A DNA stretch of 64,000 bases from Buttiauxella agrestis (GTDB taxonomy: Bacteria > Pseudomonadota > Gammaproteobacteria > Enterobacterales > Enterobacteriaceae). The translations under genes and the position numbers were made by a program. The notes beneath the pieces are model-generated. The model was not told the origin of the DNA and ran no database searches. It saw nothing but the letters and a program-made list of their open reading frames with translations. This document shows, piece after piece, positions 1 to 64,000 of this stretch. Where the stretch lies: the NCBI RefSeq assembly GCF_900446255.1, contig NZ_UIGI01000001.1, positions 2,878,763-2,942,762 on the forward strand, given 5' to 3'. Position 1 is the stretch's first letter, and every line of letters begins with the position of its first letter.

Positions 1-363
1 GACCTGCCCTAAGATTTGCGGTTCGCCAAGCACCAGGGAATCCAGACCACTTGCGACGCGCATTAAATGCGTGACCGCTTCGTTATCGTGATGCCAGTAC
101 AGGCTGTTACGCACTTCATCTTCGTCGAGGTTGTGGTAGTTACACAGCCAGCGCACCAGTTGCTCGTGCAGGTTTTCCTGTTCTTCAACACTCAGGTACA
201 ACTCGGTGCGGTTGCACGTTGAAAGCACCACTCCGCCCTGCACCATCGGCTGTTCGAGCAGGCTCTTCAAAGCGAGGTCGAGCGTGTCCGGCGAAAACGT
301 AACACGTTCTCGCAACGAGACTGGAGCTGTTTTGTGGTTGATGCCAAGTGCTAACAGGGTCAT
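1..363 (-). CDS. hemA: Glutamyl-tRNA reductase, N-terminal 121 residues (cut by window edge)
   Basis: Reduces glutamyl-tRNA(Glu) to glutamate-1-semialdehyde, the first committed step of tetrapyrrole synthesis, in the cytoplasm. Only the 5' part is present; the frame is open to base 1. The protein starts [20 protein letters not shown] and contains the catalytic-cysteine motif STCNRTE and, at the edge, [10 protein letters not shown], all typical of enterobacterial HemA. The ATG is at 363-361. It is divergent from lolB, as in E. coli, with a roughly 200-base intergenic region holding both promoters. Not in the supplied ORF set because it lacks a stop inside the window. Confidence 0.96.
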
Positions 364-567
364 TGAGCGGTCTGAATAATACCGATGTTGATAAGGATTA
401 ACTCGGCGCATCATACAGGATGCGGGCAGTCAATAAAAGAGAGTCACCCCTTGTGGAGTATCACTGCAATTAATGATTTAAGATAACTTGACCGTAGACG
501 ACCTGGCCTGGCACCGCTAGCATAAACAGTTAACAACTAAAATTAATGAGAAGGATCCGCCGCCACT

Positions 568-1191
568 ATGTTTATGACGAAACCCCGTCTGCTGTGCCTT
601 GCGCCACTGGCAAGCCTTGTTTTAACTGCTTGTGTGACTCCTCAGTCAACAGGCCCAGGCAAAAGTCCTGACTCCCCGCAATGGTTACAACACCAGCAAC
701 AAGTTCAAAAAATCACCCAATACCAGACGCGTGGTGCTTTTGCCTATCTTTCCGATAGCCAAAAAGTTTATGCGCGTTATAACTGGCAGCAAACCTCACC
801 TGACCGTTACCGCCTGTTGCTGACCAATCCATTAGGCAGCACCGAACTGGAGCTGAATGCCCAGCCAGGCGTTGTGCAACTGACTGACCGCAACGGCAAA
901 AAGTACGTTTCTGATAACGCCGAAGAGATGGTGGGCAAACTGACAGGCATGCCGATTCCACTCAATAGCCTGCGTCAATGGATCCTCGGCCTGCCGGGTG
1001 AAGCCACAGATTACAAACTGGATGACAAGTACCGCCTGAGCGAAATCAACTACACCCAGGACGGCAAAACCTGGAAAGTGGTTTACAGTGATTATGATGA
1101 CAAGGTGCAACCTGCACTGCCATCAAACATGGAATTGCGTGAAGGTTCGCAGCGAATCAAACTCAAAATGGACAGCTGGACGGTTAAATAA
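568..1191 (+). CDS. lolB: Outer-membrane lipoprotein receptor LolB
   Basis: Receives lipoproteins from periplasmic LolA and inserts them in the outer membrane; itself a lipoprotein. The signal peptide has lipobox LTAC with the lipidated cysteine at residue 22. The body ([43 protein letters not shown]) is the conserved LolB fold. The 207 residues are the usual length. ATG 568 is used; a second in-frame ATG at 574 would also leave a complete signal peptide. The stop codon shares one base with the ispE start (TAATG), so the two genes are co-translated as in E. coli. Confidence 0.96.
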
Positions 1192-2060
1192 TGAGAAAAC
1201 GTTGGCCATCACCGGCAAAACTGAATCTTTTTTTGTATATCACCGGGCGTCGTGAAGACGGCTACCATAATTTACAAACTTTATTTCAGTTCCTCGATTA
1301 TGGCGACACACTGACCATTGAGCCGAGAAATGATGGTCAAATTCATCTCGCGACACCCATTGCAGGTGTGCCAGATGAAGAAAATTTAATTGTTCGTGCC
1401 GCACGTTTATTGCAAGACACCGCTCTGCTGATGGGTTCGTTACCTCAGAGTGCCGGGGCTGAAATCAGCGTTGAGAAAAAGTTGCCGATGGGTGGGGGTT
1501 TAGGCGGTGGTTCCTCCAACGCGGCAACCGTGTTAGTGGCCCTCAACCATATCTGGAACACCGGCCTGACTGAAGATCAGCTTGCGGTCATTGGCGTTAC
1601 GCTGGGTGCTGATGTTCCGGTCTTCGTGCGCGGTTTTGCTGCGTTTGCGGAAGGTGTTGGCGAGAAGCTCACACCGGTTTCTGTGCCGGAGAAATGGTAC
1701 CTGGTCGCACATCCTGGTGTCAGTATCCCCACCCCGGTCATTTTCCAGGATCCTGAGCTGCCACGAAATACCCCGATTAGATCAATTGACACGTTATTAA
1801 ACTGTGAATTTGGTAATGATTGTGAGGTTATCGCAAGAAAACGTTTTCGTAAGGTTGATGAGCTGCTTTCCTGGCTGTTAGAATACGCGCCGTCGCGCCT
1901 GACCGGCACCGGCGCTTGTGTGTTTGCAGAATTTGACACCGAGAACGCTGCCCGCCAGGTGCTTAAGCAAGCCCCGGAATGGCTGCATGGGTTTGTTGCG
2001 CGAGGCGTTAATGTCTCCCCGCTGCATCAGGCCATATCCGGGCAAGCTGAGTATTGGTGA
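1191..2060 (+). CDS. ispE: 4-diphosphocytidyl-2-C-methyl-D-erythritol kinase
   Basis: Phosphorylates CDP-ME at the 2-hydroxyl in the non-mevalonate isoprenoid pathway; GHMP kinase superfamily. The N-terminus [22 protein letters not shown] and the glycine-rich ATP loop [14 protein letters not shown] (about residues 99-112) are diagnostic. The C-terminal [14 protein letters not shown] matches the GHMP motif 3. Length is 289 residues, slightly above the E. coli enzyme. It overlaps the lolB stop by one base and precedes prs by about 120 bases, the standard enterobacterial order. Confidence 0.96.
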
Positions 2061-2135
2061 CAACGTCACCTTGTTTCAGACGTTGCATCAAGCTCTTTAT
2101 ACACCGCCTGGATGGCGCTACCCCCGCCCGCATAA

Positions 2136-3131
<996 letters not shown>

Positions 3132-3143
3132 TCGAACTCGCTT

Positions 3144-3175
3144 AAAAAAACCCGCCACGGCGGGTTTTTTCTTTT
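3144..3175 (+). terminator. Rho-independent terminator of prs
   Basis: A-tract, six-base-pair stem CCCGCC/GGCGGG with a two-base loop (3151-3164), then TTTTTTCTTTT. It lies 12 bases after the prs stop. dauA starts within 25-56 bases downstream, so dauA needs read-through or its own promoter in a very short space. Confidence 0.92.
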
Positions 3176-3197
3176 ACAGGCCTCCTAACTGCCATAA

Positions 3198-4904
3198 ATG
3201 ACAGTTGATGCGCTCACGGATGGAATCAAAGTGAAAAACGTATCTTCTTCTGTATTACCTTTCCGCGCTCTGGTAGACGCTTGTTGGCGTGAGAAATACA
3301 CCGTTTCCCGTTTTAGCCGCGATGTTATTGCCGGTATCACCGTGGGGATTATTGCTATCCCTCTGGCGATGGCCCTGGCGATTGGCAGCGGCGTTGCCCC
3401 TCAGTACGGCCTTTATACTTCCGCGATTGCCGGGATTGTTATCGCTTTAAGCGGAGGTTCACGCTTTAGCGTTTCCGGACCTACCGCCGCATTTGTTGTA
3501 ATTCTCTACCCGGTCGCCCAGCAGTTTGGCCTGGCGGGATTATTGATTGCGACGCTGATGTCAGGCGTGTTTCTTATTTTGTTTGGTCTGGCGCGTTTTG
3601 GCCGCCTGATTGAATACATTCCCGTTTCCGTGACGCTCGGTTTTACCTCCGGGATTGGGATTACCATCGCGACCATGCAGGTGAAAGATTTCTTTGGCCT
3701 GACGCTCGCCCACGTTCCCGAGCATTATCTGAATAAAGTCGCGGCACTGGCGATGGCGATGCCGACCATCAATATGGGTGATGCCGCAATTGGCGTTGTC
3801 ACTCTTGCCGTGCTGATCCTCTGGCCGCGCCTGGGCATTCGTTTGCCGGGGCATTTACCGGCGCTGTTAGCGGGCTGCGGGGTGATGGCTGCGGTTCATG
3901 CTATGGGATTTGACGTGGCGACTATCGGCTCACGTTTCCACTATGTGCTGGCCGATGGCACGCAGGGCAACGGCATCCCGCAGCTATTGCCGCAACTCAT
4001 GCTGCCGTGGAACATCCCGGCATCTAATTTCACGCTCAGTTGGGATTCGCTCAGCGCCCTGCTTCCGGCAGCATTTTCGATGGCAATGCTTGGCGCAATC
4101 GAATCGCTGCTGTGCGCGGTGGTGTTAGATGGCATGACCGGCACCAAACACAATGCGAATAGCGAACTTATCGGCCAGGGGCTGGGCAATATCATTGCGC
4201 CATTCTTTGGTGGGATTACCGCAACCGCCGCCATTGCGCGTTCTGCCGCTAACGTGCGTGCCGGAGCGACATCACCGATCGCCGCCGTAATTCACGCATT
4301 ACTGGTGATTATGGCCTTGCTGGTGCTGGCGCCGCTGCTTTCATGGCTGCCGCTTTCGGCAATGGCTGCCCTGCTGCTGATGGTGGCGTGGAATATGAGT
4401 GAGGCGCACAAAGTGGTGAGCCTGCTGCGCCATGCGCCAAAAGACGACATTATCGTGATGCTCATCTGCATGTCGTTGACGGTGCTGTTCGATATGGTTA
4501 TCGCCATTAGTGTGGGGATCGTGCTGGCGTCGCTGCTGTTTATGCGTCGTATCGCGCGAATGACGCGCCTGGCCCCGGTGAATATCACCACACCAGAAGG
4601 TGTTCTCGCATTACGTGTTACCGGGCCGCTGTTTTTTGCCGCTGCGGAAGGGTTGTTTAACGACCTCACCCAACGCATTGAACAAAACCATCTGATTATT
4701 CTGCAATGGGATGCTGTACCGGTGCTGGACGCGGGGGGGCTGGAGGCGTTTCAACGTTTTGTGGAAAAACTACCGGAAGGTTGCGAACTGCGGGTCACAA
4801 ATCTGGAATTTCAGCCGCTGAAAACCCTGGCGCGAGCGCGTGTGCAGCCCATACCTGGTCGCCTTGCTTTTTATTCTGACGTTCAGGCCGCGCTGGCCGG
4901 ATAA
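3198..4904 (+). CDS. dauA: C4-dicarboxylate/anion transporter DauA (SulP family)
   Basis: Inner-membrane SulP/SLC26 carrier; the E. coli orthologue (YchM) takes up succinate and other C4-dicarboxylates aerobically and contacts lipid-synthesis proteins. The SulP signature [17 protein letters not shown] and the block SGPTAAFVV are present, with about 12 membrane segments up to residue 455. A cytoplasmic STAS domain follows at about 465-565 ([18 protein letters not shown]). ATG 3198 gives 568 residues but has no Shine-Dalgarno. GTG 3231 aligns with the E. coli start ([13 protein letters not shown]) and has GGA at the right distance, so it may be the true start. Confidence 0.93.
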
Positions 4905-4913
4905 ATTTTTGCC

Positions 4914-4945
4914 AAAAAAAACGGTTCTGAAGAGAACCGTTTTCC
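4914..4945. terminator. Bidirectional terminator between dauA and ychH
   Basis: Perfect eight-pair stem ACGGTTCT/AGAACCGT (4921-4928, 4933-4940) with GAAG tetraloop, flanked by an A-run on the left and T-run on the right. It can serve both converging genes. Confidence 0.88.
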
Positions 4946-4958
4946 TGTCGTGAATGGA

Positions 4959-5237
4959 CTAGCTGTGCTTGTGGCTATCATTTCGACGACAACGTTTATC
5001 GAAGTGGCGTACCCACCAATAACGATCGCCGACTTGTTCGTGGCCGCCTACGCGCGCACCGGCCAGCCAAAGTACCGCCCCAACGAATATGCTCAAAACG
5101 GCACCGTGGGCGAAGTATTGCGGGAAGTTGAATTGAGGGAGCTGGTTCAAAATAGAATAACCAACACCGCCCACCATGACGACAAGTCCCAAGCCCATGA
5201 AAATATTACCGAGTAATGAAGCGTTTTTGCGTTTCAT
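4959..5237 (-). CDS. ychH: YchH family stress-induced inner-membrane protein
   Basis: A 92-residue DUF2583-type protein of two membrane segments (about residues 9-30 and 45-63) and a basic C-terminal tail rich in Arg, Asp and His. It is nearly identical to E. coli YchH (MKRKNASLLGNIFMGLGLVV at the start, GARVGGHEQVGDRYWWVRHF later). In E. coli it is linked to stress response and biofilm; its molecular role is unknown. Position between dauA and pth, on the opposite strand, is conserved. Confidence 0.94.
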   Translation of the reverse strand: MKRKNASLLGNIFMGLGLVVMVGGVGYSILNQLPQFNFPQYFAHGAVLSIFVGAVLWLAGARVGGHEQVGDRYWWVRHFDKRCRRNDSHKHS

Positions 5238-5512
5238 GTGTCACCTCCGGGTGTTCCTGGGTCGGCGGGGGAAATCCCCATTCCTTGTGTGTAAAGTATA
5301 GACAACACCGCTTCGGATGATGTGCGCGGGCGATCACAATTACGAATGAAAGGTCTACAAATATTTACAAATAACACGCTGAATAGCATGAAATTCTAAT
5401 GGTTCACGCACTGAATTATTCAACTGTTGAATGGGTAATGCATTGCTTCTTTGTCATCGCGACGGGAGCGCAGTAAACTACGCGGCTCTGGTCTGTTTTC
5501 AGGATATTAAAC

Positions 5513-6097
5513 GTGAGTATTAAATTAATTGTTGGCCTGGCAAACCCAGGTGCGGAATATGCGGCAACGCGTCACAACGCAGGTGCCTGGTATGTGGATC
5601 TGCTTGCTACGCGCCATAATCAGTCGCTTAAAGAAGAAAGCAAATTCTTCGGTTACACCGCGCGCATAAACCTTGCCGGAGAAGATGTTCGCCTGCTGGT
5701 GCCAACCACGTTTATGAACCTCAGCGGTAAAGCGGTCGGAGCGATGGCGACATTTTTCCGCATTGCGCCTGAGGAAATCCTCGTCGCGCATGATGAACTG
5801 GACTTGCCGCCTGGTGTGGCAAAATTCAAACTCGGTGGCGGCCACGGCGGGCATAATGGCCTGAAAGACATCATCAGCAAATTGGGCAATAACCCCAACT
5901 TTCACCGCTTACGTGTCGGAATCGGCCATCCGGGCGATAAAAACAAAGTTGTTGGCTTTGTGCTGGGCAAACCTCCTCTTAGCGAACAAAAGCTGATTGA
6001 TGATGCAGTAGACGAAGCGGCGCGTTGCACCGAGGTTTGGTTGAAAGAAGGTTTGACCAAAGCCACCAATCGCCTGCACGCCTTTAAGGCGCAATAA
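5513..6097 (+). CDS. pth: Peptidyl-tRNA hydrolase
   Basis: Hydrolyses peptidyl-tRNA released by stalled ribosomes, recycling tRNA. The catalytic-His motif [11 protein letters not shown] (His near residue 21), [12 protein letters not shown] and HDELDLPPG, plus [14 protein letters not shown], are the family signatures; 194 residues is standard. It starts with GTG at 5513, preceded by AGGATATTAAAC, where AGGA is the ribosome-binding site. It is followed at 138 bases by ychF, its usual neighbour. Confidence 0.96.
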
Positions 6098-6234
6098 ACG
6101 TCTGCGCGGCGGTCAGCAAGGATTTCTGCGCCCGTTATATGCCGTTTGCGTGTATAATGGGGAAAGTTATGATCATTTTATCAATGAGACAACATCAACT
6201 CATTGAATATCAAGTAATTAAGGTGAATTAAACC

Positions 6235-7326
6235 ATGGGATTCAAATGCGGTATCGTCGGCTTGCCGAACGTTGGTAAATCAACCCTGTTCAACGCGCTC
6301 ACCAAAGCGGGAATCGAAGCAGCAAACTTCCCGTTCTGTACCATTGAGCCGAACACTGGTGTGGTGCCAATGCCGGACCCACGTCTGGATAAACTGGCCG
6401 AAATCGTTAAACCACAGCGCATTTTGCCTACCACCATGGAATTCGTTGATATCGCCGGTCTGGTGAAAGGCGCATCCAAAGGTGAAGGCCTGGGTAACCA
6501 GTTCCTGACCAACATCCGTGAAACCGAAGCTATCGGCCACGTTGTGCGTTGTTTTGAAAACGACAACATCATTCACGTGAACAACAAAGTTGATCCAGCC
6601 GATGACATCGAAGTCATTAACACCGAGCTGGCGCTTTCTGACCTCGATACCTGTGAGCGTGCGATTCACCGTGTGCAGAAGAAAGCTAAAGGCGGCGATA
6701 AAGACGCAAAAGCTGAACTGGCTGCGCTGGAAAAATGTCTGCCACAGCTTGAGAACGCTGGTATGTTGCGTGCGCTTCCTCTGACCGAAGAAGACAAAGC
6801 GGCTATCAAATACCTGAGCTTCCTGACGCTGAAACCAACGATGTATATCGCGAACGTCAATGAAGACGGTTACGAAAACAACCCATACCTCGACAAAGTG
6901 CGCGAAATCGCCGCTGCCGAAGGTTCTGTGGTTGTTGCTGTCTGTGCCGCCGTTGAGTCAGATATTGCTGAACTTGACGATGCTGACCGTGACGAGTTCA
7001 TGGCAGAAATGGGTCTGGAAGAACCAGGCCTGAACCGCGTTATCCGCGCGGGTTATGAGCTGCTGAATCTGCAAACTTACTTCACCGCGGGTGTGAAAGA
7101 AGTGCGTGCATGGACTATCCCTGTTGGTGCAACCGCTCCACAAGCCGCAGGTAAAATCCACACTGACTTCGAAAAAGGCTTCATCCGCGCTCAGACAATC
7201 GCGTATGAAGATTTCATCACCTACAAAGGTGAGCAAGGCGCGAAAGAAGCAGGCAAAATGCGTGCAGAAGGCAAAGACTACATCGTGAAAGATGGCGATG
7301 TTATGAACTTCCTGTTCAACGTCTAA
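6235..7326 (+). CDS. ychF: Redox-regulated ATPase YchF/EngD (OBG family)
   Basis: Universally conserved P-loop NTPase that prefers ATP over GTP and binds ribosomes; it negatively affects oxidative-stress resistance. G1 motif GLPNVGKST lies at residues 8-16, G3 [10 protein letters not shown] near 75, and the C-terminal TGS domain ([15 protein letters not shown] onward) is complete. The 363 residues match the E. coli protein. Strong terminator at 7344. This is the last gene of the conserved hemA-ychF block; genes after it are accessory. Confidence 0.97.
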
Positions 7327-7343
7327 TCTCTCAGCTCCAATCT

Positions 7344-7378
7344 AAAAAGCCACGCAATTGCGTGGCTTTTTTGTTTTT
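7344..7378 (+). terminator. Rho-independent terminator of ychF
   Basis: Perfect palindrome GCCACGCAATTGCGTGGC (7349-7366) followed by TTTTTTGTTTTT, preceded by an A-run. It could also stop minus-strand transcription arriving from the merP-like gene. Confidence 0.92.
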
Positions 7379-7391
7379 AAATCAGCTGCAA

Positions 7392-7676
7392 TTACTTTAC
7401 GTCATTCACATTGTTTATTTGCCCCGTGAAACCCGTTTTCGCAATCGCCGCCAACAGTTGCTGGTTATCAAAATCCTCAGGGACTATTACCTGTGCCTGA
7501 TGTGTTTTTAAAGATGCCTTCGCTTTAATCACACCGTCAGTACTGCGCAAAGCCTGGTTGATGGAAATAACGCACAGCGGGCAGTTCATCTGGCTGATAT
7601 CAATCGTGACCATTTTATTTGCAGCCCAGCTAAGCGGCGCAAAAAAAAGCAGCCCGAGGCAAACTAATTTCTTCAT
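7392..7676 (-). CDS. MerP-like periplasmic heavy-metal-associated (HMA) protein
   Basis: Predicted 94-residue exported metal-binding protein. A signal peptide (residues 1-18, cleavage after SWA) precedes a single HMA ferredoxin-like domain. Its metal loop is MNCPLC with cysteines 32 and 35, in place of the classical GMTCxxC. This fits MerP, the periplasmic mercuric-ion binder that hands metal to MerT, but a copper or other soft-metal role is equally possible. The open frame extends further upstream, but the start ATG at 7676-7674 overlaps the merT-like stop (ATGA) and gives a clean signal peptide. Last gene of a three-gene unit. Confidence 0.8.
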   Translation of the reverse strand: MKKLVCLGLLFFAPLSWAANKMVTIDISQMNCPLCVISINQALRSTDGVIKAKASLKTHQAQVIVPEDFDNQQLLAAIAKTGFTGQINNVNDVK

Positions 7677-8035
7677 TCCAGATATTCCCAAATCCAGGGT
7701 AAGACATACGGATATGTGGTCAAAAAAAGCACTAGCGGCACTGACAACCAATACAAGCAGACCAGCACTCGTCGGCTAACTACACTGGTGCAAACCGGTT
7801 TTGGAGACAGATACAACCGCCAGAAGCCACGAATCATTAGCCCCAGAGACACCAAAACCATTGGAATTTGCAGCCATGGGAGCGTGGGTATGCCCGTCAG
7901 CCCGGCAGCTGAAATACCGAAAACCAGATACAGCAAAGGGCCGATGCAGCACAGTGTCGATGCGCCAGCCGCCACCAGCGCCGCTATCAGGGTGACGATA
8001 TTGCCCTTAATGCTGTTCGGTGCTGACGTAGTCAT
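7673..8035 (-). CDS. MerT-like inner-membrane metal transport protein
   Basis: About 120 residues with three predicted membrane helices (roughly 12-30, 45-65, 85-112). The first helix carries the vicinal pair STLCCIGP followed by LLYLVFGISAAG, the MerT signature for taking Hg(II) from MerP. The second cysteine pair of classical MerT in the cytoplasmic loop is reduced to a single Cys (KPVCTS). Start: ATG 8035 (or ATG 8056); either lies inside the 3' end of the transglutaminase-like gene, so translation is coupled. No merR or merA is present, so this is not a standard mercury resistance operon. Confidence 0.78.
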   Translation of the reverse strand: MTTSAPNSIKGNIVTLIAALVAAGASTLCCIGPLLYLVFGISAAGLTGIPTLPWLQIPMVLVSLGLMIRGFWRLYLSPKPVCTSVVSRRVLVCLYWLSVPLVLFLTTYPYVLPWIWEYLE

Positions 8036-9152
8036 AACTGAATGCTGCCGGGTCATAGAAGTTTATAGGATCGCCATCTACCTCGGCATACGGATACCCC
8101 AGGTTGTTAACATCCCCCTGCTCCGCCGCTGGGAACAGCGCGAAATCGCGAGCATGGTTAAAGCCGACCCAGTTCATTTCCCAGTTGCCGAACAGGTAAT
8201 CATTGACGGCTTGCACTGCCGCATCGCCATTCTCTTTCTTCTCAGTCAGGCGCATTTTAGTGACATCCGCCGGGTCAGCGGGCACCCAGCCAAAACCTGC
8301 AAGCCAGAACATCGCACGGCAATGTTGCCCGCCGTTAATTTTTGCGATGCCCTGCGCATCAGCACTCCCAAAAGCTTTCTTCGAGTACTGCTCAAGTTTG
8401 CGACTGGCACCAAGGCGAATACCGAACATTTCACGCGCCGGAATGCCCACGGCGCGGCACAGCGCCACAAACACCGAGTTAATATCAGTGCATTTGCCGC
8501 CCAATTTGCCCGCTTTAAGGATTTCGCCCACATCACCCGTGCCACACCCGATAATCGCGTCATCACGATGCATATGTGTGCTGACCCAGTTGTGAATCAG
8601 TCGAGCTTGTTTGAGCGGGGCTTTTTCCTCGCCGATAATTTTCAGCGCCGTTTCTTTGACGAGCCCGTCAACCGGAATATGCGCTGTGGCGAGCAAGAAA
8701 GGTTTAACTTCGTCGGGGATGATAGCGTCGTGCTCAGGCAGTAACCAGTCGGCCAGCTTATTCTCCTTCAGCACTTCCCAGTCACGGGTTTCAATCGTCA
8801 TTTCAACCCGAATATCCAGCTTACCTTCAGAATCCGGCCAGGTGACAAACAGCATTCTTGCACCGTAAGGATTATTGGCCGTGAGGTTGGCTTTCTGGTA
8901 ATTACCGTTAAAGGAAAGGTCGCACAAACGTTGGAAGGAGGTATCTTCCGGAACAGGTATCCACAGATTCACACGCCCTTTCGAGCCTGCCGGGGCTTTC
9001 AGACTGTACGTTTGTGTCATGACAAAACGACGGGAAGAGTCAGAAGAGCGGATAGCAGGGTTATCAACACGCTGCGTTGCTGAAAACGCCGGACGGACCA
9101 GACCAATAGTGGATAGTGCTGCAACGCTTTTCAGAAAGTTTCGCCTTTCCAT
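8007..9152 (-). CDS. Tat-exported transglutaminase-like cysteine protein
   Basis: 381 residues. The N-terminus MERRNFLKSVAALST is a twin-arginine signal with cleavage near residue 25, so the protein is exported folded. The C-terminal half is a transglutaminase-like (bacterial protease/peptide-ligase fold) domain with a complete triad: Cys221 in GGKCTDINSVF, His277 in GGQHCRAMFW, Asp293 in VPADPAD. The N-terminal part (residues 40-125) looks like a beta-sandwich typical of transglutaminase-like proteins. It is the first gene of a unit with the MerT- and MerP-like genes, whose starts are nested in or touch the upstream stops. The substrate is unknown; the context suggests processing of a metal-binding or thiol compound in the periplasm. 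Confidence 0.82.
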   Translation of the reverse strand: MERRNFLKSVAALSTIGLVRPAFSATQRVDNPAIRSSDSSRRFVMTQTYSLKAPAGSKGRVNLWIPVPEDTSFQRLCDLSFNGNYQKANLTANNPYGARMLFVTWPDSEGKLDIRVEMTIETRDWEVLKENKLADWLLPEHDAIIPDEVKPFLLATAHIPVDGLVKETALKIIGEEKAPLKQARLIHNWVSTHMHRDDAIIGCGTGDVGEILKAGKLGGKCTDINSVFVALCRAVGIPAREMFGIRLGASRKLEQYSKKAFGSADAQGIAKINGGQHCRAMFWLAGFGWVPADPADVTKMRLTEKKENGDAAVQAVNDYLFGNWEMNWVGFNHARDFALFPAAEQGDVNNLGYPYAEVDGDPINFYDPAAFSYDYVSTEQH

Positions 9153-9307
9153 TACTATAACCCTTCATTCGCCAGTAAAAGCTGGCGCTTAACCCCGCAC
9201 CTGCGGAGGTCGGCCGCCATTATGCAATCAAGTAAACTCAGCAATAATAGACTGGATCAAGAGGATTACATTTTTCTCCCTTTTTAACCCCGCGCGCCTG
9301 GTCACAC

Positions 9308-9336
9308 TTCACTTATTAATCGTTTTAATGAGTGAA
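9308..9336. repeat. Inverted repeat upstream of the transglutaminase-like gene
   Basis: Arms TTCACTTATTAA (9308-9319) and TTAATGAGTGAA (9325-9336) pair with a single mismatch. It sits in the 267-base gap between the COG5631-like regulator and the transglutaminase-like gene, about 160 bases before the latter's start. It could be an operator; no T-tract follows, so a terminator is less likely. Confidence 0.4.
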
Positions 9337-9419
9337 TGAGTGATTCAACAATCCAATATCCAGACCCTTAACAAGGTTAATATCGCAAGTTAACTTAAAT
9401 GTGCTTCCATAAGATTTAA

Positions 9420-9983
9420 TTATAGTGATGCAGCGGTTCGCGCCGCATTATCATAGAGCGCCGAAATGGCACGTAATAATTGTGCGTTCTCGCCAATAGA
9501 TTTAGCAGAAATACCTGTCTCAACCTGCAAACCAATAAGACATGTTTCGCGGACCTCACGATATTTAGCACACAGTACTTTTCCTTTTTCAGTGGTGGAA
9601 AAGTAAAGTTCCTTGCCCTGCTTTTCACTTTTAACGTAACCCGACTTAACCATTTTCTTTAATGCATAGGCAACGATATGGGTGTCTTCGACGTTCAGAA
9701 CAAAACAAATATCCGCCAGTTTTTTTTGCCGATCGCGGTGATTGATATGATGCAATAATGATACGTCGAGCGGCCCCATATCTGGCTCTCCGGCGGCGGT
9801 CATGCAGCGTACCATCCATTTGTTAAACGCATTGCTGGTCATGATTAATGCGTATTCCAGCTCCGATAATTCCGCACATCTTTCAGAAACCAGATGGTGA
9901 GAAGAGACAATAGGATCTTTTAACCCTGCGCTATTAGCGATTATTTCTGCTGCTGAATCGAGTCTTTCTTTCTCAGACGCCAT
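9420..9983 (-). CDS. MarR-like winged-helix regulator (COG5631 type)
   Basis: Predicted DNA-binding regulator of 187 residues. The core DVSLLHHINHRDRQKKLADICFVLNVEDTHIVAYALKKMVKSGYVKSEKQGKELYFSTTEKG, given here only as landmarks (DVSLLHHI, LADICFVL, VAYALKKM, FSTTEKG), is a MarR-type helix-turn-helix plus wing at about residues 75-140. The start is placed at ATG 9983, which has AAGGGGC seven bases upstream; the longer frame to 10040 has no such site. It is divergently transcribed from the DUF969-DUF979-DUF2891 operon across 160 bases, so it most likely controls that operon. Confidence 0.75.
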   Translation of the reverse strand: MASEKERLDSAAEIIANSAGLKDPIVSSHHLVSERCAELSELEYALIMTSNAFNKWMVRCMTAAGEPDMGPLDVSLLHHINHRDRQKKLADICFVLNVEDTHIVAYALKKMVKSGYVKSEKQGKELYFSTTEKGKVLCAKYREVRETCLIGLQVETGISAKSIGENAQLLRAISALYDNAARTAASL

Positions 9984-10143
9984 TGGCTGCCCCTTAATAT
10001 GATGTTCATAAAACATAATTGAATCCGAATAAAACACCAATAAATTAATGATAATTTATTTTCATTTTATCTTCGTTTTGCTATATGTTTTTACCTCTTC
10101 GTCATTCTAAAAAAACACAACACACATAGACAGGGTAAAAATA

Positions 10144-10872
10144 ATGGATAGTGCCACCCTTTTACCGCTCATCGGAATACCCGTTGTTGTTATTGGTTTT
10201 GCACTCCGATTCAATCCGCTGATTGTTGTCGTTATTGCAGGATTAACAACTGGACTCGCCGTAGGAATGGATTTCGGAATGCTACTGGAAACCTTTGGCG
10301 AGAAATTTTTCAATAGCCGCTCGCTCGCCACCTTTATTCTGATTCTGCCCGTGATTGGCCTGTTGGAATATTACGGTTTGAAAGAGCGCGCTCAAGCCTG
10401 GATTGCCAAAATAGCCAGCGCCACGTCCGCACGCATACTGATGATTTACTTTATTGGCCGCGAAGGTACTGCCGCACTTGGGCTGATGTCTCTCGGCGGC
10501 CACGCGCAAACCGTTCGCCCGCTATTAGCGCCAATGGCAGAAGGTGCGGCCCTGAACAAGTACGGTGAACTTCCCCTGCACATTCGCGATAAAATAAAAG
10601 CCCACGCCGCAGCATGCGACAACATCGCCGTCTTTTTTGGCGAAGACATTTTCATCGCCTTCGGTGCGGTTCTGCTGATTGATGCGTTTTTGAAAGAAAA
10701 CGGCATTACGAATATTGAACCGCTGCATATCGGCCTTTGGGCCATCCCCACAGCAATTGCCGCGCTGATCATCCACATGTTCCGCCTCACGCGACTTGAT
10801 GCGAGCCTCCACCGCGATGTGATGGCCTGGCGTGCTCAACAAGAACCTGAAATGAAAGAGGTGACAAAATGA
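10144..10872 (+). CDS. DUF969 family membrane protein (transporter subunit A)
   Basis: 242 residues, strongly hydrophobic, with about six membrane segments. The opening LLPLIGIPVVVIGFALRFNP and the internal GREGTAALGLMSLGGHAQTVRPLLAPMAEGAA are DUF969 hallmarks. DUF969 and DUF979 proteins always travel as a pair and are taken to form a two-component secondary transporter. In Gram-positive bacteria I recall them next to pyroglutamyl peptidase, which suggests 5-oxoproline or a similar small acid, but that is inference. AGGG lies eight bases before the ATG. The stop overlaps the DUF979 start (ATGA). Confidence 0.8.
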   Translation: MDSATLLPLIGIPVVVIGFALRFNPLIVVVIAGLTTGLAVGMDFGMLLETFGEKFFNSRSLATFILILPVIGLLEYYGLKERAQAWIAKIASATSARILMIYFIGREGTAALGLMSLGGHAQTVRPLLAPMAEGAALNKYGELPLHIRDKIKAHAAACDNIAVFFGEDIFIAFGAVLLIDAFLKENGITNIEPLHIGLWAIPTAIAALIIHMFRLTRLDASLHRDVMAWRAQQEPEMKEVTK

Positions 10873-11855
10873 GCACTCTGCTAACCATAAACCGTGTTTA
10901 TTACCTGATTGGCATTATCGTCATGATTCTGGTGGTGATGACCCTGCGCGATCGCGGCAATCCTAAACGCCTGACCACCGCTCTTTTCTGGTTCCTGTTT
11001 GGCGCAATTTTCCTGTTTGGCGACCTGATGGTGGACACCCTCGGAAAATCCCTGGCTTACCGAATCATAGGAGGAAGCGTGATTGTCATTGCGCTCCTGG
11101 CAGGCTTTGGATTAGTGGGCAAAGGGCATTACGCCATGGCGACAGACGAGCAACGAGAAGCCTCTGCCTCGCGCATCAAAAACTGGTTATTTTTGCCCGC
11201 GCTCCTGATCCCCGTCATCACCGTCATCTGCACGCTGTTCATGAAAAACGTGTCGATTGGCGGCGTTTACCTGCTTGACCAGAAACAACTCACGTTGGCC
11301 TCCCTGTGTGTGGCAAGCGTGGCGGCAATTTTAACGGGATGGTGGATAACCAAAGGTTCGCCGGTGCAGGCCATTGCGCAATCGCGCCGAATTGTTGACA
11401 CCGTGGGCTGGGCAATCATTTTGCCGCAAATGTTAGCGATGCTTGGCGGGGTGTTTATCGTCGCCAACACCGGTGAGTCGGTACGCAAAGTGGTCGAGTT
11501 GTTTGTTGACCCGGAAAACCGCTTCATGCTGGTCGTGATTTACTGTGTGGGCATGGCGGTATTTACCATGATTATGGGTAACGCTTTTGCTGCATTCCCG
11601 GTTTTAACGGCAGGTATCGCGATGCCGTTTCTTGTCATCCACCATAACGCAGACCCCGCGCCATTGCTGGCGATCGGGATGTACGCAGGCTACTGCGGCA
11701 CGTTAATGACGCCGATGGCCGCGAACTTCAACATTGTCCCGGCCGCGTTGCTTGAGCTTAAAGATAAATACCAGGTCATCAAGATTCAGATCCCGAGCGC
11801 CCTGGCCATACTGCTGGCAAACGTGTTCTTGATGTACTTCCTGTCATTCCGCTAA
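10869..11855 (+). CDS. DUF979 family membrane protein (transporter subunit B)
   Basis: 328 residues with about nine hydrophobic segments. Conserved-looking stretches include GWAIILPQMLAMLGGVF, IMGNAFAAFPVLTAGIAMPFL and YAGYCGTLMTPMAANFNIVPAALLEL, the latter resembling re-entrant loops of ion-coupled transporters. Start overlaps the DUF969 stop by four bases, so the two subunits are made together. Expected to sit in the inner membrane with the DUF969 protein. Substrate unknown. Confidence 0.8.
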   Translation: MSTLLTINRVYYLIGIIVMILVVMTLRDRGNPKRLTTALFWFLFGAIFLFGDLMVDTLGKSLAYRIIGGSVIVIALLAGFGLVGKGHYAMATDEQREASASRIKNWLFLPALLIPVITVICTLFMKNVSIGGVYLLDQKQLTLASLCVASVAAILTGWWITKGSPVQAIAQSRRIVDTVGWAIILPQMLAMLGGVFIVANTGESVRKVVELFVDPENRFMLVVIYCVGMAVFTMIMGNAFAAFPVLTAGIAMPFLVIHHNADPAPLLAIGMYAGYCGTLMTPMAANFNIVPAALLELKDKYQVIKIQIPSALAILLANVFLMYFLSFR

Positions 11856-11892
11856 AGCACTGAAAAACGATGAATATCAAAGGAGTTTTTTT

Positions 11893-12888
11893 ATGTCATT
11901 AAGCCCGATTCAGGCTGAAGCATTTGCCAACATGCCGCTGACGTTTTTACGCCAGGAATATCCTAATCACATCATGCATTTGCTCAATGATGATGGTGAC
12001 GTGTTGCCGCCCCGGGAATTACACCCGATTTTTTACGGCTGTTTTGACTGGCACTCGGCGGTTCACGGTTACTGGTTGCTGCTGCGTTGTTTGCGCCGTT
12101 TCCCTGAACTGCCTTCCCGCGAGGCAATCATTTCTCTGTTTGATGAACACGTTACCGAAGCTAACGTGGCCCGCGAACTGGCCTATTTTACTGCCCCGTT
12201 CCGCGCGTCGTTCGAGCGCCCTTACGGATACGGTTGGCTACTGGCGCTGGCGCAAGAACTGGCGGAATCGACTCTGCCGCAGGCAAAACGTTGGTCCGCT
12301 CTGCTTGAGCCGCTGACACAGGATATTCGTGCGCGCCTGATAGGCTACCTGGAAAAACTCACCTACCCGATTCGCGTCGGTACGCATTACAACACCGCTT
12401 TTGCCCTGGCGTTAGGGCTGGACTACGCCCGTTCGCGCCACGATACGGAACTCGAGACGGCTATCATTGATGGAGCAAATCGATTCTATCAGCATGATGT
12501 CAATTATCCGGCTCACTATGAACCGGGCGGCGATGAGTACGTTTCCGGTGCGCTCTGCGAAGCGTTGCTGATGAGCCAGGTCAGCACGGACTTCCCAGGC
12601 TGGTTTGACCGTTATCTGCCAGAAATCGCCAGCATCAATGCGCTGATGCATCCGGCCGTTGTCAGTGACCGCACCGACCCAAAAATCGCGCATCTCGATG
12701 GCCTGAATCTCAGCCGCACATGGTGCTTTAAACGTATTGCGGCGGCATTACCGGCTGAACACCCTGCCCAGCCAGCCTTGCAACAGGCGATAACCCGCCA
12801 TCTCGACGCCAGTCTTGATCATGTGGTCGGCAGCCATTACAGCGGCGGGCACTGGTTAGCCAGTTTTGCCATGTTAGCCCTGGAGTAA
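11893..12888 (+). CDS. DUF2891 domain protein
   Basis: 331 residues, soluble, no signal peptide. It carries His/Asp-rich motifs spread along the chain: FDWHSAVHGYW (about 53-63), THYNTAFALAL, HYEPGGDEYVSGALCEALL, AHLDGLNLSRTWC and SHYSGGHWLASFA. This repeat-like pattern of helices resembles an alpha/alpha-toroid such as those of glycoside hydrolases or epimerases, but the activity of DUF2891 is not known to me. Thirty-seven bases after the DUF979 stop, with AGGAG before the ATG, so it is the third gene of the operon and probably acts on what the DUF969/979 pair imports. Confidence 0.78.
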   Translation: MSLSPIQAEAFANMPLTFLRQEYPNHIMHLLNDDGDVLPPRELHPIFYGCFDWHSAVHGYWLLLRCLRRFPELPSREAIISLFDEHVTEANVARELAYFTAPFRASFERPYGYGWLLALAQELAESTLPQAKRWSALLEPLTQDIRARLIGYLEKLTYPIRVGTHYNTAFALALGLDYARSRHDTELETAIIDGANRFYQHDVNYPAHYEPGGDEYVSGALCEALLMSQVSTDFPGWFDRYLPEIASINALMHPAVVSDRTDPKIAHLDGLNLSRTWCFKRIAAALPAEHPAQPALQQAITRHLDASLDHVVGSHYSGGHWLASFAMLALE

Positions 12889-12906
12889 TCGCCCCGTCTT
12901 AAACCC

Positions 12907-12934
12907 TTTCCCCGCCCGACCTGGTGCGGGGAAA
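12907..12934 (+). terminator. Hairpin after the DUF2891 gene
   Basis: Perfect nine-pair stem TTTCCCCGC/GCGGGGAAA (12907-12915, 12926-12934) with a ten-base loop, 18 bases after the stop. No T-run follows, so it may end transcription weakly or only protect the mRNA 3' end. Confidence 0.5.
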
Positions 12935-13042
12935 CTCTTGCCCCAGCGCAGTACTTCCTCGCCGCTCATTTCTCTGATTCATTCACCCCATAAATTTTAC
13001 TCTGATCACAATTCAGGCGATTTCTCTTTGCTTACGCCTTAT

Positions 13043-13061
13043 TGTTTCTATAAAAGAAACA
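13043..13061. promoter_or_regulatory. Palindrome TGTTTCT-N5-AGAAACA, probable IclR-type operator
   Basis: Seven-base perfect arms (13043-13049, 13055-13061). GTTTC/GAAAC half-sites are the kind bound by IclR-family proteins such as KdgR. It lies 70 bases before the MFS gene and shares its half-site with 13084-13098 and 15175-15188, all beside the IclR-type gene at 14437. Confidence 0.6.
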
Positions 13062-13083
13062 CAGAAAGATAAAAAACCCCACT

Positions 13084-13098
13084 CTGTTTCCGAAACAG
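13084..13098. promoter_or_regulatory. Palindrome CTGTTTC-C-GAAACAG, second probable operator
   Basis: Perfect seven-base arms around a single central base, 33 bases before the MFS start and 39 bases (centre to centre) from the first palindrome. Position between promoter and start fits repression. Confidence 0.6.
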
Positions 13099-13130
13099 GC
13101 CGTGAGAACAAAAACAAAGAGAACATTGAT

Positions 13131-14468
13131 ATGGCAGAACAACCGCTTTCTACCGCAAAGGTAAAACACACCGGGCGTGTCCGATTTCTGGTGCTCGGGC
13201 TGGTTTTCATCAACATCATTATTAACTATATGGACCGCACCAATCTCTCGGTTGCTGCCACGCAAATGGCGGGAGATTTACAGTTCACGCCGTTGCAAAT
13301 GGGGCTGGTGTTTTCAGCTTTCGGCTGGATTTACGCCGCGCTGCAAATTCCGGGCGGCTTTGTTATCGACCGCTTCGGTTCGCGCATTGTTTACGGCGTC
13401 GGGTTGTTCATCTGGTCTTTGATAACCGCGCTGCATGCGATTGCCAATAGTTTTGGCGGACTGGTCGGTTTGCGTCTGGGCGTGGGTGCTTTTGAAGCAC
13501 CGGTCATGCCCTCCAATAACCGCGTGATTTCCAGTTGGTTCCCGGAAAACGAACGCGCCAGCGCCATTGGTATTTACTCTTCCGCGCAGTTTGTTGGTCT
13601 GGCCTGCATGACGCCGCTGCTGTTCCATGTGCAGGAGCTTTACGGTTGGCGCGGTCTGTTTCTGATTACCGGTATCGTCGGGATGGTCTGGGCGGTGGTG
13701 TGGTATTGCCTCTATCGCGAACCACTTGAACACAAAAGCGTTTCACAAGCAGAACTGGATCATATTCGCCAGGGCGGCGCGATTCTGGAAAGCCGACAGG
13801 AAGCCGCCAAACGTAAGTTCGCCTGGAGCGACCTGGCCTTGATGTTCAGCAGCCGCAAACTGATTGGCATTTACTTCGGGCAGTTCACCATCTCCGCCAC
13901 CTTCTGGTTCTTCCTGACCTGGTTCCCGACGTATCTGGTGCAATATCGCCATATGGATTTTATTAAGTCCGGTTATATCGCCTCAATACCTTATCTGGCG
14001 GCCTTCTTCGGGGTATTGCTGGCGGGATTTGTTTCAGACCGTCTAATAAAACGCGGCGTTAGTGCAAGCTTCGCCCGTAAAGCGCCGGTGATTCTTGGCA
14101 TGTCTTTAACGCTGTTTATCCTCGGCGCCAACTACACCGACAACCCGACATTCATCATTCTTTTCATGTCGATTGCTTTCTTTGGCAACGGCCTTGCCAC
14201 CATCACCTGGGTGTTTGTAACGGCACTCGCGCCGCGCCATTTAATTGGCCTGGCGGGCGGCGTCTTTAACTTTACCGGCGCGTTGTCATCCATCGTGGTA
14301 CCGATTGCGATTGGCGCTTTAATTGACGGGCATAACTTTGCCCCGGCACTGATGTTCATCGCCATTCTTGCAGGGCTTGGAATTTGCTCTTACCTGTTTG
14401 TGGTTGGGCGCATCGATCTGGACGCGCCGCAAGAAACTAAGCCGCAGGGGTCACGAGTTGCGCGGTGA
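13131..14468 (+). CDS. MFS transporter, anion:cation symporter (hexuronate/hexarate type)
   Basis: 445 residues, 12 predicted membrane segments. INYMDRTNLSVAA at residues 26-38 and GGFVIDRFGSRIVYG are characteristic of the ACS family, which includes ExuT, GudP and GarP. GVGAFEAPVMPSNNRVISSWFPENERASAIGIY is the typical family loop region, here cited as GAFEAP and WFPENERA. Predicted proton-coupled uptake of a sugar acid or related carboxylate through the inner membrane. The 3' end overlaps the converging IclR-type gene by 32 bases. With the FAD oxidoreductase and IclR regulator it forms a small catabolic unit. Confidence 0.85.
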   Translation: MAEQPLSTAKVKHTGRVRFLVLGLVFINIIINYMDRTNLSVAATQMAGDLQFTPLQMGLVFSAFGWIYAALQIPGGFVIDRFGSRIVYGVGLFIWSLITALHAIANSFGGLVGLRLGVGAFEAPVMPSNNRVISSWFPENERASAIGIYSSAQFVGLACMTPLLFHVQELYGWRGLFLITGIVGMVWAVVWYCLYREPLEHKSVSQAELDHIRQGGAILESRQEAAKRKFAWSDLALMFSSRKLIGIYFGQFTISATFWFFLTWFPTYLVQYRHMDFIKSGYIASIPYLAAFFGVLLAGFVSDRLIKRGVSASFARKAPVILGMSLTLFILGANYTDNPTFIILFMSIAFFGNGLATITWVFVTALAPRHLIGLAGGVFNFTGALSSIVVPIAIGALIDGHNFAPALMFIAILAGLGICSYLFVVGRIDLDAPQETKPQGSRVAR

Positions 14469-15144
14469 GTTGATTGAGCTGAGCGAGGCGCGGAGCAATC
14501 TGTTGTTCATCCGCGTCCCACATTCCGGCAAAAGCGATAGCTGCATTATGCGCACCGAGCGGCTGGGCCATCGACAGCTCGCCGTCTTCGTGCCGCCAGA
14601 CAACATGTCCGGACTCACGTTGCTGGGCGAGCTTAGGGGCCATTTCTTGCCAACGCTCTGGCGAGAAACGCGACTGCAACGCCTCGTCTGTTTCTGCAGC
14701 AAGCAAAGCCATGCCGATAACCGACTGCCATGCCGGGAGCGTGTGGAAACCCGCCAGCGCCTGGCTCACCTGGCTACCCGGTTCGGAGTGATAGATGTAG
14801 ATAACCTGGTCTTCCCACAGCACGCCGAGCGCCACCACGATGTCTTTTGGCGCGTGGCGCTCAAGCAACGGCAATGCCTGGGAGAACAGTGCAGAGCCAC
14901 GAATCGCCTGCGCCGCCAGGGCGTGAATACCCGGGCCTGGCAAATAACGGCGCTGTTCATCTTGTTGGGTCAGGCCAATCGCCGCCATGGTCATCAACAG
15001 GCGGTTAACACGAGTGGCATTAATGCCCATCAGGCGCGCCAGTTCCCGGCAACCAATTGCCCGGCCACTGGTCACCAGATACTGCAAGCAACGGATACCG
15101 TCGATAAGACTTTGATTCGGTTGTGATGACATAGCGCGCTTCAC
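14437..15144 (-). CDS. IclR-family transcriptional regulator
   Basis: About 235 residues. N-terminal winged helix (SLIDGIRCLQYLVTS, CRELARLMGINATRVNRLLMTMAAIGL) at about 12-65 and a C-terminal ligand domain (PAWQSVIGMALLA, AIAFAGMWDADEQQ). Start is GTG 15144 or ATG 15132; neither has a strong ribosome-binding site. It is divergent from the FAD oxidoreductase (51-base gap containing a GTTTT-ATA-GGAAAC site) and convergent with the MFS gene. It therefore probably represses both, released by a sugar-acid-like inducer. Confidence 0.85.
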   Translation of the reverse strand: MKRAMSSQPNQSLIDGIRCLQYLVTSGRAIGCRELARLMGINATRVNRLLMTMAAIGLTQQDEQRRYLPGPGIHALAAQAIRGSALFSQALPLLERHAPKDIVVALGVLWEDQVIYIYHSEPGSQVSQALAGFHTLPAWQSVIGMALLAAETDEALQSRFSPERWQEMAPKLAQQRESGHVVWRHEDGELSMAQPLGAHNAAIAFAGMWDADEQQIAPRLAQLNQLTAQLVTPAA

Positions 15145-15174
15145 ATTAATTTAAGAACCACGATTTTATCGTCA

Positions 15175-15188
15175 GTTTTATAGGAAAC
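15175..15188. promoter_or_regulatory. GTTTT-ATA-GGAAAC site, third probable IclR-type operator
   Basis: Imperfect version of the GTTTC/GAAAC palindromes at 13043 and 13084, directly upstream of the FAD oxidoreductase start (15196) and within the divergent promoter region of the regulator gene. Confidence 0.45.
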
Positions 15189-15195
15189 AAACTTT

Positions 15196-17454
15196 ATGCA
15201 AATTTTTCAGCAAACCAACGCCCGGGAATTTCCGTCTCAACAATTAAAAACAGACTTGTTGGTCGCCGGTGGCGGTCTTGCCGGGTTGTGTGCAGCTTTG
15301 GCTGGCGCACGGGATGGCTTGCAGGTAGTTCTGGTTCAGGACCGCCCGGTTTTAGGGGGCAATGCATCGAGCGAAGTCCGTTTGTGGGCCAACGGTGCCA
15401 CCTCTCACATGGGCAACAATAACCGCTGGTCGCGTGAAGGCGGGATTATGGGCGAAATCATGGAGGAGAACGTTTACCGCAATAAAGAAGGCAATCCGGT
15501 GATGTTTGACCTGGTATTGTTAGATATGGCCCGCAGCGAACCTAACCTGACGCTGCTGCTCAATACGGCTTTATACGAAGTCGAGACGGCAGGTAAACGC
15601 ATTACGCGCGCCAAAGGGTTCAACGCCATTAACGAAACCTTTTATGACATTGCCGCCACACAATTTTGCGATGCAACCGGCGACGGTGTGTTGGGGCATC
15701 TTGCCGGGGCTGAATACCGCGTAGGGGCAGAAGACCCGGAAGAGTTTGATGAAAAAATGGCGCCGGGGGATAACTTCGGCCACAAACTTGGGCACTCAAT
15801 CTATTTCTATACCAAAAAAGGCAGCGCGCCGGTTAACTTCATCCCGCCCACTTTTGCGCTGAAAGATATTGAAGAAATCCCCCGCTACACGCGCCTGACC
15901 TCCACGCTTAACGGTTGTGATTTGTGGTGGCTGGAATGGGGCGGCCGCCTGGATACCATTCATGACAGCGAAGAAATTAAGTGGGAGCTGTGGAAAATAG
16001 TCTGGGGCGTCTGGGATTACATTAAAAACTCCGGACAATTTCCGGAGGCAGAAAACATGACCATCGAATGGGTTGGAGCAATCCCTGGCAAACGTGAAAG
16101 CCGCCGTTTTGTCGGCGACCATATGCTCTGCCAGCAAGATATTATCGAACAGCGCGATCACTACGACGCCGTCGGATACGGCGGCTGGTCGATTGACCTT
16201 CATCCGGCGGATGGTGTTTACAGCAAGCACGACGGCTGCCGCCAGTTCCACAGCAAAGGCACTTACACCATTCCTTATCGCAGCTTATACAGCCGTTCGA
16301 TGGAAAACCTGTTCCTGACCGGGCGCCTGATTTCTGCCTCGCACGTGGCTTTTGGCAGTGCACGCGTGATGTGTACCTGTGGCTTATTGGGCGAAGTGGT
16401 TGGTCGTGCGGCGGCACTGTGCCACCAGCAGCAAATCAATGCGCCACAACTGGCAGACCAGAGCCGCATCGGCTCGCTGCAACAACATCTACAACAAACC
16501 GGCTGTTATATCCCGCGCCAATGGTTGAGCGACCCGGCGCAGGGTGCGAACGTAACGACCAGCAGCGAATGGCAATTTACAGAATTGCCCGCAAACGGTA
16601 CCTGGAATCCCTTGAATGAACGCATGGCGTTATTGCTTCCACTTAAAGCCGGTGAAACCTTACCCGCGCTCAATTTCTCTTTGCGTACCGACTCATCACA
16701 GTCGCTTAAAATCAGCCTGCTGGGCAGCCAACGCGCCGGTAATTTCACCCCTGATATGCCGCTGGATGAACGGGAAATAACGGTCCTTGAAGCGGGCGAA
16801 TATAGCGTGCAGTTTGATTATCAAAGCTCGCGGGATGAATATGTATTTATCGCTTTTGAGCGTAATGAGCACATCGACATCGCACTGACCGACGTGCGTC
16901 TTCCGGGCATTATGACGGTATTTAACAGCCTGAACGCCAGGGTGGCGAAACATACGCGTCAGGTTGCTGATGGCGATTTTGGCGTGGATGAGTTCGATTT
17001 CTGGTTACCGCGCCGCCAGCCAAATCAAATGCTGCCGGCCCTGCGCCTCGCTTCACCGTTGCGTTGTTTCGCAACAGAAAACCTGGTCAACGGCCGTTTG
17101 CGCCCGGAACAGCACACCAATGCATGGGTACCTGCCGCGGGCGATAGCTTACCGACCGTGACCTGGCGCTGGGAACAGCCTCACACTTTGCATGCCCTGA
17201 CGCTGGTGTTTGATAACGATTTTGATAACGCCATGGAAACGGTACAAATGGGCCACGCCCTGGCGGTGACGCCGCATTGTGTAACTCACTATCGTTTGTG
17301 GGCCGATAACACTTTGCTGGCAGAAGTGACCGACAACCGCCACTCCGTTTGTGAGCATCGGTTGCCAAAGGCCATCAGTGCGAAACAGGTCAAACTGGAG
17401 ATAGTCAATACCGCTGGAAGTATTTCCGCCCTTTACTCTCTGAACGTCCGATAA
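15196..17454 (+). CDS. Large FAD-dependent oxidoreductase with C-terminal beta-sandwich
   Basis: 752 residues, no signal peptide. The N-terminal Rossmann motif VAGGGLAGLCAALAGARDG (residues 23-41) and PVLGGNASSE bind FAD; the family is the FAD_oxidored type (PF12831). The catalytic part runs to about residue 420 (FLTGRLISASHVAFGSARVMCTCG). The remaining 330 residues look like two beta-rich, carbohydrate-binding-like domains. Homologues occur in loci for plant polysaccharides and glycosides, but I know of no assigned substrate. Its neighbours, an ACS-type carrier and IclR regulator, suggest oxidation of an imported sugar acid or glycoside. Converges on lacY across a shared terminator. Confidence 0.8.
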   Translation: MQIFQQTNAREFPSQQLKTDLLVAGGGLAGLCAALAGARDGLQVVLVQDRPVLGGNASSEVRLWANGATSHMGNNNRWSREGGIMGEIMEENVYRNKEGNPVMFDLVLLDMARSEPNLTLLLNTALYEVETAGKRITRAKGFNAINETFYDIAATQFCDATGDGVLGHLAGAEYRVGAEDPEEFDEKMAPGDNFGHKLGHSIYFYTKKGSAPVNFIPPTFALKDIEEIPRYTRLTSTLNGCDLWWLEWGGRLDTIHDSEEIKWELWKIVWGVWDYIKNSGQFPEAENMTIEWVGAIPGKRESRRFVGDHMLCQQDIIEQRDHYDAVGYGGWSIDLHPADGVYSKHDGCRQFHSKGTYTIPYRSLYSRSMENLFLTGRLISASHVAFGSARVMCTCGLLGEVVGRAAALCHQQQINAPQLADQSRIGSLQQHLQQTGCYIPRQWLSDPAQGANVTTSSEWQFTELPANGTWNPLNERMALLLPLKAGETLPALNFSLRTDSSQSLKISLLGSQRAGNFTPDMPLDEREITVLEAGEYSVQFDYQSSRDEYVFIAFERNEHIDIALTDVRLPGIMTVFNSLNARVAKHTRQVADGDFGVDEFDFWLPRRQPNQMLPALRLASPLRCFATENLVNGRLRPEQHTNAWVPAAGDSLPTVTWRWEQPHTLHALTLVFDNDFDNAMETVQMGHALAVTPHCVTHYRLWADNTLLAEVTDNRHSVCEHRLPKAISAKQVKLEIVNTAGSISALYSLNVR

Positions 17455-17457
17455 AAG

Positions 17458-17491
17458 AAAGCCACCGCAGTGTGATACTGCGGTGGCTACT
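17458..17491. terminator. Bidirectional terminator between the FAD oxidoreductase and lacY
   Basis: Perfect eleven-pair stem GCCACCGCAGT/ACTGCGGTGGC (17461-17471, 17477-17487), loop GTGAT. Read on the minus strand it is followed by TTTCTTTTAT, so it is strongest for lacY. Confidence 0.88.
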
Positions 17492-17510
17492 GTTCGCCAA
17501 ATAAAACCGA

Positions 17511-18776
17511 TCAGGCTTTACTCACTTCCGGCGTCAAAAACTGGCTGCGCGGCGAATTACGCAACGTAAAGAATGAGATAGCCGTGAAGCAGGCGGTAAT
17601 CAAACCTAGCGTCAGATAAGCCTGGCTAAAGCCCACCGAGTCATACATTGAACCCGCCCAGGTTGAGAGCACAACCCCAGAAAGCTGTTTGGATAAGTTA
17701 AAACCAATCAGGAAGAGCGTCGCCGACAAACGCGGATCGAATACCGAAGAGATATATTTGAAGGTTCCCACCAGCAAGAATGGCAATTCAAACATATGCA
17801 GCATTTTCAGAATAATAACTTCAGTGCCGGTCGTGGCAAACGAGGAGCCAATGATCCTCACAGACATAATCACGCCCGCCACCAGCAAGGCATTTTTTGC
17901 CCCGATGCGATTAATAATGAAAGGTGCGAAGAACATAATCGTGGCGTTCAGTAATTCTCCGCCAGTGGTGACAAAACCAAATATTTCAGTCCCTCTCTGC
18001 GGCGATGAGAAAAAGCCTTTAAAGAAGTTAGCGAACTGCTGATCGAACACATCGTAAATACTGGCCACGCCAATCACGTACAACAAAAATGCCCAGAAGC
18101 GCGGCATCTTCAGCAATTCCACCACCATATGCAGAGAAAATTCCTGTTTTTTATTTACGCCCGTCTCGGCAAGTTCAGATTCCGTTTTAGGATCGGGCTT
18201 TGAGAGCAGTAAAAGTACCGCCAGCACCAGAGCGAAACCGGAGGCAATCCAGAAGGTAATATTCGGGTTAATGCTAAATAAGATACCGGTCAACGAGGCG
18301 CAAATGGCCCAGCCCACACAGCCTGATACGCGCACCTGGCCGTATTCGAAACGGTTATGACGGCTGACACGTTCTATATACGCTTCCACCGCACCAGAAC
18401 CGCCGGAAAAAACGCAACCGAGGTAGATCCCGCCTGCCATCGCCCCCAGATAAATATTGAATTGTAATAGCGGCGATAAAACGTAGATAAAGAACGGCGC
18501 AAACAGAACCAACAGCACGACGATGAACCACAGTAAATGTTTCCGCAGTCCTAACTTGTCGGAAATTAATCCAAAAGCAATCTGAAAGATAATAGCGAAT
18601 AACGAGATCGACGAGAACACCACGCCGGTTTCGGTTTTGGTCAGATGGTTTACGTCCGCAAGCCATACCGGGAAGAACGGAAAGTAGGCAGACATAATGA
18701 AATAATAGAAAAAGAAGAACAGCATAAAATAGATGAAATTATGGTGTTCCCGACGACTCAACGCTGACAGTTTCAT
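17511..18776 (-). CDS. lacY: Lactose permease (MFS, oligosaccharide:H+ symporter)
   Basis: Proton-coupled lactose uptake through the inner membrane. Close to E. coli LacY throughout: FFFFYYFIMSAYFPFFPVWL, DKLGLRKHLLWF and VFDQQFANFF. The residues needed for coupling and sugar binding are kept: Glu in AVEAYIERVS, Arg in GQVRVSGCVGWA, Glu in GGELLNA, Arg in MSVRIIGSS, and the Lys-His-Glu set in KMLHMFELP. Start is at ATG 18776 (421 residues); the longer frame to 18869 runs through the REP-like repeat and is not coding. Second gene after lacZ; no lacA follows. Confidence 0.93.
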   Translation of the reverse strand: MKLSALSRREHHNFIYFMLFFFFYYFIMSAYFPFFPVWLADVNHLTKTETGVVFSSISLFAIIFQIAFGLISDKLGLRKHLLWFIVVLLVLFAPFFIYVLSPLLQFNIYLGAMAGGIYLGCVFSGGSGAVEAYIERVSRHNRFEYGQVRVSGCVGWAICASLTGILFSINPNITFWIASGFALVLAVLLLLSKPDPKTESELAETGVNKKQEFSLHMVVELLKMPRFWAFLLYVIGVASIYDVFDQQFANFFKGFFSSPQRGTEIFGFVTTGGELLNATIMFFAPFIINRIGAKNALLVAGVIMSVRIIGSSFATTGTEVIILKMLHMFELPFLLVGTFKYISSVFDPRLSATLFLIGFNLSKQLSGVVLSTWAGSMYDSVGFSQAYLTLGLITACFTAISFFTLRNSPRSQFLTPEVSKA

Positions 18777-18836
18777 AGGGTATTTCCAGTTATTATTATT
18801 TATGGATTGAGGGACAAAGGCTGATAAACGTTTTTT

Positions 18837-22022
<3,186 letters not shown>

Positions 22023-22037
22023 TCACCTGTAGTCGTT

Positions 22038-22060
22038 AAAATGTTATGCGCAATACAATT
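22038..22060. promoter_or_regulatory. lac operator-like palindrome proximal to lacZ
   Basis: On the minus strand AATTGTATTGCGCATAACAT, an inverted repeat centred on TGCGCA, ending 21 bases before the lacZ start, where O1 sits in E. coli. Its half-sites (AATTGTATTGC, AAAATGTTATGC) match those of the second palindrome at 22173. Confidence 0.6.
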
Positions 22061-22154
22061 GAGCAAATTTAGGCAGAGAATCCGCATCACTGGCAAACAC
22101 AGGTTTTATCAATTTTAAGCACGATCGCAAAAGCGGTCGATTAATCAACATTTC

Positions 22155-22170
22155 TGTCGTGAGCATGACA
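22155..22170. promoter_or_regulatory. Possible CRP site
   Basis: TGTCG-N6-TGACA, two mismatches from TGTGA-N6-TCACA with correct spacing, in the lacI-lacZ intergenic region next to an operator-like palindrome. Position is plausible for catabolite activation of a lac promoter, but the match is moderate. Confidence 0.35.
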
Positions 22171-22172
22171 AT

Positions 22173-22193
22173 AAATGTTAGCGCTATACATTT
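22173..22193. promoter_or_regulatory. lac operator-like palindrome proximal to lacI
   Basis: AATGTTAGCGCTATACATT centred on AGCGCT, with half-sites like those at 22038. Centres are about 134 bases apart, so one LacI tetramer could bridge both. It is 15 bases upstream of the lacI -35 box. Confidence 0.55.
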
Positions 22194-22207
22194 CATGTAT
22201 CGCTGGC

Positions 22208-22236
22208 TTGACGCAACCCAATCTGCGCCGCATTAT
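22208..22236 (+). promoter_or_regulatory. Probable sigma-70 promoter of lacI
   Basis: TTGACG (22208-22213), 17-base spacer, CATTAT (22231-22236). It would start transcription about 15 bases before the ATG at 22258. Confidence 0.5.
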
Positions 22237-22257
22237 GCGAACAAAAAGGGGTATGCG

Positions 22258-23328
22258 ATGAGCACTCGGCAGGCAACATTAAATGATGTGGCGCGTGAAG
22301 CAGGCGTGTCTCAGCAGACGGTTTCGCGGGTATTGAATAGCCCGGATTTGGTGTCGTCTCGTACCCGTGAAAAAGTGCTGCATGCGATGAACGTGCTGCA
22401 CTATGTGCCGAACCGTTCCGCTCAATTACTGGCGGGTAAAACGATGCCTGCGCTCGGGCTCATCACCTCGTCTCTCACCTACCATGCGCCGTCACAAATT
22501 GCCGCGGCCATAAAAAGTCACGCCGAAGAACAGCAATTGCAGGTTTCTGTCGCGATGCCAAAAGGGGCGGAGTATGAAGCATTGCAGGCAGTGCTTAACG
22601 AATTTCGGGCGCAAAACATTCGCGGCGTGATTGCGAATCTGCCACTTGAGAGCACGCTCGCGGAACAACTGGCGCGGGAAAATGACGATCTGGCTTGTTT
22701 ATTTCTGGATGTTCCGCCGGAGACTGACATTTCTTGTGTGCGCTTCGATCACCAGGACGGTTCTGGCGCCTGCGTGAAGCATTTGTGGGAACTGGGACAC
22801 CGACAATTTGGTCTGTTAGCAGGTCCGGCGGAGTCGATTTCCGCCCGTCTGCGCCTGGGTTGCTGGCGTGAAACACTTCATCGATTTGGCGTCAGCAATG
22901 CCATAACAGCATGGGGTGACTGGAGTGCCAGCAGCGGCTGGGCAAAAACCTTTGAACTGATTCATGCCAATCCTCGCATCAGCGCCATTATCGTCGCCAA
23001 CGATCAAATGGCTTTAGGTGTATTAAGCGCGTTGGCGCAACTTAAACGCAGCGGCGCAAATGCGGTTTCAGTGACGGGTTATGACGATACCGCAGACAGC
23101 CTCTTCTTCCAGCCCGCGTTAACAACGGTGGCGCAGGATTTCGATCTGCTCGGCAAACGTGCGGTGGAAATCGTGACATCGCTGATGGCGCAATCGCCGT
23201 CACCACAAAAAATACTGAAGCTGCTTCCTACTCGCCTCGTCATTCGCGAGTCGACTTATCCCTTCCCACAGAATGAGACACCGACAGATATTGTGGCGCA
23301 GCTGAAATTGCTCATTAATCAGCTATAA
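22258..23328 (+). CDS. lacI: Lac repressor LacI
   Basis: 356 residues. Helix-turn-helix ATLNDVAREAGVSQQTVSRVLN at 6-27 (cited as ATLNDVA, SQQTVSRVLN) and hinge helix NRSAQLLAGK. The inducer domain has LHAPSQI-like YHAPSQIAAAIKSHA, ISARLRL, VANDQMALGVLSA and GYDDTADS, each matching E. coli LacI. A C-terminal leucine heptad (IVAQLKLLINQL) suggests the tetramer is retained. Start is ATG 22258, preceded by AAGGGG at the right distance; the longer frame to 22159 crosses the operator and promoter. Unlike E. coli, lacI is divergent from lacZ. Confidence 0.92.
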   Translation: MSTRQATLNDVAREAGVSQQTVSRVLNSPDLVSSRTREKVLHAMNVLHYVPNRSAQLLAGKTMPALGLITSSLTYHAPSQIAAAIKSHAEEQQLQVSVAMPKGAEYEALQAVLNEFRAQNIRGVIANLPLESTLAEQLARENDDLACLFLDVPPETDISCVRFDHQDGSGACVKHLWELGHRQFGLLAGPAESISARLRLGCWRETLHRFGVSNAITAWGDWSASSGWAKTFELIHANPRISAIIVANDQMALGVLSALAQLKRSGANAVSVTGYDDTADSLFFQPALTTVAQDFDLLGKRAVEIVTSLMAQSPSPQKILKLLPTRLVIRESTYPFPQNETPTDIVAQLKLLINQL

Positions 23329-23494
23329 ATATTCATGGACATGAGCAGCCACAAATAATGTGTAAAAATGGATATTGGTTGGCGGCGCCATTATAAAACA
23401 AACTGATTAGCATTATCTCCGCATTAATTATAGTGATATAGTAGAGTTTGTTCTTGCCACACCGATAACAACTCAACCCACAACTAAGCAACGA

Positions 23495-25562
23495 ATGAAT
23501 CACAATATAATCATAAGAAACACGAAAAGTATCATTCATCAATTAAAAGTAGCCTTTATTAATAATCGTATTTCGCAAGCGGTTCTGAGTTGCACCATGG
23601 CTATTATGCCATTTTCAGTCTTACGCGGCGTCGTTATTGTTGCAGGGACGTTAGCACTGAATTTTCATTGGGTAAAAATTTCTCAATGGTTAGGTGATTT
23701 GCAACAAAACATGCTTATTTTTTTGCCTGTTTTGTTAAATATTATCTTTTCATTACAATGGGCCGTCAGATATCGCCTTTCAATCATGCTCAGCATTTCT
23801 CTTAGCCTGACGGTACTATTTGGAATTACTGGTCTTGAAAATAATCATGAAGCTAATTTTCTCTTTGGCGTTAGCCTGCCCGTCGCCCTACTCTCCGCTA
23901 TTTTCACAAGTTTAATACTTGAAAGAAACATCACCTTATTTAGAACCAATAAGTTTCAATTAAACTGGAAGTCGGCAAAAATATTATCTTTTTTTCATTG
24001 CCAGGCTAACCTCGCTGATTGTTATTGGGCATATTATATTAAGTGCCAGCAGTTGGTTAACAAAAGATATTTCCATCGCCATTTATCCTGATGGCTTTGT
24101 TCATGGTTTGCTGTATGAAATGATCCGTGAATTTACCTGGTTCTTTGGTATCCACGGGTTTTATATTTTCCAGGATATCGGGTTCAGATTCATGAACAAT
24201 ACGATATCTAACATGGACGCATGGAAAGCCGGCCATGGGTCTTTAAATATCCTGAGTATTACTTTTTATGAGATGTGGTGTGCATCCGGCGGATGCGGTG
24301 GCACGTTAAGCCTGTTAATCTGCTTATTAATCAGTCGCAATCCGTCTAACCGTCATCTTATTAATGTCTCACTGCCACTGGCGATATTTAACATCAATGA
24401 ACCGCTGATTTTTGGCGTGCCCGTGGTGCTCAACCCCGTGATGTTCGTCCCTTTTCTGATGACTCCAGCGGTAGATTACGTCCTCGCTTACTACGCCACG
24501 CTGTGGCACATTATCCCGCCCGCGCAGCAACTGGTGGGTTGGGCAACACCGGCCCTCATTAATTCATGGCTTGCCACCAATGGTGCATTCAGCGCGGTCT
24601 TCTTCCAGATATTGCTCATTGGCACAGGAATAGGTATTTACTGGCCTTTCCTGCGCTATATGGAAAAGCGTGATTATAAAGAAATCGCCTTGCCGTGCGG
24701 CAAAAAACGATTTGTTCCGCTAAAAGGTAATCAGTTCCAATTGACGGTGCCGGGTCATCGAGAGGCAGAATCGCCGCATCATTACCTTTCTGAGGTAAAT
24801 GAATATATTGAAGCAAGACGTCATATTAACGCTCTGCAAAATAGTGGTAATTTTGTTTTGTGGTTTCAACCTCAAATCACTCTCGATGAGCGGAAAATAG
24901 TGGCAATGGAAGTCTTACTTCGTCATCAAAGTGATGATGGTAAAATTACGCCACCGTATTTTCTAAAATATTATGAACGTATTGGCATGATGCCCGAAGT
25001 TGATTTTTGGGTACTGGAAAATGCCGTTGAAGTGATTCATCACGAATTTTCACGATTTCCTGGCATGACGCTTTCGGTAAATATTTCTCCGCAAACGCTG
25101 CTTGAACCTAATTTCCTGAGCGTGGTGAGTAAGTTGCTCCGTAACACGTTGCCTTCTGGCTGGCAGTTGGAAATGGAAATTACCGAATCGCAAAAAGTGA
25201 AAGAACCTCAGCAAGTGATTGAGGTTCTGGCTGTCTTGCGCCAGTTTGGTATCAAAATAGCGCTGGATGATTTTGGTTCGGGTTATTCAACCTTATCCTA
25301 TCTGACACAATATGAACTGGATAAAATTAAGCTGGATCGTACTTTGGTGCTGGGATTAGCCCGAGAAGGAGGCGAAGCGTTTCTCCATCATGTTGTGCAG
25401 TTATGCAAAACCTCGGGCAGTATTGTACTGATTGAAGGGGTGGAAACCGAAGAAGAACATCAAATTGTACAAAATTGTGGAATCCATTTAGCACAAGGTT
25501 TCCTGTTTCACCGCCCACAACCTTTAAGCCAATTATGCGAACTTTTAGAAACAAATACTTAG
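23495..25562 (+). pseudogene. PTS EIIC-EAL fusion (c-di-GMP phosphodiesterase), frameshifted
   Basis: Two adjacent frames encode one protein. The first (23495-24091) gives the N-terminal half of a cellobiose/lactose-type EIIC domain. The correct continuation lies in another frame, entered at the T-run 23989-23995, and reads FFIARLTSLIVIGHIILSAS onward without stop to 25562. Removing one T restores a single protein of about 688 residues. EIIC landmarks after the shift are CASGGCGGTLSL and EPLIFGVPVVLNP. The C-terminal EAL domain (from about 24830) keeps its catalytic set: EVL, SVNIS, ITES, ALDDFGSGYS, KLD, EGVETE. No EIIA or EIIB is nearby, so a sugar-sensing or membrane-anchoring role is likely. 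The break may be real, phase-variable or a sequencing error. Confidence 0.75.
23989..23995 (+). other. T7 homopolymer at the frameshift in the EIIC-EAL gene
   Basis: Seven consecutive T between C23988 and C23996. A six-T version joins the two frames perfectly. Homopolymers of this kind are prone to slippage in replication, in transcription and in sequencing. Confidence 0.75.
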
Positions 25563-25675
25563 CCGGGCATGACACCTATTTTTATTCATAACGCTCTGGA
25601 TTTTATTGTCCAGACTTGAATAAATAGTTGAGTAAAAATACACGAACAGCAACAGGGCTGTGTTAATATTTATCG

Positions 25676-25704
25676 TTGACGCATTAATTAGCCAACTTTA
25701 TAAT
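25676..25704 (+). promoter_or_regulatory. Near-consensus sigma-70 promoter of the GGDEF-EAL operon
   Basis: TTGACG (25676-25681), 17-base spacer, perfect TATAAT (25699-25704). It predicts a start near 25711 and an untranslated leader of about 190 bases. The 335-base gap from 25563 to 25897 holds this promoter, an AT-rich leader and a small inverted repeat TCTGGA/TCCAGA near 25595; I see no other gene in it. Confidence 0.75.
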
Positions 25705-25897
25705 CCTGTTAATTAAATGAAAGCGCATTTCTCATAAATCGAACAAATCGATAGAAACCTACATTGCGCTAACATCAATTAAACAACATATTAAAGTACA
25801 GCTGTATACAAACAACAAATAAAAACGATAATTTATCTCATTGAGAATTCCTTTCGAGCCTTCTTTAATCGCTTATAAAAGAGTACGAATAGAAAAA

Positions 25898-28132
25898 ATG
25901 GTTGTTAAAGAGCTCATTCAACATGAAGTTGCACCTGTCTGCGAACAGGAACCCCAGCTGCGTGGGGATTATCATTGGTATCATTCAATTACCGGAAAAG
26001 TTGCTATCTATCTGATGCTAGGGATTTTAATTGCCTATGGCATCGGTTCTGGCGCTGGAGTTTTTGAAGTAAACCGTATTTCGCATGAACAATGGTACAA
26101 ACAAGCCGCCACCAATTCTCAAATCACCAGTTATATTATTCGTAATATTTACACCTCCACCACGGTTACATCCAACCACGAAGGACAAGTGGTTTCTATT
26201 GAATCCGAACGACCGCTCAGTGATGATGAAACCATTATCCAAACCGGATTTAACCCGGCCGATATGCTCACTCTGGTATCAACACAAACTCATAATCCAA
26301 CCTGGTTATTGTTGTATGACAAGAAACACGGTTTTACCGACCTCAATAACACGGACGACATCTCGCAAAAAATCACCACCGCTGCGGATACCGCCAATAG
26401 ATCAGCGTTAACGGCCTATTATCGCGGCTTCGCGGATATTGGCGGCAAAGAGTATTTCGTCGGTTCGATTCCTATTGTAGACCCCTCAGGAAAGTTACTC
26501 GGTGCCGTAGTAAGCAGTATCGGAGAACGGGACGCGCTATTTGCCACCCACAATGCATTGCTGAAAAATACCCTACTGATGCTGATTTTAATCCTCGGCA
26601 TTACGGTTGTGGTGGTCAATTGGCTGGTGCGTAATCTCTTTCGCCCCGTTCCACGTCTGATTCAAGCCGTCTCACTTATCGCGGATGAAAAAACCGACCA
26701 GGTCACCCCTTTCCAGACCCAGGATGATGAAATCGGTGAACTGGCGAAAGCCATTGAAAAACTTCGTGTGGCTATGGTTGACCGGGGTTATCTGCAACGG
26801 ATGCAGGAAATGGCGCAAAAAATGGAGTACATGGCGTATCATGACTCTTTGACGCTGCTGCCTAACAGGGTTTCTTATCGAAATTCTATCGACGAGCGGC
26901 TGATAAAATTGAGAACCGAAGGCCGAATTTTCAATCTGTTGCTCATCGATTTAGATAATTTCAAACCGGTTAATGATACTTACGGCCACGTGGTTGGCGA
27001 TGAACTCCTTATTGAATCATCAGTACGTCTGTGCGCCATTATCGGTGAAAAAGATATGGCCATTCGCCTGGGCGGCGATGAATTTGCCATTCTTCAGGAA
27101 GTGCAACGCGACTCAATTCTTGAAGCACAAACGCTGGCAAGAAAAGTGCTGGCGACGCTGAACGAACCGTTCACCTGTAGCGGGAATACGTTTTCTATCA
27201 GTGGCAGCATCGGGATTTCCTGTGCTCCACAACATGGAAACACCCGTGAAGATTTATTTGCCCATGCCGATCTTGCGTTGTACACCTCTAAAAGTTTCGG
27301 CCGCAATTGTTTCCATTTCTATTCTCCGGGTATGACGATGAACCCTTCCAATAACCTGCTCTTTAGTCAGGAAATTGAGAACGGCATCAGAAATAATGAG
27401 TTTTTCCTGCACTACCAAAAGATTGTCAGCCTTGATAATTGCCGCAGCGAAGGCTATGAAGCGCTGGTCCGCTGGCAACACCCGGTTCGCGGACAACTGC
27501 AACCCCATCATTTTATTTCGGTTTCTGAAGATATAGGGCTGATTGCAAGACTTGGTGAGTGGCTGATACGCAGCGCCTGCATAGATGCGGCTAACTGGCC
27601 GGTAGCGAAAACCGTTTCAGTGAATGTTTCCCCGCACCAGCTTCGCCACCCGAGAATTTTAGACACCATTCGGAATGCCTTGCGCGACAGCGGCCTGGAT
27701 CCTGCTCGTCTGGAAATAGAAATTACCGGTTCTGAGCCGTTGGACAGAGAGATTATTCTTCCCATTCTCAATGCCATTCAGGCGCTGGGCATCGGAATTG
27801 TGCTCGATGGATTCGGCACTGGCTTTGCCACGCTCGATTACTTAATTATTTTCCCGTTCAGCCATATCAAAATTGCCCGCCCACTGATTGATATGCTCGA
27901 TAAGTGCGAGGACAGGCAGGCGTTAGTGAGTATGTTGGTTCGTTACGCGCTACAACGTGGGCTGAAAGTGACCGCTGAAGGCGTTGAAACCCAGCAACAG
28001 TATGAATTCTTGCTCTCACTGGGTGGCGTAAAAATGACGGCGCAAGGTTTTTACTTTGGCAGAGCCGTAGAAAATTCAAATGTAGTGGCAGAACTGGAGC
28101 AAGAGAAAATGGAACAACAATGTCACTTCTAA
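25898..28132 (+). CDS. Membrane GGDEF-EAL protein, predicted diguanylate cyclase with degenerate EAL
   Basis: 744 residues from ATG 25898; an upstream TTG at 25841 would add 19. Order: membrane helix (about 34-56), periplasmic sensor of about 165 residues (CACHE-like; YFVGSIPIVDPSGKLLGAVVSSI), second helix (223-244), HAMP, GGDEF domain with intact GGDEF at 392-396 and NDTYGHVVGDELL, then EAL with EAL at 521-523. The inhibitory RxxD site is GEKD, so feedback control is probably absent. The EAL domain has lost key metal ligands: ITES reads ITGS, DDFG reads LDGFG, and KID reads KIA. It should make rather than degrade c-di-GMP. Its end overlaps the first solute-binding protein gene by 13 bases. 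Confidence 0.88.
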   Translation: MVVKELIQHEVAPVCEQEPQLRGDYHWYHSITGKVAIYLMLGILIAYGIGSGAGVFEVNRISHEQWYKQAATNSQITSYIIRNIYTSTTVTSNHEGQVVSIESERPLSDDETIIQTGFNPADMLTLVSTQTHNPTWLLLYDKKHGFTDLNNTDDISQKITTAADTANRSALTAYYRGFADIGGKEYFVGSIPIVDPSGKLLGAVVSSIGERDALFATHNALLKNTLLMLILILGITVVVVNWLVRNLFRPVPRLIQAVSLIADEKTDQVTPFQTQDDEIGELAKAIEKLRVAMVDRGYLQRMQEMAQKMEYMAYHDSLTLLPNRVSYRNSIDERLIKLRTEGRIFNLLLIDLDNFKPVNDTYGHVVGDELLIESSVRLCAIIGEKDMAIRLGGDEFAILQEVQRDSILEAQTLARKVLATLNEPFTCSGNTFSISGSIGISCAPQHGNTREDLFAHADLALYTSKSFGRNCFHFYSPGMTMNPSNNLLFSQEIENGIRNNEFFLHYQKIVSLDNCRSEGYEALVRWQHPVRGQLQPHHFISVSEDIGLIARLGEWLIRSACIDAANWPVAKTVSVNVSPHQLRHPRILDTIRNALRDSGLDPARLEIEITGSEPLDREIILPILNAIQALGIGIVLDGFGTGFATLDYLIIFPFSHIKIARPLIDMLDKCEDRQALVSMLVRYALQRGLKVTAEGVETQQQYEFLLSLGGVKMTAQGFYFGRAVENSNVVAELEQEKMEQQCHF

Positions 28133-29037
28133 TCAATAATTTATATCAAGCATCAATGTCTGCCGCTGCAGCATTACTATTTTCCCTTGGTATGCTCATT
28201 CCTTCGAGCGGCCACGCGGAAGACATTTTGTCTCGCATCATCCAAAGCAAAACCATCACGCTGAGTTATCAGACAGATGTATTTCCTTATTCTTATTTCG
28301 AAAATAATAAGCCACAAGGTTATTCCATTGATATCTGCCATAAACTGATCGGCATGATTAAGCAGGAGTTAAAGCTTCCTGAGCTTCGCATCAAATGGGT
28401 TCCCGTTACCACTGCCACGCAATTTATCACCATCAAAAATAAAAGCATCGATATGGGCTGCATCCCCACGATTTACACGGCAGAAAGGCAAAAAATCGTG
28501 ACCTTTTCTGAACCGTATTTCTTCTCAGCGACCCGCTTTGTGTCGCGTATGGAAGATGATATTACGGATATTGAAGAGCTGAACGGCCATACGGTTATCG
28601 TGAAAAGCGGTACAGTGTTTGTCAGACATATCCAGGAAGCGAACGCCCAGCACCAGCTGTCGCTCAATATTGATCTCGGCACCGACAATATGAAAGCCTT
28701 TACCGAACTGGAAAGTGGCAGAACGCCGGTTATTGTCTCCAGCGACGTATTACTGCTTGCACAAATAGCGCTTTCTGGACACCCGCAAGCATTCAGGATT
28801 TCTGCGGACTCTCTCAGTCCACGGCTACCCGTTGCCATGCCGATGCAGAAAGGTAATCCTAAATTTACCGCTCTTATTAATACCTCAATGAAACATCTGC
28901 TGCGCAGTTCAGATTTCACCACGATTTATAACAAATGGTTTTTGCAGCCGATAATGCCTGAAGGGATCACGCTCAACTTGCCATTATCGCCAGAATTGAA
29001 GCAGATAATCTCATCGTCTGATCCTTACGCTTATTAA
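28120..29037 (+). CDS. Periplasmic solute-binding protein, family 3 (orphan)
   Basis: 305 residues. The signal peptide is cleaved after GHA (about residue 33). The mature protein is a type II periplasmic binding fold of the amino-acid (glutamate/aspartate) kind: ITLSYQTDVFPYSYFENNKPQGYSIDIC opening, cited as FPYSYFE and GYSIDIC, then DMGCIPTIYTAERQKIVTFSEPYFF and a C-terminal TIYNKWFLQPIMP. No ABC permease or ATPase is nearby. Its start lies inside the GGDEF-EAL gene, so the two are translationally coupled. Likely role: a periplasmic ligand-binding co-sensor for the GGDEF-EAL receptor, as NspS is for MbaA in Vibrio cholerae. The ligand is unknown. Confidence 0.82.
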   Translation: MSLLINNLYQASMSAAAALLFSLGMLIPSSGHAEDILSRIIQSKTITLSYQTDVFPYSYFENNKPQGYSIDICHKLIGMIKQELKLPELRIKWVPVTTATQFITIKNKSIDMGCIPTIYTAERQKIVTFSEPYFFSATRFVSRMEDDITDIEELNGHTVIVKSGTVFVRHIQEANAQHQLSLNIDLGTDNMKAFTELESGRTPVIVSSDVLLLAQIALSGHPQAFRISADSLSPRLPVAMPMQKGNPKFTALINTSMKHLLRSSDFTTIYNKWFLQPIMPEGITLNLPLSPELKQIISSSDPYAY

Positions 29038-29091
29038 CTATTTTTCGCTGATGTGAACAGCGAAGAGAAAGACAAACTATAAAGTCCATAC

Positions 29092-29979
29092 ATGAAACCC
29101 AAACAATTCCTGAGTTATATATTAAGTTTGTTTATGCTATTTACCGTAACTGCGGTGAAAGCAGAACCGAGTATGCCTACGCTGGAAAGAATTTCCAGCC
29201 ATAAAATCATCAATATTGGCTATCGTGATGCGCCGCCCTATTCTTATAAAACCGGTGATGGACATGTTGTTGGGTATGTCATTGAATTATGCAAAAACGT
29301 GACAGAGAGTTTGAAAAAGAACCTGCACATTAATCATCTGGAAGTTAACTATATTCCTGTGCCCAGATCCATGCGCATCACGATGCTAAAACATAATGTG
29401 ATTGATATGGATTGTTCGGTTAATACGGATACCGTAAAACGCCGAAGCGTCGTTTCGTTCTCCCGCCATTATCTGTTAGTGCAGACACGATTCGGTACCC
29501 CTGTCGGTACGAATATTCATACTTTTTTAGACTTAGCGGGCAGAACAATCAGTGTAACCAAGGGAACGGCAGACTTAATTAGTGCTAATACCCTGAATCG
29601 GGTACAGAATCTTAATCTATTTGTTTTGACTCAACCGACAATGAAAGATGCCTTTATTACTATGACTCAGCATAAGAGTTTTGCGACAGCAACGAATGAG
29701 GTTTCGCTTAAGGAACTGATTGAAAGTAGTGAACATCCTGAAGATTATCAGATGTCAGATCTGACGCTGGGTACGCCGCAAAATCTGGGCATCATGCTCC
29801 GTTATGACGATCAAGAATTCAAAAAAATAGTCGATGCCTCTCTGGCTGATCGGTTCAAGCGCCATGATTTTAAGTCATTTTATGATCAATGGTTTAATAG
29901 CGTCTTACCCGATAAAAATATCAACCTGCATCTTCCTCTAACAGCTGAAATGTATAAATACATTGCACAGGACACTTGA
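29092..29979 (+). CDS. Second periplasmic solute-binding protein, family 3 (orphan)
   Basis: 295 residues; signal peptide cleaved after VKA (residue 24). Same fold as the preceding protein (INIGYRDAPPYSYKTGDGHVVGYVIELC at the start of the mature part, cited as APPYSYK and GYVIELC; DMDCSVNTDTVKRRSVVSFSRHYL; FYDQWFNSVLPDKNINLHLPLT at the end). The two share the C-terminal layout, so they probably arose by duplication, but they differ enough to bind different ligands. Fifty-four bases after the first gene. Low similarity to true transport binding proteins and absence of a transporter favour a sensory role. Confidence 0.82.
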   Translation: MKPKQFLSYILSLFMLFTVTAVKAEPSMPTLERISSHKIINIGYRDAPPYSYKTGDGHVVGYVIELCKNVTESLKKNLHINHLEVNYIPVPRSMRITMLKHNVIDMDCSVNTDTVKRRSVVSFSRHYLLVQTRFGTPVGTNIHTFLDLAGRTISVTKGTADLISANTLNRVQNLNLFVLTQPTMKDAFITMTQHKSFATATNEVSLKELIESSEHPEDYQMSDLTLGTPQNLGIMLRYDDQEFKKIVDASLADRFKRHDFKSFYDQWFNSVLPDKNINLHLPLTAEMYKYIAQDT

Positions 29980-30004
29980 TTTTAAAACTATAACTCCGCG
30001 CAAT

Positions 30005-30033
30005 AAAAAAGGGAGAAAGTAAACTTTCTCCCC
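30005..30033 (-). terminator. Terminator of the 104-residue gene (may also end the SBP operon)
   Basis: Perfect stem GGGAGAAAG/CTTTCTCCC (30011-30019, 30025-30033). On the minus strand it is followed by TTTTTTATTG, a good terminator for the gene at 30050-30364. On the plus strand it lacks a T-run. Confidence 0.8.
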
Positions 30034-30049
30034 TAATACACGATATTAA

Positions 30050-30364
30050 TTACATTAGTTGAAGCAACATGCAGAAAGACATTCCGCACAAAACACCATA
30101 TAACAAATTGCTCTGCGCCGTTTTACGCACACGTTTTTGAGAATGAATGGTAACGTCTTCCAGTCTTTTACGAACGTTGCGCGAAACCTGTGTATGGTGT
30201 GTTATGACATCTTTTGAACAGTGCCGGAACCTTGCGATGTCATCCCTTATAAACTCATCAACAACGCCTTTGTTGGCTTTGAGTTCGCGGACAATTCCTT
30301 CAAGCATTTTTTCCATGCCTTTTACCCGCAGGACAACATCTTCTTCCATTTCCAGTGACAGCAT
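30050..30364 (-). CDS. Small coiled-coil protein with C-terminal membrane anchor, unknown function
   Basis: 104 residues, not recognised. Residues 1-35 are acidic/amphipathic helix (EMEEDVVLRVKGMEKMLEGI), 36-85 are charged with coiled-coil character (SRNVRKRLEDVTIHSQKRVRK), and 86-104 (SNLLYGVLCGMSFCMLLQLM) form a hydrophobic tail that would anchor it in the membrane. No signal peptide. It has its own terminator and is flanked by the c-di-GMP operon (converging) and by the HisD-type gene (same strand, 170 bases upstream). The layout resembles small tail-anchored proteins, but nothing links it to a known one. Confidence 0.6.
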   Translation of the reverse strand: MLSLEMEEDVVLRVKGMEKMLEGIVRELKANKGVVDEFIRDDIARFRHCSKDVITHHTQVSRNVRKRLEDVTIHSQKRVRKTAQSNLLYGVLCGMSFCMLLQLM

Positions 30365-30538
30365 AATCCAAATCCATGATTAATTATAACACCTGGGGGT
30401 AATTCATTTACCGCCCATCCCTTTCAGGATAATAATGTCGTTAAGAAACAACCTAAGCAAGACAATAAACATTAATAAAACTTAAGTTGAAAATATTTCA
30501 GGTGAATTGGCGCTATATTGTTCACCAATAAAAAATAA

Positions 30539-31846
30539 TTAATCACGCTCTCCATTTGTTATTGCATCAATACTTTCTGGTAACAAACGAATTTCCGCCG
30601 CGCGGCGATGAGCCTGCATTCCTTCAGTGCGACTTTGGCGGACAGCAGGTTGCGCGACGGCTGCAATTCCATGGTCATCAATCCACTGGTGGGTGCAAAT
30701 TTTCACATACGCACCAACCCATAAACCGCCGGTATAGCGAGCCGCAGCCATCGTTGGCAGTGTATGGTTGGTTCCGCAGCACTTGTCAGAGAACACAACG
30801 CTGGCATTTTGCCCGATGAACAACGAACCATAATTACGGATTTTGCTCGCCGTCGCATGTGGGTCACGGGTGTGCACTTGCAGATGTTCCGTGGCCATAT
30901 GGTCTGCCCAGGCGATGAGCTGTTCTTCGTCGCGGCAAATCACAATTTCGCCCTGACGTTTCCAGGCTTCACCTGCGGTTACTGCCGTGGGTAAATTCGA
31001 CAGCTGGCGTTCAATTTCAGCCAGCGTGGCGCGGGCGATTTGTGGACTGGTGGTCGCCATCCCGACGCGGGTATGCACATCATGTTCAGCCTGAGCCAAC
31101 AGGTCCGCAGCCAGGATTCGCGGGTCTGCGCTGTCATCCGCAATCACATAAATCTCACTTGGCCCAGCCAGTGCATCAATGCCGACTTTACCAAACACCT
31201 GGCGTTTAGCTTCGTTAACGAAGGCATTGCCCGGCCCGACAACTTTATCCACGACCGGGATAGATTCTGTCCCCCAGGCCATAGCGGCAATCGCCTGCGC
31301 GCCACCGACCTTAAAGATGCGGTGCGCCCCCGCAAGGTGGCAAATGGCTATCATCGCCGGATGCGCCCCCGGCGGCAGACAGGCAATAATCTGGTCACAT
31401 CCTGCCACTACCGCCGGGACAATTGACATTACCGGCGCGGATAAAATGGGGTAACGCCCGCCTGGCACATAACAGCCCACGGTCTGAATTGGGATAATGC
31501 GGTGCCCGAGATGCACGCCCGGCAGCGTTTCGATATCCAGCGGTTGCATGGTTGCCAGTTGCGCCTGCGCAAAGCGTTTAACCTGCGCAATGGCAAACTC
31601 GCTGTCCTTGCGCGTTTGCGGGTCGAGATCCGCCAGTGCGCTGGCAATTTCATGTTCCGAAACTTCAAATTTGTCCGGTGTGGTTTTATCAAACTTTGCC
31701 GAGTAGTCACGCAGCGCGGCATCGCCACGCTCGCGCACCTGGTCGATAATATTCTGCACCGTCTCGGTTAGCGTGCGATCCGCCTGAACATCCTGCCCCT
31801 GCGGACGTTTAATAAACTCAACATCAGCCTCAGAAATCGTTGCCAT
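30539..31846 (-). CDS. HisD-type (histidinol dehydrogenase family) dehydrogenase 1
   Basis: 435 residues. Zinc/NAD alcohol dehydrogenase of the HisD family, expected to oxidise an alcohol to a carboxylate in two steps. Family motifs GCYVPGGRYP (124-133), GAQAIAAMAWGT and [14 protein letters not shown] are present. All residues corresponding to the HisD zinc and catalytic sites are kept: Gln252/His255 in QAEH, Glu320/His321, Asp354 and His413. It is not the biosynthetic gene: no his operon genes are nearby, and it sits four bases after a SnoaL-fold gene in a LacI-regulated catabolic cluster. HpsN (dihydroxypropanesulfonate dehydrogenase) shows that relatives act on other substrates; the substrate here is unknown. 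Confidence 0.85.
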   Translation of the reverse strand: MATISEADVEFIKRPQGQDVQADRTLTETVQNIIDQVRERGDAALRDYSAKFDKTTPDKFEVSEHEIASALADLDPQTRKDSEFAIAQVKRFAQAQLATMQPLDIETLPGVHLGHRIIPIQTVGCYVPGGRYPILSAPVMSIVPAVVAGCDQIIACLPPGAHPAMIAICHLAGAHRIFKVGGAQAIAAMAWGTESIPVVDKVVGPGNAFVNEAKRQVFGKVGIDALAGPSEIYVIADDSADPRILAADLLAQAEHDVHTRVGMATTSPQIARATLAEIERQLSNLPTAVTAGEAWKRQGEIVICRDEEQLIAWADHMATEHLQVHTRDPHATASKIRNYGSLFIGQNASVVFSDKCCGTNHTLPTMAAARYTGGLWVGAYVKICTHQWIDDHGIAAVAQPAVRQSRTEGMQAHRRAAEIRLLPESIDAITNGERD

Positions 31847-31849
31847 TTC

Positions 31850-32989
31850 TTACTCCTCCATTTGTCCCAGTTTAATTTGTGCCAGCAGAGCCAGATGGTC
31901 GTAGACCACCCATTCATCAACGATTTTGCCGTTGACGATGTGATAGTGGGACATCCCCATAACGAACAGGTGCTCACCGGTCGGTTTGCCCAGCTCGCCG
32001 TAACCCAGGTGGTGGCCTTCCATGATCCAACGCACCGCCACTTTGGTCCCGCCTTCTTCGCAAGGATTGGAGCAGACATGCTGCGGCATCCACGCCCCGT
32101 CCGGGATCATGCCAATCAGCGCAAGCGTCTGGTGGATAACCGCCGCCTGACCGTACAACTCTTTCATCAGCGGACCATGCCACTGCACATTCGGGGCATA
32201 CACATCTTTGATTTTGCCGAGCATGCGACGGTTATAAATTTCGTGCAGCCAGCGCAGGCACTGCTCTTCGGTATCGGTATGCGCAATGGAAACGTCACAT
32301 TCCATTTCTGGCGGATACTGCCCGACCATGCGGCGGTTTTCGCCGATATCGGTGACGCGGAAGCCCTTATCGAACTGCTCCTTCGCCATGCCGTAGGCTA
32401 TCGCGTCGGTATCCAGACCCAACTGACGCATCATCGCCATGTTGTCGCTGACCACCCACTCGCGATAAATCTTGTTTTCGTGGATCATGCAGTCCGCCAC
32501 GGTGCGGGTCACAAACGTACGGTTAGTCGGTTTACCCAGATGGCTGTATTGAGTGTGGCGACCAGTGCCGGTTACCAGGTGGGAGGTGTAAAAACCGTCA
32601 ACGTCGTTACCATTCCAGATAACTTGCGTTGCCATACCGCGGCGTTCAGGGAAGGCAATTAAGCGCTGCAACGTATCCTGCACAACCTGCTCGCGGTTAT
32701 ACATGGTACCGAGCGCATTATATAAAACACAGTTGTGGGTATAGTGGGTGTAAATTAAACCAACGTCACGCTCGTCCCATATTTTATGGGTGCAACGCAC
32801 AATGTAATCGACAATATCCGTATAACAATCATCAAAGCCACGTAATGATTGCACGCGCGGACGTTTCTCCGGAACCAAATCAATAAAGTCACGGCGTTCC
32901 ACTTGTAAGACAGGTTCATCGCGCGTGGATTTTACATTGGTTTTTTCTGAAGCTACCGGCGTTTTATTAGTTGTTTCAGTTGAAGACAT
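31850..32989 (-). CDS. Tandem SnoaL/NTF2-fold protein 1
   Basis: 379 residues. Residues 1-45 are low-complexity and charged. Two NTF2-like domains follow: about 55-195 (TDIVDYIVRCTHKIWDERDVG, MIHENKIYREWVVSDNMAMMRQLG) and about 240-375 (LHEIYNRRMLGKIKDVYAPNVQWHGP, HYHIVNGKIVDEWVVYDHLALLAQI). The closing motif of each half, G/NKIxxEWVVxDxLA, shows internal duplication. SnoaL-like domains include isomerases, dehydratases, cyclases and hydrolases, so the function is open. AGGAGGTC precedes the ATG. Four-base gap to the HisD-type gene downstream. Confidence 0.8.
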   Translation of the reverse strand: MSSTETTNKTPVASEKTNVKSTRDEPVLQVERRDFIDLVPEKRPRVQSLRGFDDCYTDIVDYIVRCTHKIWDERDVGLIYTHYTHNCVLYNALGTMYNREQVVQDTLQRLIAFPERRGMATQVIWNGNDVDGFYTSHLVTGTGRHTQYSHLGKPTNRTFVTRTVADCMIHENKIYREWVVSDNMAMMRQLGLDTDAIAYGMAKEQFDKGFRVTDIGENRRMVGQYPPEMECDVSIAHTDTEEQCLRWLHEIYNRRMLGKIKDVYAPNVQWHGPLMKELYGQAAVIHQTLALIGMIPDGAWMPQHVCSNPCEEGGTKVAVRWIMEGHHLGYGELGKPTGEHLFVMGMSHYHIVNGKIVDEWVVYDHLALLAQIKLGQMEE

Positions 32990-33103
32990 ATGACCTCCTG
33001 CGTTATTTGATTGCGCTATGGGTATTGTCAGCGCACATTATTCAGGGATAGGAATATCCCTCACCTGCAAATGGCGATAATATTTATTTCCTGGGTTAGA
33101 TAT

Positions 33104-33128
33104 TTGGCGAGGAGATCATCCTCGCCAA
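33104..33128 (-). terminator. Strong hairpin between the two SnoaL-type genes
   Basis: Perfect ten-pair stem TTGGCGAGGA/TCCTCGCCAA with loop GATCA, ten bases after the stop of the 33138 gene. No long T-run on the minus strand (AAATATC follows), so it may be a partial terminator or mRNA-processing site that sets unequal expression of the two halves of the operon. Confidence 0.6.
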
Positions 33129-33137
33129 TAAATGTAA

Positions 33138-34109
33138 TTAATTAAAAATCTGTGACCATATCGCTAATTCATCAACACCCAGATATTCCCGGATAATTAA
33201 CCCATCGCGTAATTCCAGTTGGCTAATACCGGTAATAGAAACCGGGCGACGGGTCGGCGTACCGAATTTCCCATAACCGTCGTGCCAGGTTAACAGCGAC
33301 CAGCGCAACGAGAGGCGCACCGGTTCATTGGCATCGCGGCGCACCACCAGATGATGGAGATGCGTTTCGCTGTCGGCGAACGACGCCCGGTATCCCGAAA
33401 GAAAACCGCCGATAGCCTGCTCGCCGGTACACAACACGTGGCCTGGCCCATGCAGCGTTGCGGCGGGATGGTATAACCCCGGCACCACGCCGCTGTTGCC
33501 ACCTGCCCACATCGATAAATAGCGTTCAATCAGCCCGGCAAGTGGGCCGTCAACGTCATCACCTTCAGGGCCGCCCGCCCAGCGAGCGTCCATCTCTTCG
33601 GCACTGATATTTTCCAGCCCGGCTTCACGACGTGAATCTGCGAGTTGTCTCGCAAAATCACGCACTTCCATGCCCGTTTGCAAAATGATGGCTGCGCGGT
33701 CTTGCAATAACCACTCCTGGCACACCGCACCTTCAGCGCAAACGCGATCCGCCCAGGTGCGCACCCAAATCGATTTGCCGCTAGGTTTCCCAAAGAACCC
33801 CTCGCCCTGATGCTGGATACAGGCCACCGTGCGTTGCGCGGCGTAATATTCAAACTGCGGCGAATGGGTACAAAGAATATCTTCGGTTAGCACAGTGCGC
33901 TGCGGGAAACTGTGCATCGCTTCAAGCGTGAGCCGCATAAATTGCGACAGGTCATTGAGCTGTTTTTCCGGCGTGTTAAATACCACCGGATTGGCGTAGA
34001 AATCTGCCAGTTGGCCGATGTCTTTTTGCTCCCACACCACGTGGGTCAGCGTCAAAATAAACTGCTGGATAGAATCAAACTGAGGGCTAAAGCCCGGCAA
34101 CCTGGTCAT
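33138..34109 (-). CDS. Tandem SnoaL/NTF2-fold protein 2
   Basis: 323 residues with two NTF2-like halves: about 12-150 (FILTLTHVVWEQKDIGQLADFYANPVVFN, CQEWLLQDRAAIILQTG) and about 185-320 (LIERYLSMWAGGNSGVVPGLYHPAATLHGPG, LRDGLIIREYLGVDELAIWSQIF). It is a shorter, diverged paralogue of the protein at 31850 and may form a hetero-oligomer with it. The start codon overlaps the stop of the LacI-type regulator (ATGA), with AGGAGG inside the regulator's last codons, so regulator and enzyme are coupled. Confidence 0.78.
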   Translation of the reverse strand: MTRLPGFSPQFDSIQQFILTLTHVVWEQKDIGQLADFYANPVVFNTPEKQLNDLSQFMRLTLEAMHSFPQRTVLTEDILCTHSPQFEYYAAQRTVACIQHQGEGFFGKPSGKSIWVRTWADRVCAEGAVCQEWLLQDRAAIILQTGMEVRDFARQLADSRREAGLENISAEEMDARWAGGPEGDDVDGPLAGLIERYLSMWAGGNSGVVPGLYHPAATLHGPGHVLCTGEQAIGGFLSGYRASFADSETHLHHLVVRRDANEPVRLSLRWSLLTWHDGYGKFGTPTRRPVSITGISQLELRDGLIIREYLGVDELAIWSQIFN

Positions 34110-35176
34110 TCAACCTCCTGCGGCTGGAACAATGACAGCCCATCTTTTTCGATAACGCCAAATTGTGGCCGCCTTGCGGAATGACGCACCACCAGCACAC
34201 CGGGAACCACAACCTGTTCCGGTTCAATGTTTTCACTCTCAATCTGTTTCATCAGTAGCGCTATCGTGGCTCCGACCATGGCATCAACGGGCTGAGATGC
34301 TGACGTCAAAGAATAAGACGGCCACCCTGAAGGGCCGGTATCGTCATAACCGATGACTGAAAGATCTTCCGGAATCCGCAGGCCAAATTCGAAACGGGCA
34401 ACATCCATCACGGTGAGCGCCATATGATCGTTGGCAGCAAAAATGGCATCCGGCCGCTGTGGCGAAGAAAACAGTTCCCAGGCCGCTTTTGCGGTTTTCC
34501 TGGCATCGTAATCCCCGTGCACCACGCGGATATCCTTAATTCCGTGTTGATTTAGCGTATTAATAAACCCACTCTGCCGCGCCAGATTGACCGAAGAATC
34601 AGAAAGCCCGGCCACATAAGCAAAGTGCTGGTGCTCCCCGGCGAGCAGGAATTCAGCAATCTGTCTGGCCGCCGCTTCGTTATCGGTATTCACGCTCGAG
34701 GCTGTGGCATTTTCTTCGCTGCGATTAAACAGCACCACCGGGATCCCGGCAGCGACACACTCTTCGGAAAGCTCGACCGACAGCGAAACCGAAGCCAGCA
34801 CAATCCCGTCAACCCGGTATTGCATGATCTGGTCGAAAATCCGGTCGACGTTACCGTCGCGGTCGCCCACAAACAGCAACAGGTGGTAGTTCAGCTCATC
34901 GAGCTTTTGCGCCAGTGCTTCCAGAACCTGCGGGTAAAACTGGTTATCAAAATAGGACATCACCACACCCACAATCCTTGAGCGGGCGGTGTTCAACGAG
35001 CGGGCAATGGCATTTGGCCGATAGCCTAATTCACGCGCCGCCTTCAGCACTTTTTCACGCGTTGCCGGAGAAATACTCGCTCCAGGCGTGAAAGTGCGCG
35101 ATACCGCCGATTGTGATACTCCCGCTATTTGCGCCACTTGCTGAGAAGTCACGGGGCCAAAAGTCTTACGTTTCAT
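34106..35176 (-). CDS. LacI-family transcriptional regulator of the catabolic cluster
   Basis: 356 residues from ATG 35176 (a longer frame to 35242 would overlap a putative operator). N-terminal helix-turn-helix SQQVAQIAGVSQSAVSRTF with hinge YRPNAIARSLNTARS, then a periplasmic-binding-protein-like effector domain (VGVVMSYFDNQFYPQVLEAL, FAANDHMALTVMDVARFEFG, VIGYDDTGPSGWPSYSLTSASQP). GalR-type regulators of this build usually respond to sugars or small polyols. It is divergent from the MFS gene; two TGCATACGTATGCA-like palindromes lie between them. Confidence 0.88.
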   Translation of the reverse strand: MKRKTFGPVTSQQVAQIAGVSQSAVSRTFTPGASISPATREKVLKAARELGYRPNAIARSLNTARSRIVGVVMSYFDNQFYPQVLEALAQKLDELNYHLLLFVGDRDGNVDRIFDQIMQYRVDGIVLASVSLSVELSEECVAAGIPVVLFNRSEENATASSVNTDNEAAARQIAEFLLAGEHQHFAYVAGLSDSSVNLARQSGFINTLNQHGIKDIRVVHGDYDARKTAKAAWELFSSPQRPDAIFAANDHMALTVMDVARFEFGLRIPEDLSVIGYDDTGPSGWPSYSLTSASQPVDAMVGATIALLMKQIESENIEPEQVVVPGVLVVRHSARRPQFGVIEKDGLSLFQPQEVE

Positions 35177-35237
35177 GATTTGGTAGTCCTTATCCACATC
35201 CCTCTGGAATGCCTGTTTTTTATACTTACACCATCTT

Positions 35238-35251
35238 TGCATGCGTATGCA
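35238..35251. promoter_or_regulatory. Palindrome TGCATGCGTATGCA, probable LacI-family operator
   Basis: Fourteen bases, near-perfect inverted repeat with central CG as expected for LacI/GalR operators. It lies 62 bases before the regulator start and matches a second copy at 35327. Confidence 0.65.
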
Positions 35252-35326
35252 ACAGACAAAATTATTTTTTTCACATTTACATTATCTGCCTTTACAAAAT
35301 TGAAACCTTTTCGTAACTTCAACTTT

Positions 35327-35340
35327 TGAATACGTATGCA
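35327..35340. promoter_or_regulatory. Palindrome TGAATACGTATGCA, second probable operator
   Basis: Matches TGCATGCGTATGCA at 12 of 14 positions; consensus TGCATACGTATGCA would be a perfect palindrome. Centres are 89 bases apart, and the site is about 118 bases before the MFS gene. Together the two sites could co-regulate both divergent operons. Confidence 0.65.
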
Positions 35341-35457
35341 GAAAACAAAAAATACGCCGTCAGTTTTACCGGTGACGCAAGTTAGCGACAAAGGATTGCA
35401 CCGGTTAATGCCGTACTTGATTGGTTATAACCCATTAATATTTAAGAGGTTCACCAC

Positions 35458-36708
35458 ATGTTTCGTGCACTCTTTAGTCGATCCGAAGTCAGACTGTTTT
35501 TTACCATTAGCGTGTTGTTCTTCATTTGCATCCACAGTATCGATGCCTTCCTCGCCCCGATGTTAATCAGCGAAGGAATGCAGCCAGAAGTGGTGGGAAT
35601 GATTATGGGCGCCAGTGGATTAGCCACGTTATTTATCCGTTTCCCGATTGGCATTTTGTCGGACGTGGTGAAGAGCCGAAAAATATTTATCCAGATCAGC
35701 CTGCTGTTACCGATGGTGACATGGCCGATAGCCTACCTGGAACCCACTGCCGTGACGTTATACCTGGCGAAAGCCGCCGACGGATTCACTGCGGCGACCT
35801 GGGTTTTGTATAACATCCTGTTTATTCGCTATTTTGATAAAAAGGATGCGCCTGCTGCTGTGGCATTACTGGCACTTGCCGGGCCATTAGGGGTTTTCCT
35901 CGGCAACTGTATTGGTGGCGTGTTAATCCACTTTTTTGACAAAAACATCGGTTATTTTGTCTCAAGCGTCTCGGCGCTGCTGGCATTGATTCTCACGTTT
36001 CGCATTAAAGAATTTCACGATGCTGCCCGCGCACCCACGCTTAAAGCCTGTATTAATAGTGCGAAGCGCCAGCTCGCGGACTCTTCCGTATGGTTTATTG
36101 GCCTGCTGGCCACCATTGTTATTCTGGTGCCTTTCGCCACCCGCGATACGCTGACCCCTATTTATGCCCAACAGCTCGGCGCGAAAGCAGGTATTTTGAC
36201 CTTGCTGAGTAATATCCATTTGATCTTCTACGCGCTGGCGATAGCGATGTGTAGTTCGGTGTTTTATAAACGCCTGGGGCTGGTGAACACCGCCGTTATT
36301 GGCATTATCCTGCAAGTGATTTCCAGTATCGGCATCCCTTTCACCAGCAATATGTACCTCATCTATTTCTTACAGGCGATGGCGGGTTTCTCGTTTGGTA
36401 TGGCGTTCGCTGTGTTTATGTCGTTAAGCGTGGTGAATACGGTTGAAGATGAACAATCAACGCGCATGGGCTTATTCCAGACCATTTATTCTGTCGGCAT
36501 GTTTGTCGGCCCGGTCGCAATGGGTCTGATGTTGCAGCACATTAATTTGTCTTCCGGGTATCTGATGATTGGCGCACTGTGCGTTATTGCGGCCTTCCTC
36601 ACACCGTTGGCGGCACGCAGTGTGGAGCAGCGACAGATAAAAGCGGCGCAAAAGAATCTGCCTAAAGTTTCTTCGGCACAGGAATATGCTAATAAAACCA
36701 GCCAGTAA
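35458..36708 (+). CDS. MFS transporter of the catabolic cluster
   Basis: 416 residues, 12 predicted membrane helices. The loop 2-3 motif is FPIGILSDVVKSRKIF (about 62-77), the MFS signature G-x3-D-x2-x-R/K. Other landmarks: AKAADGFTAATWVLYNILFIRYF and AMAGFSFGMAFAVFMSLSV. A basic, hydrophilic tail of about 25 residues ends the chain. Drug:H+-like fold, but the divergent LacI-type gene and the following enzymes argue for uptake of the cluster's substrate. First gene of the plus-strand operon; the HisD-type gene follows after 94 bases. Confidence 0.82.
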   Translation: MFRALFSRSEVRLFFTISVLFFICIHSIDAFLAPMLISEGMQPEVVGMIMGASGLATLFIRFPIGILSDVVKSRKIFIQISLLLPMVTWPIAYLEPTAVTLYLAKAADGFTAATWVLYNILFIRYFDKKDAPAAVALLALAGPLGVFLGNCIGGVLIHFFDKNIGYFVSSVSALLALILTFRIKEFHDAARAPTLKACINSAKRQLADSSVWFIGLLATIVILVPFATRDTLTPIYAQQLGAKAGILTLLSNIHLIFYALAIAMCSSVFYKRLGLVNTAVIGIILQVISSIGIPFTSNMYLIYFLQAMAGFSFGMAFAVFMSLSVVNTVEDEQSTRMGLFQTIYSVGMFVGPVAMGLMLQHINLSSGYLMIGALCVIAAFLTPLAARSVEQRQIKAAQKNLPKVSSAQEYANKTSQ

Positions 36709-36802
36709 ATTTAAACCTTAATCGTTTATTTAATCCGATTCACCCCATTCACCCGCAATGCCGGGCGGGATAAACACGTATTAAAAATCACAGGAGAGCG
36801 TC

Positions 36803-38134
36803 ATGGCGCAATATTTAAAAACCAGTAAATCATTATCTGAACGCCAGCAGGCCAATAAACAGGTCAGTATTATGGTGGAAAATACGCTGGCAGATATTGA
36901 ACAACGCGGCAATCAGGCTATTCGTGAGTTATCCATTAAATTCGATAATTACGATCGCCAGGATTATCGTTTATCGCAAAGTGAAATTAATGCCTGCATC
37001 AAACAATTAAGCCGCCAGGATATTAAAGATATTGAGTTTGCCCAGCAGCAAGTTTTTAATTTTGCTACTGCGCAAAAAAGCTGCCTGACCGATCTTGAAA
37101 TCGAAACCCGCCCCGGCGTTATTCTTGGTCATAAAAACATTCCGATTAATGCCGTCGGTTGTTATGTCCCCGGTGGGAAATATCCGCTGCTGGCTTCGGC
37201 GCATATGTCGATTATTACGGCCAACGTCGCGGGTTGTTCGCGCATTGTGAGCTGTGCGCCGCCATTTAATGGTCGCCCTGCCCCGGCGATTGTCGCTGCA
37301 CAGGCGATGGCGGGTGCGTCCGAGATTTACGCATTAGGCGGTATTCAGGCCATCGGCGCGATGGCGCTCGGCACCGACACCATTGCTCCGGTGGATATGC
37401 TGGTCGGCCCCGGTAACGCCTTCGTTGCCGAAGCTAAACGCCAGCTGTTTGGCCGCGTCGGCATCGACTTGTTCGCCGGGCCAACGGAAACGCTGGTGAT
37501 TGCCGACGAAACGGTAGACGCGGAAATCTGCGCCACCGACCTGCTGGGCCAGGCCGAACACGGCGTAACCACACCTGCGATCTTGCTCACCAACTCGCTG
37601 AAACTGGCGCAAGAAACAATACGTGAAGTTGAGCGCCTGCTGACGCAATTGCCCACCGCAGAAATTGCCCGCCAGGCATGGCGCGATTATGGCGAAGTGA
37701 TTGTTTGCGACAGTTACGAGGAAATGTTGCAGGAAGCCGATCGTATCGCTTCTGAGCATGTGCAGGTCATGACCAATCGCGACGACTGGTTCCTCGCCAA
37801 TATGACCAACTTTGGCGCACTGTTCCTTGGCCCGCGCACCAATGTCGCTTACGGCGATAAAGTCATTGGCACCAACCATACCCTGCCAACGCAAAAAGCG
37901 GCGCGTTATACCGGCGGACTTTGGGTCGGTAAATTTATGAAAACCTGCACCTGGCAGAAAGTGCTGAGTGATGAAGCCTCTACAGAAATTGGCAGCTATT
38001 GCTCACGCTTGTGCCAACTAGAAGGTTTCTCGGGCCATGCGGAGCAAGCCAATATTCGCGTGCGTCGTTACGGCAACCAGGATGTGCCATACGCAGGCTC
38101 GGTTCCGGCGGCGGATATTGAGAAGGCATCGTAA
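36803..38134 (+). CDS. HisD-type dehydrogenase 2
   Basis: 443 residues, a second non-biosynthetic HisD-family enzyme. Motifs [10 protein letters not shown] (119-128) and [23 protein letters not shown], with site residues Gln250/His253 (GQAEH), Glu318/His319, Asp352 and His412 all conserved. It differs from the first copy across the N-terminal 100 residues and the C-terminus ([23 protein letters not shown]), so the two are ancient paralogues, not a recent duplication. AGGAGAG precedes the ATG. The stop shares one base with the SDR start (TAATG). Confidence 0.86.
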
Positions 38135-38901
38135 TGATGGCACTTCCTCGCACACCGGAATTCCGGCTCGACAATAAGCGGGCTTTAGTGACGGGCGGTT
38201 CTCGTGGTATCGGTTTTGCAGCAGCCTTAGCCCTTGCGCGAGCCGGGGCGCAGGTGTGGATTATTGCTCGCCAGGCGCAGCAGCTTGAGGAGGCGGTTAA
38301 CAGTGCTGCCGCAGAAGGTCTGCAATTAAACCGCCTGGCGTTGGATATTACCGATACCACTCAGGTGGGTGCTGCGTTGGCAGACCTGCCCGGTTTCGAC
38401 ATTCTGGTAAACAGTGCCGGGCTTGCGCGTCATCAGCCATTTCTTGAAGTGAGTGAAGAAAATTTTGATGCGGTGATGGCGCTCAATCTGCGGGCAACCT
38501 TCTTTATTAGCCAGCTAGTTGCACGCAGTATGAAAATGCGCCAGATCCCCGGTTCAATTATTCACATCTCCTCGCAAATGGGGCATGTCGGCGGCCCGCA
38601 ACGCAGCGTTTATTGTGCGTCTAAGTTTGCCCTTGAGGGTTTGACGAAAACAATGGCGCTGGAGTTGGGCGAGTCGGGTATTCGGGTGAATACCCTGTGC
38701 CCGACGTTTATCGAAACCGAGCTGTCGCGTGCGAATCTTGCAGACCCGGCGTTCAGTCGCTATGTGTTGGACAACATAAAGCTGAAGCGGCTGGGGACGC
38801 TGGAGGATGTGATGGGACCGGTGGTGTTTCTCGCCTCCCCCGCTTCAGCCCTGATTACCGGCACGGCATTAATGGTCGATGGCGGGTGGACAGCAACATG
38901 A
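38134..38901 (+). CDS. Short-chain dehydrogenase/reductase
   Basis: 255 residues, classical SDR. NAD(P) motif TGGSRGIG at 20-27, NSAG at 93-96, catalytic Ser147, Tyr160 and Lys164 (SSQMGHVGGPQRSVYCASK, cited as SSQ and YCASK). PTFIETELSRANL and TGTALMVDGGWTAT close the fold. Expected to oxidise or reduce a hydroxyl/ketone of the cluster substrate. Start ATG 38134 overlaps the HisD stop by one base; the next gene overlaps its stop by four. Confidence 0.88.
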   Translation: MMALPRTPEFRLDNKRALVTGGSRGIGFAAALALARAGAQVWIIARQAQQLEEAVNSAAAEGLQLNRLALDITDTTQVGAALADLPGFDILVNSAGLARHQPFLEVSEENFDAVMALNLRATFFISQLVARSMKMRQIPGSIIHISSQMGHVGGPQRSVYCASKFALEGLTKTMALELGESGIRVNTLCPTFIETELSRANLADPAFSRYVLDNIKLKRLGTLEDVMGPVVFLASPASALITGTALMVDGGWTAT

Positions 38902-39629
38902 ATACGATGCCTTTGCTGGAAAACCATCACGCGCCGCTGATTCTGCTCGGTGGGACGCTGTGTAACGGGCGGCTGTGGCAGCCGTTAAGTGAACAGTTAA
39001 ACGTCAGCTCTTTTAGCTGCATCACGCTCAGTGCGGGCAAATCGGCTCATGAGCTGGCAAGTCAGTTGCTCGCGGTTTTGCCGCCGAGATTTTGCCTGGC
39101 GGGTTTTTCACTCGGGGCAATGGTGGCTCTGCAAATGGTGGCTTTGGCTCCGCATCGAATTACCGCTCTGGCGCTGCTGTCCGTGAACCCGCTGCGGGAT
39201 TTACCCGGTAACGCGGTCGGGCGACGTGCGGCGGTGAAAGAAGCCGCACGCCTGGGAATCGCGCCGTGGCTCACGAAAACTCTCTGGCCGAAATATGTCG
39301 CCCCGCATCGTCTGGATAACGCGTCGCTTCACCAGACAATCGTACAAATGGCTGAAGAGTGCGGCATTGCGGTTTTTGCAGACCAGACTGAGGTGGCGAT
39401 TTCACGCGATGACCATCGCGCGGCTCTGGCCACGTTCCCCTCTCCGATACTCATCATCAACGGCGCGTATGACGCCATTTGTACCCATTCACATCACCAG
39501 TCGGTTGCCGCAGTCGCTCCTCATGCCCGCTGGATAACGCTTCCTGAAAGCGGCCATTTCTTACCGCTTGAAGAACCGAAACTGGCGGCCATCGCCATGC
39601 GCAACTGGATACAGGAGTCACAATCATGA
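38898..39629 (+). CDS. Alpha/beta hydrolase
   Basis: 243 residues from ATG 38898, which overlaps the SDR stop (ATGA); the longer frame to 38697 is an overlap artefact inside the SDR gene. Nucleophile elbow GFSLG with Ser71, oxyanion-loop GGTLCN, acid in INGAYD and histidine in PESGHFLP complete the triad. It looks like a small esterase, lactonase or enol-lactone hydrolase of the PcaD/MenH kind. In context it may open a lactone or cleave an ester before the aldolase step. Confidence 0.84.
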   Translation: MNTMPLLENHHAPLILLGGTLCNGRLWQPLSEQLNVSSFSCITLSAGKSAHELASQLLAVLPPRFCLAGFSLGAMVALQMVALAPHRITALALLSVNPLRDLPGNAVGRRAAVKEAARLGIAPWLTKTLWPKYVAPHRLDNASLHQTIVQMAEECGIAVFADQTEVAISRDDHRAALATFPSPILIINGAYDAICTHSHHQSVAAVAPHARWITLPESGHFLPLEEPKLAAIAMRNWIQESQS

Positions 39630-40417
39630 GAAAAAACCCGCTGAAAGCGGCCTTTCGCCAGCAGCAGCCCATCATTAATGGTTGGCTGGCAATCCCTTCG
39701 GGCTACAGCGCCGAAATCGTCGGGCATCAGGGCTATGATTCCGTCACCGTCGATATGCAACACGGCATGATTGATTTCGCCAGCGCGTTGTCGATGCTTC
39801 AGGCCATTTCGGCGACGCCCGCCACGCCGCTGGCCCGCGTGAATACCAACGAACCAGCGCAAATTATGCGCCTGCTTGATGCCGGTGCCTGGGGAATTAT
39901 CTGTCCGATGATTTCGACGGCGGAACAAGCGCAGCAGTTTGTTTCAGCCTGCCGCTACCCGCCACTCGGTAACCGCTCTTTTGGCCCGGCCCGCGCACTT
40001 TTATACGGTGGCAAAGATTACCCGCAGTATGCCAATGAAGAGATCCTGACGCTGGCGATGATTGAAACTCGTGAAGGGCTGGAAAATCTCGACGCGATTC
40101 TGGATATCGACGGGCTGGACGGCGTATTTATCGGGCCAAACGATCTTTCTTTAACGCTCACGGGAAGTGCCAGCGCCGAGTCGCAACACCCTGAAATGTT
40201 GGCCGCGATAGAGTTAGTGCTGAGTCGTTGCAAAGCACATAACAAGCTCGCCGGGATTTTTTGTACCTCAGGCCCGGCTGCGGCAAACCGTATCGCACAG
40301 GGCTTTAATTTTGTCACCCCCGCCAATGACGTTATGCAACTGGGCAGTGCGTCACGCACCGCAATCGCCGCCGCGCGGGGTGAAGCCGCGCCAACCAGTG
40401 GCGCATCTGGATATTAA
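39626..40417 (+). CDS. HpcH/HpaI family aldolase
   Basis: 263 residues, class II (metal-dependent) pyruvate aldolase. Conserved residues: His46 in DMQHG, Arg71 in LARVN, metal ligands Glu147 in AMIETREG and Asp173 in FIGPNDLS. Family members cleave 2-keto-3-deoxy or 4-hydroxy-2-keto acids to pyruvate plus an aldehyde (RhmA, GarL, HpcH). It would be the carbon-carbon cleaving step of this pathway, feeding pyruvate to central metabolism. Overlaps the hydrolase stop by four bases. Confidence 0.88.
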   Translation: MRKNPLKAAFRQQQPIINGWLAIPSGYSAEIVGHQGYDSVTVDMQHGMIDFASALSMLQAISATPATPLARVNTNEPAQIMRLLDAGAWGIICPMISTAEQAQQFVSACRYPPLGNRSFGPARALLYGGKDYPQYANEEILTLAMIETREGLENLDAILDIDGLDGVFIGPNDLSLTLTGSASAESQHPEMLAAIELVLSRCKAHNKLAGIFCTSGPAAANRIAQGFNFVTPANDVMQLGSASRTAIAAARGEAAPTSGASGY

Positions 40418-40428
40418 TAGAGGACATT

Positions 40429-41595
40429 ATGCAAAATATTACTCTGACTCAAGAAGAAGCCCAGCGCCGCCTGGTACGCCCGGAAGACCGCGTTTCCTGT
40501 AGCGTGGCATTTATCGACTGCAAACTGCCCGGCTCACACCTCAAACAAAACTATTCCTTTATTGGCCCAGGCGTGACGCAATCGGCTTCGCAAGTGGTGA
40601 ATATTCCTGAGCCGCACGGCTTTAATATCGGTGCGGCGGCGATGCCAAAAGGCGTGACCAACAATCTGCATCTGCATTTCACCGCCGAAGTGTTTTTGAT
40701 TCATGAAGGGAGCTGGCGTTTCCGCTGGGGCGCCAATGGCGAGCATCAGGCTGAATTCAGCGCACCCGCCATTTTGTCTATCCCAACGTGGATTTTCCGC
40801 GGTTTTACTAACGTCAGCCCGAGTGATACCTGCGGCATGGTGTTCACCGTTTTGGGGGGCAATAACACCGGCGGGATTATCTGGCATCCGTCGATACTTG
40901 AGGCCGCAAGCGAATATGGTTTGTATCTGAGTCGCGACAATATGCTGATTGATGTCGAGGCCGGTGACAAACTGCCCACGCAATCCGAGCTATTGCAGCC
41001 GCTGGGGGCGGAACATATCGCCGCGTTGCGCGATTATTCAATAGAGGAAATGAGCCAGCGCGCCGTGACGGGCGAGCAGCGAACATGGTCGGCAAACGCT
41101 CTGTTGGATTCTGTTTTGCCAGGACACGGTGGCGAACTGGCGCCGGTGATTGGCTACGGAATTTCACAAGACCTGCATAACGCGCCGCCAATTCTGAATC
41201 CGCATGGTTTCTCTGTGGAGTGGCTGCGCATTCAGGAGCAGCATCGTGTTGGGCTACATTTCTGCCCGGACGTTCAGGTGCTGATGGTGTTTAAAGGAAC
41301 GCTGGGAGTCACGTGGAATCGAGCGGGTGAAGAAGTCACGATTGTGGCTGAAGAAGGTTCGGTAATTTCAGTTCCTGCCAATAGCTGGCGTCAGTACCGG
41401 GCGCTGGATGGCGTGATGGAAGCCACGCTGACCACTCAGGGCGATCATCGTAAAAAGATTTACTGGGATGCGGAAATTATTGAGCAAGCGCTGGAGCGGG
41501 ATCGCTGTCTCGATCCCGATGGCTACGTGGCAACGGCAAGTATCCTGCCTGCAACCGCGCGCCGGGCGGGTGAGAAAATAGCTCGCGCCGTTTAG
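40429..41595 (+). CDS. Bicupin protein
   Basis: 388 residues with two cupin domains. The first has a perfect metal motif G-X5-HLH-X3-E-X6-G at residues 75-94 (His81, His83, Glu87). The second (about 245-350; HRVGLHFCPDVQVLMVFKGTLGV) keeps the fold but lacks a full HxH set. Bicupins include gentisate-type dioxygenases and sugar-acid isomerases; the overall sequence is not one I can assign. Last gene of the plus-strand operon, 11 bases after the aldolase, with AGAGGAC before the ATG. Confidence 0.8.
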   Translation: MQNITLTQEEAQRRLVRPEDRVSCSVAFIDCKLPGSHLKQNYSFIGPGVTQSASQVVNIPEPHGFNIGAAAMPKGVTNNLHLHFTAEVFLIHEGSWRFRWGANGEHQAEFSAPAILSIPTWIFRGFTNVSPSDTCGMVFTVLGGNNTGGIIWHPSILEAASEYGLYLSRDNMLIDVEAGDKLPTQSELLQPLGAEHIAALRDYSIEEMSQRAVTGEQRTWSANALLDSVLPGHGGELAPVIGYGISQDLHNAPPILNPHGFSVEWLRIQEQHRVGLHFCPDVQVLMVFKGTLGVTWNRAGEEVTIVAEEGSVISVPANSWRQYRALDGVMEATLTTQGDHRKKIYWDAEIIEQALERDRCLDPDGYVATASILPATARRAGEKIARAV

Positions 41596-41665
41596 GCGAG
41601 ATCAGAGCGAGATTCTCACTTTTTGCAGGGACGCACAGGGTGCGACACATTGCCGCGTAATACAC

Positions 41666-41872
41666 TTATTTCTGGGTGTTTACGCGGCTTGCCAGTGCGG
41701 AAAGGTCGTTATCGGGAAATGGACTTTCCATCGCAAAATCCCATTCGTGTGCGGCACAAACCCCATCGCTGCCCCCCTGGTTTTCACATTGCGCAATTCT
41801 TTTTGCCGGAGCATTCCCGCATACCAACAGGAAAGCGACAACCACAACACCGGGGATAAACCACTTAATCAT
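41666..41872 (-). CDS. Small exported protein upstream of pykF (possible YdhZ counterpart)
   Basis: 68 residues. MIKWFIPGVVVVAFLLVCGNAPA is a signal peptide or single anchor; the residue before Cys is Val, so it is not a good lipobox. The remainder has two cysteines (CENQGGSDGVC) and an acidic stretch (EWDFAMESPFPDNDLSAL). Its place, divergent from pykF, is that of E. coli ydhZ, but I cannot confirm homology from memory. The following 543 bases to pykF hold AT-rich DNA and the pykF control region. Confidence 0.6.
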   Translation of the reverse strand: MIKWFIPGVVVVAFLLVCGNAPAKRIAQCENQGGSDGVCAAHEWDFAMESPFPDNDLSALASRVNTQK

Positions 41873-42174
41873 GACAAAAATTCTTCATTAATATAAAAGC
41901 CGTCAACAGGACGTTATAGCTCACCGACCCTGCCATTCAAAAAAATATTATATTCCGCAATTATATTTTAATGAATAACTCATATTTATTATAAATGACT
42001 AAAAAAGTTGCAAAGTCGCGCCCAGGGTCGCTGAGACCAGGAATGCGCCTCCCCACCCTTTTGTGACGCCAACTTTGTTAATAACCACTTAACGCACTGA
42101 TAACACTTCGCCGTATTTCTGCGCATTCCGTATTTGAAACAGCGTTTTCAATTCCTTTCGGAGCAAGTTACCTC

Positions 42175-42207
42175 TATAATGAGCGCGTCTTGACTTGAAT
42201 GGTTTCA
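42175..42207 (+). promoter_or_regulatory. pykF promoter -10 box and Cra (FruR) site
   Basis: Perfect TATAAT at 42175-42180. Fifteen bases downstream, TGAATGGTTTCA (42196-42207) fits the Cra consensus TGAAACGTTTCA with two mismatches. In E. coli Cra represses pykF from a site just downstream of the start point, the same arrangement. A further Cra-like TGAAACAGCGTTTTCA lies near 42134. The transcript would have a leader of about 230 bases; I see no convincing riboswitch in it. Confidence 0.65.
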
Positions 42208-42415
42208 GCGCATTGAACTGTCCTAATACACTAGAAAGCAATCAATATCCCCGGCAGGCTGAACCGCAAGCACACTTTCCTCTGCACGCTTTATTTCTGT
42301 CACCTATCCTTACCGGGTGGCACATGAACAATATCAGCTTTAGTTTGCGCTCCGGCGCCCGTATCGACCGGAACCGAATTTTCACAATCCTTCTCAACTT
42401 ACAGATAAGACTGTC

Positions 42416-43828
42416 ATGAAAAAGACTAAAATTGTTTGCACCATCGGTCCGAAAACCGAATCCGAAGAAATGCTGAGCAAAATGCTTGATGCTGGCATGA
42501 ACGTAATGCGTCTGAACTTCTCCCACGGTGACTACGAAGAACACGGTCAGCGTATCAAGAACCTGCGCAACGTAATGGAAAAAACCGGTAAGAAAGCAGC
42601 GATCCTGCTGGACACCAAAGGTCCTGAAATCCGCACGATCAAACTGGAAGGCGGCAACGACGTCTCTCTGAAAGCGGGTCAGACCTTTACTTTCACCACC
42701 GACAAAACTGTTGTGGGTAACAGCGATATCGTTGCTGTCACTTACGAAGGTTTCACCAGCGACCTGAGCGTTGGCAACACCGTACTGGTTGACGATGGTC
42801 TGATCGGTATGGAAGTCACTGCAATCGAAGGCAAAAACGTTGTTTGTAAAGTACTGAACAACGGCGACCTGGGCGAAAACAAAGGCGTTAACCTGCCGGG
42901 CGTTTCCATCGCGCTGCCAGCTTTGGCTGAAAAAGACAAACAAGACCTGGTGTTCGGTTGCGAGCAAGGCGTTGATTTCGTAGCGGCTTCCTTCATCCGT
43001 AAACGTTCTGACGTTGTTGAAATCCGTGAGCACTTAAAAGCGCATGGCGGCGAGAACATCCAGATCATCTCCAAAATCGAAAACCAGGAAGGCCTGAACA
43101 ACTTCGACGAAATCCTCGAAGCTTCTGACGGCATCATGGTTGCTCGTGGTGACCTGGGCGTTGAAATCCCGGTTGAAGAAGTTATCTTCGCGCAGAAGAT
43201 GATGATTGAGAAATGTGTCCGCGCTCGTAAAGTTGTTATCACTGCAACTCAGATGCTCGACTCCATGATCAAAAACCCACGCCCTACTCGCGCAGAAGCG
43301 GGTGACGTTGCTAACGCCATCATCGACGGCACCGACGCAGTAATGCTGTCTGGTGAGTCTGCTAAAGGTAAATACCCACTGGAAGCTGTGACCATCATGG
43401 CGACCATCTGTGAGCGTACTGACCGCGTGATGACCAGCCGTCTGGATAACAACCATGACAGCCGTAAACTGCGTATCACCGAAGCAGTTTGCCGTGGTGC
43501 GGTTGAAACTGCTGAAAACCTGGCAGCTCCAATCATTGTTGTTGCAACCCAGGGCGGCAAATCAGCTAAAGCTGTGCGTAAATACTTCCCGAACGCAACT
43601 ATCCTGGCGCTGACCACCAATGAACTCACTGCTCGTCAGTTAGTTCTGAGCAAAGGCGTGATTCCACAGCTGGTTAAAGAAATCGCTTCTACTGATGATT
43701 TCTACCGTCTGGGTAAAGAAGTTGTGCTGGAGAGCGGTTTAGCTCGTAAAGGCGACATCGTAGTGATGGTTTCTGGTGCATTAGTACCAAGTGGCACCAC
43801 CAATACTGCGTCTGTTCACGTACTGTAA
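42416..43828 (+). CDS. pykF: Pyruvate kinase I
   Basis: Converts phosphoenolpyruvate and ADP to pyruvate and ATP; the fructose-1,6-bisphosphate-activated isozyme. 470 residues, nearly identical to E. coli Pyk[19 protein letters not shown] at the start, catalytic [13 protein letters not shown], the metal/PEP site [16 protein letters not shown], and [12 protein letters not shown]. The effector domain ends [14 protein letters not shown]. Codon use is that of a highly expressed gene. Marks the return of conserved chromosomal order after the accessory region. Confidence 0.98.
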
Positions 43829-43853
43829 ATTTCCTGTGAACGAATAATTTGCT

Positions 43854-43881
43854 AAAAAAGCGCCTGCGGGCGCTTTTTTTA
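43854..43881 (+). terminator. Rho-independent terminator of pykF
   Basis: AAAAAA, stem AGCGCC/GGCGCT (43859-43864, 43869-43874) with loop TGCG, then TTTTTTT. The rest of the 307-base gap before lpp is AT-rich lpp promoter region. Confidence 0.93.
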
Positions 43882-44058
43882 TTGGGTTTAATAGACTGTC
43901 TGAAATAAAAATCAAATCGGCTTGCTCTATTTAAGATGCAATTTAGTAAGATGAATCCGATTAAAATCCTCTGTTTTTTCTATTTTTTTTAGTTTTTAGC
44001 CCCGGTTCGGTGTTTCTTTGAGCGAACGATCAAATTTAAGTGCATTCCCATCAAAAAT

Positions 44059-44100
44059 TTATTCTCAAGATAAAAAACTTTGTGTAATACTTGTAACGCT
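44059..44100 (+). promoter_or_regulatory. lpp promoter
   Basis: The block from TTATTCTC through AACTTTGTGTAATACTTGTA to ACGCTAC is conserved with the very strong E. coli lpp promoter, as is the short leader ending in GAGGGTATTAATAATG. Transcription should start at about 44098. Confidence 0.8.
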
Positions 44101-44123
44101 ACATGGAGATTAACTCAATCTAG

Positions 44124-44372
<249 letters not shown>

Positions 44373-44385
44373 GAGTACTTGTATT

Positions 44386-44416
44386 AAAATGGCGCACATT
44401 GTGCGCCATTTTTTTT
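44386..44416 (+). terminator. Rho-independent terminator of lpp
   Basis: Stem AATGGCGCACA/TGTGCGCCATT around 44389-44410 followed by TTTTTTT. Efficient termination at this site is typical of lpp. Confidence 0.93.
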
Positions 44417-44447
44417 GCCTGTCATTCCTGTTCCCGTAAAAACTCCG

Positions 44448-45497
44448 CTAGTTCATCACCACGCTGTTTTGTCCGCTAACCACACTTCCGCTACCGTTCG
44501 GCGCTATCGTGCCGCCAGTGGACGCTTTGACGCTCTGTATTGGCGTGATATTAACCGGTTGCGATGGCACTCCCTGCGGCGCATTCACCAGCACCGGATA
44601 ACCCGCTCGCCGCACAATAGCGCTATCAACCTGCGCCTTGTCGCTCATTGAGTTATCGATAAACGAGGCGAAAGAGGCATTAATCGCAATCGGCACGGTC
44701 TGTGGGTTTTCCCAGTCGTTACGCGACAGCGGCTGATGCACTTCCACAAATCGCCTGCCGTCCGGCTCAATCGTAAATTTCACCGGCTCATTAATGATTT
44801 GCACACGTGTGCCCCAGGCCACCTGGCTAAACAGCGCCTTAATATCTGGCGCCCGCATACGCATGCAGCCAGAACTCACGCGCAGCCCAATGCTGTTACG
44901 TGCGTTGGTACCATGAATCAGATATTCCCCCCCGCCCTGTTCAAGACGCAGCGCATAGCGCCCAAGCGGGTTATTAGCACCCGCTGGCACCACAGCGGGC
45001 AAGGTTATTCCCTGCGCGGCAGAACGTGCACGAATATTCGCCGTCGGAGTCCAGGTCGGATTAGGGATTTTCTGGCTGATACGCGTCACCATAACCGGTG
45101 TTTCACGCCCAAGCTGGCCAATTCCCAATGGATAGACTTCGACACGATTCTGTCCTGGCGGATAGTAATACAGCCGCAGTTCAGCAAGATTAATCACAAT
45201 ACCGACTCGCGGCGTATCCGGCAGGATCATTTGTGAAGGAATGGTCAATTCACTGCCCGGTTTTGGCAGGAAAGGATCGACAGTATTATTGGCCTCCAGA
45301 AGTAATAACACGCCGGTATTATATTTCGCGGCTACCGCTTCGAGGTTTTTACCATCATTCGGAACTATATAAGTTTGATTCACGCCAATAATCCGGCTGC
45401 CCGGTGGCGGGAGTAAATAATCAACAGCCCATGCCGACTGGCTTGCAGCCAGGGCGCTTACCAACATAAGTGTTATTTGAGAGAACGCGCGTTTCAT
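44448..45497 (-). CDS. ldtE: L,D-transpeptidase LdtE (YnhG)
   Basis: 349 residues. Signal peptide 1-24 (ending SAWA), a LysM-like segment at about 40-90 ([20 protein letters not shown]), and a YkuD domain at about 97-240 with catalytic HGTN...SSGCMRMR. The C-terminal 80 residues are low-complexity. LdtE makes 3-3 cross-links in peptidoglycan in the periplasm; relatives attach Lpp. Gene order lpp-ldtE-sufE is as in E. coli, and ldtE converges on lpp across the terminator. Confidence 0.93.
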
Positions 45498-45597
45498 ACT
45501 GAATTCCTGTATTCACCGGCTGAATGCCGGAATGCTGAAAGCCATGCGAGGCAATAAAATTACCTCGCGTTAACAGGATGAAAGCTGTTCTAAGAGT

Positions 45598-46014
45598 TTA
45601 GCTAAGATTGGTGGCTTTGGTGCGGATTGCGCGGATCATTGCCTCAAGCCCCTGAGAGCGAGACGGCGTAAGATGTTGAGCAAGTTCAAGTTTCTCAAAC
45701 CATGGGCGTACATCAAACGCGACAATATCCTGCGCAGTCATCTGTTGGTAGAGAATAAAAACGATAGCAATCAGCCCTTTGACAATCGCGGCGTCACTGT
45801 CACCCTCAAGCGTAATCACACCATCCGGCTGCTGATGCATCACAATCCACACCTGGCTTTGGCAACCCTGAATGGTATTTTCCGCTTTATGTTGAGCCGG
45901 TGGGAGTTCGGGTAAGCGCCCGCCAAGCTCAATGATATAGAGATATTTCTCTTCCCAGTTACTACAGCGGCTGAAATTCTTCAGCAGTTTTTCTTTGTCT
46001 GGCAACGTAGCCAT
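45598..46014 (-). CDS. sufE: Cysteine desulfuration protein SufE
   Basis: 138 residues from ATG 46014, which has GGAGA upstream; the longer frame to 46113 lies within sufS and is not used. Accepts persulfide from SufS on Cys51 ([10 protein letters not shown]) and passes it to SufB. Last gene of sufABCDSE, 13 bases after sufS. Confidence 0.96.
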
Positions 46015-46027
46015 GGCTTTCTCCGTG

Positions 46028-47248
46028 TTAGCCCAGCAGGCGATGGATGCGCTGTAATCCCGTGACCAGGCGGTCCACCTCTTCTTCGGTATTGTACATC
46101 GCAAACGAAGCACGACACATTGCCGGAACCTTGTAGAACGCCATTAACGGCATCGCGCAATGGTGCCCGGTTCGTACCGCAATACCATAGTTATCAAGGA
46201 AGCTGCCGACATCATAAGCATGATGTTTACCGAGGTTAAACGCGATAACACCGAGCCGCTGTTCAGGGCCATAAATCGTTAAATCCGGCACAGCCTTCAA
46301 CGCCTGCTGCGCGTAATGCATCAGCGATTGCTCATACTCGCCCACTTCCGCCAGGCCAAGATTTTCAACATATCGCAAAGCGGCACCCAGCCCAATAATC
46401 CCGGCTGTATTTGGCGTTCCCGCCTCAAAGCGCCAGGGTGCGGCGGCGTAAGTCGTGCCTTCTGTGAGACTCACACTGGCAATCATCGACCCGCCCCCTT
46501 CCCACGGCGGCATGTTTTGCAGGATTTCTTCACGCGCATACAGCACGCCAATTCCCGTCGGGCCGTAAATTTTATGACCGGAGAAAAGGTAGAAATCGCA
46601 ATCCAGTGCCTGCACATCAATGGCGTGATGCATGATGGCCTGCGCGCCGTCCACCAGCACTTTTACGCCCGCCTGATGCGCAGTCGCAATCATTTGTTGT
46701 ACCGGGTTTTCGGTGCCAAGTACGTTTGAAACATGCGTAATCGCCAGCAGTTTTGTGTGCTCATCAATCAGCGTCGGGAACACTTCGAGTTGTAGCGTAC
46801 CATCCTCATTAAGCGGGATAACGCGCAACGTCGCTCCCGTGTGTTCGCACAGAATTTGCCACGGCACGATATTGGCGTGGTGTTCCATCGCGGAAATAAT
46901 AATATTATCTCCGCGCCGAATATTGGCTCGCCCCCAGCTGTTGGCAACCAGATTGATCCCCTCAGTGGTGCCTCGAACAAAGACAATCTCTTCAGGAGAT
47001 CGCGCATTAATGAAGCGCGAAACCTGATTGCGCACGTTTTCCATGAGCTGCGTCGCTTCCGCGCTCAGCGTGTGGATCCCGCGATGTACCGCCGCGTAAC
47101 CGTGGCTGTAAAAGTCCAGTTCAGCGTCGATAACCGCCTGCGGCTTTTGCGCACTGGCCGCGCTGTCTAAATAGGCCAGCGGCTGGCCGTTGACTTCGCG
47201 GCTCAGAATGGGGAAATCAGCCCGCACCCGTTCGATGGAAAAACTCAT
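46028..47248 (-). CDS. sufS: Cysteine desulfurase SufS
   Basis: 406 residues, PLP-dependent; liberates sulfur from cysteine for Fe-S assembly under stress. PLP lysine in [17 protein letters not shown], catalytic cysteine in [12 protein letters not shown], and ARVNASxASxxKP-like N-terminus ([11 protein letters not shown]). Start overlaps the sufD stop by four bases. Confidence 0.97.
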
Positions 47249-48525
47249 GCATCGCCTCCCGCAAAGCGCTGGCCGATCCGTGCCAGAACCTGCTGTTTTA
47301 ATGCTTCGTCGCGAATACTTTCCGTAAGCTCTGCGGCAAAGGCATAAATAATCATCTGTCGGGCGGCCTCTTCTTTAATGCCGCGCGAACGTAGATAGAA
47401 CATCTGTTCGTCGTCGATACGCCCGATCGTCGCACCGTGACTACATTTCACGTCATCGGCATAAATTTCCAGCTGTGGTTTGGTGTCCACTTCCGCCAGA
47501 CGCCCGAGCAACAGGTTATTGTTGGTCATCTGTCCGTCGGTTTTAATGGCATGTTGAGCCACTTTAATCATGCCGTTGAACACCGCACGACCTTTATCAC
47601 GCACGATAGTTTTGTGCAGCTGACGGCTGTTGCAATAACCCTTGTTGTGCTCAAGCCAGGTTCGCGTGTCGCACACTTCGTTATTTATCGGCAACGCCAG
47701 GCTGTTCATGTGTAGTTGCGTGTTCTCGCCGTTAAGTTGCGTACTGGTGTTGTGGCGCAACACCGCCGCCCCCAGCAGGAAGCTATTACTCTCAACCGTC
47801 GCATCCTGGCCGACCACTAAATCGTTATGCGCAAAGTGATAGCTCTGCGCATTTTCAAACGCCATTTTGTCATGGTGCAACTGGCTGTTTGCGCCGATTT
47901 CTGCGGTAAAGCGGGCACCCGTAAAATGCGCATGCTCGTCAAAACTCACGTAGTGCTCAATAACCGTCGCGTTTGCGCCTTCGCCCAGAGACAAATGGTG
48001 GCGATAATGTGCCGTATTCATCTCACCCTGCGCACTCCCCCGGCTGACGTGCATTAGCAGCAACGCTCTTGCCGGACTGTGATTACGCGCTACGCGAATA
48101 TGCGTCACCGTTTCGGCGAGACTCTCGGTAAGATGCAGGAATACTTCGCCCTGCACTGCGGCGGGCAGCGAATCCCGTTGTTCATCGACGGTCACATCAA
48201 AACCGCTATGGGTTATATCGTCGCTCAGTTCACGGCTGAATCGCCCATCAACAAACACCAGCCGCCATGCGTCTACCGGCAATGCCAGTTTATCGCGCTG
48301 AACTTCGCTCAACGATTCCTGCACAGGCAGAACAAACTGATTATTCAGCAACCCTTCCAGGGGCGTGTATTTCCAGTTTTCATGTTTGCGCGTCGGCAGC
48401 CCCAGGCGCAGCATTTGCTGCATATGTTCCTGAGCTTCTTTGCTGCGTTTATCACCCTGCGTTTCAAACAAATGATGCCATTGTTGCAGGGCATTGCCGT
48501 TACTGCTGTTCGGTAAGCCAGCCAT
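47245..48525 (-). CDS. sufD: Fe-S cluster assembly scaffold subunit SufD
   Basis: 426 residues. Partner of SufB in the SufBC2D scaffold. The beta-helix core ([41 protein letters not shown]) and the C-terminal [24 protein letters not shown] motif with its conserved His are present. Its start lies 26 bases inside sufC, giving tight coupling. Confidence 0.97.
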
Positions 48526-49246
48526 AACCCTGCTCCTCCAGTTGTTTCACCAGACTGAAATCACCCGATTTCACGATTCGGCCCTGATAGAGCACATGAA
48601 CAAAATCAGGTTTGATATAGTCAAGGATACGCTGGTAGTGCGTGACGATAATGAATGAACGGTTGCCATCACGCAGGGAATTGACCCCTTCTGCGACAAT
48701 TTTCAGCGCATCAATATCCAGCCCTGAGTCGGTTTCATCGAGAATACAAAGTTCAGGTTCCAGCACCGCCATTTGCAGAATGTCATTACGTTTTTTCTCA
48801 CCACCAGAGAAGCCAACGTTCACTGAACGCGTCAGTAAATCTTCCGGCATTTTCAGTAATTTGATTTTCTCTTCCATCAAATCCTGGAAATCAAAGCGGT
48901 CGAGTTCTTCTTTGCCCCGATATTCGCGCACCGCATTCAACGCGGTTTGCAGGAAGAATTGGTTGCTGACGCCGGGAATTTCTACCGGATACTGAAATGC
49001 CATGAAGATGCCTTCGCCCGCACGGTCTTCCGGCGATAATTCCAGTAAATCTTTGCCTTTGAAATGCACCTGCCCGCCGGTGACTTCGTAATCTTCACGC
49101 CCGGCAAGCGTTGCGGAAAGCGTGCTTTTCCCGGAGCCGTTCGGTCCCATGATGGCATGCACTTCACCCGGTTTTACTTCAAGGCTTAAGCCGCGCAGGA
49201 TCTCTTTGTCCTCAACGCTTACCTGTAAATCTTTAATGCTCAGCAT
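48500..49246 (-). CDS. sufC: Fe-S cluster assembly ATPase SufC
   Basis: 248 residues, ABC-type ATPase. Walker A GPNGSGKSTLSATLAG, Q-loop FQYPVEIPG, signature VGFSGGEKKRNDIL, Walker B LCILDETDSGLD. ATP hydrolysis drives conformational change in SufBD during cluster assembly. Confidence 0.98.
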   Translation of the reverse strand: MLSIKDLQVSVEDKEILRGLSLEVKPGEVHAIMGPNGSGKSTLSATLAGREDYEVTGGQVHFKGKDLLELSPEDRAGEGIFMAFQYPVEIPGVSNQFFLQTALNAVREYRGKEELDRFDFQDLMEEKIKLLKMPEDLLTRSVNVGFSGGEKKRNDILQMAVLEPELCILDETDSGLDIDALKIVAEGVNSLRDGNRSFIIVTHYQRILDYIKPDFVHVLYQGRIVKSGDFSLVKQLEEQGYGWLTEQQ

Positions 49247-49262
49247 AATTTTCCCTTAATTC

Positions 49263-50747
49263 TTATCCGACACTGTGTTCGAGGCTAATCGCTAATAGTT
49301 TTTGTGCTTCCACTGCGAACTCCAGCGGTAATTCCGAGAACACGTCTTTACAGAAGCCGTTGACGATCATTGAAATCGCATCGTCCTGGGCTATCCCGCG
49401 TTGCAGGCAATAGAACAACTGGTCTTCACCGATGCGCGATGTCGTCGCTTCGTGCTCAAGCTGAGCAGTATTATTGCGGCACTCAACATACGGGAAAGTG
49501 TGCGCACCGCTGTCCGGGCCGATAAGCATCGAATCGCACTGGGTGAAGTTACGGGCGTTGGTCGCCGTAGGCATGATTTTCACCAGTCCCCGGTAGCTGT
49601 TCTGGCTATGCCCGGCAGAGATCCCTTTCGAGATAATGGTCGATTTGGTGTTTTTGCCGATGTGGATCATTTTGGTGCCGGTGTCAGCTTGCTGATGCCC
49701 TGCCGTCAGCGCCACCGAGAAGAATTCGCCAATGGAGTTATCGCCGCGCAGGATCACGCTCGGGTATTTCCAGGTGATTGCTGAACCCGTTTCAGACTGC
49801 GTCCAGGACATCTTGCTGTTCGCCCCTTCGCACAACGCACGCTTGGTCACGAAGTTAAGAATGCCGCCGGTGTTGCCGTCGCCAGGGAACCAGTTCTGTA
49901 CGGTCGAGTATTTCACTTCAGCATCTTTATGGATGATGACTTCCACTACCGCTGCGTGAAGCTGGTAGCTGTCGCGCACGGGAGCCGAGCACCCTTCGAT
50001 ATAACTGACATAACTTCCCTCGTCGGCGACTAAAATAGTGCGTTCGAACTGGCCGGTTTTTTCGGCATTGATGCGGAAGTAAGTTGAAAGCTCCATTGGG
50101 CAACGCACGCCTTTCGGCACGTAAATGAATGTACCGTCGGAGGCCACTGCCGCATTCAACGCGGCAAAGAAGTTGTCATTGCTGGGAACGACAGTGCCGA
50201 GATATTTTTGCACCAGTTCAGGGAACTCATGAATCGCTTCGCCAAAGGAGCAGAAAATAATGCCCTGTTCGGAGAGTTTTTCACGGTAAGTGGTCGCCAC
50301 AGAAACGGAGTCAAAAATTGCATCCATGGCGATATTCGAGCCTTCATGCACCGGGACACCGAGCTGTTTAAACGCCTCTTCCACTTCGCCCGTCAAATAC
50401 GCATTGCTGCCGGGTTGCTGAACCGCACCCGGTTGCGACTCGCAGTTATCGTCACAACTGCCGCACGACGGCGCAGAGTAATAGCTGTAATCCTGATAAT
50501 TCAGCTTTTCGTAGTTGGCTTTCAGCCAGTGCGGCTCTTCCATTTCGAGCCAGGCACGATATGCACTCAGGCGAAATTCCAGCATCCACTCGGGCTCATT
50601 ACGCCGCGCAGAAATCGCCCGCACCACATCTTCGTTGATGCCGTGCGCCATTTCGTCGGTTTTCAACTGGGTGAAAAAGCCTTCTTTATAGGAATGGCTG
50701 CCCGCCCAGGTTTGCACTTCTTCAGACGTTTCAGTGTTACGTGACAT
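49263..50747 (-). CDS. sufB: Fe-S cluster assembly scaffold subunit SufB
   Basis: 494 residues. Main scaffold on which the cluster is built. Contains the cysteine-rich insert [17 protein letters not shown] (about 92-108), the sulfur-path Cys in [20 protein letters not shown]-like region, cited as IEGCSAP, and [21 protein letters not shown] near the C-terminus. Eight bases after sufA. Confidence 0.97.
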
Positions 50748-50755
50748 AATCCCGC

Positions 50756-51124
50756 CTACACCCCAAAGCTTTCACCACAACCACATTCGTGTTGTGCTTT
50801 CGGGTTGTTAAATTTGAATATTTCGTTTAATCCTTCATGCACATAATCGACTTCCGTTCCGTCGATAAACGGCATAGCTGAAAGCGGAACCCACAGCTTT
50901 GCGCCGTCCGTCTCAAAAAGTAGGTCGTCAGGGTTAGGCTCTTTTACGGTGTCCAGCACGTAGCCAAAGCCCGCGCATCCAGTTTGTTTGATACCCAGAC
51001 GCACGCCCAAAAACCCCGGCTGTTGACTCGCCAGTTTGCGAATATGTGAGCACGCATCAGGCGTGAGCGTTAGCCCCTTCCAGGCGAAGTCGGTGGGATC
51101 GAAGCTACCGGTTTGCACATCCAT
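50756..51124 (-). CDS. sufA: A-type Fe-S carrier SufA
   Basis: 122 residues. Receives clusters from SufBCD and delivers them to apoproteins. The three ligand cysteines are in [13 protein letters not shown] and the C-terminal CGCGESFGV. First gene of the suf operon; the control region with a Fur box lies upstream. Confidence 0.97.
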
Positions 51125-51171
51125 AATTCACCTCTTTTATGTTTTGCCGCCCAAAGGCCAATACCCTATGT

Positions 51172-51191
51172 TAATGATAACAATTATCAAT
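51172..51191. promoter_or_regulatory. Fur box of the suf operon
   Basis: On the minus strand TTGATAATTGTTATCATTA, two GATAAT-type half-sites, about 50 bases before the sufA start. In E. coli suf is repressed by Fur and induced by OxyR and apo-IscR. The rest of the 449-base gap up to 51573 shows AT-rich promoter DNA, and I see no further gene. Confidence 0.7.
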
Positions 51192-51573
51192 ACAACATCC
51201 TGATAACAGGGGTATTCATGAAATGCTGTATTTTTAGGCGTATTAATTAAGGATAGACCCTGCTGAAACTCTTGCAGGTGGTGAAAAGAGCTATTTAAGC
51301 CTCTGAAATCAGGAGGATTTGACTGCTACGGGAAAGCTTAGGTGATAGAAAGTAAAAGATGTATAGAGAATACCGATTTAAGTGATTGGTGGTTCCAGTG
51401 AGCACGATGTTCTTCATCGTCAATGCATAGATGAGCGTTCGCAATACCAGGCGGGTGTTGCATGTTCATTAGGGGGAGTGGTGCGCAATCACAACTTAGG
51501 CTATTTTCATTTTCATCAAATACATCTCACCCTGATTATGTTTAGGGGTTATCTGGCTAGAAATGAGGCTTTT

Positions 51574-51909
51574 ATGAAAAACTTAATACTGGGTGTGATA
51601 GCAAAAATTTCTAAAATGGATGCCGAAGCCAAGCAACTGGCGGCAAAAGTCGAAGCTCAGTCTTTGCTGATAGGAGCATTGTTACTGACCATTGGTAAAA
51701 ATGGCGGTATGAATGAGATGCTTGAAAACGTCCGAAAAGCAATCAATGCCGCTTTAGATACGGCTGACACTCCTCTGAAGACTGACGCTGAGATACTTTT
51801 AAATGAATTCAACAATCTTATTTTGTTAACGCAACTCATGGAAACAAACGATGCTGAGATTGATCTTGATGCTTTGAAGAGCATACCCGGAGAAACAGCG
51901 ACTGACTGA
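51574..51909 (+). CDS. IraP-like anti-adaptor (sigma-S stabilisation) protein
   Basis: 111 residues from ATG 51574 (GAGG seven bases upstream); the frame is open to 51382, but that extension has no such features. The N-terminus MKNLILGVIAKISKMDAEAK, then QLAAKVEAQSLLIGALLLTI, resembles E. coli IraP (MKNLI start, coiled coil with QVEAL and hydrophobic repeat). IraP binds RssB and blocks sigma-S proteolysis in phosphate starvation. This copy is about 25 residues longer, with an extra helical C-terminus (NEFNNLILLTQLMETNDAEIDLDAL). It sits in a non-E. coli location, so treat it as a diverged homologue. Confidence 0.65.
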   Translation: MKNLILGVIAKISKMDAEAKQLAAKVEAQSLLIGALLLTIGKNGGMNEMLENVRKAINAALDTADTPLKTDAEILLNEFNNLILLTQLMETNDAEIDLDALKSIPGETATD

Positions 51910-51992
51910 GTTTATATTAGGGTGGTAAGGCGAGGCATGTCCTTGCCTTTCTGATAAATTGCAATCCGGTAAAACGCACAAAAGATAACTTG

Positions 51993-52514
51993 ATGATAAC
52001 CATTGCAACCGAAAGGTTAATTTTGCGTCCGCAGACCATCATGGATTTTGATTTGTGGTATCTGATGTATGCTGATCCTAAAATTTTCCACGTGACGAAC
52101 TCTCCAGGGTTTACCCCGGAAGAGGGATGGAACCGGATGTTGAGAAACATAGGACACTGGTCCACGTTTGGATTCGGGATATTTTCTATCTTCCAAAGAT
52201 CTGATGGTGCTTTTTTAGGGGAAACGGGGTTGGCTAATTTTCATCGTGGTATTGATGAAGAATTTGATAACTGCGCTGAGGCTTCATGGGTCATTTCACC
52301 TGCGACCCAGAACCGGGGAATTGCAACAGAAGCTGCCAATGCGGCACACCAGTGGTATGGTGATTCGTTTTCTCCGACCAAAACTTTCTGCCTGATTGTG
52401 AAGCATCATCCGGCCTCGATTCGCGTAGCTGAACATATCGGTTACCGTATTTATGATGAGTGTTTATATAAAGGAGCGGAGTGCTTCAAGCTCAAGCGTT
52501 TATGGGAAAAGTAA
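51993..52514 (+). CDS. GNAT family N-acetyltransferase (RimJ-like)
   Basis: 173 residues from ATG 51993. TERLILRPQTIMDFDLWYLM at the start is typical of the RimJ/RimL-type GNAT group. EASWVISPATQNRGIATEAANAAHQW contains the acetyl-CoA pyrophosphate loop (Q-N-R-G-I-A), and RVAEHIGYRIYDE is the closing motif. Would transfer an acetyl group to an amine or N-terminus; substrate unknown. Monocistronic, 83 bases after the IraP-like gene. Confidence 0.85.
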   Translation: MITIATERLILRPQTIMDFDLWYLMYADPKIFHVTNSPGFTPEEGWNRMLRNIGHWSTFGFGIFSIFQRSDGAFLGETGLANFHRGIDEEFDNCAEASWVISPATQNRGIATEAANAAHQWYGDSFSPTKTFCLIVKHHPASIRVAEHIGYRIYDECLYKGAECFKLKRLWEK

Positions 52515-52539
52515 TCCACTATTCCCATTTTTCCAAATA

Positions 52540-52701
52540 TTAATAACCGGCAGCTTTGTTAGCCGCTTTTATACGCTTATTCCTTGCATCTTTTTCATTT
52601 TTATCAGTAGCCTGCATTATTCCACCAGCAGCATCTATCCAATCACTTGCTGTACACCCGGATAGTGTCAGGCTCAACATAAGCGCAAACATATACTTCA
52701 T
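52540..52701 (-). CDS. Small 53-residue lipoprotein
   Basis: Too short for the usual ORF cut-off but well supported. ATG 52701 has GGGAG five to nine bases upstream. A signal peptide MKYMFALMLSLTLSGC has a clear lipobox LSGC (Cys16). The mature part (TASDWIDAAGGIMQATDKNE then a Lys/Arg-rich helix ending KAAGY) is short and charged. Expected to be anchored in a membrane facing the periplasm; the residue after Cys is Thr, so outer-membrane sorting is likely. Function unknown. Convergent with the acetyltransferase gene. Confidence 0.75.
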   Translation of the reverse strand: MKYMFALMLSLTLSGCTASDWIDAAGGIMQATDKNEKDARNKRIKAANKAAGY

Positions 52702-52887
52702 TTTAACTCCCTTATTTCCTGTCCATGTATAAAAAACGTCCGTGTAATACGCAAAGTATTTGACGCTGAATACGTTATTTTGACAAAAAATTTAAACATG
52801 AGCAAAAGGGAATAAGAAGCACAACTGTTTTGCGCATGACGTTACACGCTAAAATGCACATGCAATGCAACGCCACGCAATTCATTA

Positions 52888-53388
52888 TCAAGAAGCGTTG
52901 AGGGCAGCCTTATTAGCCTCAAGTGCGTCAGCCGCACATTGCTGGTCCAGATGCCCGCCTGGTGCGCCGCCAATACCAATCGCTCCGATGGTCTGGTTAT
53001 CAACTTTCACAGGAACTCCGCCGCCCAATAATAAGAAGCCTGGAATATCGCGCATATTCTTCGCATCGGCGTTATCCTGAGCACTTTTCATCACATCGCC
53101 AGTGGTATTTTTTGTGGTCAGCGCGGTATACGCTTTCATGCGGCTGGCTTCAACGGTATGCGGGCCTGCGTTATCCATGCGTTTAACCACTTTCACCACG
53201 CCCGCGCGGTCAACAATTGTCACCGCCACGTTGTAGTTTTTGGCGCTACAAGCCTGGATGGCGCTTTGGGCAAGTTTGTCAGCAAACTCGAGAGAGAGAT
53301 TCTTTTCAGTCAGAACATTACTGGCAAATGCAGGCATTGCAGCCATGGTACTGAACAGAGCGGCCGCTAACAGGATGGATTTTTTCAT
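52888..53388 (-). CDS. HbpS/GlcG family exported protein
   Basis: 166 residues with a signal peptide cleaved after AFA (residue 22). The mature domain is the HbpS/GlcG fold (PF03928): NYNVAVTIVDRAGVVKVVKRMDNAG, AYTALTTKNTTG, GFLLLGGGVPVKVDNQTIGAIGIGGAPGGHLDQQCA, cited by these landmarks. In Streptomyces reticuli HbpS is an extracellular haem-binding protein that modulates the SenS kinase. Here it lies 101 bases after a FixJ-type regulator and its kinase, same strand. A role as accessory sensor for that kinase is an attractive inference; other family members handle corrinoids or aldehydes. Confidence 0.82.
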   Translation of the reverse strand: MKKSILLAAALFSTMAAMPAFASNVLTEKNLSLEFADKLAQSAIQACSAKNYNVAVTIVDRAGVVKVVKRMDNAGPHTVEASRMKAYTALTTKNTTGDVMKSAQDNADAKNMRDIPGFLLLGGGVPVKVDNQTIGAIGIGGAPGGHLDQQCAADALEANKAALNAS

Positions 53389-53489
53389 GGTTTATTCCCT
53401 CAACTCGGAGTGATTAATTGACAAGAGTTAAGGTAACCAACTGCGCAAATCGAAACCATTCGGGTGAATACCTGGCAAACCAGGTAATT

Positions 53490-54104
53490 TTACGTAGTTC
53501 CTTTTAAACCGCCGTAAACTTTAATCAGCTTCGCCAGTGAATTGATTTCCAGCCGGGCAAATATACTGGCGCGATGCGCTTCAACGGTTCTTGGTGATAA
53601 CGAAAGATCACGCGCCATTTCTTTATTCGATTTGCCCTGCATGATTAGCGCCATCACTTCTTGTTCACGGGCAGAAAGCGTGGCCAGTTTCGCCTGTAAA
53701 TCAGCCTGGCTTTCACGTTGTTGCTGGATCAATTTCTGCTGCTCAAATGCCGCCCCTACCGTTTCAATCAACAAATCCGCATCAATAGGTTTGGTGAGAA
53801 ACTCAAAAGCCCCGTTTTTAAACGCTCGACGGCAAAGATCGATACTGCCATGGCCGGTCATCATGATAATCGGCAAGGTACTTCCCCTTTGCTTCCAGCT
53901 TTCAAGCAACGTAATGCCAGATTTACCGGGCATACGAATATCCAAAAGCAAACACCCGTTCAGATTCTGCAACTCAGGCTGAGACGCCAGAAAAGTTTGT
54001 ACACTGCCATAGGCCTGCGTTTCCCAGCCCATCGTTGCCAGAAGAGCGCTCAATGAAATGCGGATTGCTTCGTCGTCGTCAATTAAGTAGATTCGTTGCG
54101 TCAT
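53490..54104 (-). CDS. FixJ/NarL-type response regulator
   Basis: 204 residues from ATG 54104, overlapping the kinase stop (ATGA) with GGAGG upstream. Receiver domain with acidic pocket DDD at 9-11, phospho-acceptor Asp55 in LLLDIRMPGKSG, Thr/Lys in MMTGHG and FLTKPID. A linker coiled coil precedes the C-terminal LuxR-type helix-turn-helix (LSAREQEVMALIMQGKSNKEMARDL, cited as REQEVMAL and SNKEMA). Partner of the sensor kinase just upstream. Confidence 0.92.
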   Translation of the reverse strand: MTQRIYLIDDDEAIRISLSALLATMGWETQAYGSVQTFLASQPELQNLNGCLLLDIRMPGKSGITLLESWKQRGSTLPIIMMTGHGSIDLCRRAFKNGAFEFLTKPIDADLLIETVGAAFEQQKLIQQQRESQADLQAKLATLSAREQEVMALIMQGKSNKEMARDLSLSPRTVEAHRASIFARLEINSLAKLIKVYGGLKGTT

Positions 54105-55417
54105 CACGCCTCCTGCTGTGTGAGAGGGAAAACCAGAGTGAAACACGCCCCGCCTGTGGCGCTGTTTTGCGCCTGAATGCTGCCATTTAACCGCTGCACC
54201 AGCGTTTCCGTCAGCGCCATTCCTAACCCAAGGCCATCTTTACGCGTGGTAAAGAAAGGCATAAATACTTGCTCTAATGCCTGTTCGGATAATCCCTGCC
54301 CGCCATCAGTGACGGTCAAAATGATGCTGTCCGCCGTCTGGGATGCATGGATTGCGACCCAGGCTTTGTCCGTTTGCTGCTGCGCCTGAATCGCGTTATT
54401 GAGCAGATTATGGAAGATTTGCTCAATACCTAATGGCGAGGCGATGAGTGGAGGCAGAGAGTCAGGAATCTGATTCATGACACTGACTTTGCCACGCTCG
54501 ATTTCGTTCCCCAGCAGCATCACCACTCGTTCCCAAACCTGGCGCAAATTGACCGGTTGTAGCGCCTGTTCGTCATTGTGCAATTTTTCACGGAATGCCA
54601 GTAGCAGAGCGCTGATGCGTTTAGTTTGCATGACCGACGCATCCAGCAGCGGTTGTGCTTTTTCCGCCTGTTGCTGCTTAATTAAACGCTGCGCCGTTTG
54701 CGAATAGCTCAAAATTGCAGTGAGGGGTTGATTCAGTTCATGCACCATGCCTGCCGCGATTTCTCCCATTGCATTCAAACGTGCCAACTCTGAAAAATGG
54801 GCGCGTAAATTGGCAATGTTGCGCTGTCGTTTAGTCATCTGATACTGATTATAAAAGTAGATAACGACTGCCCAGAAAACACCCACCAGCAGCAAAACCA
54901 ACCAGGGCAAACTTCGCCAGTCAGGATTATTCGTCACCAGTAAATTCAAAGGCTGTGAAGGGCTGGCGATGTCCTTTTCCCAATTCCACCAGTCCCCCTT
55001 ACCTTCCGCGCCCTGCGTGATAAGCGGCGCATCTTTCCAGCTCAGGCTGAAATGGTGAAATTTCTGGGTGCGAACAAAATCGGCCAGCAACGTCGGCAAA
55101 TCAATCAGCAACGACCCCTGCGGCGAGTTTATCCAGTATGTGCCTGCGCGCGCAGGGTTTATATCCGGGCGCGGAGGCTCATGGGGTTGGGTTTGCCAGC
55201 GCAGAATATAAGGGAATTTTTGCTGCACCACGGCAGGATCGCTGCTGTTAGAAAGCAGTGCAAGAATCACATCGTTTTGCGAAAGTTTAACTGTGATGTC
55301 GCGATACAAAATACGGAACTCCGCACTTTGCTCCTCATACTGCTGATGCAGCGCATAAACCACGACGCCACCGCCCGACAGCGCGGTGAGAATCAGCCAG
55401 ATGAGTGCTTTACGCAT
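54104..55417 (-). CDS. Sensor histidine kinase
   Basis: 437 residues. Membrane helix 4-22, periplasmic domain of about 145 residues (23-168), second helix 170-190. Then a FixL/DctB-like HisKA domain with His226 in AAGMVHELNQPLTAILSYS and a HATPase domain (NLLNNAIQAQ N-box, VTDGGQGLS, FTTRKDGLGLGMAL). The periplasmic domain carries no motif I recognise. Co-translated with the response regulator; the HbpS-type gene follows. Upstream gene nudI is on the same strand, 34 bases away. Confidence 0.9.
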   Translation of the reverse strand: MRKALIWLILTALSGGGVVVYALHQQYEEQSAEFRILYRDITVKLSQNDVILALLSNSSDPAVVQQKFPYILRWQTQPHEPPRPDINPARAGTYWINSPQGSLLIDLPTLLADFVRTQKFHHFSLSWKDAPLITQGAEGKGDWWNWEKDIASPSQPLNLLVTNNPDWRSLPWLVLLLVGVFWAVVIYFYNQYQMTKRQRNIANLRAHFSELARLNAMGEIAAGMVHELNQPLTAILSYSQTAQRLIKQQQAEKAQPLLDASVMQTKRISALLLAFREKLHNDEQALQPVNLRQVWERVVMLLGNEIERGKVSVMNQIPDSLPPLIASPLGIEQIFHNLLNNAIQAQQQTDKAWVAIHASQTADSIILTVTDGGQGLSEQALEQVFMPFFTTRKDGLGLGMALTETLVQRLNGSIQAQNSATGGACFTLVFPLTQQEA

Positions 55418-55451
55418 CGCGTTCCTTAATGTGGGAAGGGTTGATCGGGAA

Positions 55452-55877
55452 TCAAATCCAGCCTTTTTTACTGAATGTCACTTTCGTCGCTTCGTTCAAA
55501 TCGTAGTTGCTCAGCTCAGAATGTTTAACCCAGGCAATATCCTGAAACTCTTCGTTAAAAGCGACATTACGGTTGGCGCTCACGCAGTCAAACATCAGGT
55601 AAATCATATAAATTTCTTCTTTTGAACCGTCAGCGTAAGTCTTCACGCGCACATCGTCAGCGAAGGTCCAGGGTTTAATACTGGTGATTTGCAGCTCCGT
55701 TCCTAGCTCTTCAGCAATCTCACGCAGCAACGCGTCTTCCATTTGTTCACCCGGCTCCATTCCGCCGCCGGATAACGCCCATTGCCCAGGGAACACACCG
55801 CGATCGTCGGCCATCTTGCACAACAGAACTTCACCATTATTTTCAATAATCGGGCAAACAATAACTCTCTGACGCAT
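55452..55877 (-). CDS. nudI: Nucleoside triphosphatase NudI (Nudix)
   Basis: 141 residues, closely matching E. coli NudI in length and sequence ([57 protein letters not shown]). The Nudix box G-X5-E-X7-RE-X2-EE-X-G is intact (GGMEPGEQ through REIAEELG). Hydrolyses pyrimidine (deoxy)nucleoside triphosphates. Not in its E. coli location. Confidence 0.9.
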
Positions 55878-56055
55878 TGGATTTCCTTATGTTTTATGGC
55901 CGCCGTATGACCTTAACAGATTACTCAATTTGCTTAGAAAAATATTTTGCGAGGCACTTTCCACAATTTTTGACAATGGCTGTCGCTCCCCGTTTTCTGG
56001 TAATACAGTCGCATTTTCTCGTGACTGAGAAAATATATTAAGACTCCAACAGAAA

Positions 56056-56098
56056 CGTACAAAGTACGAGAAAGGACTTGTCAATCGTACTGTGTACG
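56056..56098. promoter_or_regulatory. Paired palindromes CGTAC-N3-GTACG, toxin-antitoxin operator
   Basis: Two identical-format 13-base palindromes: CGTACAAAGTACG (56056-56068) and CGTACTGTGTACG (56086-56098), centres 30 bases apart, just upstream of the toxin gene at 56130. Such repeats are the usual binding sites of the antitoxin for autoregulation. Confidence 0.75.
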
Positions 56099-56129
56099 CA
56101 TAGGATCATCACAAGGAAATGAGTACGAT

Positions 56130-56525
56130 ATGGATTATTTTGAATTCATCGAGACAGTAATCTTCAGCAGGCAGAGAGCTACATTGCTAGATGATGACAG
56201 CTTCATGGAACTTCAGGTATTCCTGATCAAATATCATTCAGATGGCGATACGATACGCAAAACCGGTGGCTGCCAAAAGATAAGATGGAATCGCCCTGGT
56301 ATGGGAAAACAAGGCGGGGTCAGGGTTATTTATTATGTCGTCGAACCTGATAACAGGATTTTTTTGCTAACGGTTTACGCTAAAAATGCAAAAGACGATC
56401 TGACTGATACAGAAAAAAATACATTTAAAAAATTAACTGAAAAACTGATTATTCAAAAACAAATACCCCTCAGCTCAACGGTAAAGGCCTTGATATGGAT
56501 AAAGAACTTTTTGACGATTTGGTAA
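56130..56525 (+). CDS. RelE/HigB-type toxin
   Basis: 131 residues. The RelE-like core (FSRQRATLLDDDSFMELQVFLIKYHSDGD, GCQKIRWNRPGMGKQGGVRVIYYVV, IFLLTVYAKNAKDDLTDTEKNTFKKL) matches HigB2/RelE-type ribosome-dependent mRNA interferases: Arg in KIRW and GVRVIYY, Tyr in VYAKNAK. Relatives usually stop at the equivalent of residue 105-112. Here about 20 extra residues (LIIQKQIPLSSTVKALIWIKN) extend 31 bases into the antitoxin gene, so the C-terminus may have arisen by a small shift or loss of the original stop. Confidence 0.82.
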   Translation: MDYFEFIETVIFSRQRATLLDDDSFMELQVFLIKYHSDGDTIRKTGGCQKIRWNRPGMGKQGGVRVIYYVVEPDNRIFLLTVYAKNAKDDLTDTEKNTFKKLTEKLIIQKQIPLSSTVKALIWIKNFLTIW

Positions 56526-56791
56526 AAAGCATGGAAGAGATGGTTGCCATTCATAATGGAGAAGTGCAACCGCCTCCTGAGAGGATTCACCGCCACCCAA
56601 TGCCAGCGGTAAAGGAAATCCGGGAAACTGCTGGATTAAAACAGGAAGAGTTTGCTCAGGCGGTGGGGGTTAGCCCTTCACTGGTGCAAAGCTGGGAGCA
56701 AAAGCGCCGCATTCCATCCGGGTCATCGCTAAAAATATTGTTGATGCTCGAACATAATCCGGCGCTTATTAAGGTTCTGCTGGCTATCTAA
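56495..56791 (+). CDS. HigA-type antitoxin with XRE helix-turn-helix
   Basis: 98 residues. The C-terminal half is a Cro/C1-type helix-turn-helix (VKEIRETAGLKQEEFAQAVGVSPSLVQSWEQKRRIP, cited as KQEEFAQAVG and SLVQSWEQ) that would bind the CGTAC palindromes. The N-terminal 35 residues (MDKELFDDLVKSMEEMVAIH) should wrap the toxin. Its stop codon abuts the menI stop on the other strand with no spacer, showing a compact insertion between nudI and menI. Confidence 0.88.
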   Translation: MDKELFDDLVKSMEEMVAIHNGEVQPPPERIHRHPMPAVKEIRETAGLKQEEFAQAVGVSPSLVQSWEQKRRIPSGSSLKILLMLEHNPALIKVLLAI

Positions 56792-57202
56792 TTACACTAC
56801 CGCTGTCGTCAGTCGCGATGTGCAACAAAGCCGCCCTTGCTCATCGCTGATTTCGATTTGCCAGACCTGGTGCCTGCGCCCAACATGCACCGCTTTGCAA
56901 ACACCGCGTACAAGGCCTTCTCGCGCCGATCGCAGATGGTTAGCGTTAACTTCCAGACCAACGATTTTCTGCTCGCCTTCGGTACACAAATATCCGGCTA
57001 CCGAACCGAGCGTTTCAGCTAACACCACCGATGCTCCGCCGTGAAGCAAGCCAAACGGCTGGCGAGTGCGGTTATCCACGGGCATTGTGGCTTCCAGTTC
57101 ATTGTCGTCGATGCGGGTAAATACGATGCCCACGTGCTCCACCATGTTGTCCGCGCCCATTTTATTGAGCGCTTCCAGATTCACTTCACGTCGCCAGATC
57201 AT
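56792..57202 (-). CDS. menI: 1,4-dihydroxy-2-naphthoyl-CoA hydrolase MenI
   Basis: 136 residues from ATG 57202, which overlaps the ydiJ stop (ATGA); the longer frame to 57334 is inside ydiJ. Hot-dog thioesterase of menaquinone synthesis. The active-site region QPFGLLHGGASVVLAETLGS and YLCTEGEQKIVGLEVNANHLRSAREG match E. coli MenI (YdiI). Confidence 0.95.
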   Translation of the reverse strand: MIWRREVNLEALNKMGADNMVEHVGIVFTRIDDNELEATMPVDNRTRQPFGLLHGGASVVLAETLGSVAGYLCTEGEQKIVGLEVNANHLRSAREGLVRGVCKAVHVGRRHQVWQIEISDEQGRLCCTSRLTTAVV

Positions 57203-60200
57203 CCCATAATCTCCAGTAATGCCTGTAGCGGATGGCGAACACCGTTGCCTTCCACTCGTTTGACCTGACTGCGGCACGAATAGCCGGTTGCCAGGCAGCG
57301 TTGGCGTGGCAGGCGTTGCATTGCCTGGTGCCACGACAGCTCGTAAATCCCCAGTGAGTTAGCATGGTTTTTTACCTCATGCCCGTAGGTTCCGGCCATA
57401 CCGCAGCAGCCGACGCTAACATTTTCAAGCTTCGCACCTAAGCGCGCAAAAATTGCCGACCATTGGTTTGGCGCCGTAGGCAATGCGGTGACTTCAGTAC
57501 AATGGCCAAACAGATACCAGGATTCGCCACCAACCGCTGTGACTTCACGGTTTGCAAGCACACCAGGCAACCATTCATGAACTAATTGCACGTGGAACTC
57601 CCCGCGATCGTCGCCCAGCGTTTGTTTGTATTCGTCGCGATAACACAGCACCAGCGCAGGGTCGACGCCAACCATCGGCATTCCGAGTTTCGCCACGCGG
57701 TTGAGGAATTCAGATGTTTTACGCGCCGTCCTGGCAAATTTTTGCAGGAACCCTTTAATGTGCTGCGCTTTACCGTTTGGCGAGAATGGCAGTACCACCG
57801 GCTCCAGGCCTAGTTTTTCAACCAGACGCACAAAATCGGCCACCACTTGCGCATCGTAATAACTGGTGAACGGGTCTTGTACCACCAGCACCGTTCTGGC
57901 TTTCTGTTCAGAAGAATAACTTTCAAGCTGCTCAAGTGTGGTATTTGCCGAGGTATGCCCGACCAATTGCTGTTGCAGCGAGGGGGTGGAAAGCATCGGC
58001 AAATCAATCATGCCGATATGTTTGGCCGATAGATTGCGGACCCACGGCTGACTCATAAAGAAGTTAAACGTCTTCGGCGCACGAGCCATAAGAGGGGCGT
58101 AACTTTCTACGGTTGCCACCAGATGATCGCGCATCGGGCGTAAATAGCGGGTGTGATAAAGCTGCAAGAAGCGCGAGCGGAATTCCGGCACATCGATTTT
58201 TATTGGGCATTGCGTTGAACACGCTTTGCAGGCCAGACAGCCGGACATTGCCTCTTTCACTTCATGAGAGAAATCGTATTCGCCTTTGCGAGCATGCCAG
58301 GAGTTGCGAGTACGCTCGATTAACGTGCGCAAGCTGGCGCGCTTTTCCGGCATCTGTTTTTCCAGCGCATCTGGATCAACGCCACGATCGGCCAGCAAAC
58401 GCAGCCATTCGCGCGTTAAAGTTGCCCGCCCTTTCGGCGAGTGAATACGATTGCTGGTGATTTTCATCGACGGGCACATCGGGCTTTTCACATCGAAGTT
58501 AAAGCACAAACCGTTCCCGTTACATTCCATCGCCCCGCGCCACGAGGTACGCACCGCAATGGGGATTTGCCTGTCGAAAGTGCCGCGCTTCACCGCATCG
58601 ACCTGCATCATCGGGTCATCCACACCTAACGGCGGGCAGATTTTCCCAGGGTTCAGGCGGTTGTCGGGGTCGAAAACCGCTTTGATGCGACGCAGTTCTT
58701 CATACAGCGTTTCACCAAAGAACGCCGGGCTGTATTCAGCACGGAAGCCCTTACCATGTTCGCCCCAAAGCAGACCGCCATACTTCGCCGTCAGCGCAAC
58801 GACATCATCAGAAATGCGCTTCATCAACACTTCCTGATGCGGATCGGTCATATCGAGCGCAGGACGGACGTGTAAAACGCCTGCATCGACGTGGCCGAAC
58901 ATGCCATAACTCAGGTTATGGCTATCAAGCAATGCGCGGAACTCAGTGATGTAATCAGCCAGATGTTGCGGCGGTACACAGGTATCTTCCGCAAACGGGA
59001 TGGGTTTTGCCTGCCCTTTCGCGTTACCCAGCAGGCCAACGGCTTTTTTGCGCATGTTATAGATGCGTTCAATGCCTGCCAGCTCTGTACAAACCTGCCA
59101 GCCGATAACGCCTCCCTCCCCCTGGGAAATCAATAAGTCGAGGCGCTCGCACAATGAAGCAACCTGCCCTTCGATTAATTCCAGGTCGTCGCCTGCAAAT
59201 TCAACGATATTCAGGCCGAGCATTTCTTTGCCGGGAACATCGGTGATTAATTCATTGACTGAATGCCAGACGATATCTTCCCGCGCCAGGTTGAGCACTT
59301 TCGAATCGACTGTTTCAACAGAAAGCGCACGCGCCTCCACCATAAACGGCGCGTTACGCAGCGCCGAGTCAAAGGAGTCGTATTTGATATTGACCAGACG
59401 GCGCACTTTCGGCAGGCGCGTGATGTCCAGCTTCGCCTCTGTGATAAACGCCAGCGTGCCTTCCGAACCGCAGAGAATGCGCGTCAAATCGAATTGCGAA
59501 AGGGAGTCGTTGAAGACGTGGCGCAGATCGTAGCCGGTCAGGAAACGGTTCAGTTTAGGGAATTTATCGATAATCAACTGGCGCTGCTCACGGCAACGTT
59601 CGAGTACGGTGCGATAAATCTTTCCGGTCGGGCTGTCATCGCGCCCTAAATCTTCCGCGAGGGCTGTCGACATAGGATGAGTGTCAAGAATATCGCCGTT
59701 CAACAGAACAGCCCGAACGCCCATCACGTGGTCAGAGGTTTTGCCATAAACCAACGAGCCTTGCCCGGAGGCGTCGGTGTTGATCATTCCACCGAGCGTT
59801 GCGCGGTTGCTGGTTGAAAGCTCAGGCGCGAAGAAGTAGCCGTAAGGTTTGAGGTATTGGTTCAACTGGTCTTTGATCACCCCCGCTTCCACCCGCACCC
59901 AACCCTGCTCAGGATTGATTTCAATGATGCGATTCATGTAGCGCGACATATCAACGACGATGCCAGTATTGAGCGACTGGCCGTTGGTTCCCGTACCACC
60001 GCCGCGCGGCGTGAAGACAAGAGATTTGAAGCGTTCTTCGGAGGCGAGTCTGGCCAGCAACGCCACATCTGCCGTAGAACGCGGGAATAACACCGCATCC
60101 GGCAACAGCTGATAAATGCTGTTATCGGTCGCCATCGTGAGTCTGTCAGCGTAGCTGGTGGCGGTATCGCCGGTGAAACCTTGTTGTTCCAGTGCCTGTA

Positions 60201-60255
60201 AAAAATTGAGCACCAATTGAACAAGACCTGGTGCCTGAGATATTTGTGGGATCAT
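57199..60255 (-). CDS. ydiJ: FAD-linked oxidase / Fe-S protein YdiJ
   Basis: 1018 residues from ATG 60255, the same length as E. coli YdiJ (MIPQISQAPG start); ATG 60315 would add 20 residues without a better ribosome-binding site. N-terminal FAD_binding_4 domain (FTPRGGGTGTNGQSL, ELSTSNRATLGGMINTDASG), FAD_oxidase_C with GHVDAGVLHVRP and LLWGEHGKGFRAEYS, then a 4Fe-4S pair (CNGNGLCFNFDVKSPMCPS, CLACKACSTQCPIKIDVP) and a C-terminal CCG-like region (CCGMAGTYGHE). The family oxidises D-2-hydroxy acids; YdiJ has been reported as a D-2-hydroxyglutarate dehydrogenase feeding electrons to the chain. Confidence 0.94.
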   Translation of the reverse strand: MIPQISQAPGLVQLVLNFLQALEQQGFTGDTATSYADRLTMATDNSIYQLLPDAVLFPRSTADVALLARLASEERFKSLVFTPRGGGTGTNGQSLNTGIVVDMSRYMNRIIEINPEQGWVRVEAGVIKDQLNQYLKPYGYFFAPELSTSNRATLGGMINTDASGQGSLVYGKTSDHVMGVRAVLLNGDILDTHPMSTALAEDLGRDDSPTGKIYRTVLERCREQRQLIIDKFPKLNRFLTGYDLRHVFNDSLSQFDLTRILCGSEGTLAFITEAKLDITRLPKVRRLVNIKYDSFDSALRNAPFMVEARALSVETVDSKVLNLAREDIVWHSVNELITDVPGKEMLGLNIVEFAGDDLELIEGQVASLCERLDLLISQGEGGVIGWQVCTELAGIERIYNMRKKAVGLLGNAKGQAKPIPFAEDTCVPPQHLADYITEFRALLDSHNLSYGMFGHVDAGVLHVRPALDMTDPHQEVLMKRISDDVVALTAKYGGLLWGEHGKGFRAEYSPAFFGETLYEELRRIKAVFDPDNRLNPGKICPPLGVDDPMMQVDAVKRGTFDRQIPIAVRTSWRGAMECNGNGLCFNFDVKSPMCPSMKITSNRIHSPKGRATLTREWLRLLADRGVDPDALEKQMPEKRASLRTLIERTRNSWHARKGEYDFSHEVKEAMSGCLACKACSTQCPIKIDVPEFRSRFLQLYHTRYLRPMRDHLVATVESYAPLMARAPKTFNFFMSQPWVRNLSAKHIGMIDLPMLSTPSLQQQLVGHTSANTTLEQLESYSSEQKARTVLVVQDPFTSYYDAQVVADFVRLVEKLGLEPVVLPFSPNGKAQHIKGFLQKFARTARKTSEFLNRVAKLGMPMVGVDPALVLCYRDEYKQTLGDDRGEFHVQLVHEWLPGVLANREVTAVGGESWYLFGHCTEVTALPTAPNQWSAIFARLGAKLENVSVGCCGMAGTYGHEVKNHANSLGIYELSWHQAMQRLPRQRCLATGYSCRSQVKRVEGNGVRHPLQALLEIMG

Positions 60256-60460
60256 TGACGGGTCGACCCTGCCTGACGTTATTAGTTGTGAGTTATCGTT
60301 TGCGTTTGCTTCCATTCATTTTTTAACACATTTTTTTAGGACATGCGCGTACGTTTTGTTCCTGTCAAAAACCGAGGAAATACATCATCATTAACACATC
60401 CGCTTCGCGGCTTTAACGAAGGCACTTTGCCCGTTATCAGTTATTAAGGTGATTTTATCT

Positions 60461-61561
60461 ATGGTTAAAGTCAGTCAGCCGAAGGATCTGCTACAGATTC
60501 TGCTGTCGGTGTTGTTTATCTCGGTGATGATCATCGCCTGCTTATGGGTTGTCCGTCCGTTTGTACTCGGTTTTGCCTGGGCAGGTACCATCGTGCTCGC
60601 GACATGGCCTCTGATGCTTAAGGTTCAGAAATTGCTGTGGGGGAAACGCTCCCTTGCCGTTCTGGTGATGACGCTGTTGCTGTTAATGTTATTTGTGATC
60701 CCCGTTGCGCTGTTGGTAAACAGCCTGGTCGATAACAGCGGCCCGGTTATCGATTGGGCGACGAAAGGTAATATGGAGCTGCCAAGGTTCGACTGGCTTA
60801 ACACCATTCCATTGGTGGGCGACAAACTTTACGCAGGCTGGAATGCTCTGGTTGATAGCGGCGGCAGCGCTATTATGGCAAAAATTCGCCCTTATATCGG
60901 CACAACGACGACCTGGTTCCTCGGTCAGGCGATTCACGTCGGTAGCTTCCTGATGCATTGCGGCCTGATGCTGCTGTTCAGCGTGCTGCTGTACGCGAAA
61001 GGTGAAACGCTGGGTAACGGTATTCGACACTTTGCGTTCCGCCTCGCGGGTAAACGTGGTGATGCGGCGGTATTGCTGGCAGGACAAGCCATTCGCGCCG
61101 TCGCGCTGGGTGTTGTGGTTACGGCACTGGTTCAGTCAGTCCTCGGTGGCGTCGGTTTAGCCATTGCAGGCATCCCTAACGCAACGCTACTCACCGTGGT
61201 GATGATGCTGTGCTGCCTGGTGCAAATCGGTCCGTTGCTGGTGTTGGTCCCATCAATTGCCTGGCTGTACTGGACCGGTGACACGACCTGGGGCACGGTG
61301 CTGCTGGTGTGGAGTTGCGTGGTAGGTACGATGGATAACGTTATCCGCCCGGTTCTGATTCGTATGGGTGCAGACTTGCCAATGATCCTGATTCTCTCCG
61401 GGGTTATCGGAGGGTTAATTGCCTTCGGGATGATTGGTTTGTTTATCGGGCCAGTTCTGTTGGCGGTCTCTTACCGTTTAATTTCAGTGTGGATGCACGA
61501 AGCTCCAGCCCCGCAAGATGACCCAAATGAAGTGGTAGAGATTCTGGAAGAACAGGAATAA
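60461..61561 (+). CDS. ydiK: AI-2E family transporter YdiK
   Basis: 366 residues from ATG 60461, preceded by AAGGTG nine bases upstream; GTG 60449 would add four. About eight membrane helices with the family signature PLLVLVPSIAWLYWTGDTTWGTVLLVW and LIRMGADLPMILILSGVIGGLIAFGMIGLFIGPVLL near the C-terminus (cited as RMGADLP, GGLIAFG). Orthologous to E. coli YdiK; export function of the family is only partly established. Divergent from ydiJ. Confidence 0.93.
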   Translation: MVKVSQPKDLLQILLSVLFISVMIIACLWVVRPFVLGFAWAGTIVLATWPLMLKVQKLLWGKRSLAVLVMTLLLLMLFVIPVALLVNSLVDNSGPVIDWATKGNMELPRFDWLNTIPLVGDKLYAGWNALVDSGGSAIMAKIRPYIGTTTTWFLGQAIHVGSFLMHCGLMLLFSVLLYAKGETLGNGIRHFAFRLAGKRGDAAVLLAGQAIRAVALGVVVTALVQSVLGGVGLAIAGIPNATLLTVVMMLCCLVQIGPLLVLVPSIAWLYWTGDTTWGTVLLVWSCVVGTMDNVIRPVLIRMGADLPMILILSGVIGGLIAFGMIGLFIGPVLLAVSYRLISVWMHEAPAPQDDPNEVVEILEEQE

Positions 61562-61573
61562 ACCATGCTAATA

Positions 61574-61608
61574 CTTGTGTTGCTCGCCTGGAATGGGAGC
61601 AACACAAG
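61574..61608 (+). terminator. Twelve-pair hairpin downstream of ydiK
   Basis: Perfect arms CTTGTGTTGCTC (61574-61585) and GAGCAACACAAG (61597-61608), loop 11 bases, 12 bases after the ydiK stop. No T-run follows, so it may be a Rho-dependent or mRNA-stabilising structure rather than a full intrinsic terminator. Confidence 0.55.
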
Positions 61609-61718
61609 CACATTGATTAACAGCGCTTATCAGTTCCCCGCGTTTTATCTTCCGTTTAAGCCTTTGATTCTCTAACCACGCAGTAATGTGATCTCAACCG
61701 TTAACTTCTTATTAACTA

Positions 61719-61762
61719 TTGAGACGAATCCGAGTGACGCTCCAGGGCGAGATGCCTACTAT
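61719..61762 (+). promoter_or_regulatory. RcsB box and promoter of rprA
   Basis: TTGAGACGAATCCGAG (61719-61734) fits the RcsB-binding site of the E. coli rprA promoter. It is followed by a weak -35 (TGACGC, 61735-61740), 16 bases, and -10 TACTAT (61757-61762), seven bases before the predicted RNA start. Predicts activation by the Rcs envelope-stress phosphorelay. Confidence 0.7.
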
Positions 61763-61768
61763 TAGTTC

Positions 61769-61873
61769 ACGGCTATGAATCAACGCATTGATTTATAAGC
61801 ATGGAAATCCCCTGAGTGAAACAACGAATTGCTGTGTGTAGTCTTTGCCCATCTCTACGATGGGCTTTTTTTT
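61769..61873 (+). ncRNA. rprA: Small regulatory RNA RprA
   Basis: About 105 nucleotides, near-identical to E. coli RprA: the 5' stem around AATCAACGCATTGATTTATA, the conserved single-stranded core GGAAATCCCCTGAGTGAAAC, and AACGAATTGCTGTGTGTAGT before the terminator hairpin GCCCATC/GATGGGC with its T8 tail. RprA is Hfq-dependent, activates rpoS translation and represses csgD and ydaM, and is induced by Rcs. Location after ydiK is conserved. Confidence 0.93.
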
Positions 61874-61878
61874 GTAGA

Positions 61879-64000
61879 TCAGTCTTCGACCTCGCAATGA
61901 CTCAGCATCCGCCATTTACCGGTAATAACCCGCGTTTCGCCGGTCACTCGCACAACACCCACGCTTCTGATATCAGCACTCGACGCGCCAACACGAATTT
62001 CAAACTCGCCCGGTTCCACCACACGTTCACCATTACGGCGAGTGAAATTGAGCATATCGGTTGGGATGCTGAACGTGAGTCGAGCGCTGGCACCAGGTTC
62101 AAGGTGAATACGCTGGAAGGATTTCAACTCTTGCACCGGGCGCACCATTGACGCCACTTTATCGTGAACATAAAGCTGCACCACTTCGCTACCCGCGACG
62201 GTCCCGCTGTTGCGAACGATGACGCTAACCGTCACCACGCCACTGTCGCTGGGGACACTATCGCTTTCAATTTGTAGCGGGCTGTAGTCGAATTCCGTCC
62301 AGGTTTTACCGAAACCAAACGGATAGCGTGAACCAAAATGGAACGCGAACGGTGTACCGCCGCTTTTGAGTTTATGGTTGTAGTAATACGGCACGGCTCC
62401 GGCACTTTTCGGGATGGACACCACCAGTCGCCCACCGGGTTCTGCGCGCCCGGTAAGCACATCGGCGATCGCGTATCCGCCCTCTTGCCCCGGCGCCCAG
62501 GCCATCAGCAATGCTGCAACGTTATCTTCCTGGCCACCTAAATTATACGGACGCCCACCGGTCATCACGACGACGACCGGTTTGCCTGTCGCGATGAGTT
62601 GATCGAGTAATTGTTGCTGTACGCCAGGCAGCGCCAGGCTATCGGTATCGGAGCCTTCGCCAACGGTGCCGCTCTGGAACAAACCGGATAAATCCCCCAC
62701 GCATAACACCACTACATCACTTTGTTCGGCTGTTTTCACCGCGTCTGGAATCAAAGAAATATCGTGTGAAACGGGTGATGACTGCATCGGTTTTCCGCCA
62801 CTGTCGCCAGGAAATACCGGAGCGCCAGCCATGCGTTTTTCGATAATATGGCAGCCTTTGCTGTAGTGAACATTGTCGTTGCCCAGTTGCTCGCGCAACG
62901 CTTGCAATGGCGTGGTCACTTGCGACGTTTGCTCAAGCATATCGCTGATGATCAGATGCACCGGGAAGCTATAACCGCTCAGCAATGCCAGCGGGTCATC
63001 AGCCGTCGGGCCAATAACTGCCACGCGGGGTTTGCCGTGCAAAGGTAAAACGCCGTTGTTTTCCAGCATAGTCATGGAACGCGTTGCTACGTCGCGGGCA
63101 ATTTTTCGGGTCGATTCCGTTTGCAGCGCAACGCCATTTTCATCACGGTAAGGCTGCTCAAACAAGCCAAGGCGGAATTTCTCTTTCAGTACACGGCTAA
63201 CAATTTCATCAATCTTTTCCATGGTTATCAGGCCACGTTCCACCGCTTGCGCGAGGTGGCGGGCACAGTCGTCTTTCGGCAACTCCACATCCAGACCAGC
63301 GTTAAACGCCAGCGCCGCGGATTCCGCCGCATCGTGCGAAATCCCATGATGCTGGTGTAATAAACTCACCCCGCCGTAATCCGCCACTATCAGCCCGTCA
63401 AAGCCCCACTGCTCACGCAAAACGGTGGTCATCAGGAATTCATCAGAATGCCCCGGCTGGTTATCAATATCGTGATAGGCTGGCATGACCGACCCGGCAT
63501 TTGCCAGCTTCACAGCCATTTCAAACGGCAGCAAGAAGATGTCATTCAGCTCGCAAAAACCCAGATGCACCGGGGCATGATTACGTGCGCCCTCGCTAAA
63601 TGAATGGCCAACGTAATGTTTGAGCGTCGCCAGCAGGTCACGTTTTTTGCCCTGCAAACCTTTGACATAATGCGTCGCCATCATGCCCACCAGCCATGGG
63701 TCTTCACCGAAAGTCTCTTCGGTACGTCCCCAGCGTACATCGCGCGAAACATCAAGCACGGGCGCAAGCCCCTGGTGGCAACCCGTTGAACGGGCTTCCT
63801 CACCAATCGCGGCAGCGGCACGCTCAACAAGGTCTAAATCCCAGGTCGAACCATAATTCAGCGAGGAAGGAAATAACGTTGCGTCTTTGCACAATAAACC
63901 GACTAAACACTCTTCATGAAACAACGCCGGAATACCCAGGCGAGTCTCTTCCACCAGCGTTTTCTGTAAGCGGTTGGCCGCACGCACGCCCTCTTTCGCC
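61879..64000 (-). CDS. GH3 family beta-glucosidase/beta-xylosidase-type glycosidase (5' end outside window)
   Basis: At least 706 residues; the frame is open to base 64000 (AKEG precedes VRAANRLQKTLVEE). Typical GH3: TRLGIPALFHEEC, QGLAPVLDVSRDVRWGRTEETFGEDP, KHYVGHSFSEGARNHAP, nucleophile Asp in FDGLIVADYGGVSLL, then the second (alpha/beta sandwich) domain and a fibronectin-III-like C-terminal domain (VSVIVRNSGTVAGSEVVQLYV). Whether it has a signal peptide cannot be seen. Likely acts on plant-derived beta-glucosides or xylo-oligosaccharides. It ends five bases from rprA, where E. coli has ydiL. Confidence 0.9.
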   Translation of the reverse strand, partial: AKEGVRAANRLQKTLVEETRLGIPALFHEECLVGLLCKDATLFPSSLNYGSTWDLDLVERAAAAIGEEARSTGCHQGLAPVLDVSRDVRWGRTEETFGEDPWLVGMMATHYVKGLQGKKRDLLATLKHYVGHSFSEGARNHAPVHLGFCELNDIFLLPFEMAVKLANAGSVMPAYHDIDNQPGHSDEFLMTTVLREQWGFDGLIVADYGGVSLLHQHHGISHDAAESAALAFNAGLDVELPKDDCARHLAQAVERGLITMEKIDEIVSRVLKEKFRLGLFEQPYRDENGVALQTESTRKIARDVATRSMTMLENNGVLPLHGKPRVAVIGPTADDPLALLSGYSFPVHLIISDMLEQTSQVTTPLQALREQLGNDNVHYSKGCHIIEKRMAGAPVFPGDSGGKPMQSSPVSHDISLIPDAVKTAEQSDVVVLCVGDLSGLFQSGTVGEGSDTDSLALPGVQQQLLDQLIATGKPVVVVMTGGRPYNLGGQEDNVAALLMAWAPGQEGGYAIADVLTGRAEPGGRLVVSIPKSAGAVPYYYNHKLKSGGTPFAFHFGSRYPFGFGKTWTEFDYSPLQIESDSVPSDSGVVTVSVIVRNSGTVAGSEVVQLYVHDKVASMVRPVQELKSFQRIHLEPGASARLTFSIPTDMLNFTRRNGERVVEPGEFEIRVGASSADIRSVGVVRVTGETRVITGKWRMLSHCEVED

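Follow-up and report, generated by a model that had tools for sequence, protein, structure and literature searches.

What is the function of ten genes that stand as two divergent arms around a lacI gene, at positions 30539-41595 of the window (the whole 64,000-nucleotide stretch of Buttiauxella agrestis DNA analysed here)? Using profile searches, with start codons checked, we recovered all ten genes with the positions and families that the initial annotation had given them (Table 1). The same annotation described overlapping stops and starts in each arm, which holds for the HisD-B, SDR, hydrolase and HpcH series and for SnoaL-B/lacI, all linked by overlaps of 1-4 bp, and fails for SnoaL-B/SnoaL-A and MFS/HisD-B, where gaps of 148 and 94 bp intervene. 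The cluster is composed of two modules, and the right module is found in other genomes also without the left one. A sigma-70 scan gave fewer sites than in shuffled sequences and none in the lacI-MFS gap. In agreement with the earlier statement that no characterised pathway has this combination of genes, we found no description of the cluster in openly licensed PubMed Central papers.

Table 1. Genes and predicted operators of the locus, with positions in the window.
Feature	Positions	Strand	Remarks
HisD-A	30539-31846	-	PF00815, 470 bits; clade A, motif GGRYPIL ... SDK; zinc/NAD four-electron alcohol dehydrogenase family
SnoaL-A	31850-32989	-	two SnoaL/NTF2-like domains
SnoaL-B	33138-34109	-	two SnoaL stretches; 22% identity to SnoaL-A
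lacI	34106-35176	-	LacI-family regulator, helix AGVSQSAVSR
Operator O1 (predicted, LacI-type)	35238-35251	.	TGCATGCGTATGCA
Operator O2 (predicted, LacI-type)	35327-35340	.	TGAATACGTATGCA; 89 bp from O1
MFS transporter	35458-36708	+	PF07690; probable uptake system
HisD-B	36803-38134	+	PF00815, 454 bits; HisD/HpsN-family dehydrogenase, clade B, motif GGKYPLL ... GDK
SDR (short-chain dehydrogenase)	38134-38901	+	YxxxK present; usually adjoins HisD-B
Alpha/beta hydrolase	38898-39629	+	GFSLG nucleophile elbow; weak matches to BioH and enol-lactonase models
HpcH/HpaI class II pyruvate aldolase	39626-40417	+	46% identity to SwHKA
Bicupin	40429-41595	+	two barrels in predicted structure; N-terminal motif H81-x-H83-xxx-E87

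Relatives of SnoaL-A are encoded on 254 stretches in GTDB r220, of which the best 80 were kept (30 Enterobacterales-like and 50 other) and their neighbourhoods read with six-frame profiles. We found that the genes keep company in both groups. Of the 30 Enterobacterales-like loci, 25 reach 20 kb or more, and all 25 have HisD-A, lacI, SnoaL-B and MFS genes; 23 of them also have HpcH, 22 the SDR, 21 the bicupin and 20 HisD-B. Of the 50 others, 36 reach that length: 28 have the bicupin, 26 an HpcH or RraA aldolase and 35 one or more HisD-type genes, but we detected the alpha/beta hydrolase in no more than 8. The set is conserved in Enterobacterales and alphaproteobacteria; related clusters are spread over Pseudomonadota, and Deinococcus and Priestia have sets of more distant relationship. 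Its carriers number dozens of examined genomes, including Enterobacter, Pantoea, Rahnella, Devosia, Sinorhizobium and marine relatives. Across 227 genomes of the genus Vibrio, SnoaL is found in all 29 that bear the bicupin (Fisher 1.3e-33, a value that ignores shared ancestry). Other clusters have CUT1 ABC or TRAP transport systems, and the transporter binding protein of one relative gave one weak match, to 5iai.

The gap that separates lacI from the MFS gene contains the LacI-type operator TGNATRCGTATNCA at two positions. Near-palindromic and CG-centred, this candidate operator lies beside lacI and the target promoters, as in a LacI-family regulon. Of the 80 retained GTDB loci, 59 have the exact operator, with 103 sites compared to none for a reversed-pattern control and 0-1 in simulations. 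In loci where the arms are separate operons the operator often precedes both, so the two arms look like one LacI regulon at the level of sequence. All 44 sites in the 50 non-enterobacterial loci fall between detected genes, 21 of them between divergent HisD-A and SnoaL-A genes and 15 between an amidase gene and HisD-B. A slightly looser pattern matched 13 times in 36 loci of more distant relationship, against none for the control, with Deinococcus, Priestia, Ruegeria and Paracoccus clusters among those matched. Of the 50 non-enterobacterial loci, 20 have no exact operator. Nor do the Novosphingobium, Roseibium and Martelella clusters, or the Klebsiella cluster, whose LacI has the same recognition helix. 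Two extra exact sites are without explanation, one behind the amidase gene (G001:C32:49796) and one inside an ORF (G069:C8:116331), and a screen of the marine set for shared perfect palindromes found no second operator. Collectively, the shared operator, the conserved neighbourhood and the co-occurrence in one genus bear out the earlier claim of one coherent, co-regulated set. On the opposing side, LacI proteins of one recognition helix can have a common operator without a common pathway.

The coherent gene list of the initial annotation nevertheless looks incomplete, because relatives have an amidase under the same operator. The amidase gene is unlinked or separately placed in four genomes, in all four with the exact operator just upstream, and lies inside the operon in others. 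An ortholog is present in 10 of the 14 genomes searched; in G020, G251 and G259, which have SnoaL-A, it was not found at E 1e-80. Furthermore, 24 of the 36 non-enterobacterial loci of at least 20 kb have the amidase within 10 kb, namely 22 of the 28 with HisD-A versus 2 of the 8 without (Fisher 0.009, ignoring shared ancestry), which leaves 6 loci with HisD-A and no amidase in that range. Deinococcus clusters have a nitrilase-type C-N hydrolase in place of the amidase, and such a hydrolase is also found near a Vibrio-like set. Judged from these relatives, the amidase probably belongs to the pathway as a member that the list lacks, and it argues for a nitrogen-bearing substrate. The substrate suggested in the initial annotation, a polyol, deoxy-sugar or primary-alcohol side chain, is neither supported nor contradicted by the present results.

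Both HisD-type proteins have the PF00815 fold and catalytic region, and in a tree they form two clades of their own. Their closest PDB relatives are DHPS dehydrogenases, (R)-DHPS dehydrogenase 8wwe for HisD-A, narrowly (312 bits against 297 for E. coli HisD), and sulfopropanediol 3-dehydrogenase 8v35 for HisD-B (400 bits), and the Lys following the zinc-binding Asp is retained in both; these likenesses would fit an HpsN-like pathway for DHPS or another organosulfonate. According to PMC11382572, HisD has the substrate motif GSAPL, and HpsN has GRY(A/S)H with the sulfonate-binding His126. The window proteins read GRYPI (HisD-A) and GKYPL (HisD-B) at this place, while five of the six housekeeping HisD copies in the tree have SAPL (one was unread, and two more were excluded from the tree). 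The HpsN His is missing in every protein with a readable motif, that is 72 of 77 HisD-A and 66 of 68 HisD-B (5 and 2 unread), and on this ground we reject the sulfonate reading, which we regard as very improbable. Separate GRYSH copies are present in G622 and G669, and no sulfolactate lyase annotation was seen in the annotated neighbourhoods examined. Compared to the hps cluster described in PMC11382572, the HisD fold, the active-site D-K pair and adjoining oxidoreductase and MFS genes are common, whereas the window enzymes lack a His126 equivalent, have K/R-(Y/F)-P and come as two clades per cluster, and the set adds SnoaL, bicupin, aldolase and amidase. With HisD they have in common PF00815 and the GTNHxLPT region, whereas GSAPL and GDY are replaced by (R/K)(Y/F)P and (G/S)DK. 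A role in housekeeping histidine synthesis was rejected in view of a third, separate hisD in G001, G042 and G066. By published motif, neither HisD-type enzyme is thus a histidinol or a DHPS dehydrogenase, although public records label proteins of both types, in the examples seen, histidinol dehydrogenase.

With PF03328 at 121 bits (cut-off 25) and its identity to SwHKA, the aldolase belongs to the HpcH/HpaI class II family. Its NCBIfam scores for HpaI, GarL and RhmA (196, 152 and 156 bits) stay under the cut-offs of 369, 407 and 441. The gene for SwHKA (Swit_5035, PDB 6r62) lies between hydrolase and bicupin genes of the same kinds, in an RW1 stretch where SDR, hydrolase, aldolase and cupin genes stand between IS4-family genes. 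The part of PMC10099721 consulted names no native pathway for SwHKA and reports that it accepts pyruvate analogues including hydroxypyruvate. Alphaproteobacterial clusters have an RraA-type protein where the window has HpcH; the RraA and LigK-PcmE CHA aldolase family is PF03737, unlike the PF03328 of the window, and the NCBIfam LigK model (ligK_PcmE) matches these proteins weakly, far below cut-off.

The GarL, RhmA and HpaI scores of the window aldolase are consistent with a KduI/KduD-type pathway whose substrate, a sugar acid, polyol or amino-polyol, bears an amide or a lactam, and in which the bicupin would be a ketol isomerase, the SDR a ketose-acid dehydrogenase, the hydrolase a lactonase and HpcH a 2-keto-3-deoxy acid aldolase. 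Models of gluconate 5-dehydrogenase and KduD match the SDR, as with the aldolase always below cut-off, and both the CUT1-type sugar transporters of relatives and the SwHKA turnover of pyruvate analogues fit. Against it, the use of RraA where the window has HpcH, and the presence of otn genes with no annotated tetronate dehydrogenase adjoining them, would suggest that the product is a ketone and not an aldehyde, and we know of no SnoaL pair in sugar-acid pathways. The bicupin gave no Pfam match to KduI/IolB, and these are absent among the 50 fold matches listed. We regard such a pathway as possible, while leaning against it.

Since Cupin_2 stays just under the Pfam cut-off (26 vs 27.2 bits), the bicupin assignment rests on the predicted structure (pLDDT 92), with its two cupin barrels. 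H81, H83 and E87 are invariant in 30 sequences, with an invariant R124 at the expected position of the fourth His ligand, and a 3-His-1-Glu metal site was not found in the N-terminal barrel, with ligand positions assigned from sequence. The closest folds, as broad classes only, are OxdC, vicilins and quercetinase; the OxdC and quercetinase bicupins are 11-13% identical and differ in that the window protein has Arg for the fourth His. A PDB sequence search gave weak matches to designed barrels (E 0.06 or worse). SnoaL-A, at least 63% identical among the 13 gamma- and alphaproteobacterial sequences compared, has the SnoaL fold, for which a predicted structure was made, and its fold matches are, again as broad classes only, polyketide cyclases, KSI and LEH.

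KSI and like SnoaL-fold enzymes act on cyclohexenones, and some relatives of RraA are aldolases that use tertiary 4-hydroxy-2-oxo acids. Both facts, together with the ligK_PcmE matches, speak for a mycosporine or gadusol-type C7 cyclohexenone as the substrate, which we nonetheless hold to be unlikely. Given the structures of these compounds, HisD-A would oxidise the CH2OH of the amino alcohol in a glutaminol-like side chain, while the amidase would act on the carboxamide of that chain, the SnoaL proteins on the cyclohexenone and HisD-B on the ring CH2OH; the bicupin would open the ring with O2, the hydrolase would cut the ester or diketone so formed, and the aldolase would split a tertiary 4-hydroxy-2-oxo acid into pyruvate and oxaloacetate or, for gadusol, 3-oxo-tetronate. 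The latter product is our own derivation; in its favour, in two marine plasmids and one genome the bicupin, HpcH and hydrolase genes adjoin otnK, OtnC-like and OtnI-like genes. Those marine variants for which neither HisD-A nor an amidase was detected, and most of which have a MetE-like gene, would fit methoxylated MAAs without glutaminol. On the other side, there is no direct MAA link, no clear role falls to the SDR, no enzyme that would deal with the ring C-N bond is apparent, the CUT1 and LacI families are typical of sugars, and HisD-A and amidase part company in the 36 other loci (6 with HisD-A only and 2 with amidase only within 10 kb). It is quite doubtful that the regulon as a whole serves bacterial mycosporine/gadusol catabolism, with a terrestrial form (HisD-A, amidase, SnoaL pair) that strips the glutaminol-type side chain and a shared core of ring CH2OH oxidation and cyclohexenone opening; if it did, bacteria would feed on the compounds that shield fungi, cyanobacteria, algae and fish eggs from UV light. 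On general knowledge, and for want of fitting enzymes, we set aside routes for ascorbate, pantothenate, pyridoxine, opines, iminosugars and chloramphenicol.

From the observed gene content, co-conservation, common operator, amidase under that operator in relatives, families and catalytic motifs, we consider it likely that the locus is a LacI-controlled, two-module catabolic regulon for an imported small molecule that has a carboxamide and, in addition, oxidisable hydroxymethyl groups, at least one and probably two; we infer its direction, the order of its steps and its substrate. The compound would be imported by the MFS protein, and it or a derivative would free LacI from O1 and O2. Hydrolysis of the amide would fall to the amidase, whose gene, linked or not, has the same operator, and HisD-A and HisD-B would each convert a CH2OH beside an O- or N-bearing carbon to a carboxylate with two NAD+. 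The SnoaL pair may provide acid-base chemistry (isomerisation, elimination or hydrolysis), after which SDR, bicupin and hydrolase would turn the skeleton into a 4-hydroxy-2-oxo acid that the aldolase would cleave to pyruvate and a carbonyl compound.

Taken together, this looks like an apparently undescribed, widespread gene set under one regulator for the import and breakdown of a small amide-bearing natural compound to pyruvate. With dozens of carrier genomes and SnoaL-A relatives on so many GTDB r220 stretches, the substrate is probably common in nature. The SwHKA biocatalyst gains a likely native gene context, and a short operator motif can retrieve missing pathway members, as with the amidase. 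Finally, the analysis defines two unassigned clades of HisD-type dehydrogenases, which carry the label histidinol dehydrogenase in public records.

In the window, ten genes form two divergent arms with lacI between them. The left arm reads lacI, SnoaL-B, SnoaL-A and HisD-A (the letters distinguish its two SnoaL proteins and two HisD-type dehydrogenases), and the right arm reads MFS, HisD-B, SDR, alpha/beta hydrolase, HpcH/HpaI aldolase and bicupin, with pykF (named by sequence match) as the next gene. By sequence the window resembles Buttiauxella: after rounding, its SnoaL-A is 100% identical to the B. agrestis protein, with one visible difference, and G001, the nearest genome compared, has 36% of the window's sampled words in common. 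The initial annotation held this cluster to be undescribed, and we found no description of it in the openly licensed PubMed Central papers searched, nor a paper pairing 'ester cyclase' with 'histidinol dehydrogenase'.

Coordinates of the cluster and of individual features in the window and at loci around SnoaL relatives
Stretch	Positions	Feature
Window	30539-41595	Ten-gene cluster
Window	24108-25559	Single ORF, end of a PTS EIIC domain fused to an EAL domain
Window	25841-29979	GGDEF-EAL gene, 13-bp overlap, then two tandem SBP_bac_3 periplasmic-type protein genes
L040, Enterobacter hormaechei subsp. hoffmannii DSM 14563	10001-11137	One internal stop in the SnoaL-A frame
L110, Roseomonas sp. 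OT10	8652-9815	N-methyl-tryptophan-oxidase-type FAD enzyme gene directly upstream of a SnoaL gene

We scanned 84,980 species, one genome each, for relatives of SnoaL-A, which gave 254 stretches; the best 80 comprise 30 Enterobacterales-like loci and 50 others. Genes were counted only at loci of at least 20 kb, that is 25 of the 30 and 36 of the 50. HisD-A, lacI, SnoaL-B and MFS were each present at 25/25 Enterobacterales-like loci, with HpcH at 23, SDR and hydrolase at 22 each, bicupin at 21, HisD-B at 20 and an amidase, which is absent from the ten-gene cluster, at 11. The 36 other loci, whose record titles mostly point to alphaproteobacteria, carry lacI (34), HisD-B (32), SDR (29), HisD-A and bicupin (28 each), RraA or HpcH (26) and amidase (24); only 8 had a detected hydrolase. 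Outside the enterobacteria, gene order and strand vary and content is mostly kept; the shorter alphaproteobacterial cupin belongs to the window bicupin family (hhalign E 5e-69, 31% identity). Of 398 genomes sampled from the phylum, 23 gave a bicupin profile score above 300 bits, and related sets lie on Deinococcus and Priestia plasmids.

At the E. hormaechei locus, the remaining cluster genes were detected. Pantoea sp. Eser (L078), a stink-bug symbiont according to its record title, has a fragmented cluster, with bicupin, HpcH, lacI, SnoaL-A and HisD-A split and SDR and hydrolase not detected at the locus, as if it were decaying. Citrobacter sp. 18056 (L036) and Chryseobacterium sp. 18061 (L035) carry lacI, MFS, SnoaL-B, SnoaL-A and HisD-A, and HisD-B through bicupin were not detected within the 10 kb searched; the name Chryseobacterium looks wrong, since its contig also turns up in the genome of a member of the window's family.

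Two predicted 14-bp LacI-type sites, TGCATGCGTATGCA and TGAATACGTATGCA, lie 89 bp apart in the lacI-MFS gap, and 27 of the 30 Enterobacterales-like loci have the exact pair at a spacing of 88 to 90 bp. A search for TGNATRCGTATNCA on either strand gave 103 matches in 59 of the 80 loci (29/30 Enterobacterales-like, 30/50 others); the reversed pattern gave 0, and ten Markov simulations gave 0 to 1. The 44 sites at non-enterobacterial loci all fall in gaps between the genes detected. Of these, 21 separate divergent HisD-A and SnoaL-A, 15 separate the amidase gene from HisD-B, 7 precede the hydrolase and 1 precedes SnoaL-A. When the pattern was relaxed slightly, 36 loci of more distant origin (777 kb) gave 13 sites and the control none; these sites lie in Priestia, three Deinococcus, two Ruegeria, Paracoccus and two further genomes. 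The exact site is absent from 20 of the 50 other loci and from the Novosphingobium, Roseibium, Martelella and Klebsiella clusters. A VSQSAVSR-type helix is common to all 13 LacI regulators compared, although the Priestia and Roseomonas proteins each differ from it at one position; overall identity to the window LacI ranges from 31 to 81%. Judged from sequence, both arms look like one regulon under the predicted operator.

An operator search of eight genomes found sites beyond the lacI-MFS gap. One lies upstream of an amidase gene far from the cluster in each of two genomes, G001 and G066; further exact sites lie behind the G001 amidase gene and, in G069, inside an unrelated ORF. Amidase orthologs, searched at E 1e-80 in 14 genomes (13 with SnoaL-A), were found in 10, and G020, G251 and G259 had none at this threshold. 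Unlinked or separately placed copies (G001, G189, G066, G051) have the exact site in 4/4, preceding the aligned amidase start by 13 to 103 bp, and copies following hisDA (G033, G042, G196, G057) lack one within 1.5 kb. The G069 and G241 amidase genes are part of the gene run on the MFS side, where a site separates each from the genes next to it. Three Deinococcus plasmids have a nitrilase-type C-N hydrolase in the amidase position (for the one compared, models of formamidase and aliphatic amidase came closest, with weak scores), and another lies near a Vibrio-like set. The amidase is probably a missing member of the pathway.

Bicupin, hydrolase and HpcH also occur together without SnoaL, both in Rhizorhabdus wittichii RW1, whose HpcH is the hydroxyketoacid aldolase SwHKA (Swit_5035, PDB 6r62), and on a Klebsiella plasmid, with HisD, SDR, MFS and lacI alongside. 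In Thioclava, Vibrio pelagius and one further genome, the trio stands beside genes for otnK, an OtnC-like aldolase and an OtnI-like protein. Most marine rhodobacterial-type stretches compared contain HisD-B, lacI, SnoaL-B, cupin and RraA, and SDR and a MetE-like gene usually accompany these; neither HisD-A nor amidase was detected in any of the stretches. The genus to which G538 belongs was taken as Vibrio because the SnoaL of G789 shares 99% identity with the V. pelagius protein. Of 227 genomes from this genus, 29 have bicupin and 32 SnoaL, with all 29 within the 32 (Fisher 1.3e-33, ancestry ignored). One V. pelagius plasmid is represented by two regions > 100 kb apart (L107 and L120): one carries four SnoaL genes and a CUT1 transporter next to genes for sarcosine oxidase, the other the bicupin-HpcH-hydrolase-otn set.

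In the tree, HisD-A and HisD-B form two clades separate from housekeeping HisD and DHPS dehydrogenases. Both keep the Asp-Lys pair but lack His126 of the (R)-DHPS-3-dehydrogenase HpsN and the GSAPL motif of HisD. Between the window aldolase and SwHKA, identity is 46% (115/251 aligned positions); passages of PMC10099721 describe conversion of pyruvate analogues including hydroxypyruvate by SwHKA. In the bicupin, H81, H83 and E87 are retained and an Arg occupies the place where a fourth ligand is usual (positions assigned from sequence); its predicted fold resembles OxdC and quercetinase. SnoaL-A is predicted to comprise two tandem SnoaL domains; of the fold matches listed, polyketide cyclases come closest, and ketosteroid isomerase and limonene epoxide hydrolase appear as well.

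Two features hint that the aldolase may act on a tertiary-alcohol 4-hydroxy-2-oxo acid. One is that RraA stands where others have HpcH; the other is the otn neighbours, which would require 2- or 3-oxo-tetronate formed without a dehydrogenase. By our own derivation, a gadusol-type ring would yield pyruvate and 3-oxo-tetronate, and a ring with CH2OH oxidised first pyruvate and oxaloacetate; a glutaminol side chain would account for one HisD-type enzyme and the amidase. We consider mycosporine an unlikely substrate class, and a full mycosporine/gadusol route of side-chain stripping, ring CH2OH oxidation, cyclohexenone opening and aldol cleavage slightly less likely still; the plainer alternative is still a pathway for a sugar acid or amino-polyol. 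For the cluster as a whole we propose a route, its substrate and step order being what we infer, in which uptake would be followed by amide hydrolysis, two four-electron oxidations of CH2OH to COOH, SnoaL acid-base chemistry, steps by the SDR, bicupin and hydrolase, and finally a retro-aldol cleavage that would deliver pyruvate.
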